64,000 nucleotides of DNA, taken from assembly GCF_963855985.1 (NCBI RefSeq), contig NC_087098.1:15954501-16018500 (forward strand). The letters are read 5' to 3'. The position numbers were made by a program, and so were the translations under genes. Within the stretch, counting starts at the first letter, position 1; the number at the start of each line of letters is the position of its first letter. Source of the DNA: Ostrinia nubilalis (taxonomy: Eukaryota > Arthropoda > Insecta > Lepidoptera > Crambidae). The notes under the pieces are model-generated. The model was given only the letters and a program-made list of their open reading frames with translations. It had not been told where the DNA came from and searched no databases. Below, one piece after another: positions 1-64,000 of this stretch.

Positions 1-88
1 GTAGTACTTATTTTTAGCCTGATAAAGTGCCTACTAATTTTTGTAGCATGGTTTTATTTATGTTTGACGCCTAGTGTTTGCTTTTCAG

Positions 89-941
89 TATTTGCTGAAA
101 GAGTTGGTGAAAGAAAGAGTAAATGCAATCGAAAATAAAAATACAGACACTAACACGAATAAACGGAAGGTTGCGGCTTGGGCTGATTTACAAACAACGT
201 TGGTACATCTTTTGATTTCTGCCTTCAATATAAAATTTTGCCTTTACCTGTAATTCAAAATCCTGTCATTTCTTTTTCAGGTTTAATTCAATGTGCGCTG
301 GTATGAACCGCTCCATTACCCAGTTAAAATCGCAATGGAGCCTCATAAAAATCAGTGCGAAGAAAGACAAGACCATTGCTAGGCAGGCTCAAATTAAAAC
401 TGGCGGTGGTCCACCATTATCAGTGCCTGACGATAGGGCTGATGATATAGCATCTTGGTTGCCCAATGAATTTGTAGTCGATGTTAACAGATTTGACTCG
501 GACTCAAATAAAAGTGAATTAATTAACATTCAAGAGGAGGAATCAACTCAAAATACGCAAGATCAGGAATTGATAAATAATGAAGAAATCCAATATGAAT
601 TGGTGGTACTTGATGAAGAAATAGAAGATACACATGCTTGTACTACTAGAGGCATATTGGAAGATAAAGAAAATAAAAAAGTAGAGGCAAAAGAAAATAA
701 AGCAAAACCTAATTTTAAAGCACCAGCAATCAAAAAAAAAAGGAAACTGTTAAACAAAGAAGGCTTAATTGATTTAAGCAAAGTTAGGATTTCCGAAATT
801 GCAGAAACAGAATCAAAATGCCGGATTGAACTGCATGAAGTTCAAATGGAAAACGAACGGAAGAAAGGGAGAAACTTGGATCTTGAGCATCAATTATTAC
901 AGGAAAAACTTAAATATTACACTCACATTAATAAAGAATAA
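89..941 (+). CDS. Myb/SANT-like DNA-binding protein of the Harbinger element (5' partial)
   Basis: Two exons are visible. Exon A (89-198) follows a TTTTCAG acceptor and encodes a helical segment starting YLLKELVKERVNAIENK. An 82-bp GT-AG intron (199-280) follows, and exon B (281-941) continues in phase with FNSMCAGMNRSITQLKSQW, then KTGGGPP. These are the second half and tail of the MADF/Myb-SANT-like domain found in Harbinger partner proteins and in MSANTD3-like host proteins. Downstream are an acidic linker, a basic nuclear-localisation-like stretch (KKKRK) and a charged, probably coiled-coil C-terminus. The visible part is 256 residues. The N-terminal exon lies before the window, since bases 1-88 look like intron. 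The ATG at 291 is internal, not the start. No in-frame stop or frameshift was seen. Confidence 0.85.
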
Positions 942-1140
942 TAAGTCTTTTGATGTTAAAGTTTTTCAAGTACTAACAGATTCTAAATAATAAGTTAGTT
1001 CCTCCCTTACTTCTGTTTGTTTTTAATTTGTATTTTATGCAGTTCCAATCCGCATTTTGATTGTGTTTCTGCAATATATTTAGACGGCTATGAATATGTT
1101 TACTAGTCATAACTTAATAAGAGTTTGAGATTACTATTAA

Positions 1141-1255
1141 CTAGCTGTTGCCCACGACTCCGCCTGCGTAGACTACTATTTCTGTAACCTACAGGATCTG
1201 TGCATTTTTCCAGGATAAAAAGAAGCCTATATGTTATTCGAGACTATATAATCTA
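1141..1255 (-). repeat. Helitron-like lepidopteran repeat fragment
   Basis: Read on the minus strand the segment ends in CTAG followed by T, preceded by a short GC-rich piece, as in the Helitron-like copies at 5514, 9331, 19207 and 49433. Only the 3' part is recognisable. It lies between the two Harbinger genes. Confidence 0.4.
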
Positions 1256-1263
1256 TCTGTTTT

Positions 1264-1552
1264 AGCAATTTATTTGTTTATAAGAATTGAACTGTGATTT
1301 TTAGTAAGTAAGTTTAATAATTGTACTTAAATTAGTGATATAAAGTAAATACACATATGCCTAGTCACAAACATTCGCCTTTATAATAATAGTGTAAATT
1401 ATGGTTATTTTGTTTTAAATGTAGAAGGTTGATAACCTCCGAATAGAAACGTTTATACTTAAGCAATTTCTTTGTTTTAAAGAATTGAACTGTGATTTTT
1501 AATAAGTAAGTTTGTTGAAACTAATTGTACTTAAATTAGTGATATAAAGTAA
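1264..1552. repeat. Direct repeat pair of about 85 bp
   Basis: Segments 1264-1348 and 1462-1552 share a near-identical core running from AGAATTGAACTGTG to TTAGTGATATAAAGTAA. The second copy has a small internal insertion. They lie in the noncoding space between the two Harbinger genes and may be an internal duplication of the element. Confidence 0.7.
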
Positions 1553-1795
1553 TTTGTTTTGAATTTTTGCAGAATAATTGCTTTTTTAAAGAGAACTACA
1601 GGTTTTGTTTTTGTGATAGTAACAAATTGGACTGAAAATTGAAATACAGGTATTTTTCAATCAAATATTCTTTTTATTTTCATTAAGATGCCAGGAACAG
1701 TATCTGAAAAATTAAAATACAACATTTTCATGAACTCAAATGACATTACATAAAAGTAAATCGTTGGAATTTATCAAAATGTATTTTAGTACCAT

Positions 1796-3167
1796 TCAAA
1801 AATGTTGATTTATAAAATTTTGTAGTATCAACTGCGACCTACGCCTCAACAATGAAGGTCGGTTGTCGTGAACACTGTTCTCCGTCGAAAGTTGCGGAGT
1901 TACAGGGACCTGCTCCATATGTTGTTCTGAAAAATATTATGAATTTGTCAACATTTTGTCATAAAGATTTGTATTCCTTATGTACAGTCAAATTGATAAC
2001 ATTTACCTAACAATGTGTCATTCATATCAATGGCTATATTATGTAATACAGCCAATGCTATGATCACAGCTTTTCCATTTTGGAGGCTTACTGGTAAGCC
2101 ATGGAGTAGGCATTGGAACCGCTGCTTCCACACCCCAAAACACCTTTCAACAGTGTTCCTAGTTGAGATGTGAGCATTATTGTATGCTTCTTCTTCTGGA
2201 CGACTAGGCCTTAAAATAGGTGTAAATAGATATGGCAGAAGAGGGTAGCCCGAATCGCCAATAAGGCGTCCTCTAAACTGCCTATCCTCAAATCGTTGTT
2301 TTATATTGCTCTCCATAAAAATTCGACTGTCATGTGTACTGCCTCGCCATCTAGCCACTATATCCATTATTTTGAGGTCAGCATCACAGACAACCTAAAA
2401 TAAAAAAAACAGTATCCTGTAGGTAATCCATCCAATAATATAGTGTTGAATGTTGCTAAAATTTAGATCATACAAAGTAAAAATTATAGACATTATTAAA
2501 ACAAATCTTTCTCTGTTGTAAACTGTATAAAATCAAAATATATTTTACCTGAACATTCAGGGAATAATAGCCTTTTCTATTAATATAGTACTGGGCCATG
2601 TCACCTCCGGTTTTTTTAATTTTAATGTGGGTGCAATCTATGGCTCCTATCACCCCAGGAAAATTTTTAATTGCTCTAAATTTGGCACTAATTCTTTCCT
2701 GCTCTCCTATAGTGATAGGCATTTTGATGAAGGAATTTGCCTTATTCGCGATTGCATGCGCGACTCTGGCGCATATCCGGCTCACTGTCGGCTGACTTAG
2801 GCCATGGAGGTCACCAGCATCATCTTGTACCTGAAAATGTATGAAAATAATTATAGCAGCCACGACAAAGGGATAAAATAAAACACTTTTTTGTGCTTAC
2901 CTCACGACGTCCCCAACATCTTATGGCCACTAAAACTTGCAGTTCAGGACACGTGCCACCACCTCTAGCGCTCTGAACCAGATCATCTTCCACCAAATCT
3001 ATGATGGTGCGCACTGTGTCCTTATTGAACCTATATTTTATTTTAAAATTTAGGTCCCGCAAATCGAATGGGTTGCTTCGTTGGCGGTAGAGCTTTCTAC
3101 GTCGCGCTGGGTCGGCATTATTGGCTAAATGCACAATTGCATTTATAGCATTCATTTTCACAAGCAA
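1796..3167 (-). CDS. HARBI1-like Harbinger transposase, four exons, apparently intact
   Basis: Exons read on the minus strand are 3167-2901, 2830-2549, 2394-2007 and 1926-1796. All junctions are GT-AG and in phase, giving 1068 nt and 355 residues, close to the roughly 350 residues usual for HARBI1-like proteins. The DDE triad can be placed at GAIDCTH (Asp near residue 154), VVCDAD (residues 184-189) and TRNTVERCFG (Glu near residue 266). GLSQPTVSR near residue 100 fits the helix-turn-helix ahead of the core, and the protein ends in INQHF. No stop or frameshift breaks the model. The enzyme would cut and paste the element into TWA-type targets. Reading exon 3 on past its donor gives a short alternative end at 1978, but exon 4 restores a family-like C-terminus, so I prefer the spliced form. 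Confidence 0.9.
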
Positions 3168-3425
3168 GGATAAGGATCACAGCAAGGATATTTTGAATAA
3201 ATAAACCAACGAAGTGACATTCATATGAAATGACATTTATAAAAGTTAGGTTAAAATAGGTTTATTAGAGCTTTAAACAAGGCCCGAGCTCTCGATAACT
3301 TATCACACAGATAAAAGAGGATTTTAGCGCTAAATGACGATTATGAATAACAATTTTTATCAAACGTTTTATAAACCTCTAATAAGCATTTGATAAAATG
3401 TGAAAAATGATTATGAATAAGACCG

Positions 3426-4077
3426 TTAGTCTCTAGGTAGAGTCTGTGGATAAAGTGAGAAAAACAACGCTTTACCTAAGGAAGGGTTTAAAATAAATAC
3501 TTAGTAAAAATCAACTATGCGTTAGCTAGTTAATACAGCATTATTTTTCCCTTTATCCACTGACTTTATTAGACTATTAATATTAACTTAATGTGTTTGG
3601 TAACTCATTATTAACTCATCAAAAGTCATGATCTTAAATATTATTTGTAAAGGTGGAACATTATCTATCATTCATTCTGGTTTTGGGAATAATTAAATAA
3701 TTATTGTACTAATGAATTATGTAAATATTGTCCCTACTTACATACACGACATACATAAACCTATGGCTTTTGTGTTTGGATAAATAAAATTACATCTGCA
3801 AAAGCTTAGAAATAACTTACGTTAGAGTTGATATTCACAAGCTTATGATTTACTTATGTACAAAATAATAGAATTTGAAGTATATGGAAACAAAATAAAT
3901 CACAAAGTACATAAGGATCGACGGTGACATTTAAATTTTTAATCCTGATGACGACAATTATGATAATTATCTAAGTAACAAATTAATTTATACCAATGAA
4001 AGTTAAATATACTTATCTAAATAGCCCCATATTTAGTCGGCATCACATTAACTTTAAATTAGTGGTTTTTCAGTGGG
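3426..4077. other. 3' flank of the chitin-binding gene
   Basis: AT-rich sequence with no ORF of note. A minus-strand AATAAA at 3570-3565 lies about 510 bp past the stop codon of the gene ending at 4078 and could be its polyadenylation signal; nothing in the sequence proves this. Confidence 0.3.
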
Positions 4078-5169
4078 TTACCGATTCACAATGCAGGGTT
4101 CGCAGGTCCCAGGTTCCAAGTAGGCTGGGTGGCACTGGGGGCAAGCGGGGTTCTCCCCGTAGCTGGAGCGACCAGTCCTCGCAATTTTCACTTGGAAAGA
4201 CGTCTGTGCATTCTCATCTTCATAACCTGGGTGCGGCTTATCAAGAGGAAACACGTAGTCGGGGACGAAATACGAACTTATGTTGTACTCCGTGTTGATG
4301 TTACTCGGAGTGGGGTCCACCGTGACCGGAGTAGGCCTAGTCACGTCGCTGAAAGGACTACGCCCTCTTACAGTCTTTCCTTGGACCTGTGTGTTGTTGA
4401 CCGTAACGTTACTTTCTTTGGGCGGTTCCAGATCAAATGCGGGGACAGCCCATTTCCACTCGTAGTACACGGGTGGTCCCATAGTAGTCGACGGCTGCTC
4501 TGAAAAGTCTAACTTAGGCGGCAGTAGTATTCTATTTGGAGTAGGCACCGCCGGATTGTCTCGTACACTAACAGTCGGTTCCGTCGGCGTCGGCTTGGAA
4601 TTAATGCTATCGAATCTAGTTCCTTCTGTCACACCTTTATCGTTATCCTTGTCTAATTTATTGAAGTTGCCAACGTCCTTATTCTTCCGCGGCGTTCTGT
4701 CTTCCTCCGAGCTGACTTGCCCTTCGGGAAGGTGCTTATTCAGATCGATGATTTCAGATCTAGACATGGCGGTCTTGATGGAGTCGGGCGAGCTCGGGTC
4801 GAATCGTTTGATGAAGTTGTAGACTGGATCGTCGGATTTGGTTCTAATGTCTATATCGGGGAATTCTGTTGTGGTGGTGTCTGGGATAGGAGGCTGGAAG
4901 TATTTTGAAGGGGTGGGGATTTTGTTGTTTTGGTTGTCGTCTTGTACTTCTGGGGTGGGTTGGAAGGTGGGGGTGAGTTCCTGGGAGGCGGCGCCCGCCA
5001 AGTGGTCCTGGTCGGTGGGGTCTCTCTTGAGCCCGAACTGGACGCCGGTGCCGGTGGACCAGCCGGTGGGCGGGCGGTAGTTCTGCTTGGCGCTGTCCAG
5101 CCCGTTGTTGTTGGAGCTCGAGATCGAGTCTGCAATGCCTACGATACTGTTGCCGGGATGTACGGGGTA
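4078..5169 (-). CDS. Exon 5 of the chitin-binding gene: disordered tail and CxxC end
   Basis: The exon starts after a TTACAG acceptor at TAC (5169), in phase with exon 4, so the ATG at 5190 is intronic. It encodes 363 residues rich in Pro, Thr, Ser, Asp and Asn with no recognised fold. The last 25 residues contain CPQC and CEPC, a compact four-cysteine end that may form disulfides. The middle has many charged and TP-type motifs and one NVTV glycosylation-type sequon. Confidence 0.85.
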   Translation of the reverse strand, partial: YPVHPGNSIVGIADSISSSNNNGLDSAKQNYRPPTGWSTGTGVQFGLKRDPTDQDHLAGAASQELTPTFQPTPEVQDDNQNNKIPTPSKYFQPPIPDTTTTEFPDIDIRTKSDDPVYNFIKRFDPSSPDSIKTAMSRSEIIDLNKHLPEGQVSSEEDRTPRKNKDVGNFNKLDKDNDKGVTEGTRFDSINSKPTPTEPTVSVRDNPAVPTPNRILLPPKLDFSEQPSTTMGPPVYYEWKWAVPAFDLEPPKESNVTVNNTQVQGKTVRGRSPFSDVTRPTPVTVDPTPSNINTEYNISSYFVPDYVFPLDKPHPGYEDENAQTSFQVKIARTGRSSYGENPACPQCHPAYLEPGTCEPCIVNR

Positions 5170-8100
5170 CTGTAACATTGAATTAACCATAATTAATATG
5201 ACTATTATAAACGATACTATGATTAAGTTTCAATTTATCACTGGGTAGGCTTTGTATCAGACGTTCTTACCCTAGTTTCAGCTTCCCTGAGCCCGTCGTA
5301 GTAGTTGGCGTTGGGCGGCACGGACAGGATGTCGGGGCGCGGGGTCCTCTGCTTCATATCCTCTTCTGACACGAACGGCTTGTCTCTCTGACCTGAAACA
5401 TTACGCAATATTCTGAATCTTTGTTCATTTATATTAAGTTCAATGTCAATCCATCGAAAACGAGGCTTTGGGATTAATAAGACCTCAGAAAAAGACGGTG
5501 AATTTCAAGAAAATCCCAACTAATATTATAAATGCGAAAGTAACTCTGTCTGTCTGTCTGTCTGTTACGCTTTCCCGCTTAAACCTCGCAACCGATTTTG
5601 ATGAAATTTGGCATAGAGATAGTTTGAGTCCCGGGAAAGAACATAGGATAGTTTTTATCCCGGTTTTTGAAACAGGGACGCGCGCGATAAAGTTTTTCTG
5701 TGACAGACAAAATTCCACGCGGGCGAAGCCGCGGGCGGAAAGCTAGTCTTACATAAATAGAGAAAAGCATCTAGAAAAAAAAAGTGTTTAGAGTCGCATC
5801 TTGAACAAAATTTTAAATAAATTGATTTTACTAAGTTATTTTTTTAAACACTCAACATAATCAAGAATCTAAAATCTCTATCTATCTAAAGTCAGATTGT
5901 ATCTTTAATTTTTAACAAATCTATCTCTTTGTCTGCAGAACAAAACTTGCAAACAAACGCATACATTTACTTACTTAACTGACCTGCCACAACACTAGAT
6001 TTGCCTCGCTAGAATCACACGCATGACAAGAGACTGTATCGAATATCAATAATCGCACAGAGGCGTTACCGTGATCCTGTGGTTAAGGCACATTGTAACA
6101 TTAGGCACACGCGTCGTGTTACATTTCTCACCTTGCTGTTACACGATACCTCATTACCAATGACAAGCTCTTGACCGTGAGGTGTAACAATAACATTATC
6201 AAACGGTGCATGAAATCATATGCATGCTATTATCTTTCTGGTTCCATTGACGCCTACTTGCTGTATAACTAATTTCAATAACCTTTATGTATATGAGACG
6301 AATATGATCAAATTTTGACTTGGCCATCGCATGAAAACACGTGTAAATTAAATTATTTAGTGCGATGGCCAAGTCAATAATTTATGTAAAACGTTAAAGA
6401 TTTCCTGGCCTGGACTTGGTATTACATGGATCTCACAACTTTTCACCGTAGAACAACTGAGTTGCGAGACTTGGTTTTTTTGACAAGTATTGTTTTTGAT
6501 GGGATCTCATTTCTTTTTGTATTTTGTAAACAGTTCTACTTTTTTCCTTTTCGGTACCTTCTACTTATTGTATGTATACCTATCTAACCAGCAACGAATT
6601 TTCTTAAAGTCGGACTCTCTCTGACTTATGAAATTTTCTTATTTTTGTAGGTAGCCTTCCGTTTTCTCTTTTCCGGTTGTACTTCTTGAGCTGAAAACTG
6701 GACGGAAATTAAAAAATGTTACTCGACTTGGCGGGGACACTACCGTGTGCCTTTATATTTAATTTTATATGATATTACAAACTTATTTAGGTAAGTAGTT
6801 AAATATTTATAAAACTGGACCGAAATTGAAAAATTTTGCTAGACTTAGCGGTTGCACTACCGTGCCCCCAAATATTTTAGTTTTTCCTTGATTCATACAC
6901 CAAACACTACTTATATTCCAAATTTGAAGCTTCTAGGTCTGCTAGAAGTGCCTTAGAATTTTGATGATCGGTGAGTCAGTCAGTCAGTCAGGGAGTGACA
7001 AAATTAAGAAACTTTGACCCGTTATAATTCTTAAACTACTGGTTCAAATTGAATGAAATTTGAAATATACCGTGTCTTTACAATGCCTGCATGGATACTG
7101 AAAATTCAGTCTTCTAGTTTTATCCACAACGATGATACAGGGGATCGAAAATGGCCTGAATTGCTTCGAGAAAAGGATGATACGGCCGTGCCGCTTTTTT
7201 GCTCGACTTGGTGGGGGCACTGCCGTGCCCCCAGATAACCTTTATGTATATGAGACGAATATGATCTTTGCTTTATCATACTTTTTTGCAAGTATTTTTT
7301 GTATGTCAGTTTAATACATTTCCGTATTTCATAAGTTAGGTATTACTAGATTAGAATGTACGAAATAAAATTAGTAAAGTTCCTGTAAAGCTATACCAAA
7401 ACCTAGTTACCTACATTTTCAAAATTATGTCAATTATTATTTCAGTGTGATGATCTTACCAGAAACTTCATCAGCAGTTGTAGTAGATATTGTTGTCCCA
7501 CTCTCAGCTTTCGTAAATAAGAGTGTCATTTCTTCAATTTATTTGTTCCTCTATTTTGGTTTCAGCAAACGTGCCCCGGCTGAACTGACGCATCAAAACA
7601 TAATGCTTCATGATTAAAAAAATATTACGTCAGTTACTGTTATTACACTGATTGTTATGGTTAATCGATTTGAAAAGGATTTTGTCGAATATTTAACTTT
7701 ATCACGAAGTTTTTAGATGAACTCATCGAACTCACGAATTATGCTGTCATAACCTTCTTTGATTGAAAGGTTCGACAACACAAGGTAAGTTGAAAAAACC
7801 TTTAGGTAACCTATACAAAAATGTTGTAAAAAATGTAAAGCCTAAGCTGAGAGCCTAAGATAGATCTCAGAGCAGACTTTGTGTGGAGTAATTCCTAAAG
7901 CTCTATTAGATCTGTTTCATAATATGTAATGATGTTTTGTCATGTTTTCATTTCTGGAGGTAGGAAGTAAAGGAGTAGGAAGCGTTTATTAAAATATTAA
8001 TTACAAACGCATGAAATAGTTTCAACTACCTAACTCTGATGTCTTTCGAAGACCAGCATTATGGATCACTTCAGACTTCTAGATAGAAATTCGATGTAGA

Positions 8101-11100
8101 TCTGTCTCATGACTCTGAGGAGTAGGAAACCCTCAGCAGATTACCTCAATGTACGATACTACAAAACTATTTATTTTATCTTATCTGAAGCACCTTCGTT
8201 TAGCATCAAATCAATGTTCTGTTGCTCAGTCTTTGCTTGTTTTGTGCTGATCTGATGCGACTCAACGGTTACCGCATACTTACAAGTTCCAAAGTTTCAG
8301 CAGCGGACGCTTGTAATGTCTTGTAAGAACTATAAAATCATTTGCGAAACGTTTATAGGTCGTTCGTGCTTATGTCAACGGGTACGTGAGTGTCCATTAT
8401 CAATTTCAAGCTTATCAAAATTTTGTGGCTACCGCGGAAGTTGGGCAAGTGGGTTGACGGCGTAACCTCACCTTTCACCGGCGTTAGTATGCGGCATATG
8501 CAATTACAGACCACAGATTTGTTTTACAAGTACACACACGATGGTGGAATAAAATAATTTGTTGTTTCTTCACGGAGGCACAGTTCCCATCTCGTGCTCC
8601 CACAATACTGCATGTGCACTCAGTAATGCTTATTTTGATTGCCAATTCAAATTGGTCTCGAAATAAAATAAATTAGAAGAAAATAGAAGCAGTTACGAAT
8701 CACAGGAAAATAAATTATCTAATTGTCTGGTCAAGTGGCTCGCACTTCAACTTAAACGATGACTGGTCAAAGGGAAAATGTATAAATATTGTGATGACGA
8801 GTAATTGTACTTTGAATCATAATAATTATGCTTAATAATAATTTATCTGCATAATTTTGCATGTTTGTCCATAATCTAGTCGGCAAAATTCTCGTACTTA
8901 TTTACGAACATATTTTAACTCGTAAATACTTACTTGCATGCATTTAATATTTAACTATAAAGTTAAAACATATTAACAACAATATTGAAAAGAGCTTTAA
9001 AAGTAAGGGTGCTGTAGTAAAATGGGCCCACACACAGTTGACAATCGCAAAGGTACTTCCACTAATAACCAATGAAACTGGATCTAGAGATTAGCAGAAA
9101 TAGAACTCAGGTGTTTATGAAGCCCCGTCCTAAAATCCTCATAAGCCTGTAAAATCTTCATGTCCATTTGTTGACGTGCTGTGATCAATTACTCGTGCGC
9201 CTCGGAATCGCGGGCGCAGTCAAGGGCGTTCACCTAACATTGACATACGTTGCGCCTATCCACGTAACGCACTTGCGTAATTCGAATATTCATTACCAAT
9301 TTTGATCGCGACTTTGTCTGTACCAACCGATCCCAACTAATATTATAAATGCGAAAGTAACTCTGTCTGTCTGTCTGTCTGTTACGCTTTCCCGCTTAAA
9401 CCTCGCAACCGATTTTGATGAAATTTGGCATAGAGATAGTTTGAGTCCCGGGAAAGAACATAGGATAGTTTTTATCCCGGTTTTTGAAACAGGGACGCGC
9501 GCGATAAAGTTTTTCTGTGACAGACAAAATTCCACGCGGGCGAAGCCGCGGGCGGAAAGCTAGTAAGAAATAAAATGATGTTAACAAATTTTTCTCCAAA
9601 TCTAGATTCTTTTAGATCAAAAAGTTTAGGTTTTTTAGATAAAAAAATACTTATAATCATAAATTAGGTGTGTAACACACTGAGACATTACGGACAGCCA
9701 GGCTTACCATCTGTGACTTTGGATAATGTTGACAGTATAGAGCCTTATTAGGCTTATCTTGCTAATTTAATCATAAAAGAGTTGATGAAGTTGAAGCTCT
9801 ATGCGATTAAAATCAGTTCAACTCTATAGCCTCGATTACATAACCAATGGACACGAAGTTATATCAGACAAAAGACTGCGGAATTTGTATTCACCTGCCA
9901 AGTGAATACAGCTATCAAACACAAAATCCTACCATTAACTCCTCGGATAGTCTTGAATAGGCTTTGATGAGGCTGAGGCCTCGCTAGTGTGAACAGTAAA
10001 ATGTATTATGAGTATTAAAGATTATTAATAAATAATGGGAGGACGGTCGATCATAAATAAACGACTACAAAGAAAATTGGATGCTAAATTGCTAAGTGAT
10101 CAATGACTTTTTAATGAAGGATCTAAGTCCTATGAACAGCCAAGACTAGTGAATCTAAATACCTACTGTATTACTTTAAGTTTTTTGGAATTAACCTTAT
10201 GTTCTTATGTAGATAGAGACAAAAAGCTAGTTCTAACAATACCTCCATACATCCTGAGCACGCAAAGCTGCGAGCATAAACTATCTGTAGTAAGTAGGTA
10301 TTTATCGTTAACTACAATCTTGTTATTTAAATCATTATGATAAAGAGAGGTTGCCTAAAAATAACCTGTTTACAAGTTCAAAGTCTTCCGCATATAAAAT
10401 TACATGCTGGTACACTTATCGTTGTTATCTGCACATCATTCTGACTGAAGTGACAGTCCATTCATTCCCACAATACTCAATGAAACTCGTTTAGAAATGA
10501 TTCAGAGCTCGTGAGCAAACGCTTCTGGTATATTCCACGTCTCAGCATAATGCACCAAATTACAGCAAGGTTAACGAACCATTCAGGTTGCAACGGTTTC
10601 AAGTGGCTACAGATAATCAAACCAGTGTATAATACAATTATTAAGCAGATAATGCTTCGACCTTAGTTTGTAATACACTTATTATTAGATAATGTTAAAA
10701 TTACTATAGATAGTTCTTCCGTTTGTTATTTTGGGTCTTCCGTGCAATGAGTTGGAAGGTTGTTATTAAAATTTGCATCTAGCTGTTTAGTACAGGCACT
10801 AGCCTGTAAGCATTAGCTTTAATTTTTTTTTCTCAAAGAAGAATAAATGCGTTCAACTGCCTTACATAGACAGGCAAGGAGATTTATACCTGCTTACATA
10901 GATGACGTAGCGATTGAACGACTAAAACTGACTTCCCACTGGCCTATCTATGAGTTTCGTAACTTGTATTAAAACGAATCAGAACACCAGAGATTTTTAG
11001 GTTTGCGCTTCAAGTTACTTATTATAATTTTCTGTAGAACTATTGTTAAATAAGTACGAAACGGTACCTGAATTCCGCGTTGACCTGCGTACGCGCGTTA

Positions 11101-14100
11101 CATGTGAACATAGCCTTATAGTGCCGTCTTTTTTTATTGCGCTGATTCTGCTCCTCACTGATGGCTGGAGCCTTTAATGGATGGTATTGTTTGATTATAC
11201 ATACAATGTCACTATTTTGTTGCAATTTCTTACAAAACTTGCGCGCAAAAAGCAATTCTAGTATGTAAATCATCAAACTTCTAATGTTCGTAACTCAGTT
11301 CAGACTGAGTTTAGAGGTATACATGTCATAGTAAGTTTGGTTTATTACATTATATTGTAATAAAAAAAAACATTTTGTCGAACACGGTTTGGTCGATGGC
11401 CGCGTGAAAAAAAAAGACGCCAATTTCTGGCATTGTCTTTTGGGTACCACTTAAACCAATGAACAGGTTGGCGCTATAGTCGCTCTCGCTCTTGGAGCAG
11501 TTGACCATGTACCAGTGTTCGCAGATGAGCATACGCTACTGGAACAGCGTCGTGTTGGGGCACGAGTAGCTGAACTGTCGCCCGAGGCCGTCCCACATGT
11601 GGAACATATAATATAAGACAACTCTAACGCCATAGCCAGTGACCCTTACCGATGAGCAGGTTGGCGCTGTAGTCGCTCTCGCTCTTGGAGCAGTTGACCA
11701 TGTACCAGTGGTCGCAGATGAGCATGCGCTGCTGGAACAGCGTCGTGTTGGGGCACGAGTAGCTAAACTGACGCCTGAGACCGTCCCACATGTGGTACAC
11801 ATCGTTCGTTCGTCGTTTTCAGCCAAATGACGTCCACTGCTGGACAAAGGCCTCCCCCAAGGTTTTCCACAATGAACGGTCCTGCGCTGCCCGCATCCAG
11901 GCTCTTCCCGCGACCTTCACCAGATCGTCGGTCCACCTAGTAGGAGGCCTGCCCACGCTACGTCTTCCAGCCCGTGGTCGCCACTCGAGAACTTTCCTGC
12001 CCCAACGGCCATCGTCTCTACGAGCTATGTGCCCCGCCCACTGCCACTTGATTTTGGCAATTCTGCGAGCTATGTCGGTTACTTTGGTTCTCCTGCGGTA
12101 CCGGTGCGTCCCACATGTGGTACACATAATACAAGACAACTCTTACGCCATAGCCAGTGACCCTTACCAATGAGCAGGTTGGCGCTGTAGTCGCTCTCGC
12201 TCTTGGAGCAGTTGACCATGTACCAGTGGTCGCAGATGAGCATGCGCTGCTGGAACAGCGTCGTGTTGGGGCACAAGTAGCTGAACTGCCGCCCGAGACC
12301 GTCCCACATGTGGTACACATAAGACAACCCTAACACCATAGCCAGTGACCCTTACCGATGAGCAGGTTGGCGCTGTAGTCGCTCTCGCTCTTGGAGCAGT
12401 TGACCATGTACCAGTGGTCGCAGATGAGCATGCGCTGCTGGAATAGCGTCGTGTTGGGGCACGAGTAGCTGAACTGCCGCCCGAGATCGTCCCACATGTG
12501 GAACATAATATAAGACAATTCTAACGCCATAGCCAGTGACCCTTACCGATGAGCAGGTTGGCGCTGTAGTCGCTCTCGCTCTTGGAGCAGTTGACCATGT
12601 ACCAGTGGTCGCAGATGAGCATGCGCTGCTGGAATAGCGTCGTGTTGGGGCACGAGTAGCTGAACTGCCGCCCGAGATCGTCCCACATGTGGAACATAAT
12701 ATAAGACAATTCTAACGCCATAGCCAGTGACCCTTACCAATGAGCAGGTTGGCGCTGTAGTCGCTCTCGCTCTTGGAGCAGTTGACCATGTACCAGTGGT
12801 CGCAGATGAGCATGCGCTGCTGGAACAGCGTCGTGTTGGGGCACGAGTAGCTGAACTGTCGCCCGAGATCGTCCCACATGTGGTACACATAAGACAACCC
12901 TAACACCATAGCCAGTGACCCTTACCAATGAGCAGGTTGGCGCTGTAGTCGCTCTCGCTCTTGGAGCAGTTGACCATGTACCAGTGGTCGCAGATGAGCA
13001 TGCTTTTGAAACAGCGTCGTGTTGGGGCAAGAGTAGCTGAACTGTCGCCCGAGACCGTCCCACATGTGGTACACATAATATAAGACAACTCTAACGCCAT
13101 AGCCAGTGACCCTTACCGATGAGCAGGTTGGCGCTGTAGTCGCTCTCGCTCTTCGAGCAGTTGACCATGTACCAGTGGTCGCAGATGAGCATACGCTGCT
13201 GGAACAGCGTTGTGTTGGGGCACGAGTAGCTGAACTGTCGCCCGAGGCCGTCGCACATGTGGTACACCTGGAAAAGAAAAAAAGGTCGTTGAGACAGGGC
13301 ATTTGCTTCAGTCACGTACTAGTACCACATTTGGTACACGTGGAAAAGAGAACGTAATTGGGAAAAGGGATTAACGTCAGTGACCAGTCGCTCATTTGGT
13401 ACACCTGCAAAAGGGAGTAGTCATCATCTTAGGTCTTACAGTGATAATCTTCATAAATCGAACTTTAACTTTTACTATAGTTTTGACAAACGTATTACAA
13501 TAATTGAAACCGCGATTCCTTCTTTCCTTCTGCTCAACATCTACAGTAACAAATACTCGTATTTATAAAGAGCTAGTTTGTGACTTTGTTTGTAAGATCT
13601 CTAGAACTACAAAATCAACTATAAAAATTCTTTCAGCAGTAGAAAACTACATCATTCCGAATGGCTGAAATTCACTTAGGTACGATAACATGGAGGGTAG
13701 ATAGAAGACCATCATTAACATTATTTCAGGAAAATAATAATTACCTCTTATAAAACACATTTGGGTTTACGTAACTATCAAAGAGAACACAATAAATCAT
13801 TGTGGGTGTAGGCTCTACCAATAATAATTAATCCACAACCATGAAATAGGAAGCGTAAAATAATTTGAGGATTAATAATTATGATGTAGCAATTACTTCC
13901 GACTGATGAACCAGGAAGTAAATGCTCGAATTATTCAAGAATTACCAAAGTTTTGATTGTGCCAATTATTCTGAGCCGTTTGTTAAACTATCATGATTGT
14001 TGTCAGTAAAAAATATAAATAAACTATAGTGAACTCTTAATATAAACGGTTGTAAAAAAGTATCTTGCAAATGTAATAAATCAATTAATAGCAAACGGTA

Positions 14101-17100
14101 ATTTGTGTACAATTAATTTATTGCTTAGCTTTTTGCTATAATTTGTGCATAAATTAAGTAGACACTGTAGCAGTTACTTCAATGAAATAGTATTCTACGG
14201 GTTACTTTTACGAGTACTATGCTTAAATTAAACACATTGAAAGTCAAACAAAAGTTTAAAAAAAATATTGCAATTCTACTAAACTGAAAAGTGTTAATTT
14301 TAACATAAGACAGTTGTAAAGTTAATTTGATTTATTGTAAACATTTTTTAATGATTGATAAAATTAATAAAACACCTAATACCTACATGACGTTGTTTAC
14401 TTAAATATAGAGTCAGATAATTCTTAACTATACAGAACTATGTAAACATAACTTCTATCTAACTAAACGAGTAAAATATTACGGTCGTTACTGTAACTGC
14501 ATATAAATAATAACCTAATGACGGTCGTTCATGCTAAGATTGCCGTACAAACCGCAAAGCCGTTTGGAACAAAACGCACAATTATACCTTTATTATAGCA
14601 AAAACTTTTTTAAACGTTGTTAGAGTTAATTTTAGAATGAGTGTACGAGTAAATACGCAGTAGACGAATGATATAATTTTCCACTTACTACATTTCTGCT
14701 TGCATTGGCGTAAAGAGTGGTAGAAACTATAGTATACTTATACCATCGACGATGTGTGTTGTTGATTATTCTTAAAAGTTGATGAACAATTTAGAAAAAA
14801 AACCGACAAAATTATTGGTGTAGTAAGTATTAATCGATTACGATTAGATGTGAATAATAATTATGCACAATATAAAACCGTATTTTTTTCTATTTACATA
14901 AATATGGATCTACCTTGTTAGCTGCAAAACAAGATATTAAAATAAATTGAGAGCATAGTCCGCTGCAATTAACAAAAAAAAAAGTCTTCTTTAGTTCCTG
15001 GATGAATCAATTTGCGTTTCCACAAAGCAGAAGCCATACCAATAAATAACGAACGAAACAATTACCATGCGTGATCGACACAAATTATCTTCACACATGA
15101 TTGACATCGCAATAGCACCTCGTCTACGACCTTTAATACCATATATTTACGGTTTAAATTGATTTAAATTTGAATCAAGATAATGTGAGCCACGAGGAAT
15201 CCGTTTAAGTGTGGTCTCATCAGATCTTCGCTTCCTCATTCCGAGCAGAGCCGGGTCAAATGCATAGTCACGATCCGTGAAATAATGAGTTATGGACTAT
15301 TGTCTGAAATTGGGGTGATTTTTGAACTATTTTTTCAGTTGCGTTTTTCGATGTTACCTATATTGTTTGTAAACAAAAATGCTACAAATTGAGGGTAGGT
15401 ATTTTTAACACTACGTATTTTTCAATATTTTTAAATACTTCAGTGTCGTTTCAGAATACAATCTTAATATCATAAATATTCGCGATTAAACATTCGATTT
15501 CAATTGCCGAGAAAAACTCGAAACAAAAACTCATCTTTACCAGTTCTGGTTTTCGGATCCGCATTTTTTAAAGAACTGGATCAGGTGACATAAATAAAAC
15601 CATCCATAAATTAAGATCAGATATCTCGAAAAACCGATTTCCGTATTCGTACACTTTTTACGAGATCCACATGGATCTTCGTTTGAAAAAAATTGTAAGA
15701 TGGTGAATTCATATTCATTAAAACAATGCTAATATTATGCTTGTTATATTCTACTAGTGGGGATTTTTATTGACCGTTGAGAATCAACGATGTCGTAAAA
15801 TTTTGTTTAAATGATGATTCCTTACTAGTCACGAAAATAATAATATGCTAAACTCTGACATACGATCTAGTTTCATTTACGATGATATTTTAATAAAATG
15901 AAGGTAGTTAACCTTGGGCATAGTTTCCAGCTCATTTTGGCTTAGAGCTACCACATAACTGCCATTTTTGGTACCTAAAAGGTATAAAAAATGATTTAGG
16001 AAGGACTTAGTGTTAAAAGATAGATAATCTTAATTATGAAAGAAATTAATGGGTCTTTTCATGACACTTAATTAACTTAAATTAGTTAATTTATTCATAG
16101 ATATGAACATTTTTAGGTTTCCATTAGGTACATTATTTCAACTCAAGCTACTGTTTTAGGTAAGTTACCGTTTTTGTAAATTAATATTTAATAACTTACC
16201 ATGCAGTTATTTATTTGTAATTACGTATAGTATAAAATGCACAATAATTCTGTTAATGTTAAAATTCACATTTTAAGACTCCGACTACCAAATAAAAATA
16301 CCTACTAGGAACTTTGTTACTACCTAAAACTGCGACTTGGTCTAAAATTTCTTTAGTGACTGTCTAAAAACTTTTAATCCTTCCTAAGCTAAGTTCCATT
16401 TTACTTCAATCTGTAGAGATTCATCAGCAGCTCTAGAAATTTCCCTTTGCAAATAATTATGTAACTACAAGAAATAACCTTGAAGATTTTAAATTTTTGG
16501 GCATAATGAGTGTATAAATAAACCTGGTGATAATTAATTTTTTGTGGGCGGCTGTAAACGTCCGATGGGACAATACTGGTTATAAACACATTCGGCCTAT
16601 CAAGCACGTGGCGACTTTTGCTGACAGATGGCTGGATTTTGTATAATGTAGATATAAAGGTGAATCAGTAGGCTCTAATTAAATTTTAAAATTGACCCCC
16701 CACAGTTCCTATTCCTACACAGTCATGATCATCATAATTCTCATCAGGTCATTTACATTGGTCCACTGCAGAAGCACGATTCCTCCTTAAAATTCGTATC
16801 TAATTTACTAAAGGCAAATGGAGCTAATCAGGTTGATTTATGCCCGTTTTCACCATCAATCCCTAATTTTTAAGTGACCCCTATGGTAACACATTCCTAA
16901 CAGGAATTTTGTTTTCATAGGGGTCACTTAAAAATTAGGGAGAGATGGTGAAAACGGGCATTAGTCCCTGTCTCGCTTTTTACGAAATCCTCGAAAAAAG
17001 TGGAAATGGTTCAATTATTCTCAGCTAAAACCATTGACTCCATCTATCTACATATTCTCACTATAAGTTTGTTTGTAAGCCGTTATGTAAATTCAACTTA

Positions 17101-20100
17101 TGAAGTTGCTCCGCACACAATCAAGTAGGTACTTACTTCAACCATCCTAGACTGCATCACTTAACATTAGGTGCGATCGTGGTCAAACAACTGCCTTGTT
17201 ATGCATAAAAAAACCTGACCCTTCTGTTTTTAACTCTATTATACTTTTACGAAGGTGGTTAACACTCACGTGAATCTCAATAAATTATAATGTTAACTTC
17301 ATTATTCCGAGTGTTTAGTTTTTGCAAAAAACGCCCACAAAGACCTGATTTATGGTAGGACACTTTTAGTAGGCATTACTTTGAAAATTGATAGCACCGA
17401 TTAAATTAAACAGGATCTTTGAAATTTTGACAAAATGTCCCCATGAGTAGGTAGCAACTAGCAAGTAACTAAACATATTGTAGAACTTCTTTAAAATGCT
17501 GTACCTAATAGAAACACTCTGTTTAGCAAGAGAAACACTCTGTAATATTTTATAGAATTTTCTGATGTGCTGTACGACCAATATAAATCATTTGATAGAA
17601 ACGTTTCAATGACACGTTATTCTGTAGCGTTCGTTCGTATTCGTTTCAGCCAAATGACATGCTGGCTGGACAAAATCTTCCCCCAAGGATTTTCACAACG
17701 ACCTGTCCTGTGCTGCCCGCATCCAGATACTTCCCGCGACCTTCACCAGATCATCGGTCCACCTAGTGGAAGGCCTGCCCACACTTAAAATAATGTCTTC
17801 CTAATATGTCATTGTTATGTAGGAAGGATACAATAAATCTCCTAGTAACAAAGAAGTTAAAAGACTCAATTTTTTCAAAAAAGTAAATGACATAAGCACG
17901 GGCAACAACTTTTCATTCAACAAGGTATTCGATTAAGATGCGAACATTAGAGACATGAACATAGTAACCGCGATTAGCGGAAACAGAAAAAGTTAAAATT
18001 AAGAAATTCCAGCAACATCTTAAATAGGCTTGAGATGGAAAAAATAGATTTTTGGTCCCCACAAAACACTCAATAAAGAAAAAATAACTTTAAAATACTA
18101 ACCAAACAGTCTTATGCTTACAATCTTACATTAATTAACTCCATAAATTAAACGTTTTTGTATTAAGGTATAATTCGTATTAGGTAACATGTATTTATTT
18201 ATTTTATTTTATAAAACATGACAAATTAAAAATTTTAAAAAAGTATTTTAACAAAATTATCAGCTCATTAGTTTATTAATACGCTAAGTTAAACCTTATG
18301 TTATGTAATTGTCTTAGGCAATACAATTAATATAACTATTTCAACACTTTTCATCATAATGTAGGAACCAAATAAGATAAATCAAAGGACTTCCTAAATA
18401 GTACATTACAAGTTAATTCCCGCCCGCCCCCGCTTCCGCCTATGCGCGCGTCGCAGCCGCTATTACGAAAGCACGAAAGGTCAAGGCGCCGCAACTGGTT
18501 CACTGGAACGGCGCGCGATGAAAACGCGAGTGATGCTACATCGATACGATAATACAGAATCAATCGCTACGGAAACGTTTGCAGCAAAAAAGGGTTACTT
18601 GTGCAACTGCTTATTACAGTAATTATAAAATGTAAACCACTAACTCGGCTCACGTAGAGTCGTTATATAAAATCCACCTATCGCGGAAATTATAGTTCTA
18701 GAGAAAAAGTTATGACAAAAAGCAACGCTTATAATCATAATGCCTGCTTGTACTGAACAATTAAATAGAGTAACTAAAAAGGACATCAACCACCACTTAT
18801 CACCCCGAAAAAATCGTGAAAATATATTTTATTTATAAATTATAAATATTAAAACACGAACACAGATTTATTTGTATTTCTAAAAGTACTTACTGTTACT
18901 TCTCAATTACAACATCATCCTACAAGGGTCAAATGTTTACTATAATCTTTAGAATAAATTCCTTATATTCGTATATGCACACATAACAAATACATGCTCT
19001 ACATTTGAAATGAATAATTAACTTTTTCAGAAATCTTGCAAGAAAATTTACCTAGTGTCATGCTCGACTCTATCTATTTGAAATATCGAGTGCGAAAACG
19101 CGGAAAAACTCACTCTCACGCGCAGCCGCAACTTAATGGTACAAGTTACGTACGAGTAACCATTCGAATAAATGTAAAATTGAAAGAAAGGAAAACATAT
19201 TTGTAATCTATACTTATAATAAATCTGTAGAGAGGTCAATTCTGTACATGAAATATATTTTCAGAATAACTATCAGGGGGTGATTAGTGATCGATATTGA
19301 TGCCAACAATGCAATCAGTAAAATTTTTGTCTGTCTGTCTGTATGTTCCTTATAGAAACAAAAACTACTAGACGGATTTTAACGAAACTTGGTAAAATTA
19401 TTCTTCATACTCCTGGGCAGGTTATAGTATACTTAGGAATTCCCACGGGAACGGGAATTAGCGGGAAAATCCTTTTGTATGAAAAATCTAAACCGCTTAA
19501 GTTAGATGAAGGTGGTTAAACGGGATCAACGCGTACGAAGTCGCGGGCGGCCGCTAGTATTTAATAATGTTGATGATAAATATGAATGTTAATTGGAGTT
19601 CAAGCGATAAATATCCTGTCATCTGCGAGTAACAGATTAAAAATAATACAAATCTTCGATCTGTTCACTATGGTGTCGGGACTTAATTTGACGCCATGAA
19701 CATCTAGCTAAAATTGACGACGTGTAAACAAACCATTGAGAACAAAATTTGTTTGAATTGTTTTACATATAAATGTTCATAAATAAATCTTACTTTATAG
19801 CTCACAACAGTGCAACAGGTCACAAGTTTGCAACCAACAAATTCTTCGCGCACGCAAATCTTGCGCTTGCTCATAACATAATTTATTTCACCGCATTGTT
19901 AAAGCTATTCTCAGCACAATCACTTCATAAACCCTTATTTGTAAAAGTATAAAGTCTATATTGGTTAGATTGGTATTTTTGTTTTATGGTAGAGCCTACA
20001 CGACAATATAATGTGATCAGGCTTAGACAATAGTAGGCGCTCGCGCTAGTGAGACGGTTAATGGCAGTTTAAATATCGGCTTGACAGAGGATAATTATAG

Positions 20101-23100
20101 TCTTCCCAAGGTCATGTTAATGGTATTCTAATGATTTTACACTTGCGCATCTCGACTACCTTCGAAGTGTGTGGCGTGGGTGGAAGTGTGATATTGGAGA
20201 AGTCAGAACGAGACTTATCAAGGACTGGCAGATATCAAATTTTGCCGTTTATTCAGGTTTCATCTATCGATTCTTTTTCTTGTGTCGACAAAAAGCCTAC
20301 ACAGTGTCAGCCCAAAACTCCACTACAACAGTGGCGATGTCAGTAGCCTTCATTAATCCTTCCTCCAGTTGTTTGGGCACGCAGGGCACGCCATCATGTG
20401 CTTCGTCGACTGGAGAACAAAACCACACTTGCACTCCAAGTTTGAGCCATCCAAGAATCCCCACTTGAACAGATCTGGGGGCACGGCAGTGCCCCCACCA
20501 AGTCGAGCAAAAAGCGGCACGGCCGTACCATCCTTTTCTCGAAGCAATTCAGGCCATTTTCGACTGCCTGTAACTTCGTTGTGGATAAAACTAGAAGGCT
20601 GAATTTTCATTAGCTATGCAGGCATTGTAAAGACACGGTATATTTAAAATTTCATTCAATTTGAACCAGTAGTTTAAGAATTATAACGGGTCAAAGTTAC
20701 TTAATTTTGTCACTCACTGACTCACTGACTCACTGACTCACTGACTCACCGATCATCAAAACTCTAAGGCACTTCTAGCAGACCTAGAAGCTTCAAATTT
20801 GGAATATAAGTAGTGTTTGGTGTATGAATCAAGGAAAAACTAAAATATTTGGGGGCACGGCAGTGCAACCGCCAAGTCGAGTAAAATTTTTCAATTTCGG
20901 TCCAGTTTTCTAGATACATAACTGCTGTCTACAAAATACAAAAAGAAATGAGATCCCATCAAAAACAAAACTTGTCAAAAAAACCAAGTCTCGCAACTCA
21001 GTTGTTCTACGGTAAAAAGTTGTGAGATCCATGTAATACCAAGTCCAGGCCAGGAAATCTTTAACGTTTTACATAAATATATTGACTTGGTCATCGCATG
21101 AAAACACGTGTAAATATAATTATTTAGTGCGATGGCCAAGTCAATAATTTATGTAAAACGTTAAAGATTTCCTGGCCTGGACTTGGTATTACATGGATCT
21201 CACAACTTTTTACCGTAGAACAACTGAGTTGCGAGACTTGGTTTTTTTGACAAGTTTTGTTTTTGATGGGATTCTCCTTACTACGACCGAACCAACCTAC
21301 GTCCGAAGTCTATTGAATTTAATAGATCGATAAAATATTACTTATTCAATTCTGGACCCTGATTTAACTTTCACTACGTAAAATTTTGCCGTACGTTACT
21401 AGAAGAGAAGGCTTTACCCTCTGAATTGTCAAACTTATGGGTACGTTGGCCAAGATATCATCCGGTCTCGTTATGATATTTATTCATTGTATGTGAATTT
21501 CCCGAGTCGAATTACTTCTTTGCTACATAAACACGCAGTTTCTAATCATACTTGTAAGTGAACATTGGTATTTTAATTATCCTTTTATTGGCACCTTCCG
21601 TAATCTTTGTTTAATTACCCCTTTTATGACTAATAGTAAGTAGCAGTATACATGTGATGCGTGCAAACGATACGTAACTTTAATAATTTAAACATCATCT
21701 ATTGAAGCATTCAGGAACCAGTGTCTTCCCCTCAGATCATAGAAAGGGGTCTTCCCAGTAAATGAATACGTCTATTTATATATTTACTCATCTTAAAGTC
21801 CAGAACCTTTTTTGCCACAGTTTTTAGGCTACAGTTAGGAGAGTTAATTTCCAAATGTTACTGAGGCACCAGTTTGATAGAGATTACGCACGTATTTCGA
21901 CTGAAATCTAGACTTTAGGAAAAAGGAAGCGTGGGTGTATTAACCAGCCAGATAATACAGGATTAAAGCCCTTCGGTCCACCGAGACAAAGCACAGAGTA
22001 TGGGTCAGGGTTGCGGAGTCGTGTGAGTCTTTGTTTTGATCTAGCATTTGCGACACCGTGCGAACTTGCCGCCCTCGCGTTTACAACATTGTGAAAGAAA
22101 TAAGGTGCTCTTAAAGTGCGCTTACAAAGGCAATCAAATTACTCAATTTAGGGAAATTTAGGCAAATATGGCGGGACCGCAATATGGAGCAATTTGAGAA
22201 AACTTGGCTTCCCCTTCCACCTACTGACCACGTTTTAACGTCATTGTAACACGTAGAAACTAAATACATATTATTTTGATGGGACCGTTCTGCACTGCCT
22301 AACATTTAACAAATTTTATTCTTAGATATGTATCTCGTATTGACAAAAACTGGAATGTTTATCGATCAACTATGTCCCGGAAGAGTATTTATATTGGACT
22401 TGAACATTACAATTATAATTTTATCGATTCAATCCCCGATTTTAATTGTTCTCAATTAAGCAAATCGACACATTGGTGGCCTTCGGATGAGTATGAGTGA
22501 GGCACTGTACTGTTGCTGTTTTTCCCTATTTATATCCCAAAAAAACCTAAATTTATAATACATACTTGTGTAAGTAAAACAAATGATTGGCGATTTGATT
22601 AAGTAGTTTCTACATGTGGTCCCTTGATACATAGAAGCGAAAAAAATCTCTACCTCTTATGTACAAATAATGAATATATCTGGTTTTATCCAATTAACGT
22701 TGATAAAATTGATTTTTATGGGCCAAAGCTAAGCATAATAGTTTCCACAATGACTTGTCTGCATTTACATTTTTAGTTGATTTATTGGCTGACGTCGAAT
22801 TGTATTATTCATTGTATGAATATCTAAAAATGCCACAACATTTTATTATTACACACGTCACAAGATCCGCATGTCGTCACAAATGTCAATCAATATTATA
22901 TAATATTATAAAGACAATAATAAAAGAGCTTGATTTGAAGGAAATGCCAATAATATTATATAATTCCGATTGCTATATTAATTTATTTATTAAATATTTT
23001 GTGGAATACCAGAATTTAAATGGCTTTTTTTTGTAAAATCGTAGGAACTTATTTAAATTAGCTAAAAAATCTTATAATAAAAACAAATAAATACGACACA

Positions 23101-26100
23101 TTAAAAATTAATACCTATAATAGTGATAATTTTGCATAGCTTATACTCGTATAGCAAACCCAACTTCTATACTACAATGTTTTAACCAAAAATCAGGTGA
23201 AGTATTAAATTAAGAATTTAATCTGGTTCAATGTATCTGGCCGAACTATAATTAAAATTAAAAGCCTATTTTAACTATCATTAAAGAACCCGTATCAAAG
23301 TGATCGCCATACGCACGGTCCTTGACCGTAGCCAATTGCAACGGGCGGTCAAATCAAATAACTATTGCATGCTTTTTACTACGATTTTGAAGGTTAACTA
23401 ACTGAGAAATAAACAAATTAATGGAAAACTGATACTTAAAATGTATGACTCTACACTTTAAGTATGTCTACAGTAACTCATGAATGCGGTGCATTAGGAT
23501 CTAATAGGTATTATTTTCATTTAGATTACTAACATATTTGCAATATTAATTTTGTCGAGATAAATAACATTCCTTTTTGCATTAAAACATAGGAATAGTT
23601 TGTAAGATAGTTATTTGTTGCTTTCATAAACTACGTGCATTTCAGGCACAGATTTTAGTTCAACGCAACCCCTAAAAACTGCGTACAGTTAAAATACTTA
23701 CGTACGTTAATTTCACTCACCAGTGGACATATTTTTCATCAGTGAAAAATTACCAGTTAATCTATAAATAAATACACGGAATCCAACAGCTTACAGTCAT
23801 CTGCATTAGTTACGGTATATCAAATCCAAATTTAACGGTTTCGTAAAGGCCTGAAACTCATTAAGGTAATAAGTTGAACTTTCGGCGCTATAGATCAATA
23901 ACTAATATTATTACTACTACTACTAAACTAGCTAATATTATTTAGATAGAGATCGTGTCATGTCTTACTGTAATATTACCTACTCTTGGAGCCAATTAGA
24001 TGCGCGCGCGCTGATGTACGCATAACTTATTAAAGCTAGGGCTACGCATACATTAGTTTTACACATTTTTTTAGTTAAAATCTACAAACTCTCACTTTTT
24101 GACCAATGACTCTATTATTTAATTCAGAGCATGTGGGTTCAATAAAAACTTATTACATTTATGTCGAAATCTACATTTATAGTCATTTAGTAATTTAAAG
24201 TGGGCTTTTAAAAAGATTTTTAATGTCTCAATTTATCATTTTAAAAATGCCACTGTTTCTGTTTCTGTAATATACTATACATAGATAAATAATCACAAAT
24301 CTTGTTTTATTGGCAACCCTGCGACATTGCGTAGGTATTCGTAGGTAAGGAAATAAGTGAAATTGGAACCTTCATAGACGCAACTTTGCTCGGGATTACG
24401 AAAATTAGTTTTTTGTGCGTTTTACAACTAATGTTTAGCTCTAGATTCGGGGAAAACCGCACTTTTTTCCCGAATCGGTATCAAATGGGCCTTGACTACG
24501 TTTTTGGTCATTATCTACTCTTTAGGTCTGATTCTGTTATATGCCTATCTCTATACTAATATTCAATTTCACTTTATATTGCTTTCTTCAGTACTAATAA
24601 ATAAGAAAGAAGCACATGCATTGAACAGTGCAGTGCACATAATAATTAGTGTAACGACTAAATCGAATGTTTGATGTGGCTCATGTCAATCGACTGTGGT
24701 GGTTTTCACCACACTCACTTTATAATATAAATTACCTATTAACCTTTCCTGTTTCTCAATAAATTAAGTTGGATGAAAATCCATTCCTGGAAAAATGCAA
24801 ATTTTTAGTTATAACGATATCGCACGTTCTCAGAATCACACCCGTCATTTCTCGAGCTCACGTAATATTGTATTTTATGCAATTTTTCAGTATTGTTAAC
24901 AATTCAGATTTCAGACCACAAAGGCAACAAAAACCTTTGCAAAAGTTTCTTGACTGATTCTGAGAGTAACAGGAAATCTGAGAATAGAACACTATAATTG
25001 GCAGGTCATGGACTCTATCATAATGATTTGATGGATTGATTTGGGGTAATGATGATGAGTTCAATCCACCAGTAAGCTTAGCCAGTTACTGTGACCTTTG
25101 AACTGTTACAGATACAGTTGGCTGCATTTCCACTGTTAGTCTTTTACAGTGGGGTTAATGGTTATGGATTATTTATGCCATTAATTTAAAAAAAAAGGAA
25201 CTATGAACCTTTAAAATGGCAAGCCCCAAGTAACGGCTCGATACAGAATTATCTACGTACCCGAATGTGTCAGTAATAAATAAACGAACACGTGTATCGT
25301 TTACACTCATGATCAAAGTGCCCCCTACTTACTTACAATGTTGCAAAATAATTTCACAACTTGACATTTTATCATTCTTCAAGCGAAGCTTTAAGATCCA
25401 TAAATCAGCTCATTTTTCAAAATGAACCTCATTATGGTGTAAGTAACTGAATTGCGCATACGCATCTTAATCGACCGTGACAAACAAATTGATTGTGCCA
25501 TACCATACTAATACCCACCATTTTATATAGGTAAGACTCGTATAATATTCTATTGAAACGTTCGTTCATATCATAGATTGTACCCTTGCAATTAGCTGCT
25601 AGGAAATAATAAATATAATAGAAATAAAGCTCTTTCTAGACGAAAAAAAACTACATAGTTACTTAACTTCGCAAGCACATAATTGATCCGAGAATAAAAT
25701 AAGTACATCATAATTTTTGCAATAATTAGCAGTAGGCAGTCCATCATGGCACCAATACTTTTACACCTTTTATGTTATTCATGTGATACAAAATACCTAT
25801 ATGGATCCATGCCATAACAAAAATAATGATTGACTGTATACGCTTATTTTTTAACTATGTGACACTTGCTCTATTAACTGGTGCTTTAAATAGCAGAAAT
25901 GAATGGAAATTCGATTTGCCCGCCTCCGTTGTTTATGATTAGTGCTCAATGCGTGGTCATAGGGTAACCATAATTTGCAATTCAAAACTTTAAATCGTTG
26001 AAAAGCTTAAAGCAGGGCTCTCAGTATGTAACTTAAATGTTAGTTTCGGCAATTAATCTTTTAATGATCGTGTGGATTAACTTAAAGGTAAACAAGTTTT

Positions 26101-29100
26101 TGAATGAAAGCGTATTAACACACAGGATACTATAAACTATTTATAATAGTTTGGACAGTTAAATCAATTCGGTTGTCAGTCACATCACCTGACAGTGCAG
26201 ATCATTAGTAGTAAGAGCTACCATATTTACATTCACCAGATTACAGGACCTTGCTCGCCAGTGGCGCTTGCTAGCGAACGCAAATACAGTAAGTAGTACG
26301 TTGCAATAAATAGGTGTAACACGGAATCATGACTTGAGGTCAAACGCAAGTCATAATGTGACCGCATAATTTCATATTCTACAGATAGGATTAAAAAATG
26401 CGCTATGTTACTTACACAAGAATTGGAAGTCTCAAATAACTCCCTCGCTGTTGCAACTCCTTGGAAAGTATGTGTTATAAGATTACGGACAAAAACTATC
26501 AGAAGCCTCCTAACTAAATTGGGCAAGATCGTGTCTCCCGAACTAATCTGTCGCCGATCGTCGCCGTTCAAAGCGGGCACCCTACCGCGTGTGGGCACGT
26601 CCATATTCGGGCACACTCACCGCTCACCTTCGTTGCGGCGCCTGCGCATCTGTTGCGTGAACTACAGTACAGTCGACAACAAACTTAAAGCTTCCTTAAA
26701 AAACCTTAATATTTAACCATAAATTGCATTGCTAACATATTGTGAAACTCTATAAATCCAAGTGTAAGGGCTCCTTCCCACGAAAATCCAGGTAAGTATG
26801 CATCATCCCGCAGAACTGGACTGTCGTGTGAACACATAATGTGTGTTTGAAATTCTGATAGCAAATTCAAATGGAGCTTTTTTTTGCGGGACTCTGCAAA
26901 CGGAATTAAAAGGTAGTATAGTACTCGTAAGAGACGACATAGACTCTGTATCCTGCTCAAAATCCAAAGACATTCTCCACCAGACTGTACGTACTTGCAA
27001 TCCCTGCTGTTGATACTGAGTTACAGCCAGTTAGTGTCAACAATGTCCATTATTTACGCCAATTGAACACGGAAAATAGCCTGAGAATTCGTTAAATTAT
27101 AGTATACTTGATTTTGATTGATTTTTGTAGAGTGCGGCTTCATTAAGTAATTATGTAATCATACCACTTCTGTAACATTATGGATGCAATAAATAATTGA
27201 GTATTGAGTACCTATCATACTCTTACCAAAAACAAAAATATAGTACTGTGCCTTTTTAATTTCTTCCAAATCTTTCTCAATTAGTCATGGTACAAGTAGA
27301 TTCAAAGTTGTTTATAACTTTTACATTAAAATACCTGAGACTGTCAACAACTAATAACATAGTAATAATTAATATATGATTTTCATACAGTTAGGTATTG
27401 CTTGTTTATGCTGAGATAATCGCAGCCACTTATTAAAATATGTATTAATTTATTTAATAGAGAACACTTGACGTACGTGATTATGGTGTTATTATTATAA
27501 TCTTCCTTATAATGAGGTATGCTCACGTTTAAATTCATATGCATTTGTAGGTAATAGGTATTTAAATCTAAGAACTCTTGATAGTTTTTAACTGAACAAT
27601 TGATTTTCTTTTTTTTTTCTTTTTTTCAGCCAAATGACGTCCACTGCTGGACAAAGGCCTCCCCCAAGGTTTTCCACAATTGATTATTCCTTAAAAATAG
27701 GGAAATTAAATTTTGTACAGAACTTGGTCGATTTTCAAGCTAGAAGCAAAAAATCTACAACAAGTAACTTACATTACATTACAATAGCAAAAATAATAGG
27801 GGGACCGAAAAGTAATGTCGTTTTTACGCATGTCGATATTTGACTGTCGATTGTCAGTTCATTCATTGTGCATCTCGAATATATGCCAAAGTACAGTAAG
27901 TAAGTAAAATAAAGCCATTGTTTGCACTGCAAAAGATTACCAGAGTCAAGCTCCTAACTCTGCACGCCGACACCTAAAGCTCCCTGACTCTCTTAACACC
28001 TACCAAAAAAACTGATCGGCTGCTCGAGTTCGTTACTCAAGTACCTACCTAGTATTATTGTCACAAAATTAATAGTTTTATGTCACTAGTTTATTGTATA
28101 CCTACTTGATTAGAAGAATAACAGCAGACATGTCAAAAAAATTGTATTACAAAATGCAAATGTCAGTCTTACGTAAATGTGTATAACGTCAAGTAAAAGT
28201 GTTTTTAGATGTTTGTGATTATATTATTATATAATATTTCATATTATTAAATAATATTTTATAATATTTCATATCATTAAATAATATTTTATAAATAATG
28301 GTTGTGATAAACATAAATAACACATATACCTACCTATCTATTGATAATGGCCTAATGACTTTGACCTACCAAGAACTTTTATGCGGTGTGAATTGAATAA
28401 GATTTATTGTGTCGTTTGACTTTTTATGGTATTTATAATGAAGCTAATGAATGTCAATCTTATGATAACCCACAAAATAAAGTACCCAAATAATCCTTTC
28501 ATGAGTATAGTGAACTGCAATAAAATAAGCAATAAAACTGACTCGCACGACCTTCACCAAATAATATCTATTTTGACAATGGCTTCTAAAGTAAAAATGG
28601 CGGGCTGTGGTCACATGTGCACTTATTGTGCCCACACTGGCAAATTAAGGTCAGTGCCGTGATGGCACTCGCCATGTGAGATAATTATGCAGGTTGAATG
28701 TCACATATCATTGACATAAGATACAACTGACTCTGTGATGTTTGACTCCAATACATAGTGGCCTTTGGTTCCATCTGGTAACATATTATGGAAATCTACA
28801 CTACAGTTAAATTTTATTTTTCGACGTTCAAAAGGGCCTAATCTTGGTAAATTGTTATTATTGTTCCTTCAGATATAAGACGATTAATGAAAAATTTCAT
28901 GTATAAATACCGGGCCTCGCCACATTCTCTGTCTTGTCCCTTTGCCTTTTAGGCACTTTTAGCATATCCAAGGGAATAGTGGGAATAGACCTATTTTACT
29001 TATTGCCGGAACCACACAACAAACAGTGTTAAGGTATAATTTGCTATGTCCACCAGTTACCAAATAGGGTCAGTTCAGTCAGAAACTGACCCTTATTGTT

Positions 29101-32100
29101 AGTTAAAATGGAGTGTGCAATTGAAAAGGTAGTACAAGTATTTAAGTCAAGTGTTTCGTAGTTTCAAAACAATGTCTATAGCAGCGCAGCCTTAAACCCA
29201 TGTCAAATGTCAATGAGATGCGCGAGCGCAACGGCTGCGACGCTGCGACTGTCTCTCGTGACAGTTAAAGGATCTAGAGAAATAGAATCATTTGGTATTT
29301 TTCCTTAAAATATGCATTAGTTTTAATAAGTAGTTCATATGTATCAATAATATTATTTCTCCAACTCTTTCAACGTTATCAATACTTAATGATGATTAAA
29401 AATATTAATTGGAAAAAATGTATTAATTTATTTACACTAGCTTTACTCAAGGCAGACTTAATGCTGATTGGGATTCTGTATGTAACCATTGTTCACATAG
29501 AAGAAGTGAGGCTGTTGGAGTTGAATGCAGTTGGACATAGTGAAGAGTATGCAGAATGAAATTGATATCTTTAGCATCCTTTTAATAAGACTCTACCCAC
29601 GATACATAGTACAAACCCCAAATATAATAAGTCTTATTTTATTTGCATACAAATCATTTAGGTACAAACATTCACATAGATGATGCCAACGATTTTTTCG
29701 CCCTGTATAGTACGACAAAAATAAGTAGGTAAAGTATTTTTTAATAAAAATATAGTATAATGTGCCATCTTGTACAAGAAGCTTACAAGAACATAAAGTA
29801 CATATTACTGGCTATTTATGTTCGGATGAGTGCAATTAATTAACTTGCTCATCGTGCAACAATTTCTTACAACGTTCGTGTCTGTTACAAACAAATATAC
29901 ACAAACACATCCTTATATCGAAGTAATAAGGTTGGAAAATGGACACCATTCAAATAGATTTTCGTGGTGAATTGTACATCAACTTAATAGCATAGTAATT
30001 ATTTCACTACAGCTATTGATATTGATTGTAGGCTTCCTGATTTGCTTATGTAACTATTATCGTCTATAATAATCTCGTCATGCTCATTTCAATTAATAAG
30101 ATTTGAATATTATTATGTTCTTTAACGTCATCAATATAAATTAATTCATCTCAACGGCTCTACATTTTTATGAAGCTTCAAAATAAGCACCATAAAACCT
30201 ATAAATTGTCTTGGGGTATTGTGGACTAATCATCTGCTGCGGCACTATGAAATTGATTGACGTAATTTATTCAATTTTATTTAAATAAATATCTATTACT
30301 TGGCATTTGCAAAAATCTTTGAATAATTTAAAATGATTGTATGTTATTCGATTGTTATATAATACAATATTTCTCACATGAATCATTATCTGCTAAAAAA
30401 ATTATATTTGTATAAAAATAAAACGATGACTTGATGACGATGAATTCGTTGGTTGGCTTATTAAAATGTTAGTTCCGTTTTTTTCTTTAAGGCTAAGGAA
30501 ACCTAAAAAGAGCCCGTTATGCAATGCATATGCATAATCAGTACGCAGCACTTAGCCTGTTTTATTGCAGAACGATGCAGGCATTGCAATCAAATATTGC
30601 AATCGCACCTAAAGTTAAGTGTAATGCAGCCACAGTGTAGGATGGTACGCATCTGCCCTCTAAACTCCTCCTCCTCCTCTCGCCTTGAAGAGGCCCGGAT
30701 TACAATTATGTGCTCGGGAAAGACTGAGTGAGTCCCTAGCTGTTCGCATTTTAAACAGTTAGAACGCTTAGCTGTGTGGTTTAAGCCGAATCGAACAGAT
30801 CTAAGTGAAACACACACACTTCACAGCTTCTTACGTATTCTCGCGTAGCTCATTTTCATCGCACGTCCCTTGCGGAAACTTATGCCCGTTTTCATTATCA
30901 ATCCCTAATTAATTTTAAGTCTATGACAACAAAATTCATACTTATGTGTTACCATAGGGGTGACTTAAAAATAAGGGATTGATGGTGAAAACGGGCATTT
31001 CATTCCGTCAAGGGGTAAAAACGGCGGTAACCACGAAGTTTTAGTTCGAAAATTTAGATATACGTTACGATACTATTAACTAATTATAATTTATTATCCT
31101 GCTCACCTGACAGCCAGTTTCGACGTCGGCGTAGTATCCCGACGCTCGCCCCTGGCATGTGAACCTGGTTCGTGGCGCGTTTGTTTCTTTAACTCCCTGG
31201 AAAGAAACAAAAATAAGTTAATGAAAAGCCTGTTTAAGTTTTTCGAACTTGATTGTTGATTCTACATTTTATCATCATCATGTCAGTCAGATGACGTCCT
31301 TTTTCAGCAGTGGCCTCCTCCAATGATTTCTATAATTATCGGTTGGTACATTCTACATTTACTTATTTAGTATTAAAAGCCAGAAGGCAAAAAATATGCT
31401 ATATCTGTGTTTTTAAGTCCATTCAATATACTCGGTAGCTTAATAAGTACCTTTTAGTAAGTTATGTATCTACTAACGTACTTTTTCCTTGCAGGCGTTC
31501 AATGTTGGCTGTCGTAGGTGGATGGTTACACTAAAATATTTTTTTGCTCGAACAAATCAAATCGTGAAAATACACTTGCTCTATACATTAAATTTAAAAT
31601 GTATAGTTGTTGCAATTCACGAAGTCGAGTGAGCTTTACACGTGTGGTGGCTCGCTACTGTTCGTTTTTGAAAAGTTTGGATAGACATTACTTACACTAT
31701 CGTTATACACGTACACAGCAAAGCTCACTTGCCTCGTGAGTTGCAAGAACTACGAGTATACTTGATTACAAATTGTCATTATTATGTCTTTAATCAGGCA
31801 TTAGTAATCACGATACATACGGAGACCGAATGCCTCAGGGTGAAAGGCCAATTTGGACGTAAATCAAGACTCGCAAGAATGATACAATTTGATTGATCAT
31901 GATATGTACTAGGTACTTAGGGCTGCTACCAATCAAAATGAAAAGAAGAAAGAAGTCAAATTCATATTGTCAATTATGAAAAGGGCCGGTGAAGTAGGAG
32001 TCTAGAGGCATAAGGACGACTTAAATTCAGGGCTTCAAGTAGAGACACATCATAAATATCTTACAGGCCCCTTGATAAGTAATAAGGTTTGAAGTTTAAA

Positions 32101-35100
32101 AGTCTCCCCAGCCCGCTGTCCAGCCAAGGGAATGATAGCCAATCCTTTCAGCCTATGGTAAATGAGAGAGGGTCATATCATACTCTTGCAATTGAGACTT
32201 AGTGGATGATAATAAGTGATCCAGGGTAATAATTTTGCCTAATTATTTACAATATGTTTCAAGAGTTGACAGCCCTGCGCTGTCCCACTGCGCCGGCGCA
32301 TCCACAAACGGTAAGCGCTTGTAATTCAAGCGAATTAGTCGCCCATCCATCAGCCGGACCGTTGCGACATTGGAGCGTGCTCGCACAATCAGCACAAGAA
32401 TACGTACATTAATCATTTAAATTGTTTGTATGGACTAGAACTATTCATGTACTTTGACTGTTAAAGATCTAAATTAAAGTCAGTCGGTATTCAAATCAGA
32501 TTTACGCATGAGCACAGTTATTTAACGAAGAAGTAAATTAACATTTGAGCCAAAGGTCTCACTGCTGGACAAAGGTTTCTCACAATGACGCGCTACCCGC
32601 ATCCAGATTACTAGATCGTTGGTCTAGGCAACTAAATGTAGTTTAATCTTGTTTCAATAAACGGAACTCAGAAATGTATTACGTAACGAATGAATGAGGG
32701 ATATCTCCCAAATAAGTACCTACTCCGAATGTATTGAGCACTTCAATTTAAAGCAATAATCATGAAACTAACACGACTTATAAACTTTGAGAAGCAAATT
32801 ATTTAATCAGAAGTTAGTATTTTTTTAAATATGTACCTACTTTGTTGAAATAATATCTTACCACAGTATAATAGTTTTATAGGCTCAGTTTACACGGTCG
32901 GCGCACACTTAAATGTTGTAATCAAAAGAAAAGCTTGAGAACACTCTCACGGCGGTTTCAAGATCACTGGCACGTGAAATTAATTATCTTGTCAAGAAAA
33001 ACATTCTCATACAACAGAACCGTCAATGAGTTTAATTTAAACATTTTGTGCTCAAATGTAATAACTATGTGTTTGAAATAATTAATCAACTTCATTAAAA
33101 GTTATTGAGTACTGCACTTTTAGAGGTCGTGGAAGAACCTAGCACATCCGAGCGGAGACTCTTGAGAGTCCGATTTTAGCAAACACACTGCCGATTGATT
33201 TGATCTTCGCGATGCAAATCTATTTTTGATTTTAAATATTACATAATATTAATATTCAGCGGAAAATTATATAACTTTTAATAATATTCTGAGGAACCGA
33301 TGACATAACAAAAAGGCAATAACATTTAAATCCGGTGAAATAATATATTTTAGCCAAAAGATTATAAAGAAATACCCACAAAAAATTTTTGAAAGGTCAT
33401 TTATAAAATATTCTACAAATAGTGATTGAATAATTTATTTTATTGTTTTAATAAGAAAACAAAATTGCATGTTAACAAATCTTACCACCACAAATCACCT
33501 GGACCAGATATAATAATCAGTAATACTTTACGATTAAGTACAAACAAAGACCTCAAGAAGGTTGTTCAAGTAGGTGAGCTCGGACGGATGATGATCCATC
33601 AAGCCTGACTTGCTCAAGGTCCGAAGGAAAAAATCCTCGCAGGCATACCTACTTAGGCGATATGATCTATAGCATTGAAATAAATGGATCATGTTCTAAT
33701 TCAGGTCAATATGACTGTATAGGTTTAGTTCTGCCAGCTGCTAATAGATGACGCTGTCCCGTTTTACATCGCGGTGTTGTTGTAGTGGATTTTTTAATCA
33801 GTCACTTGAAGCACCTGAATAACATGGATTATTTATTTTCGTCAATGTATTTTTATCACGTCTTATCGTTAAATTAAAAATACATGCTAAACAAATGTGA
33901 CGCATAATTATTTTCATAATAAAAGTTATGCAAAAAAATTTGACATTTCCTACGTCTGTCTGAAATTAAAATACTTTAAAGACATTTTGAATATTCGGTC
34001 TCGGTATTGTTCTCGTAGCAAGTTATAATGTGAGTCACATGATCGAATCCTTCTAGAAGTAATTATTATGTAACTAATAATCTAAAAAAGTGGCTAAAAA
34101 CTCATGCACTAACGGCCAACCTTTGACCGTCATTTGACTGCGGGCACTTCGCGCATTTGCCATCGCAATAAGAGGCTTAGCTGCTTCTGCATAAGGTTGA
34201 CTTCTTGACCTAGTTGATCACTACGATCTGTTTAGCGACAAGAGGCATGCATAGCCATTGTTTTCGGATTTACGTGAAAGAACACGTCGGGTTATGTAAC
34301 TGGCAACCGCTTTGGGTTGAGATTAGTACCTGCAAGACTTAAAATAGTTTGTCGATTGCCAAACTTCTCACGGGCTACCATGTCCATATCTTCAAAACAA
34401 TTGTTACTATAGGTTTGTAGTAAACGCTGGTATCAATAAACCAGAGATAATTCTGTCTTACAACCCACATAATGGAGAAATAATGGCTTTAAATTTTATT
34501 CAAGTACATGCTCGTAATTTTACTTCTGGATGCAGGCCGACCAACCGGTCAATATGAGTCATTGGGGGAAGCCTAAGTTAAGCAGTGGACGTCCTACGGC
34601 TGAAATGATGATGATGATGAAGTCTTTAATGGGTCTTTAACAATTCATAATTATACAAAGTTTTCAAAATTGTTTATATCTTCTTTATGAGCGAATATAA
34701 TCGAATAAAATAAATAATAGTCCCATATATGGAAAGTTACAAAAGCGCGTATTAATAATTATCATTCTAATGGAAAGCATACGCGCAACTTCGAAAATAA
34801 GTACTTTTCTTAATACATATTTAGATTAGACAGGATGACGCCGATCATTCCAACGCATGCTGTGGCAACAACCTATAAGTATAACTAATCTAGAAACTAG
34901 GTCAATCTAGTTTTTATAGCAACAGCTTTTTAAGTGATTACATCTCTATTCATACCAATTTACGATTCATTCGTAATATGCAAATTGCTTCGTTAAGGCA
35001 GGTGGGCTCTGCATTATAAATAATACTGGTATTGCAAGGTCAACCCGATAATACGTATGATTATCGGAGTCGATATCTAATCAACGTAATGTGTGACATC

Positions 35101-38100
35101 CCTAATTTGTTTAAACAAGTAATTTAATTAACGTGGAACCCGTTGTCTCTACAGGTACAACATTTATACACAAAAAGAACTCGAATACACCAGAAGTATG
35201 TATCAGTAAATGTAGTAGTTCCAGAGATTACCATAAACATATTTACATACAATCAACTAAGAACCTCTTCAAATATTTGTACAGATAACCATTGAGGATA
35301 ACTAATCTGTTGTTTAGCAATCAGACAAGAACAAATCTTGCGGTCTAATTTAGGTCCATTCACAGCACTTATTAGTTGCTATTGTGTATTAGATAGAGAT
35401 CTGATCTAGTGCTTTGAAAGTGGCACTGGCTATTATGTAACACGGAAGGGAGAAAGGTCCCATGTAATAGTGGTAATAAACGGTTACCTAGACCAGCGGT
35501 TTTTTCCCTTTCTCTGTTTCTAGAGCATTGTTATCAGTAAATGTTAATTCATATTCTAGCGTGTCCATTGCATTGTTGAAGAGGCTGGGCAAATTGTGGT
35601 TTAATTTAAATTGTGAGTCCTATAATTTCCTTCTGGAATTTACAACCTAGTCTTTAACAGGTTATGTAATGAGAAAGATAATTAAATCTCTGTAGTTAAG
35701 TTTAACTTTTCAAGTTGAAGAAAACTCTCAATTCAAATATTTTTATATTTGGGAGGCCTATGTTTAGCAATGGACGCCCTATAGAGCCTGTAACATAAAA
35801 CGACATTCAAATTAGATTCAAACTAATCGCTTTGGTCTAGTTTTGCTTAGCATCGATTTGTACCATTAATTGGCACTGGGCTAGATAGGTCAAGCCTAGA
35901 GCCTGGACAATCAGCCTATTTTCTCAACCATTCATAACATGGACACGATTTATATGATTCAGACCAAAGGCACAGGACGTAGGCCGAACAAGTTTCACAA
36001 TGCCATGATTCATGTCTGATATAATTTTAACCAATTTGAATAGGTTCAACCAAACGACTTGTAGAGTGTTAAGAAGTACAGTCAACATCGAAGGTAACTG
36101 AAAGTTTTCAAAACGATGTCAGATTTTTACAAAAATAATTAATTTTACAAAAAGACCTTTATAAGTTCATTCTTTATGGTCTATTCACACAATACCAGTT
36201 CCGTCATAGTCATAATCATTTATTCCAGTATCAGCACAGTGCGAAATTATCTTTTCATTACATACTTACCCTATGAATGAACGCATTATGTGTGAATCCA
36301 CTATTACTCGTCGCCAGTTAAAAAAAATCGTCAAAACGTAATACTACTGACTATACAGGATGATTCACAGTCAATGATTCTGCCTAAAATGTAGCGATAC
36401 ACGAGTGTCATATCATGTGGCCAGCCATACATGGTCGCGAAGACAAGCCGATTTCAAGGTCAGACACGCAGTTCAAGTGTAAATATTAATCTCACCTAAA
36501 GTTACGTGATTGGGCATAAATTAAACATGTCTCGTTTTGATGACGCAGAAAAGACATAGAAGCAACCTACTTCAGGCTCATCACCACTATGTAGCAAGTG
36601 TGTATTTGTTAAAGAGAGAGTTTGTAGTAGGAGAGTATTATTTTTAAGCCTCTCTACTAATAACGTTCGAATCTCTACTCATTTTCAAATATAGATTCAA
36701 GCCTAGATATTTTATTCAGCTGTTGATTTTCGATAGCTGATTTTTGTGAAGAGGTACTTCTATGCAACTTTCTTTAGCTTTAACATGTTAATGTTAAAAT
36801 ATACTTAATTAATTTTTAAAATACAAGATTTTCGTCAGGCACATGACTTCAATGAATATACATAGGTATTTAAATAAGATTTTATAATAAGCGTTTATTA
36901 TGTAGGACTTATAAGAGCTGAATTCCACATTATCGCATAGTACATAACTATCCAATGTTATTAGCCCAAAACTAACTACCCAAAATTGATAGTCTGCGGT
37001 ACCAATTATACATCCAGTAAAGTATAAAATGCAGTTTTAAAACATTTCAGTCGAAGTAAGCTGTCAACAGCAATTAATTACTATGATTTTTGATAAACGG
37101 ATTAAGTTAAAGTTAATTGATCGCACCCATGTGAAAGACATTACCATGATTTGAAACATAACATTGCAAATCATAATCTGGGTTTTCACACTGTCTGTTA
37201 CATTTTCGTATGACATTCAAAATCGACTGAGCGGCTTACAGCACAAGACGCGCGCCGATGTACAAAGGTCAAGTAAAATGGCGACCTTTTCAGACCTCGC
37301 CCTGTCAAGGTGAGCTAAACTTAAGTAGGTACCCAATAATCGGATGATTTTAAATTTTAAAGAAACATGTAAAATAAACGTTTAGCTTAATATCAATCTG
37401 TGTGTACAGATTTATGCTAAAAACTTGAACTTTGGAAAGCGAATCTAATTCACCAAGTACAATCAGGTATAGACTATGGTATACAATTTCAACTCAAGAT
37501 GAATAAAGATTAATAAAACCGCAAGCAATTTAAGTTAAAAGCAATCTAAGTAGTAAGTTTAAATGATAATTAATCAATTAAGTTTTAGGCAAACTTTACG
37601 CCAACTTCATGCCAGCTAACCATACCATAGGGTATAAACTTGACCTATATTACTCGCCCATTTGGAGATACAATATGTATTTTCCTATGAATAAAGATTT
37701 TGAACTTTGAATTTACCACTATAATTTATTTCCTGTATTGATTTGCTGTTTTGTTCTGTATTTTTTGCTGATATAGATATTTCATTTAATTGTCTCTTAA
37801 ACTTGCTACACTGCTCCTCATTTTTTGCACAACACTATATCTGATGATATTTACAGAGGTATCGATTACGCATCGATTCTCGTCACGACTCGACACTGGT
37901 GACGAATGATCATGAGATAGCCTGAAAGCCTCCATCAATGATGTCTGTCATTTTGTAACTCGAGGGTTGACCGAGATGCGATAAATGATTCAGAATTCCT
38001 GAGATTGCGAAAAGTGTGATTTAAACTCTTTGTCAAAATGATAAAAGTTGTTTCATCGTATTTATTAAACTGATGACTAAAAAAGTAGAGCTCCTATCAG

Positions 38101-41100
38101 CTAACCTCCATTTATAGGTAACCCACTTTAGCTAATCATTGCAATGGCCACATATTTTTATTTAGTACTTTTTGAAAAATAAATAGTTTTTGCTAATGGA
38201 ATTCCGTCAAAGCCTGCATTTTTTCCCTCACCGCTCGCAATCCGTGCCGGACCGGATATTGTAGGTACTTACTATTGTTTTAGCTAAAGTGATCATGAAC
38301 CATAAGCCTTATTTAACTTCACCATAAGATTCAATTTCTTTGGTTTTATAACTTAGTCTTATATCATAATATACTCAACGTCAAATAAACCGCACCTTCC
38401 GCGACGCGAACTTTAACGATTTTCTTCTGACACAATCATGGTACCCCAACAATATTGGTGTTATTTGAAAGCCCAATAAATATCCTTAAAGAAAAACACA
38501 TTTAATTTCTTAATAAATGATTAACATATACCATAAATGTGACTTGAAAAAATACCTCACTTTGGGCCCACCTATGGGATCAATTAGACCAATTTTTATG
38601 GTTATAAAACCAAATAATGATTTCACGTGTCCTCTTTAACAGATGGATAGCAATTAAACCCAACTTAACAGTTTTATAGCCATAAAAGTTGGCTCTAGCG
38701 TAACTACCTATTTTTTGAAGAAGTGACTCTGGATCCTTCTTAAGACACATTTTTGGGGTAAAAACCTTTCCTTTAATGAAATGAAGGTTAGAACTAGGCT
38801 TTTAAATGGTACCAATATTGGTGGGAAGTGGGGATGCATACGTTTGAAAATGCTTGTCGCGGGAGGTGCGATTTATTTGACGTCGAGTGTAGTTAGGAAC
38901 TCGAGCATCGTATCAATCAGTCCATTATTTGCAAAACCTGCGCAAGAGTGTCATTATGTTCTAAAGACTCTCTTTTGTGCTCTATGGGAACTTGTGATGG
39001 TCATTAAGAGTCTTTGTCTCTGCTCTCTGTTCTCATGGCGTCGAATTAGGGCCTTATTGTTTGATGAGTGTTGCGTATTGAGTTACAAACTACAACAAAG
39101 AAGGGTCTTGCAAACAATATTAATCTATTAGTATGTGAACAAAAAGACACAAAATTGCATTCGTTTCGATTATGTAATTGATTTTATTGATAGAGCGTAT
39201 CCACTGTGTTTACAAAAAAACGATAATTTAAGTTTGTTTGTGTGAGTTGCTCTTGAAAATGCAAAGTTTTCAGATTTCGTTACATAAAGGTTCGGCCAAA
39301 CCAACGGGATCACACGCGATCAACAGGCGTGCAGCGATGGCGACCATACTTAAATGCATTGATCGCCATCGCTGCACGCCGGCTGATCGCGTGTGATCGC
39401 GTTGGTTTGGCCGAAACTTTACGCGTTACGCAGTTAGCCTTATCTTTTACCAATCGGATATTGAGTCGTTAATTGCATTTCCTAGACGTCAAAGCAGAGG
39501 TCCTTTTTGTGCTGAAGTCGTACTTATTGGCGGAGCCGTGGGTAACTCGTATTTTCCGGGCCTTACTTTAGGTGAAGAAAGTGTCAAGAATAATTGCTTT
39601 CCGCCTTTTGACCCAAAACAGTATATATTGACTTATGTTTGATAAAAAGTACAATGTTTAGATTAAAAATAATTTAATTAGCTAATACGCTTATTTTCTT
39701 TTGAAAAGTATGTCTTGAGCCTCAACTAAGCAAAAATAAAAGTGCACTTATTTGATGTGCTTAGTTGTTTTCTGTTTTAGTAGGTTTTGCATAAAAATAA
39801 GTAGGTAGTTACCATAATTACTATTATTATGTTTGTCTGTAGGCACACAAGTATCGTTCTTAAGTCCCTACTTTAAATTAATTCCACTTAATGTTCACTG
39901 CTTCTTGGCTAGTATTTAACGAACTTACAAATAACTATTCGTACTGTATCAATACCCATTTGTATGCAGAATTTTTAGTAAAAATAAACGTTTCATATTT
40001 GCAGAGAATACAAACAAACCAGAATAGAAACAATTATTTGAATGTGCACAATGTATTTAAAGTACCCTGTCCACTTAAGATGTTTGTAAATTTTATTCAA
40101 TACTCGTACCTAGGTTCCTATGTGGAAAAGTATATTATTTCTTCTTCTTCTTTGTCACTACACTCTCTCACGTCTGGCAAGCAGAGTGGTCGTGGTCGTC
40201 ACACCCGGTCCGGTGGCAAGCCTCACAATCCGTCGCCATTCCTCCCCAACTGCAGCCTATCTTGTTCACTCGTGGAGTGGACCATTGAGTGCGGTTTTGA
40301 CCTGGTCAGTCCAGCGCATGGGCGACCTGCCGCGCGCTCTTGTGCCGTCAACCTCCATATTATTTCTAGACGCCGATTAACTATTTCTAAGAGTTTTCGA
40401 AGATTTTTTGCCTTTAGTAGACACCTGATTCAAACATTTTGGCTAGTAACACAGTTCACTGTGCGACGCTGTTTCCCGTGGTGTACTATCACCTTTAGGA
40501 GTAGGTACTAGCAACTAGCAAAAGTATCTGACGTAAAGTGTTGGCCTTCACAGCATTGTTATTTGGTTTCGCGAATCAATAAAACAATAGGATTTCGGCT
40601 ATTATCTCATTATGCGCGGTTTTGGATTGCTGATATGAATGACGTAGATTGAGTAGGTTCACACACCTCGTATACTAATTGTAAGACATGGGTTTACAAA
40701 TTGATACATTATGTATGTGTAGATAGAGCAATTTTTAACGACTGTTATTTTGTCGGAAAACGAGCCCAATAAAACCAAATTAAACAGTACATTCCACACA
40801 ATTTTAACTTTACGTGGTCTTTATCGAACGAATAAGAAATAGCGATTGCCATTTTGTCTGTGAGCCAATTTCTCCGTATCCATATCACCCAGCAATTTTT
40901 TTTTTAATGATGGGGGATTTAATGGAAGAGCCGAACTTCCCAGAAGAACTGGTATTCTTATAACAAATACAATAGAATAAAAGGGTCCTACTCTAAACAT
41001 ATTCATTGTAGAGCCGATCCGATGTGGGCGCAGTTCATCGTGCGCGCATCTAACGCCGCATCACGCTGGTGTCGAAATATTCTCCGAGGGCTTTTGATCT

Positions 41101-44100
41101 ATTTTCGATGATCAAAAACCAATTTGAGGCTACAGTGCGCTATTATTATGTAAATGTACTTGTAAATGTAACGCAATTATTTGTGTTTAAGATTGCAGCT
41201 AGATAAAACAAAGTAGATGCGATGTGAACCTTTGTGATCTACACACAAAACTGAAGTATTTTTTCTATCTGCGAAAATGTAGCGCAGCAATACACTGTTC
41301 AATTATTGTGTCTTACTAAAATTTCCCTCCACGTCATTCAAATCCACAAAGGCTGAAACATAATTTATTATAGTACGAATAATTAACTGTATAACACCTT
41401 GGGACACGTGAAACACAAGTTTCAGTCATTATAAACAGTTGTTATCAAATATGCTGTTATTTTAATAGATGGCTGCTCTTTTAATTGATACAGGCTGTTG
41501 CGAAATCATGATGCAGTTTAAACCGAGGAGCCGCATGTATAATGAAATGACCCATCTTTCGTCAAACGCTGCGTTCAGTGACCTTTGTTAAAAGGCCACC
41601 TTCGAGTCGTTAGCCGTTCAATTTCCATTTATCTTATTGGTTATGTATCAATGAAGGACTGCATCAGTTGGTTGTAGAGAAAGTTATGGAAGCTGTTTAC
41701 CGTTTCAATTCAAAAACGAATAATGAGAAAGACTCTATATTATGTTAAATAATTGGATTGCAATGTAAAGATTAATGCCAACACTTTATTCTTGACGTGA
41801 TTTTTTTGTAATAAAGTTCAACCGAAAACTGTAGCGTAGTATTTGTATCCTCTTATGCGTTTAAAAGTGTGCTATGATATGAGTTATGACACAGTCGTTG
41901 GTAATTAAAAGTAAAAGTTTTGACGCTTTTCATCGCAGTGTAATAAACATGAGACATAGTATCAAAGCATTTATTAGCTAAAACTAAGTTATATCATCGT
42001 TATAGTTTATGACTAAGAAGGCGAGTAATTGCTCTGTATAAACGTGCGTGAGCTCCAACACTACCTAAACAGAGGGCACGGGTTACTATCCCACAAGGGT
42101 CAATGCATTAAAATCTAATATGCAGGTCAATGATGTCTTTTGTTTAATATTTAGACCCAGATTCATAAATGTTATGTTCGGGCAACTTGTTCATTATCAC
42201 CAGGCGACACCAGCAAAAAATAAATGAAATTTTTCCGATTATAATTTCTTTTTAAAGATGATTAAAAATAAGAAACACTATAAAACTCGCATTTAAACAT
42301 GTTGTAATCCGGAAACAGTGTCAAGACAGCCTTAAAAAAATTTTGAAAGTTGCACATACGTAACCAATACTTTTTAATAAAATAAAAAATATAATCTACA
42401 AAGCTGTGATAGTAATTCCGCTACTGAACTCTACAAGGATTTTGCTTTCCATTCACATTCATATTTTGCAAATACCTTCCTTTTCAAATCAATCCATAAA
42501 AGCAAATGTTAAGAATAAAGTTAATTGTTAAAATAAAACATGCGTGGCATGTCCATTTAAAAATGACAGACAAATAAACACGCTATTGGCCGCGTCAAGA
42601 CCATCACTTCAATGTCCATTTTTGTGGCATTTGACTCGTTTTGAAACATTATTTATTGGTACATTGCTCGAGCATCCAAGTTGTTTATATGTTGTAAACT
42701 ATAACCTATCAAGTGAGCGCAATCATCTGAAGTAGTAGATGCTAATATTTACTAATAGATCAATGGTTCTGTCATCGAAAATTGGTAGCGATAAATGTTT
42801 GTTGCAAATTGTGGCATATTTATTTCAATTCATTTGAAATTTGTTAAATCGTTAGCAACACTACGACAGATACGACTCTTTGCCACTAGTAGTATCTTCA
42901 ATTGATTGGAAAACGAAAAACGTTTTTCTGTTGTAAAAAACGAAGTGGTCGAATCTGCAATTACTTGTGATCTCTATAAATCTAAAAACTAATTAACATA
43001 CTCTCAAAGTCGAATCGAAATGCCAATAACAAATCCAAATTAACCTTTAGTTAAAGGGAATATAGTAGCAGTCTTCCAATTCTAATGAAACATCCAATTA
43101 CATACTTCATTTAATTTATTGAACATAATAATTTGATTGGAGTAGCAAATCAAACAAAATAATGCTCACAAACAAAGTTTAATAATATCATCGACAAGAC
43201 AAATGATTTAGCCATTTTATGTTTTAGCAAAATAAAAAATAGAGTTGATTTAGTGGTTTTTCGGAAAACTTAAAACAGTCCATTCTTAAAAAGAGTTCGT
43301 GAATTAAATTTTCAGGAATCTCTTATTAATTTTGTCTTTAGGTAATAAATAATACAACATATTTTGAATGTAATAAAATATATTGCATTTATTTTATTGA
43401 ATAAAGCTGCTACTGGTTTAAGTTATTTCTAGCAATAACTATACTTGCTACTAAATGAATGTTGAATTATAGCTGACATTAATGACCCGTGGTCATTGTA
43501 GGTGGGTCTTTACATCTCTTGACATCAGTGAACAGTGTACAAAAGTATACTCGTAAATGACACAAATCACTTATGAGTAGGTTTCATTGAGCAATCGCCT
43601 AATAAGGGTCTTCGGAATGAAGTTTTTGTGTTGATAACGCCCACTGTCAAAGGATTTAGTAATCATACTTAGGCTGAGTTGCACCACCAAACTTTGACCG
43701 TAAATATAATGTTAACCGGTGTTTTTTGTATGTAGATTGACAGATTTTTGACGTTTGTCAAAGTTAAAGTAAGATGGTGCAACCCAGCCTTAAAGTGTTT
43801 GCATGTCAAAGGTGAAGAATCAATAGGCCAGTAGAATTAAACACAAAAATTGATTAAATCGGAAATAATTCCTACAAAAGATTTTTTTGCTTTAATGTCT
43901 TCATTGGTTGCCCATTAAGACTCTCCTAAGTTTTCGACTTCGACGGAGTTGTGCTTAAGTGGTGGGGGCCCCCGAAAGCGGCGTTTTTTCGGTTTTCCGG
44001 TTATACCGCGTAAAGGACTTACCCTATCGAAAAGTGGTCTTCATGACGGTTAAAGGGCACTTAATCCTGCATTGAATAAGACCAAATTCATATGTTTTGG

Positions 44101-47100
44101 ACAAACCGTTCTCGCGCTAATGTTCGGCAAAGTAGAAAATATACGTATAATTAATGACCCTCTCCACGTCCAATGGTTTGTTACTCACAGGCTTCCAAGT
44201 CTTGAAAAGGGCCACCTCAACCAGTGTAACCCTATCAAGGCTTACGAGCTTGATGCGCCTATCCTTGTTCGTCCCAGCCGTTCCTTAACTGCGGTTGCTG
44301 CACCTCTTCCTGACACTCTCCTGAACGACTCTGTGTTACCTAATGTGGCTGCCTCTCTTCCTTGTACCCTCCTGTACGATTGCATTGCTTAGCGATATGC
44401 CTGGTCCAAGGTTCGACGCCACAAAATCAACTTTGTACGCGTGAAAATAGTTTAAATACTGTTTTCCGTGCTTGCAACATTTTTCTTTACTGCTTCGCCT
44501 CTATTAGTCGTAGAGTGATTGTATATATCCTATAGCCTTCCTCAATGTATGAGCTATTCAACACAAAAATAATGATTTCAATCAAACTAGTAATTCTTAA
44601 GATTAGCGCGTTCAAACAAACAAACAAAAAACTCTTCAGCGTTTTAATATGAACTTGTTGTTGTTGATTTTTGGCGTCGAACCTTAGACCAGGCATACGG
44701 CTAGGCAACGTAGTCATGCAGGAGGATACAAGGAAGAGGGGCAGCCACAGTAGGTAACACAGAGTCGTTCAGGTGAGTGCCAGGAAGAGGTGCAGCAACC
44801 GCAGTTAAGGAACGGCTGGGACGAACAAGGATAGGCGCATCAAGCTCGTAAGCCTTGATAGGGTTACACTGGTTGAGGTGGCCCTTTTCAAGACTTGGAA
44901 GCCTGTGGGTAACAAACCATTGGACGTGGAGAGGGTCATTAATTATACGTATATTTTCTACTTTGCCGAACATTAGCGCGAGAACGGTTTGTCCAAAACA
45001 TATGAATTTGGTCTTATTCAATGCAGGATTAAGTGCCCTTCAACCGTCATGAAGACCACTTTTTGATAGGGTAAGTCCTTTACGCGATATAACCGAAAAA
45101 CCGAAAAAATGCCTCTTTCGGGGGCCCCCACCATTTAAGCACAACTCCGTCGAAGTCGAAAACTTAGGAGAGTCTTAATGGGCAACCAATGAAGCCATTA
45201 AAACAATAAAATCTTTTGTAGGAATTATTTCCGATTTAAAAGCTAATTGAGAATGTTACTAGGTATGCAAAATCACTTGAAACCTATGTTACAGTTAAGC
45301 TTTTACATTTACAAATACATTAGTTTTTATTTCATTCAAAAATACCCAGTAGTTATGATTTTATAGGCATTCAAAGTTCGCTTAAATATTGAGTCCCGCC
45401 GACGGTCACGTGACCCCGTGTGACGTACATTCACAGCGTCCGCTCACTAGAAAACGGATATAAACATACTTAAATATTTTTTTTTTGTAAATACAAACTT
45501 ATTATACATATTAACACCCAGACCCATCACAGAAATTAAAATTGAACCAAACCCAAACTTGATGCGATTGTGTCGTTTTATTGCGAATTACCTTCCAGCT
45601 CCATCATTAGACCCCGATTACTATATACAGGGTGTTAGGTAAATGGGTATATGAGCCGACACTAGCCCATGTTAACATGGGCATATAAATGGTATGGTGA
45701 AGTCAGAAAGTTGATATCATCATTTAATTTTTTTAAATTTTCATACAAAATAAATTTTATAAAATCCAATTTGTATGAAAATTAAAATAATTAAATTTAA
45801 GATATCAATTTTCTGACTTCACCATACCATTTATATGCCCATGTTAACATGAACTAGTGTCGGCTCATATACCCAATTACCAAACACCCTGTAGAATTAA
45901 AATACTCATCAATACAAAACGAACGAGCCCAAACTCGATGCATTTAAGTCGTTTTATTATAGAGTTCCTATGGCCACCTTCCAGCTCCATCATCAGATCA
46001 GCTCCATGTCATCATAATATTGCATGGTCATCCAAATCACATGTGTTTGCGAAATTTCAGCTTAATCGGTTGCCTGGAAGTGGGTCTTAATTCAGTTTGC
46101 AAGATTCCACCCATACAAATATGAGCCAGTCGTTGTAATATGACGTCACGCGCATAAAATGGCTGGCCGGCCGCCGCCCGCACTTTTAAAATTCAATATC
46201 TTGGAAACTAATTGACGTATCGAAATAATTCTTTCACGTGTATTTTTTATTTTTAACAGAGAATACAGAAAGCTAAAAAACAAAATTAGTGAACATTCTT
46301 CATTCTACTGGACTACAATAACAGATACAAGATTGAAAATAAGCTTCATTACAATAGCAACAAACCCACGGCAAAAAATCAAGTGTTTTAAATAGACATG
46401 TAGAGCTTATTTTGGAGGTTTAAATCATATTTTGTTATTGATTCGTCTATTCTATTCTATTGCTACTTAATTCGTTAAAAGTGTTGTATATAAATAGTAA
46501 TTTAGCCGAATTACAATAAGTAAATAATTAAGCCATTAAGTGCATTTACAAGTAAGTATTTCGCAATAAGAACTCCAGCTAAACTTATTGAAAAATTCAA
46601 AATGATTAATTGAATTAGCTGTGAACAATAAAGAGATTGATGACTGTTACGTACGTATCATTTTGTCATTTATTATAAAAACGAACTGCTGCATTTCGCT
46701 CGTCGTTGCATTTTGTATTGTGTGATTTATAACAACAGATATTACAGCGCCGGTGTCAGACTTTACTCACAATTTACATAAGTTCTGACATCGATCTAGT
46801 AATTGAGTTCTGACAGGTTAAAGTCTGCAATAACTTGATAAAAGGAGGAACTTACTCAGTGATTTTTCAATATGAGATTTTGTCGAGAGAAAAATCAGGA
46901 AAAGAGTGCTTACCATGAGTTTACGTTAGGTGTGCTATCGAGTGCGTCAAAAAATTATATGAAGATTTTAGTTCTTGAAAGTAGCCGCAGGGCTAGGGGC
47001 TATTTTTTTATACTTAACGTAAAGTCATGATAAGCAAACTGAAGTCTCTAATCACCAGACTACGGACACACAGAGATCTATTAATCTTATTTATAACAAC

Positions 47101-50100
47101 AGTTACATCGTAAACGATAGTTCCCGCGTCTATTACTCAATCGCAAACAATACCCCATCAGTTCCGATCCGATCTCTGTCCACGGTCCAGATCTAGATTT
47201 CTAGATTTAGCCTGTGTGTTTATTGCCGGAATGCCATTATCGTTTCTATGTCAAAGCTTACGTTACACAACGGTTAGGTAACATTACCTAGCTCGCCTTA
47301 GAACAATACATTGTAGCCAGCGCCAACTGCTTTGTTCAAACAAATAGTAGCAAATAAAACTATTTTTATCGATATTACAATTTTTCATTATTAAATTCGT
47401 TTAATTAATGAAATAAATTTTAAACAAAATAGAGACTACCATTTTTGGTCAAAAAAATTAAGGGGGGTTGATAGTTTTTATACAGAAGTTTTACTTGTCA
47501 TTTTGGTCCAAATAATTATAAAAACATTCTGTGATAGATCGAGATACACACGGCAGAAGCATAATACACTCAACATCAAATAAACCGCAACTTCCGCGAC
47601 GCGAACTTTAGAGATTTTCTTCTGACACAATCATGGTACCCCAACAATATTGGTGTTATTTGAAAGCCCAATAAATATCCTTAAAAAAAATACATTTCAT
47701 TTCTAAATAAATGATTAACATATACCATAAATGTGACTTGAAAATAGACCTCACTTTGGGCTCACCTCTGGGATCAATTAGACCAATTTTTATGGTTATA
47801 AAACCAAATAAAGATCTCACGTGTCCTCTTTAAGAGATGGATAGCGATTAATCCCAACTTAACAGTTTTATAGTCATAAAAAATGGCTATAGCGTAACTA
47901 CCTATTTTTTGAAGAAGTGACTCTGGATCCTTGTAAAGACACATTTTTGGGGTAAAAACCTTTGCTTTAATGAAATGAAGTTTAGAACTAGGCTTTCAAA
48001 TGGTACCAATGTTGGTGGGAAGTGAGGATGCATACGTTTGATAAGTGCTTGTCGCGGGGGGTGCGATTTATTTGATGCCGAGTGTATCAAAAATGCGTTG
48101 TTGAAAAAAACTTCAGGGCTAGCCGTCAACGCTTGACCATTTATAAAAATAATTATTTTCTAAAGACAAGTTAATTCGAATCAAGGTAGTTACGTTTGTA
48201 TGGAGATTCCATTTGTTAGTTAAGACAGTTACCTATTAAAATAAAGGCCAAAACAAAAGTAAAGGCATTAGGTAATAAAACAAAATGTCAGATCGCTCTT
48301 ACGAGTACTAACTTAATCAATCATGCACTGGACCATAAATAAGTACGAGTACATTAAATAATTTGCTGTAAACTGATACCTACTTATCAGATCAAAAGTC
48401 CGTTTCAAAATCAATAACAATAAATGCATCGGCGGTTTTGAAATCGATTATTAGGTATTTGGCAATCGCAATCGTTCGCATAGTTCCGTATGAAATTGCA
48501 CTATCCGACAATATTGTAAGAGATGGGAAAGTTAAAAATGATGAAAGGAATTGTATCACAAACTTAAACATCTCCGGCGACAGACGAGAGAAATCGGAAA
48601 AACTATTTAACTTTAAATTAAAACCTTACTGTTCAATACAGTGAAATCAAAGATAGAATTTATGTAAAACATTTAAAATAACATCACTACTTATGAACTG
48701 ACTACATAAAGAATAGGTTAGTTCTGTAGGCCTAGGATGCGCGCCATTTTATCGATTTTACGCGATAAGCCCATACGTTTGTCGTCTAAAATCATCGATA
48801 AGATTTTATCACGGCGCGCATCCTAGCCCGGCTGGTTTATTTTGAGCATTATTTTAGTTCCTCACCAATATCGCCTTGTAAACGGGCCATTATCAGAGTG
48901 TAAAGTGCGTCGTTTAAGCCATTTGATCGACTGCGTACGCGATGATTTGCCACACTGCACGTTGCAAAACAAAAAACTTTGTGATGCAAATTTTGAAGAT
49001 GTCTATTGTTTTGCTAAGACGAGTGGTTTTCCAGATGAATGTAAATGCATTCATAGATTCATCAATGAATTTGCTATTGTTTTATGCTATCAGAGAGTGC
49101 AAAATACCGCTAATAGCTACTACTAGTTATTGTACTGTTTTGGAAGAGTAGTTTCTAAAGAAGGCTGCAGTGAAGCACTTGCACATTGTAGAGCGAAATA
49201 AATATAAATAAATATCGTTGAACATTATACACTACGCTTCTAGTCCCAAACTAAGCAAAACTTGTACTATGGGTACTAGACAACGATTAGAAATTCTACA
49301 TTAGATTCGACTTGCTGGCTTATTACAAAATTACCGGCTTATTTTATTTAGGAGCTCTTATTTATGTATTTACAATAGAAAAAATTATGTACCATTTCAA
49401 TTAATTAGATCAGCCCATATTTATATTGTAACTAGCTGACCCGGCGAACTTCGTAACCCCTTAGCGTAGAGATTTTCTTAATATTTTTTTCCGTAAGAAC
49501 CATCCTTGGACTTCCACAAACATTTAAAAAAAAGAATTATCGAAATCGGTTCAGCCGTTCACACGTGATGCCGTGACAACGCGAAACGGGTTTCATTTTT
49601 ATATATATAGATAATGGGAATCGACCTAACTATGCAGCATCCACTTAAAAATGAATAATCATACTTTGAAATCAATCAAATTAGGAAGCATTATAATTTG
49701 TAAAACCAAATACTCTAGCGTAAAAATTTAGAACACCAAATATGGGTACGAACATAATTGGGATCTATAGATCGTCGATGAACAACTATGATTACAACAG
49801 TGATTTAGGCCGTGACATAACAGATGCGCGGCTAGGGCTGACACCTATTATAGTCTTATGAATATCATTCCATTTTGTTTGACCCCATGTCATTTGCCTT
49901 TCCATTGGTTTGTGAGTTCTTTTTTTAATAAATTATGTTTCTCTACATCTCATTTTTATCAGTTTTAAATTCAATGTGTACCTACTCGGAAATGTTTGTT
50001 GTTTTGGTGTTTGGATAATATTTTAATGGACTTAAGAAAAAAAGAAACAACGCAGAACGTTGCGAATTAAAATCTATTTTTTTCGAATCAAGATGAAATT

Positions 50101-53100
50101 AATTACAATAGTATTTGAAAGAAGACCAAAAAGTATTTGACTGAAAGCCCTGTATTCTACAGTCACGACCAAATGTCAATCGTCCTTTCTCCCGTCATTA
50201 GTCATGTCTCAGCGGTGACCACCGGTGATCTATGGGTAAAGAGTACATTCATAGCCTAGGCATAGACCACGCCCATGGAGTTAGGCAATCGTGTGGATAA
50301 AAAACGTTTAAACTTTCAACATTATTTACTTTTACACCTTACAAGTACCTACTCAATAATTTATGTTACATGTAATGATGGGGATTTATATCACCTGAGT
50401 GAACAAAGTAGATTTTTTAATGTCCTCATTTCACCTCGGAACCATTTCACCCAGGTGAACAAAGTACAATAAACCGTGAAATCAAGTCACAAGCTGATAT
50501 TTAAAGGTGAATAGAAATGATGACAGTTGTTTCTTTTTATTACAGATTCTAAAAATAGATGGCACAAAAAGGTAAAGTTCAAATGCAGCAGCGATTCCTA
50601 CGTAATAAATGACTAAAAACATCTGCAATATTTAAACAAAAATAGCATATCAAATCAATTCAGATATTGAAACGTAAATGACGCATGAAGGCGATGTTTA
50701 CTGATAATTTTTTTATCTTTTACATAAAGCATTATTGCATTTTAGCAATTAAAATATTTAATTTAAATTAAGCCTCAAACTACGTGTGAGGCCAGGAATG
50801 CTCTCATTGTCTATACAAAAGTATGTTACCGAGCTCCGATCTTTAAACCTTCGTGACATACGATATCGTGTCTGCAAATTCGCTATGCTACCTCTACACG
50901 AATGCCGCCAATATTTATGCTAATCATTAATGTCTCTATCAACAATAAATAAATATGATCTCGTATAATCGAAAAAATTCGATATCATCATTGGTTTTCA
51001 ATTAACTACTGATCACAACAAGCTATTCAATCGATTGCCCAATCAATTTGGAATAAATCTATGCAAAATGTCACCCGATGTAAAAGTTAATGGAATAATC
51101 GTGAATGGAATTCGCTAGGTTATAAACCCGGCTGCGGTTGTTTGAATAGGTAATCTTATTTTGGTAGAGTATTCAAAATGACACAACGATCCATTCAGAA
51201 TGTCAGAATTGCATTGGCAAATGTACAATCGATAGCACATCTGACTATACAATTTAGTTGCAAAATTTCACCAATACAACTACGTAAGATGTCCCAGGGT
51301 TCAGGTCAACATGCTTTCGTCTGTGACTGACTACCATCTGCACCAATCACGATCGGTAAAAATATTAGTATGATGATCACAACTATTTGCCCCTCAGTAG
51401 AGGTGGTAGAAGACTGAAACAGATGATAAACTTCGTGATTCTCTTCGCGAAGTCGCTTACGTGAAACTCGTGAAAGCCGTGTAAGTGTCCTCATCAAGAA
51501 TTAAGGTGCATGCGGATACTCTGCCACCTTTGAAAGAAGCTGATGGTCTTGCGAGAATTCACGCGGTAGAAAATGTGGCTATCTCTAACTTTTGACATAA
51601 TTTGTATAGTGACGGTTTTCTATTGGATGTGCGCTATGTAGACACAAGATCAGAACTTTTGGAAATAACGTTCTTAAACAAATTAAACACACAAACATGC
51701 TATCTTTTTCACAGATTTGTAGACTGCATCGGATCTACAAGCACAAGGTCGGTCTGTTATCAATTCGGCACAATGCCACCGATACTCGTCCGATCCCTAG
51801 AATGCCATAGGTCAGCCGATTGATCAATTACTTTAATTGCGCCGACAATTCTGGAAACAAAACCTAATAATTTAATTGTTATGACGTTTATATGCAAATT
51901 ATTTTGATCATGTTAAAAAAAATTACGTTATAGTACGTTAATTAAAGTATTTTTTGGTTTCCCGATAATTAAAAAACCAAAATGTCTCGTAATGTATTTT
52001 TGTGGGCTAGTCAACGAGCATTTACTCATGTTTCAAGACTTTTTTGCCTTGCATTCAACATTTGGCAAGTGCTGAGAAGAAGCGCGCCGACAATTAGTCG
52101 CCTTAATAAAACATATTTATACAATATTACTAATAAAGCATAAACATAATACATACGTATAATGACGTTTTTTGCAAAAAGATTCACGTGCATAAAACTT
52201 GTTGCTCTATTTTTAGTATTTTGTCTATAAAAACACTAAATACAAGTTTTACGAAACAAAATAAAAGTGTGTTGAATGCACGATTTATCGGAAAAACGAG
52301 CAAAGCGTAAGTTGTTGCCATTTTTTACACACAAATGAGGTTATCGGACTTAAGAGGAAAAAAACATTTGACATGATTCTCGACAATTTATTAGCAATTA
52401 AGTTTACTCACACAACGAATGATATTTTTGAACATTTTTGTAAAAAAAAAGACCTTAGCAGTTTTTGGTCAATCAACTACCTATACCGTGTTTCGTATGT
52501 ATGTATACCTCTTATTAAAAAGTAAAAGTCACTTAAAAAGTAACTGGATGGGTACCAATACCTGTAAAAGTAGGTTTTTCTGAAAATATTTGTACGATAC
52601 AACCTTTTGAGTACGTCCAACTTAGTGATAGAAGTCCGATGTCAAAACTAAAAAGAGTAAAGTTTTCAACTTCGCAACAGAACTACCCAATTTGTGAAAC
52701 GACTTCCGCGCATAATTTCAGCCTGTAAATATAAGTACACGCGCTAATGCATTGTTTTGGACTACTCAGGTGTACTGAAATACGTTGAGTAATGTGTTAT
52801 GTAAAATACAATTTACATATTTTAAAGGCCTGACTATGTTTTTTACGATGTTGGAATCGGTATAGAAAACAACTTCATATAATTTGTAGCAGTGTCTCTT
52901 CCACTGACATTTCAGTGTCTGTTTTTGATCTGTGTGCCTACCATGAGTTTACGTTAGGTGAGCTCGCTAGCGAATACGTCAAAAAATTCTATGAAGATTT
53001 TATTTCTTGAAAGTAGCCGCTAGGGGCGCTGCACAATATGTCATACATTTAAATGTCATTTTTTTACGCAGTCGCTAGCGAGCACACCTAACGTAAACTC

Positions 53101-53813
53101 ATGGTAGGCACACTGAGACATAATTATTTATGCCAATTTTAAAAGAGGCAAAAATTGCTAATAATATTGTAAATGTAAAAATAGAACTAAATATTTTTGC
53201 GCGTTAGTATTATTTCTTGAACAGAGAACAAAACTCTGGCAAACGAAGTATAAATTTTAGCTCAAATTGGAAACTTGATATTTTGTTAATCAAATTAATC
53301 GCATAAATTCACAGTTTATTGTTGCACCTGACCAAAACACAATGTCAACCTTGCATTAAGGCTGTGACCGATCGGACGCCGTAGAATATTGGGCCGGTGA
53401 CGAAAACTAAGCAAGAAAAATTAAAAATCGTTTGTTTGAAAGACGTGGTTGTTATAAAAATTAAAATACCTATTTGTTTTGCTTGTTACCTACCTAAATA
53501 AATGCATTTCAATATGCAATTTATGTGAGAGATACATAATTATCAACAAACAACGAGAATTTTATATTGCGTGTCTAGAATACCTACAAAATGTTGTCCT
53601 TCTATCAATATTTTGCTCTATCTATTTTTAACCTAATTTTTTCACCTTTGCCCGCAGTGACCTATCTTGTTCATATTAAAGACCCCAAAAAGACCATCAT
53701 AAGTACTCGTAAATAACTAAAAAAATCATACTAACCTGCGTAATAGCCACTGCCAGATGCAGGCAGGCCACCGCCGCACACAACCACAAAAACTGCACTC
53801 GAGACATGTTCAT
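4078..53813 (-). CDS. Secreted single-domain chitin-binding (peritrophin-A) protein, CPAP1-like, five coding exons
   Basis: Coding exons on the minus strand are 53813-53736, 31196-31107, 13267-13117, 5392-5271 and 5169-4078. Junction phases are 0, 0, 1 and 0, and the total is 1533 nt, or 510 residues. Residues 1-26 carry a signal peptide. Residues 27-106 hold one ChtBD2/CBM14 domain whose six cysteines lie in FTC, TGC, HMC, YSC, LIC and VNC contexts. The rest is a low-complexity Pro/Thr/Ser/Asp-rich tail ending in CPQC and CEPC. A secreted protein with one such domain and a long tail fits cuticular proteins analogous to peritrophins, which bind chitin in the extracellular matrix. This role comes from the family and was not tested. 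Further small exons in the long introns cannot be excluded. Large introns packed with repeats explain the 50-kb span. Confidence 0.85.
5271..5392 (-). CDS. Exon 4 of the chitin-binding gene
   Basis: A 122-nt exon between a TTTCAG acceptor and an AGG|GTAAGA donor. It starts in phase 1, completing the Gly codon begun by exon 3, and reads QRDKPFVSEED through PPNANYYDGL to AETR. This is the linker after the chitin-binding domain. The intron to exon 5 is only 101 bp (5170-5270). Confidence 0.9.
5514..5746 (+). mobile_element. Non-autonomous Helitron, copy 1 (233 bp)
   Basis: It starts TCCCAACTAATATT after a host A and ends CTAG before a host T, with a GC-rich hairpin (GCGG...CCGC) just before the end and a (TCTG)n tract inside. 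These are the usual Helitron termini without a target duplication. It codes for nothing and lies in intron 3. It is base for base the same as the copy at 9331-9563 by my reading. Confidence 0.85.
5747..6277. other. Intron 3 sequence, nothing recognised
   Basis: AT-rich intronic sequence between a Helitron and the hairpin-rich element. No exon, hairpin or repeat was recognised. Confidence 0.5.
6278..7266 (+). mobile_element. Hairpin-rich repeat element, copy 1, flanked by a 32-bp direct repeat
   Basis: The body (6310-7234) is bracketed by two identical 32-bp direct repeats at 6278-6309 and 7235-7266. One end carries a hairpin with a 15-bp perfect stem (6317-6331 with 6361-6375). A module of the form CGACTTGG, G-run, CACTGCCGTGCCCC recurs near 6722, 6840 and 7203. 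A (TCAG)n tract is at 6970-6990. A second copy is at 20475-21272 in the opposite orientation. It has no protein of its own. Class unknown. Confidence 0.7.
7267..9330. other. Intron 3 sequence, nothing recognised
   Basis: About 2 kb of AT-rich intron without coding potential, recognised repeat or strong secondary structure. Confidence 0.5.
9331..9563 (+). mobile_element. Non-autonomous Helitron, copy 2 (233 bp)
   Basis: Same length, orientation and sequence as 5514-5746, again inserted between A and T with TC and CTAG ends and the GC-rich 3' hairpin. Identity of two copies 3.6 kb apart points to recent movement or local duplication. Confidence 0.85.
9564..11456. other. Intron 3 sequence, nothing recognised
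   Basis: AT-rich intron between the second Helitron and the exon-copy array. Open frames near 10149 and 11046 are short, lack recognisable motifs and were judged chance. Confidence 0.45.
11457..11607 (-). pseudogene. Exon-3 copy 8 (most decayed)
   Basis: Full 151 bp, but with an in-frame TAG next to the MLIC motif, Cys to Trp at cysteine 3, no acceptor, and the donor changed to GTTTAA. It is the oldest-looking copy and marks the downstream edge of the array. Confidence 0.9.
11650..11800 (-). pseudogene. Exon-3 copy 7
   Basis: Full 151 bp with an open frame, the GTAAGG donor and Cys to Trp at cysteine 3. No acceptor. A non-LTR fragment is inserted directly at its transcript-upstream edge. 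Confidence 0.9.
11803..12106 (-). mobile_element. 5'-truncated non-LTR retrotransposon with 21-bp target duplication
   Basis: The minus strand encodes the C-terminal end of a non-LTR polyprotein, with motifs such as KWQWAGHIAR, GRPPTRWTDD and QQWTSFG before a stop and a short 3' UTR. Identical 21-bp direct repeats at 11782-11802 and 12107-12127 flank it, as expected of target-primed reverse transcription. It has landed inside the exon array, so it is younger than that part of the array. Related 3' ends lie at 17626, 27624 and 32552. The clade is uncertain; RTE-like is a guess. Confidence 0.9.
12168..12318 (-). pseudogene. Exon-3 copy 6
   Basis: Full 151 bp, open frame, GTAAGG donor, Cys to Trp at cysteine 3 and Ser to Leu before cysteine 4 (YLC instead of YSC). 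No acceptor. Confidence 0.9.
12356..12506 (-). pseudogene. Exon-3 copy 5
   Basis: Full 151 bp, open frame, GTAAGG donor, Cys to Trp at cysteine 3, Gly to Asp beside it. It is nearly identical to copy 4, including shared silent changes, so the two arose by a late duplication. No acceptor. Confidence 0.9.
12547..12697 (-). pseudogene. Exon-3 copy 4
   Basis: As copy 5, exactly one 191-bp period upstream in the transcript. Open frame, donor kept, cysteine 3 lost, no acceptor. Confidence 0.9.
12738..12888 (-). pseudogene. Exon-3 copy 3
   Basis: Full 151 bp, open frame, donor kept, cysteine 3 changed to Trp, no acceptor. Confidence 0.9.
12926..13074 (-). pseudogene. Exon-3 copy 2 with 2-bp deletion
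   Basis: 149 bp: a 2-bp loss between the QQR and MLIC codons shifts the frame. Cysteine 3 is Trp, the donor is kept and there is no acceptor. Confidence 0.9.
13117..13267 (-). CDS. Exon 3 of the chitin-binding gene: second half of the domain
   Basis: The only array member with a proper acceptor (a pyrimidine tract then TTTTCCAG) and with all cysteines. It reads VYHMCDGLGRQFSYSC through MLICDHWYMVNC to NLLIG and ends in phase 1 at a GTAAGG donor. It supplies cysteines 3 to 6 of the peritrophin-A domain, joining TGCQ from exon 2. Reading past the donor meets TAG within nine codons, so use of any later donor in the array would truncate the protein. Confidence 0.95.
13321..13415 (-). repeat. Two short remnants of the exon-3 acceptor region
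   Basis: Near 13325-13350 and 13390-13415 the start of exon 3 (GTGTACCA on the minus strand) is repeated behind CTTTTCCAC and CTTTTGCAG respectively. The second still has a CAG acceptor form but no exon body follows. They lie just upstream of the real exon in the transcript. Confidence 0.7.
13416..16840. other. Intron 2 sequence, nothing recognised
   Basis: About 3.4 kb of AT-rich intron. No exon, known repeat or long hairpin was recognised. Confidence 0.45.
16841..16960. mobile_element. Harbinger-type MITE, 120 bp, TTA target duplication
   Basis: Nearly the whole element is an inverted repeat with ends TGCCCGTTTTCACC and GGTGAAAACGGGCA, arms of about 45 bp and a short centre. TTA stands on both sides (16838-16840, 16961-16963). 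A sister copy is at 30883-30997. Confidence 0.85.
16961..17625. other. Intron 2 sequence, nothing recognised
   Basis: AT-rich intron between a MITE and a LINE tail, with no recognisable element. Confidence 0.45.
17626..17786 (-). mobile_element. Non-LTR retrotransposon 3' end, decayed
   Basis: Matches the first half of the insertion at 11803-12106, from the GTTCGTTCGT edge through the QQWTSFG-encoding end to the RPPTRWTDD region, with substitutions and small indels. Confidence 0.8.
17787..19206. other. Intron 2 sequence with one GC-rich patch
   Basis: AT-rich except for 18415-18545, which is rich in CG and GC-box-like CCCGCCC and contains several CGCG steps. It could be a regulatory element or old repeat. 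No gene was found. Confidence 0.35.
19207..19557 (+). mobile_element. Helitron-like repeat, diverged (351 bp)
   Basis: Starts TCTATACTTATAAT after A and ends GGCCGCTAG before T, with (TCTG)n inside and an ACGAAGTCGCGGGC stretch before the end, parallel to the 5514 family but of another subfamily. Confidence 0.75.
19558..20271. other. Intron 2 sequence, nothing recognised
   Basis: Mostly AT-rich intron; no recognisable exon or repeat before the RT remnant. Confidence 0.4.
20272..20470 (-). pseudogene. Non-LTR reverse transcriptase C-terminal remnant
   Basis: The minus strand reads CKCGFVLQSTKHMMACPACP and then, after a frameshift and stop near 20353, KATDIATVVVEFWADTV. This looks like the zinc-knuckle-like C-terminus of Jockey-type LINE polyproteins. 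It is broken and flanks the hairpin-rich element. Confidence 0.6.
20475..21272 (-). mobile_element. Hairpin-rich repeat element, copy 2, with palindromic end
   Basis: Reverse-oriented relative of 6310-7234. It shares the GC hairpin end, the (CTGA)n tract (20710-20750) and the conserved stretch between them. Here the far end is a long inverted repeat (arms about 20953-21098 and 21127-21272) where copy 1 has a single arm. The 32-bp direct repeat of copy 1 is absent. Confidence 0.7.
21273..27623. other. Intron 2 sequence, no gene recognised
   Basis: About 6.3 kb of AT-rich intron. Open frames at 22755, 24492 and 26233-26716 have no recognisable motif. A GC-richer patch at 26520-26640 is noted but unexplained. 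Confidence 0.4.
27624..27682 (-). mobile_element. Non-LTR retrotransposon 3' tip
   Basis: Nearly identical to the first 60 bp or so of the insertion at 11803: TTTCAGCCAAATGACGTCCA then the QQWTSFG-coding stretch. Severely 5' truncated. Confidence 0.8.
27683..30882. other. Intron 2 sequence with an AT-rich tandem repeat
   Basis: No gene was recognised. At about 28215-28300 a roughly 37-bp AT-only unit, containing ATATTTCATATTATTAAATA, is repeated. The rest is unremarkable intron. Confidence 0.45.
30883..30997. mobile_element. Harbinger-type MITE, 115 bp
   Basis: Same ends and arm sequence as 16841-16960. The left flank is TTA and the right flank TTT, so one side of the target duplication has mutated. 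It lies about 110 bp downstream in the transcript of exon 2. Confidence 0.8.
31107..31196 (-). CDS. Exon 2 of the chitin-binding gene: first half of the domain
   Basis: A 90-nt, 30-codon exon between CTTTCCAG and CAG|GTGAGC. It reads GVKETNAPRTRFTCQGRASG then YYADVETGCQ. The FTC, GYYAD and TGCQ motifs are the start of an insect peritrophin-A domain (cysteines 1 and 2) and connect in phase 0 to VYHMC of exon 3. It has no ORF-length signal and is easily missed. Confidence 0.92.
31270..31345 (-). mobile_element. Non-LTR retrotransposon 3' tail
   Basis: (CAT)n, then a GACGTCC...CAGCAGTGG...GGCCTCCTCCAATGAT segment, the reverse of a common lepidopteran LINE end. Fragmentary. Confidence 0.6.
31346..34514. 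other. Intron 1 sequence with one LINE scrap
   Basis: No exon was recognised. 32552-32630 holds a decayed minus-strand piece of the 11803-type LINE tail (CACTGCTGGACAAAGG and CGCATCCAGA). The rest is AT-rich. Confidence 0.45.
34515..34620 (+). mobile_element. Non-LTR retrotransposon 3' tail with (GAT)n end
   Basis: GACCAACCGGTCA, GGGGGAAGCC, GCAGTGGACGTCCTACGGCT and a terminal (GAT)n tract mark the 3' end of a lepidopteran LINE, sense orientation. Confidence 0.75.
34621..38371. other. Intron 1 sequence with one LINE scrap
   Basis: AT-rich intron. 35748-35795 is a further scrap of the LINE tail (GGGAGGCCTATGTTTAGCAA). No gene was recognised. Confidence 0.45.
38372..38889. mobile_element. TA-flanked inverted-repeat element, copy 1 (518 bp)
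   Basis: Ends of about 35 bp are inverted: ACTCAACGTCAAATAAACCG at the left, the reverse at the right ending GACGTCGAGTG, with TA on both outer sides. No transposase is present. The copy at 47567-48084 has the same length and about 90 percent or better similarity by eye. A Tc1/mariner-type non-autonomous element is likely from the TA target. Confidence 0.8.
39286..39421. mobile_element. Palindromic MITE, about 136 bp
   Basis: Arms of about 60 bp beginning TTCGGCCAAACCAACG pair almost fully and contain GATCACACGCGATCA and GCGTGCAGCGATGGCGA. The centre is short. Strong cruciform potential. No clear target duplication. Confidence 0.8.
39422..40149. other. Intron 1 sequence, nothing recognised
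   Basis: AT-rich intron. The open frame starting at 39891 runs on into the LINE remnant and is not taken as a gene. Confidence 0.4.
40150..40370 (-). pseudogene. Non-LTR polyprotein C-terminal remnant, second family
   Basis: The minus strand encodes MEVDGTRARGRSPMRWTDQV then EEWRRIV, the RGR-P-RWTD type end of lepidopteran LINE polyproteins, distinct in sequence from the 11803 family. Higher GC than the surroundings. Upstream RT is missing. Confidence 0.65.
40371..43671. other. Intron 1 sequence, nothing recognised
   Basis: About 3.3 kb of AT-rich intron without a recognisable exon, hairpin or repeat. Confidence 0.45.
43672..43789. mobile_element. Harbinger-type MITE, 118 bp, TTA target duplication
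   Basis: Ends GGCTGAGTTGCACCA and TGGTGCAACCCAGCC are inverted, with further pairing of TTTGAC and GTCAAA segments inside. TTA is present at 43669-43671 and 43790-43792. A different family from the 16841 MITE. Confidence 0.85.
43858..45238. mobile_element. Foldback element of 1.38 kb with arms of about 570 bp
   Basis: The left arm (43858 to about 44430) and the right arm (about 44669-45238) are near-perfect inverted copies around a loop of about 240 bp. Each arm holds the same 106-codon open frame (44072-44392 plus, 44701-45021 minus). The frame begins TTG rather than ATG, and its product (KTKFICFGQTVLALMFGK, later KGHLNQCNPIKAYELDAP) is unknown to me. The outer ends read TTAAATCGG on both sides, so a TTAA-type target is possible. 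No transposase is present. Confidence 0.75.
45530..46110. repeat. Lepidopteran LINE-tail-like repeat, split by a MITE
   Basis: The motif CCTTCCAGCTCCATCAT occurs at about 45591 and 45978, with ATATTGCATGGTCATCC and TTTCAGCTTAATCGGTTG after the second. This looks like two partial copies of an interspersed repeat separated by the 264-bp MITE. Confidence 0.5.
45628..45891. mobile_element. Palindromic MITE, 264 bp, TA target duplication
   Basis: Inverted ends CAGGGTGTT...GGGTATATGAGCCGACACTAG and their reverse, arms of about 120 bp with ATGTTAACATG inside, TA on both sides (45626-45627 and 45892-45893). Tc1/mariner-type by target. Confidence 0.85.
46111..46904. other. Intron 1 sequence, nothing recognised
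   Basis: AT-rich intron apart from a short GC-rich stretch with GGCCGGCC near 46160. No element was recognised. Confidence 0.4.
46905..47036. mobile_element. Inverted-repeat MITE, decayed relative of 52932-53113
   Basis: Starts GTGCTTACCATGAGTTTACG and ends with the diverged reverse (AACGTAAAGTCATGATAAGC). The middle GAAGATTTTA...TTCTTGAAAGTAGCCGC matches the 52932 copy. Confidence 0.75.
47037..47566. other. Intron 1 sequence, nothing recognised
   Basis: AT-rich intron with no recognised feature. Confidence 0.4.
47567..48084. mobile_element. TA-flanked inverted-repeat element, copy 2 (518 bp)
   Basis: Same orientation and length as 38372-38889, with scattered substitutions. Ends CACTCAAC and GAGTG are flanked by TA at 47565-47566 and 48085-48086. 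Confidence 0.8.
48085..48728. other. Intron 1 sequence, nothing recognised
   Basis: AT-rich intron; the short open frame at 48438 carries no motif. Confidence 0.4.
48729..48827. mobile_element. Palindromic MITE, about 99 bp
   Basis: Ends GGCCTAGGATGCGCGCC and GGCGCGCATCCTAGCC are inverted; inner segments around ATCGAT pair less well. The target duplication is unclear. Confidence 0.7.
49195..49295 (-). repeat. Tail of the 61493-type SINE
   Basis: On the minus strand it carries GTTGTCTAGTACCCATAGTA, then the TTTGGGACTAGAAGC stretch and an AT-rich end, the same 3' part as the SINE at 61493-61755. The tRNA-like head is missing, so it may be a truncated SINE or the LINE it borrowed its tail from. 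Confidence 0.7.
49433..49611 (-). mobile_element. Helitron-like repeat, 179 bp, minus orientation
   Basis: On the minus strand it starts TCTATATATATAAAAATG after A and ends GGTCAGCTAG before T, with the TGAACGGCTGAACCGATTT segment common to these lepidopteran repeats. Confidence 0.75.
49612..52931. other. Intron 1 sequence, nothing recognised
   Basis: About 3.3 kb of AT-rich intron. Open frames near 50275, 51306 and 51602 are short and motif-free. Confidence 0.45.
52932..53113. mobile_element. Inverted-repeat MITE, 182 bp
   Basis: Ends GTGTGCCTACCATGAGTTTA and its reverse pair over about 45 bp, including CACCTAACGTAAACTCATGG and a GCTAGCGA segment. Sister copy at 46905. Confidence 0.85.
53114..53735. 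other. Start of intron 1, nothing recognised
   Basis: AT-rich intron immediately downstream, in the transcript, of the signal-peptide exon. No repeat was recognised. Confidence 0.45.
53736..53813 (-). CDS. Exon 1 of the chitin-binding gene: signal peptide
   Basis: 26 codons reading MNMSRVQFLWLCAAVACLHL then AVAITQ, ending at a CAG|GTTAGT donor in phase 0. Short polar start, hydrophobic core and small residues (AVA) before the likely cleavage site make a typical signal peptide. Two in-frame ATGs stand two codons apart; the first is taken as the start. It is over 22 kb from exon 2, so the link rests on phase, strand and the need for a secretion signal. Confidence 0.75.
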
Positions 53814-53870
53814 GTTCTGTTCGTTTTGTCACTCACTGTGCGGTCACCGACTCGTGCGCATCGCGCGTGC
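53814..53870 (-). other. 5' UTR part of exon 1
   Basis: The minus strand has a pyrimidine tract and CCGCAG just upstream of 53870, which looks like a 3' splice site. If so, the 5' UTR starts here and a further noncoding exon lies upstream; otherwise the transcript starts nearby. Confidence 0.4.
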
Positions 53871-55828
53871 CTGCGGAAAAAGAACGACTTTAACGCGCAG
53901 TCAATGACACAAAAATTGGTAAAAAGACAAAACTGCAAAACATATTGGAGCCTAGTGACACACATTCGAGTATTTTTTGTTAGTAGAGCAAAAAGAGGAT
54001 AAGTTGCTCATGAATATTTATTTTTAATGTGCCAAAAGAGCAAGGTCGTTGCAGTTTAGCCTATAATTAATATATGAATAGGACTAGGTATTTGGTTTTT
54101 AATCTATGAAAGGACTATTCTGTTCCCACTCCTCATTCCTACCATAGCCGGGATCTACAGCTTTGTCACTAAAATACACCTAGTGAAAGCTAAGAAAGTC
54201 CCAGGGGAAAGTTAAATAGAAACTTTTTTTGGTCCTGCTAATAAATTATTCAGATATCTTTTTCCTCTTGCAAGAGGGAGGAAAATGAATGTAATATATA
54301 TATATAATGATAAATTATACATAATATAATATCTGATTGGACTGAAATTGGAACAGTTCCAATTTACTACAACAAATGTTTCAACTTTTATAAATTGTGG
54401 TTTTCTAACTTTCAATAAAAACTATTCTCTAAATATATTTTCACTAGAAGATAGATGTAAAAATATCGGAACTGACACAGTTTCTGAACAATATCGCAAC
54501 AGCGACAACTTTACAACTTTAGTCAACACGAGTGCCGTGGGCAGAGGCTATATGTTACGTTATTATGGTTATCAAGTAACTGATGCTTGCCATCAGTCAT
54601 CATGTCAAGGTGTTGACAACGGCGGGATAATAATTATTTATCTGTTAGAAAACAACTGTAATCGACTCTATTTTGTAGTAATTTAGTAATAAATAACTTG
54701 TTTGCAGCACAGCTCTGTTTTCAGATAATTACTGTCTTTAGTTGCCACAATATAAAAATCAATTGTCTTATGATACACGTGCGTGTTTACGTTAAAGCCT
54801 ACATAGGCTTTTAACAAATTACATCTTAATCATTTTAATTGTTTTATTGTTCCTATCGCACAAAAGCTTTATGATATTTTTATTTCTGACACTCGGTGAT
54901 TAAACGTGTGCGTGTCAGGATAAAACCTATAATAATAAACACAAAAACTTATCTGTTGGATTATTTCCTGAGGAAGCCTTAAATAAACAATACGCCTCGT
55001 AATTAGTCGGTGATCGGCGCGTGGATAGACGCTAATTAGCAAAAGAAATTAATCAGCTGCACAATGATGCAAAAACATCTCCATTGAGAACTTGCATCGG
55101 AGTTGCATTCCAGCTGTGTGGGAAAATAGGTTTATTTTGTCAATTTTAAATTACTATTGAAGAATTTTTATGTAATGTGTTTCTTTTTTGAGGAAGAAAG
55201 TTGTAACTATGTGACTACAATATCAATAATATTCCCAGTCTAAAGTTTTGTAAATTAATGAGTATTTTTACTCTGTAATGAAGGTAACGTATTTGAATAA
55301 TTATGTATTTATTTTAAATACAGTTCACAATTATTTTTTATTATTTTCTTTATGTCATATTACAAGCTTTTTAGGTGTAAACAAATGTTATATTTACATG
55401 AAATAAATATAATAATTCATTTTATGTTTATGTAATATTCGATTTATTAGTGAAATTTGAATTTAATATCGATTTCAATAGATTTGGGAGTAAAAGACTT
55501 CAACGCATTAGACACCTTAATATTATTCCGACAGTAAAAATTAACTTGAGTTTAAATATTTACTAATATTTAGTATTGATTCTTATATTCAGTGTAAGTA
55601 TAGGTATTTGTGTTTTTAATAAACGAGTACGTATTTTGAACATAATTGCCTACCATTTAGTGACTGTTTACTTACTGAAAGGTCATAGTAGTCTCCCAAC
55701 AGTTATTGTTTGGGTGTTCTACTTATCAATATCTTATTTTGACTTATAAAAGATAGTGTTGTTAAGAATTTAATGTTCATAGTGAGGGGCCATCGGGACA
55801 TTGATCTTTGGTTCGAATTCGTTCAGTA
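53871..55828. other. Upstream region, nothing recognised
   Basis: AT-rich sequence between the first coding exon and the LTR element. The 112-codon frame at 54348 shows no motif. No promoter could be placed with confidence. Confidence 0.4.
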
Positions 55829-56745
55829 TGTGACGCGCCCCGCGACGCATCGACAGCCCTAGCACCGTGCACGGAGATTTTGACAACCCTACGGCTGCGC
55901 GGCCGCACGCCGCACGGACCGAGCTAATATAAGAGACGGCGGCGACCGCGGGCGCCTAGCATTCGCTCGGGAGCCATTGTAACAGCCAGACGTTCGCGCG
56001 CGCGTCTATCATTCCCTCGGCTGCATTGCAAAGAGTCCCTAGCGAATAGCTATCCACACTGTTCCTTACTAACCCTAACTGTTCGACTTTGGCTTGATCC
56101 GATACCTCGTCATTAATCCGCGGCTTGCCATAAAGCGTCGTGTCGAGACGTTCTATCGTTGATAGCCAACCGGTTCTCGTCCTTACCGAGTAGTGCATGA
56201 GATACTCATCCCGAACCTGCGGTAGCAATCCTGCTGCCACCCTTCCTGAACTTCACACCCCCTCGCCCCGTAGGTCCAACGCCTTTCCCCAGTGGTCGCG
56301 CTCACTATTGAGGCTTCGGTCTCTGGCTCGAGCTAATCGGACCACATCCTACCCCCCTAGTTATAAGTATCCAGACTAACACTCGATAAACCTCGCACAG
56401 GGCGCCGCCCCTCTCGCGGATACGAAAGCTAGCTAACGGGACGCGAACCGGGCGCGTCGTTATTCCTCTTGTTGTAATTAGTAAATTGTGATATAACTTG
56501 TAAAGTACTTGTAAACTTGCTCACTATTAAACGATAGCGATTTAGAGTCAGTGAAACTAGAATAAGTGAACTATTGTGGAACCTAGATTATAAAGTGCCA
56601 TTGTGTTATTGATTGTGCGTTTCCTTGGTCAAATATCCCTGTAGGCATCCTAGATAGGTACACATCCCTCATCGCAGAAGGCGAACTGGGACTTAGTACT
56701 AAACAGCGGGGTGTCAGACTGAGCTAGCTAAGACGCCCCGTTGCA
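55829..56745 (+). repeat. 5' LTR
   Basis: 917 bp from TGTGACGCG to CGTTGCA. A TATAAG at 55928-55933 may be the TATA box. The first half is GC-rich compared with the flanks. The open frame on its minus strand repeats in both LTRs and is not a gene. Confidence 0.93.
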
Positions 56746-56746
56746 A

Positions 56747-56764
56747 TGGCGCCCAACTAAATAA
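56747..56764 (+). promoter_or_regulatory. Primer-binding site
   Basis: TGGCGCCCAAC begins two bases after the LTR end. This matches the tRNA-Lys-type primer site known for gypsy-like elements; the match to a host tRNA was not checked. Confidence 0.75.
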
Positions 56765-56844
56765 CCCACGGAACCTACAGGGAACACCAGATCGCTAGAG
56801 AAGCGAAAGACCACAAGGAACGCAAAACTTCGTAATAATCACAC

Positions 56845-58977
56845 ATGTCAGAACCGACATCTTGGATATACAAACTCAAGAAGACAGAACTTGAGAACGA
56901 GTGCAAAAGAAGAAACATAAAAACGGAGAACAGAACCGTACAAGAACTGAGACAGAACCTCACAGAAGTACTCAGAACCAAGCAATCCCGTCAACCTATC
57001 CAGTCCGCCAGTAAATCCACCGAAAACAGTGAGTCAGAAACCGATTTCGAAGACACAGAGATGCACCAAGAACCAAACATGTCGTACACCATAGATCAGA
57101 CTGAAAGCATAACGGCAAGATGGAACATAAGTTTTGACACATGCAACGACCCAGTGGAGTTTTTAGAGCAACTGGACGAACTAATGTCATCGGGCGAGGT
57201 CAAGCCAGATAAAGTCCTCAAAGTGCTACCCAGATTCCTGAAAGGTAAAGCTGTGCTGTGGTATAGAAATAATAAAAACTCGTTTACTACATGGAACGAA
57301 TTCATAGAGCTCTTCAAGTTGACATTTGTGAGCCGTGACAGTGACCTGTTAGCTAAAATAGTGAACTATAGGCAACATTACCGACAAAAATTCACAGACT
57401 ACCTGATTGAAATTCAAACACTCATGCGCAGATACGCAAAAATGTCAAAAGAAGAAGAACTAAATAGAATCTACGAAAACATGAACACAAAATACAAGTT
57501 TTATATCAAGAAATCAGAAGTCGACTCGATAAGCAAATTAATACAACTGGCAAACGACTATGAAAATGTCACAGCAGACCGTCAAACTAGCTTCATACAA
57601 AGAGAACCACGAAATGACTACCACGAAACAAGCACAAATTTTAATCAAGAACACAAGGAGACGGCATCATACATACACAGTTACAACACAAATACTTGCT
57701 GCTGGAGCTGTGGAAAACACGGACACTCGATGAAAGATTGCAGAAGTAAGAAAATACTATTTTGTAACGGTTGTGGCAAGATCGGCAAAATGAGTAAACA
57801 GTGTTGTAAGAAAACAAGTGAGTACACACAATCCATGACAATAAACACAAGTCCACAAATTAAAGATAACCGTCCCTTCGTAGATGTATCGATACTAGGC
57901 GAAAAATATCAAGCACTCGTAGACACCGGCGCCACAAGATCATACATCAACGACCAAGTGTACAATACATTCGTGACAAGAAACCTGAAACCGAAAACAG
58001 TAAGCATAACAGCTAGCATGACAGATGGGCACACAACTCGAATTAAAGAAGCACTAGACTTGCAAATTAATATAAAAGGAAAAACAATTAACCACCAAGT
58101 GTTATATCATCCACAAATCACGAGTATACTGATCGGCATGGACATATTAAATAGAATGGGAGCCAAAATAGAATGGCCCAAAAATAGTACCAAGCAAGGG
58201 GAACAAGTGGGAACAACGTCAAGAAAAACTACAGAAGCCAACATCGTACCTACATACGAAATGGCCGAAACACTAACAAGCAAGAAAAAACACAAGATCA
58301 AAATCGCACACGAAAAACCAATCAAGAAAATAGACTATTCACGGAACCCTAAAAATCAAGAAGTAATAAATAAACACGTATCACGCTTAAAACAAGAAAC
58401 AAAAGAAGACTGGATCCAAAAGAAAATTCAAGAAATACAAAAAACCGGAAACAAGGACTATAAAATGTCAAACAGCAAATTATACAAGAAAATAATAAAT
58501 CACGCATACGGACCAAGAACAGAAACATCATCAGACTGGAAATTATGCATAAACAACAATGAAAAAAACCAGATTCTGAAAGAAAACCACGATACACCAA
58601 CCGCAGGCCATTTAGGAACAGCGAAAACACTGAACGAAATATCACAGAGATATTATTGGCCCGGTATGTACAGAGATGTGTCAACGTACGTCAAGAACTG
58701 CAAAATCTGCCAAGTTAGCAACGCACGCAAACCCTGGAGCGCAGCGTCTACACACCCGAGTAGACCACTACCCAGATCATCGAACCGGTCCACAGACTGG
58801 ACCGAAATCCTCGATGTCGACACCGTCGACCACCCACAAGACCTGGACTGGCGCGAGTCCGGCCCTGGAGAGGAGCCGACCCGAGCTGAGGACCAGACCA
58901 GGAGGCGGCCGGGGAGAAAGAAGAGGCGCGGCCAAATCCAGGACCAGCTAAACAAGGCCAGTAACATTTACTCGTAG
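56845..58977 (+). CDS. Fused Gag-protease-integrase zinc-finger polyprotein, lacking RT
   Basis: 710 residues in one open frame. Residues from about 90 to 250 match a retrotransposon Gag capsid region (WNISFDTCNDPVEFLEQLDE, then FLKGKAVLWYR). A CCHC knuckle, CWSCGKHGHSMKDC, is at 286-299. A second knuckle follows with Lys in place of His. The protease motif ALVDTGA has its Asp at residue 360. After DILNRMGAKI the frame passes directly to the region before the integrase and then to the HHCC zinc finger (His582, His589, Cys619, Cys622). No reverse transcriptase, RNase H or DDE core is present. The tail is Pro-, Arg- and Glu-rich. The element could make particles but needs enzymes from a relative. 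Confidence 0.9.
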   Translation: MSEPTSWIYKLKKTELENECKRRNIKTENRTVQELRQNLTEVLRTKQSRQPIQSASKSTENSESETDFEDTEMHQEPNMSYTIDQTESITARWNISFDTCNDPVEFLEQLDELMSSGEVKPDKVLKVLPRFLKGKAVLWYRNNKNSFTTWNEFIELFKLTFVSRDSDLLAKIVNYRQHYRQKFTDYLIEIQTLMRRYAKMSKEEELNRIYENMNTKYKFYIKKSEVDSISKLIQLANDYENVTADRQTSFIQREPRNDYHETSTNFNQEHKETASYIHSYNTNTCCWSCGKHGHSMKDCRSKKILFCNGCGKIGKMSKQCCKKTSEYTQSMTINTSPQIKDNRPFVDVSILGEKYQALVDTGATRSYINDQVYNTFVTRNLKPKTVSITASMTDGHTTRIKEALDLQINIKGKTINHQVLYHPQITSILIGMDILNRMGAKIEWPKNSTKQGEQVGTTSRKTTEANIVPTYEMAETLTSKKKHKIKIAHEKPIKKIDYSRNPKNQEVINKHVSRLKQETKEDWIQKKIQEIQKTGNKDYKMSNSKLYKKIINHAYGPRTETSSDWKLCINNNEKNQILKENHDTPTAGHLGTAKTLNEISQRYYWPGMYRDVSTYVKNCKICQVSNARKPWSAASTHPSRPLPRSSNRSTDWTEILDVDTVDHPQDLDWRESGPGEEPTRAEDQTRRRPGRKKRRGQIQDQLNKASNIYS

Positions 58978-60339
58978 CTTAACTTTATACCTAAGTTAGG
59001 TTTCTAATAGATAGATTCTATACAAAACACATAGTAATTGTCTAGTCAGTTCTCGTTAAAGTAAATTCATCAATATTAAAAACAAGTCAATAATGTAAAA
59101 GTATTAATTAACATTACAAAGCAACCCTGTATAACCTAGATCATTCAGTTCTTGAATTTAATCTCGTTAAATACCACATAATAACCTATAAGTATTAATT
59201 ATCATTAGAAAGTAACCCTGTATAATTTAAATCGTTCAATTGTTCTATTTAATCTCGTTAAATAACTATTGACGCAAATCGCATTGTTATTTACTCGTAA
59301 CTCGCAACCTAAACTCACATAAATAACAAACCGGTTTGCTACGCGCCAATAGTACTACCAGTTTCTCGATAACTTTTAAATAGTAAACAAACATTCCATG
59401 AACGATTCACCGAGCGAGCTCATTTGCATATTATCAGTGAGACGCATTTTTTCTATTCGCCACGGCCGGCACTCGCTCACTAGATGATTCATAACTAGAT
59501 TTTACCTGCCTAATGTTTGCGCGCCGCGCGCCAAGCTGCATTCCATTTACATTAGGAAATATTGTTTATTGTAACTAAAACTTAACCCCTTAACTGCCAT
59601 TGTCTTGTATAACTTTTAATAATTGTAAAAATTATTAACATTATTCAGATACCTATTCTGAGTATGCTAATTTAAATAATCAAACTAGTAAACAAGAAAT
59701 AATAATAATAAGTGCCATGCATACTATTGCTGTATTAAAGAAATATTTCAAATAATAATTGAATACTCGTAATAACAAAGTCAACAACTTGTTTAATTAG
59801 TTCATTGGTTAATTGTAAACAAAAGGTCAAAGGTATCTTACAACATTGTTTCAAAACTAAGTTAGCTAAAATTAGCGCCTAATTAGTTCATTGTAAGCAA
59901 AAAAAATTAAAGGTATTTTAATAACATTGTTTCAAAACTAAGTTAACTAAAATTAGCGGTTAATTAGTTCATTGTAAGCAAAAAAAAAAAAATTAAAGGT
60001 ATCTTAATAATATTGTTTCAAAACTAAGTTAGCTAAAATTAGCGCTTAATTAGTTCATTGTAAGCAAAAAAAAAAAAAATTAAGGGTACCTTAATATCAT
60101 TGTTTCAAGACCAAATTAGCTAATATTATTATAAGTAAATAAATGTACTGTCATGTTTTAAGTAAAGAGTTATTATTGGGCTAACGATTAAATACAAGTT
60201 CAGTCATGTTTTATTATTTTAATTTTTACTCGTTATGAAGTTACCCAAAAATAACTTATTATTAACATGAATTATAGTTGTTCATGTAGAACCTTTATGT
60301 ACCAGACTTGTGATTTTTCCAGGTAAAAATCTCCAAAAC
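58978..60339 (+). repeat. 3' noncoding part of the LTR element with internal tandem repeats
   Basis: No frame of note. 59096-59265 has two copies of an 85-bp unit (AGTATTAATTA...CCCTGTATAA). 59790-60115 has four copies of a unit of about 80 bp (AATTAGTTCATTGTAAGC, A-run, TTAAAGGTATCTTAATA, GTTTCAAAACTAAG) differing mainly in A-run length. Confidence 0.8.
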
Positions 60340-60348
60340 AAGGGAGGA
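60340..60348 (+). promoter_or_regulatory. Polypurine tract
   Basis: AAGGGAGGA directly abuts the 3' LTR, the expected primer for plus-strand synthesis. Confidence 0.8.
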
Positions 60349-61265
60349 TGTGACGCGCCCCGCGACGCATCGACAGCCCTAGCACCGTGCACGGAGATTT
60401 TGACAACCCTACGGCTGCGCGGCCGCACGCCGCACGGACCGAGCTAATATAAGAGACGGCGGCGACCGCGGGCGCCTAGCATTCGCTCGGGAGCCATTGT
60501 AACAGCCAGACGTTCGCGCGCGCGTCTATCATTCCCTCGGCTGCATTGCAAAGAGTCCCTAGCGAATAGCTATCCACACTGTTCCTTACTAACCCTAACT
60601 GTTCGACTTTGGCTTGATCCGATACCTCGTCATTAATCCGCGGCTTGCCATAAAGCGTCGTGTCGAGACGTTCTATCGTTGATAGCCAACCGGTTCTCGT
60701 CCTTACCGAGTAGTGCATGAGATACTCATCCCGAACCTGCGGTAGCAATCCTGCTGCCACCCTTCCTGAACTTCACACCCCCTCGCCCCGTAGGTCCAAC
60801 GCCTTTCCCCAGTGGTCGCGCTCACTATTGAGGCTTCGGTCTCTGGCTCGAGCTAATCGGACCACATCCTACCCCCCTAGTTATAAGTATCCAGACTAAC
60901 ACTCGATAAACCTCGCACAGGGCGCCGCCCCTCTCGCGGATACGAAAGCTAGCTAACGGGACGCGAACCGGGCGCGTCGTTATTCCTCTTGTTGTAATTA
61001 GTAAATTGTGATATAACTTGTAAAGTACTTGTAAACTTGCTCATTATTAAACGATAGCGATTTAGAGTCAGTGAAACTAGAATAAGTGAACTATTGTGGA
61101 ACCTAGATTATAAAGTGCCATTGTGTTATTGATTGTGCGTTTCCTTGGTCAAATATCCCTGTAGGCATCCTAGATAGGTACACATCCCTCATCGCAGAAG
61201 GCGAACTGGGACTTAGTACTAAACAGCGGGGTGTCAGACTGAGCTAGCTAAGACGCCCCGTTGCA
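60349..61265 (+). repeat. 3' LTR
   Basis: 917 bp, in register with the 5' LTR at an offset of 4520, with one substitution seen. Ends CGTTGCA before the AGTA target duplication. Confidence 0.93.
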
Positions 61266-61492
61266 AGTATAACCGCGCCGATAGCAAAGTTAAAGGGTCA
61301 GGCGATAACACAGCGTAAACATTTTCTGTTAGACTTTTTGACAGGGTTACTAAGAACAATAAATATTTTTCAAATGGATAATTAATGTAAAATTTTATGA
61401 ATATTTAAACATTTAAACACCTTTTTCAACAGTAAAGCAATCGTCGCGTTGGTTTAAAAAAAATACATTCTGTCCCTATTATTTTTATTCTC

Positions 61493-61755
61493 GGCCGTTT
61501 GGTGTAGTGGTTCGAAACGGACTACTATTCCGGAGGTAGCGGGTTCGATTCCCGCACAGTACAAACATTTGTGTGCATGAACATATTTGTTTGTATTGGA
61601 CTGGGTGTTTTCTATGTATAATAAGTATGTATTTACAAAAAAAAAGTATTTAAGTATGTTTATATCCGTTGTCTAGTACCCATAGTACAAGCTTTGCTTA
61701 CTTTGGGACTAGAAGCACAGTGTAAAATGTCTAAGGATATTAATTTATAAGGATA
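61493..61755 (+). mobile_element. tRNA-derived SINE
   Basis: A tRNA-like head (61493-61562) with A box TGGTGTAGTGG (61500-61510) and B box GGTTCGATTCC (61542-61552) is followed by a unique body and a 3' tail (GTTGTCTAGTACCCATAGTA, TTTGGGACTAGAAGC) ending AT-rich. The tail also occurs alone at 49195-49295. Confidence 0.85.
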
Positions 61756-61847
61756 TTTATTATTTAACCTAATAAGACAGGCGACTGAAAATAGCCTGCT
61801 AAATGAATTTTGTGTGCTTATACCATAAATTATGTTTTTTTTTTTTC

Positions 61848-61925
61848 TTTTTTTTTATGTGATAGGAGGCAAACGAGCAGACGGATCACCTGATGGTAAG
61901 TGATTACCGTCGCCCATAGACACCC
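61848..61925 (+). repeat. Lepidopteran interspersed repeat end
   Basis: After a T-rich tract comes GATAGGAGGCAAACGAGCAG, ACGGATCACCTGATGGTAAG and TGATTACCGTCGCCCATAGA, a stretch I associate with common lepidopteran LINE ends. Family not assigned. Confidence 0.5.
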
Positions 61926-62206
61926 GCAGACCCTTATGTAATACATAATGTTAAAAGTTAATTTATGGGTGGAATAATTCAGGTTATTTTAATTTCTTAC
62001 AACAATACAGCTTTGACTTCGTTTGACATAATATGTAGCATATATTCAAAATCATAATATCACGGCATTATTATACTATGTATTAGCAAACTAGATTTGC
62101 ATCGATAAACTTGCATTCACTTACTCGATTCACCTTTTCCGAGCAATTGGCAACAAGTAAAAACGTTCACTGAATCGGTTTTCGGAAAAGAACAAACAGC
62201 ACTATT

Positions 62207-62389
62207 TTGCGGTTAGTTATCAAAAAGCATTCCAAGTTCGAATTTTGGTTTTCGTTAGCGCGCATGCGCTCGTTTGTAACGCGCGTGCGTTTCGTTCGGC
62301 GGGCGGCGCGGCACTGGTTGGTATTTGGCGGCGCTTGTGGAGATGTGCACTGGATCTGGTCCTGCGTCCTTGGGCCACAGTGGAGATAG
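62207..62389. promoter_or_regulatory. CpG-rich segment, possible promoter
   Basis: A sharp rise in CG content with GCGCATGCGC at 62260-62269, the palindrome bound by NRF1/Erect-wing-type factors, and several GCGCG steps. Open frames exist on both strands but show no motif. It could be the promoter or first noncoding exon of a gene on either strand, including the chitin-binding gene 8 kb away. This is inference. Confidence 0.35.
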
Positions 62390-62725
62390 AGCCAGTAAGA
62401 TGAGCCTTAGATGCCTCAGTAGCGTCGGTTTATAGTACATACCTACACTGTGGTACATAACTTGATTTGTTGGGTGGCATTTAGCAGATCTAGACGGATT
62501 TTTTTGAACTGATGTATGGGAACTGACCAACCTTCATAGTTTTGTTTAAAAATAATTTTGATAGTACGCTTTGTTAATTCGATTTTGATAACTTTATTTT
62601 ATGACTGAAAATAATTCAGATTTTGTTTTCCTATACTATTCAACGAACATGATGCAAACTCCTATGTGCTCATCATCCTGCACTATTGATTTAAAATCGA
62701 TAAAGTTTCTTGGAGTTCGTACGCA

Positions 62726-62773
62726 AACTTTTTAAAGGATCATCTAAATATTTAGATGATCCTTTAAAAAGTT
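62726..62773. repeat. Perfect 48-bp palindrome
   Basis: Two 24-bp arms with no loop (AACTTTTTAAAGGATCATCT on the left, its reverse on the right). Confidence 0.95.
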
Positions 62774-62784
62774 AGATTTCAGGT

Positions 62785-62925
62785 TTCATCATCATCATCA
62801 TCAACAGCCCTTTAAAGTCCACTGCTGGACTATGAGCCTCCTCCAATATAGTGGAGGGTTTTGCTATAATCCCCACGCTTGGCAGGCGGGTTGGAGATCG
62901 CAGTTTAAAAGATTAATGTTTTTCA
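62785..62925 (-). mobile_element. LINE 3' tail, third family
   Basis: (CAT)n followed by CAACAGCCCTTTAAAGTCCA, CTGCTGGACTATGAGCCTCC and CCCCACGCTTGGCAGGCGGG, a common lepidopteran repeat end in reverse. No coding part. Confidence 0.65.
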
Positions 62926-63238
62926 GAGAGCGCTGCTGCCAGATTTCAGGTTTACATAATTATAATTATATTCTAATAAGTTTGTTTTCAATAACTACCT
63001 GATTGATGATTCCAGTCAAATCGTCATATGATTTACAAAGTCAATATGTTAAATGTATACGGAACTGTAATATACGTTTTAAAATATAACACACCCTGAT
63101 AAACATAAAGATAGGCCAAATATTATTTGTAAACCTTTTTTGTGTATGATGGCTGCTCGTTATCCATTGCCATCGGTAGTGTTATAATGGAATAAATAAA
63201 ACAAAAACAATGTTTTGAAAACAACAAAACGTATCACG

Positions 63239-63305
63239 ATAGGATGAGGAACTAGGAAGTCAATAAAAGCAGTGCTTTTGTTGACTTCCTAGTTCCTCAT
63301 CCTAT
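63239..63305. repeat. Near-perfect hairpin, 32-bp arms and 3-bp loop
   Basis: Arms starting ATAGGATGAGGAACTAGGAA pair with a single mismatch around AGT (63271-63273). Confidence 0.9.
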
Positions 63306-63359
63306 ATAGGACTTCCAAAGCAAAATGATTCTTACAATTAATACTCCTGAAATCGTGTC

Positions 63360-63416
63360 AATGGTAATCGAACCTGGGTTTGAAGCAGGTGGTCTTACCA
63401 CTAGACCACAGAGGTG
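63360..63416 (-). repeat. tRNA-like SINE head
   Basis: The minus strand has A box TGGTCTAGTGG (63408-63398) and B box GGTTCGATTACC (63374-63363) in a tRNA-like spacing. No acceptor stem or body can be made out, so it is a SINE head or tRNA remnant. Confidence 0.55.
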
Positions 63417-64000
63417 GCTAAAATGGTCATGAATTAATCCTACGTATTTTAATCCTCCTCAAATAATTTCAAAGTACCGCCACTGAGCAAGAAGTGTCTA
63501 TAAAAACGCAATATACCATCATCTTGACCGATTTTCCCACATGCGCCGTCAGTTGTCAATCGACACCCACCTGAGGCACATATATGGCGATGTCAACTTG
63601 GCCCCAGCGGAATGCCATGAGAACATTATTTATTATTAAAATAGCGTAAACTAATAGATGTGCGCGAGAGCACATCCTGGTCGTCATTGAAATGTCAGAA
63701 AAATTACTTGTGTCAACTTAATCGACCAAGTTATAGGGTAGCACGGGGTAAAACTAACCTCATTTCCAGACAATCATCTCTTACGTCTCAAGAGAGCGGT
63801 GATTTGTTGTATAAATAGCAAAATAAATCGAACAATGTAATTACTGCAAGTAACTTAAGGTTATGTTAATCCAATACCTAACTTGGCAAAGAGAAAATAC
63901 GTGGAAATTATCACAATATATTTTGGTTTTCTGATTTTTATCAATGGTAGAGTCAGTTTATCCAAAAAAATCTAGCCACTCGTACCTCGAAAGACTTAAA
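63417..64000. other. End of window, nothing recognised
   Basis: AT-rich sequence with no recognised gene or repeat. Confidence 0.4.

What the first reader, a model, noticed from the sequence alone, without database searches (positions are those of the whole stretch)
11457..13267. Tandem amplification of half a chitin-binding domain: one real exon and seven copies with donors but no acceptors
The unit that was copied starts exactly at the first base of exon 3 and runs through its 5' splice site, leaving out the 3' splice site. This puts one acceptor in front of up to seven GTAAGG donors. If a later donor is used, the transcript hits TAG within nine codons, so the array could act as a splicing trap lowering output, or it may simply be neutral. 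Most copies keep an open frame, which is striking for intronic DNA.
Basis: partly seen in the sequence, partly recalled or inferred. Interest (0 to 1): 0.85.

Follow-up and report, generated by a model that had tools for sequence, protein, structure and literature searches.

The report
Array of acceptor-less exon copies
In a corn-borer-like moth, one exon of a chitin-binding mucin-like gene has been copied seven times into the intron behind it, nearly always with its exit splice signal but without its entry signal, so the copies most likely sit as harmless passengers and offer a natural test of how cells choose among identical splice sites.

Summary
The array is real. On the minus strand, exon 3 (13267-13117) of a jiangshi (js) orthologue is followed by seven copies, 93-95% identical to it over the exon part, with a ~190-bp period. 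Six of seven keep GTAAGG donors; no copy start resembles an acceptor. The gene model matches an annotated Ostrinia furnacalis protein at 99%.

All seven copies carry Cys->Trp at a chitin-binding-domain cysteine that was present in every homologue I could read. Copy 6 is split by a retrotransposon-like fragment with a 21-bp target-site duplication. Copy 7 has lost its donor. The acceptor side is also duplicated: 13404 is a second strong acceptor-like site, 13339 a broken one. Four of seven copies start with the exact exon bases; three start ATGTTCC, suggesting microhomology.

Open frames are weak evidence: about 0.9 stops expected for 18 changes, one seen. A possible excess of synonymous changes is unexplained.

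I read this as DNA-level tandem expansion whose copies lie idle in a 7.7-kb intron; published exon-definition minigenes used only the first donor. A splicing trap is not excluded: I had no RNA, population or related-genome DNA. It is an unusual variant of tandem exon duplication, probably neutral, useful as a natural experiment.

The parts
53736..53813 (-). js exon 1, coding part (26 residues, signal-peptide-like)
   Evidence: tblastn of P0003, 26 of 26 identical
31107..31196 (-). js exon 2, first part of the CBM_14 domain
   Evidence: gene model and tblastn
13340..13404 (-). upstream repeat unit A: begins with an exon-3-like start GTGTACCAAATG directly after an acceptor-like TTTTGCAG; if used, the frame ends in TGA after 30 codons
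   Evidence: alignment to the exon-3 acceptor region exceeds 1000 of 1000 mononucleotide shuffles
13268..13339 (-). upstream repeat unit B: exon-3-like start after a broken acceptor (TTTTCCAC), ending in the real acceptor
13117..13267 (-). exon 3 (E3), functional: four of six domain cysteines, acceptor CTTTTCCAG, donor G|GTAAGG
12889..13074 (-). copy c1: Cys->Trp, 2-bp frameshift, donor kept (exon part ends 12926)
12698..12888 (-). copy c2: Cys->Trp, open, donor kept (12738)
12507..12697 (-). copy c3: starts ATGTTCC, Cys->Trp, open, donor kept (12547)
12319..12506 (-). copy c4: exon part identical to c3, donor kept (12356)
12126..12318 (-). copy c5: Cys->Trp, Ser15->Leu, open, donor kept (12168)
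12107..12127 (-). target-site duplication, 5' side (ATGTGTACCACATGTGGGACG), including the first bases of copy c6
11803..12106 (-). 304-bp insert, looks like the 5'-truncated 3' end of a non-LTR retrotransposon, sense to the gene, ending in GACGAACGAACG; splits copy c6
   Evidence: 21-bp flanking duplication; related pieces elsewhere in the window, e.g. 17785-17628 at 84%; no Pfam match
11608..11802 (-). 3' target-site duplication (11802-11782) and copy c6 (from 11800): Cys->Trp, Gly9->Arg, open, donor kept (11650)
11457..11607 (-). copy c7: starts ATGTTCC, Cys->Trp, TAG at codon 24, donor lost (TTGGTTTAA)
5271..5392 (-). js exon 4, the partner of exon 3 in the gene model
4078..5169 (-). js exon 5 with stop codon

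Best explanation
A DNA-level tandem expansion of an exon-plus-donor segment of the jiangshi gene. First (inferred), a short similarity between the start of exon 3 (GTGTACCACATG) and a site about 42 nt into intron 3 (ATGTTCCACATG-like) let replication slippage or unequal exchange duplicate the segment between them, so copies carry exon and donor but no acceptor. The copies share Cys->Trp (shown in all seven; one early event is inferred), which also completes a 10-bp palindrome CCACATGTGG (shown). Multi-unit blocks were then duplicated (shown: a 300-bp stretch repeats at a 570-bp, three-unit spacing with 293 of 300 identical; unequal exchange is inferred), copies probably swapped pieces (four-gamete conflicts), and a retrotransposon-like fragment later landed in copy 6 (shown: 21-bp target-site duplication). 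In the transcript (inferred), exon 3 is defined between its strong acceptor at 13267 and its own donor at 13117; the six later donors have no acceptor to pair with across a short exon, so the array leaves with intron 3 and is close to neutral.
For: Gene identity: 99% to Ostrinia furnacalis LOC114358330 isoform X1 over the whole query, with exon 3 joined to exon 4 in the annotated protein. Array and alignments. Trp in 7 of 7 copies, against Cys in 160 of 160 database homologues whose column could be read (159 by pattern, P0167 by eye; 29 of 189 could not be read). No acceptor-like score at 8 of 8 copy starts. 293 of 300 identical at three-unit spacing; four-gamete conflict in 11 of 21 column pairs. 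Junction ATGTTCC in c3, c4 and c7, exon-type in c1, c2, c5 and c6. Exon-definition rule: upstream of two identical donors used exclusively in five of five minigenes (PMC9225289, section 8). No copy or read-through sequence in 191 protein records.
Against: Changes among copies may be more often synonymous than neutral drift predicts: 10 of 18 (expected 22-28%, P 0.002-0.013), 10 of 19 if the shared Cys->Trp is added (P 0.003-0.021), 7 of 15 or 7 of 16 if three changes polarised only by parsimony are dropped (P 0.03-0.13). Variable sites in c1-c6 cluster in codons 1-15 (8 of 45 versus 3 of 106, P 0.003). Gene conversion from exon 3 could cause both; not shown. The four-gamete conflicts may also come from repeated mutation. 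The pre-duplication intron site is not observed: copy 7 has lost its spacer, and the GTGGTACC just beyond it has an equal in 3.6% of 26-nt intron stretches. Intact exon copies hold weak internal acceptor-like sites (up to 4.6-4.8), above the exon-5 acceptor (2.0) and near exon 4's (5.4). The minigene rule was shown with 365-nt flanking introns, and weakened donors in the larger constructs gave exon skipping; the same paper recalls earlier work in which the downstream of two donors won under intron definition. The O. furnacalis protein is an annotation whose RNA support I did not see. No RNA data.
Confidence: 0.7

Rival explanations
1. Splicing trap: some transcripts use a later donor (or the 13404 acceptor), gain a stop codon and are degraded, so array length tunes js output.
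For: Six extra donors match the real one over G|GTAAGG; read-through and 13404 usage both give stops. In flies both loss and overproduction of js are harmful (PMC9339309, abstract and passages), so dosage could matter.
Against: Exon-definition data predict use of the first donor (PMC9225289). None of 191 protein records holds read-through or Trp sequence, though decayed transcripts would be under-represented.
Confidence: 0.12
2. U1-binding platform: the repeated donors bind U1 without splicing and help define exon 3 or suppress premature polyadenylation in intron 3.
For: Seven donor sequences lie ahead of 13 AATAAA/ATTAAA motifs in the rest of intron 3; U1 protection of intronic polyadenylation sites is reported for human, mouse and Drosophila (PMC5499120, start of abstract in a search listing).
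Against: Nothing shows that the sites were kept for this purpose; copy 7 lost its donor. An intron of 36% GC is expected to hold such A/T-rich motifs anyway (not tested against shuffles).
Confidence: 0.06
3. The copies are or were alternative exons (mutually exclusive type) whose acceptors were lost, or which use weak internal acceptors.
For: Possible excess of synonymous changes; internal acceptor-like sites score up to 4.6-4.8; upstream acceptor duplicates exist; best pairing of the spacer downstream was reached by only 11 of 200 shuffles.
Against: Trp replaces a domain cysteine in all seven copies; inclusion from the internal site (e.g. 12816-12738) would add 79 nt and shift the frame. Spacer pairing upstream is ordinary: 31 of 200 shuffles as good.
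Confidence: 0.05
4. Assembly artefact: copy number inflated in this assembly.
For: Copies c3 and c4 are identical over the exon part; the own genome could not be searched.
Against: Exon parts of copies differ by up to 8%, spacers come in three lengths (37, 40, 42 nt), and one copy carries an insert with target-site duplication: not what misjoined identical reads give.
Confidence: 0.05
5. RNA-mediated origin: the unit starts at an exon edge because an RNA copy was reverse-transcribed into the locus.
For: Exact exon-start boundary in four of seven copies.
Against: The unit runs 37-42 nt into the intron and lacks exon 2; three copies start with non-exon bases; head-to-tail growth by unequal exchange would explain the rest.
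Confidence: 0.02

Closest known systems
Tandem exon duplication, including mutually exclusive exon clusters such as Dscam (survey PMC9013439, parts 1-2 of 4 read; PMC6071210, abstract and discussion read)
   Same: Same-gene exon copies in head-to-tail order, arising by DNA duplication that takes flanking intron with it.
   Different: Copies here lack acceptors at their starts, so they cannot be chosen as ordinary alternative exons; all share a damaging Cys->Trp; no clear docking-site pairing found.
Earthworm metallothionein exon-4 duplications and intronic minisatellites (PMC12783039, passages read)
   Same: Copies of an exon that do not appear in the final transcript, in a gene with intronic tandem repeats.
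   Different: As far as the passages show, the repeats and the exon copies are separate features there; here the exon plus its donor is the repeat unit.
Competing identical 5' splice sites in minigenes (PMC9225289; abstract, passages and section 8 read)
   Same: Donors of equal strength behind one acceptor.
   Different: Natural and sevenfold here, not engineered in pairs.
Intronic tandem repeat that alters splicing (ABCA7 VNTR, PMC5954066; start of abstract in a listing only)
   Same: A tandem array in an intron may affect splicing of its host gene.
   Different: The ABCA7 unit was not examined here, so whether it is exon-derived or donor-bearing is not known to me.

Membership tests
jiangshi (js) orthologue | single N-terminal chitin-binding domain after a signal peptide | tested here: met
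   one CBM_14 match at residues 14-67 of the exon 2-5 protein, E 1.3e-10; exon 1 looks like a signal peptide by eye, no predictor run
jiangshi (js) orthologue | similarity over the whole protein to proteins named js | tested here: met
   99% to O. furnacalis LOC114358330; 70% to 'jiangshi [Aphomia sociella]', both over the full query
Mutually exclusive exon cluster | each copy has its own acceptor and donor | tested here: not met
   acceptor score negative at 8 of 8 copy starts; donor in 6 of 7 copies
Mutually exclusive exon cluster | copies encode a usable version of the domain | tested here: not met
   Trp for a conserved Cys in 7 of 7; frameshift in c1, stop in c7
Mutually exclusive exon cluster | competing RNA pairing (docking and selector) | tested here: inconclusive
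   exon-3 spacer only, against 433 nt upstream and about 1 kb downstream: 31 of 200 and 11 of 200 shuffles as good or better
Mutually exclusive exon cluster | one copy per transcript | not testable with these tools
   no RNA reads
Tandem exon duplication (general) | homologous exon copies in tandem within one gene | tested here: met
Poison-exon / decay-coupled splicing control | premature stop if the alternative site is used | tested here: met
   LLIGKGHWLWR then stop
Poison-exon / decay-coupled splicing control | the alternative site is used in vivo | not testable with these tools
   no RNA reads; no protein trace in 191 records
Non-LTR retrotransposon insertion (insert in c6) | target-site duplication | tested here: met
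   21-bp perfect duplication
Non-LTR retrotransposon insertion (insert in c6) | reverse-transcriptase domain or named family | tested here: inconclusive
   no Pfam match for the fragment; RTE-like is my recollection only

The most novel reading that the evidence does not exclude
Array length acts as a rheostat on a dosage-sensitive gene: each added acceptor-less unit adds a donor that diverts a small share of transcripts to decay (or adds U1 binding that stabilises exon 3), and the synonymous bias among copies reflects continuing exchange with, or selection through, the functional exon.
Probability: 0.12. Interest if true: 0.75.

Novelty: new variant of a known kind. Interest (0 to 1): 0.42.

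Why it matters
Choice among identical donor sites can be tested in built minigenes; here nature has put seven matching donors behind one acceptor in a gene whose loss and excess are both harmful in flies. Comparing array lengths among individuals would show directly whether extra donors cost output, and the copies show how a partial exon can multiply without evidently breaking its gene.

Tried and rejected
Searched proteins with a 58-aa copy query (31 hits) and a 114-aa exon 1-3 read-through query (63 hits), and scanned all 191 records held for Trp-form or read-through motifs: 0. Caveats: the database is clustered at 90% identity, and only 120 of 291 hits of the first search were listed. Looked for pairing of the exon-3 spacer with nearby intron: 31 of 200 shuffles as good upstream, 11 of 200 downstream, the latter borderline; folding of exon and two units was within one standard deviation of shuffles. 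Looked for the donor-plus-spacer motif in viral contigs: 0. Tested whether upstream units hold remnants of the spacer: A shares GGTCACTG (26 of 1000 shuffles as good, suggestive at most), B nothing (907 of 1000). Acceptor scores come from a matrix that I wrote from memory, so they only rank sites. The tree of copies had support values of 0.45-0.91 and was not relied on. For the synonymous count I left out columns where only exon 3 differs (codons 5, 19, 38) and the columns beside the c1 deletion; one search repeats it with codon 5 added. For the clustering test I left out the four columns at the c1 deletion. No age in years is given, for lack of a calibration. Literature: ten searches were answered. 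Those nearest the question (32, 42, 62, 63, 67) showed no title or abstract opening about a donor-only exon array; 32 listed 25 of 31 papers, and most papers were seen as listings only. That is absence in an open-access library under those terms.

Full report
What the gene is. The minus strand carries a gene with five coding exons: 53813-53736, 31196-31107, 13267-13117, 5392-5271 and 5169-4078. Its protein (exons 2-5) is 99% identical over the full query to Ostrinia furnacalis LOC114358330 isoform X1, and several homologues are named jiangshi or js. The window is therefore probably from Ostrinia or a very close moth (inference; its source was not given). Pfam finds one CBM_14 domain. Exon 3 alone matches profile positions 18-53 of 53. 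In Drosophila, js encodes a secreted mucin-like protein; loss and overproduction both lead to defects and death (PMC9339309; abstract and passages seen).

What the array is. Behind exon 3 stand seven copies, c1 to c7, starting at 13074, 12888, 12697, 12506, 12318, 12125 (interrupted, resuming at 11800) and 11607. Unit lengths are 186-193 bp apart from the insert. Exon parts differ from exon 3 at 7-10 of 149-151 positions, that is 93-95% identity, and c1-c6 differ from each other at 0-10. Each full unit is the exon plus 37-42 nt of intron including the donor. The donors are identical over G|GTAAGG at 13117 and at six copies; c7 reads GGTTTAA. The first-stage coordinates and donor list are correct.

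No acceptors at the copy starts. With a simple consensus matrix written from memory, the exon-3 acceptor is the best site on the window's minus strand (15.3), and the eight scored copy starts (including 12125 and 11800 separately) range from -7.4 to -21.7. Against a flat 'no acceptors': exon copies also hold internal acceptor-like sites scoring up to 4.6-4.8, comparable with exon 4's acceptor (5.4) and above exon 5's (2.0). The same internal site exists in exon 3 itself, where the annotated orthologous protein does not use it.

(1) All seven copies have TGG for TGC at codon 5, replacing the third of the six domain cysteines. The cysteine is present in 160 of 160 database homologues with a readable column; 29 of 189 could not be read by the pattern, and one apparent exception, P0167, was a pattern artefact. 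The change also extends CACATGTG to the 10-bp palindrome CCACATGTGG. (2) Copy c6 is split by 304 bp flanked by a perfect 21-bp duplication; related pieces lie elsewhere in the window. It looks like the 3' end of a non-LTR retrotransposon; Pfam does not name it, and 'RTE-like' is recollection. It landed after copy 6 existed. (3) The acceptor side is repeated too: units starting 13404, 13339 and 13267 share polypyrimidine tract, AG (broken in the middle one) and exon start. Each pairwise alignment exceeds all 1000 shuffles. The 13404 site scores 11.4, among the four best on the strand, and would lead to a stop after 30 codons.

How it formed. Three of the seven copies (c3, c4, c7) start ATGTTCCACATG instead of GTGTACCACATG. 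If the original duplication joined the exon start to a similar intronic site, the junction would carry the intronic bases, as these may do, and the exact exon boundary in the other four would come from later exchange with exon 3. Exchange is suggested by four-gamete conflicts in 11 of 21 informative column pairs (repeated mutation is the alternative) and by a spacer of c6 identical to exon 3's over 42 of 42 positions. A 300-bp stretch repeats at 570 bp, three units, with 293 of 300 identical, so multi-unit blocks were duplicated. The ancestral intronic site itself is not seen. GTGGTACC just beyond c7 is a possible relic, but 3.6% of 26-nt intron stretches contain as good a match.

Open frames and selection. 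Five of seven copies are open. Among 18 changes counted by parsimony by eye, 0.9 nonsense changes are expected and one occurred, so open frames are not striking. Against simple neutrality, 10 of the 18 are synonymous (expected 22-28%, P 0.002-0.013). Adding the shared Cys->Trp gives 10 of 19 (P 0.003-0.021), and dropping three changes polarised only by parsimony gives 7 of 15 or 7 of 16 (P 0.03-0.13). Because of the four-gamete conflicts the changes may not be independent, so these values are rough. Variable sites in c1-c6 crowd into codons 1-15 (8 of 45 versus 3 of 106, P 0.003). Gene conversion from the constrained exon 3 would explain this, but I did not prove it.

How it works in the transcript. 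Introns 2 and 3 are 17.8 and 7.7 kb (from the exon coordinates). In five minigenes designed for exon definition (365-nt flanking introns, two donors of identical strength), the donor nearest the upstream acceptor was used exclusively. With both donors weakened, it kept its preference in the smaller constructs, and the larger ones mostly skipped the exon (PMC9225289, section 8). The abstract and passages add that short introns favour the opposite choice. The later donors here would define exons of 342 nt and more. I therefore expect exon 3 to be spliced normally, as in the annotated orthologue, with the array discarded. No protein with Trp or the read-through tail was found among 191 records, which is weak evidence because decayed transcripts leave little trace. 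A trap of a few percent cannot be excluded.

Verdict. The most likely reading is a near-neutral, minisatellite-like array of acceptor-less exon copies that have probably kept exchanging sequence. I did not see this variant of tandem exon duplication in the listings of five on-topic searches of an open-access library. Its value is as a natural experiment on donor choice and on how partial exon copies arise and persist.

Noticed in passing
window 55825-61266, + strand: LTR-retrotransposon-like element with 922-bp direct repeats (55825-56746 and 60345-61266, 99.8% identical) around an ORF (56839-58974) with gag, aspartyl protease and integrase zinc-binding matches; that ORF has no reverse-transcriptase match.
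   Followed up: partly
window 1981-2394 and 2471-2896, - strand: Two ORFs matching DDE_Tnp_4 transposase downstream of the js gene, the second below the curated cut-off; an ORF at 234-938 on + has no Pfam match.
   Followed up: partly
window 13268-13404, - strand: Repeated exon-3 acceptor region (polypyrimidine-AG-exon-start units, one broken) upstream of the donor-side array: the exon is flanked by repeats of both its edges.
   Followed up: yes
window 11457-13266: Copies may show more synonymous changes than expected, and variable sites are concentrated in the first 15 codons; cause not shown.
   Followed up: partly
window 5513-5747 and 9330-9564: A 235-bp segment occurs twice with 100% identity inside js intron 3, perhaps a recent mobile-element copy.
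   Followed up: no
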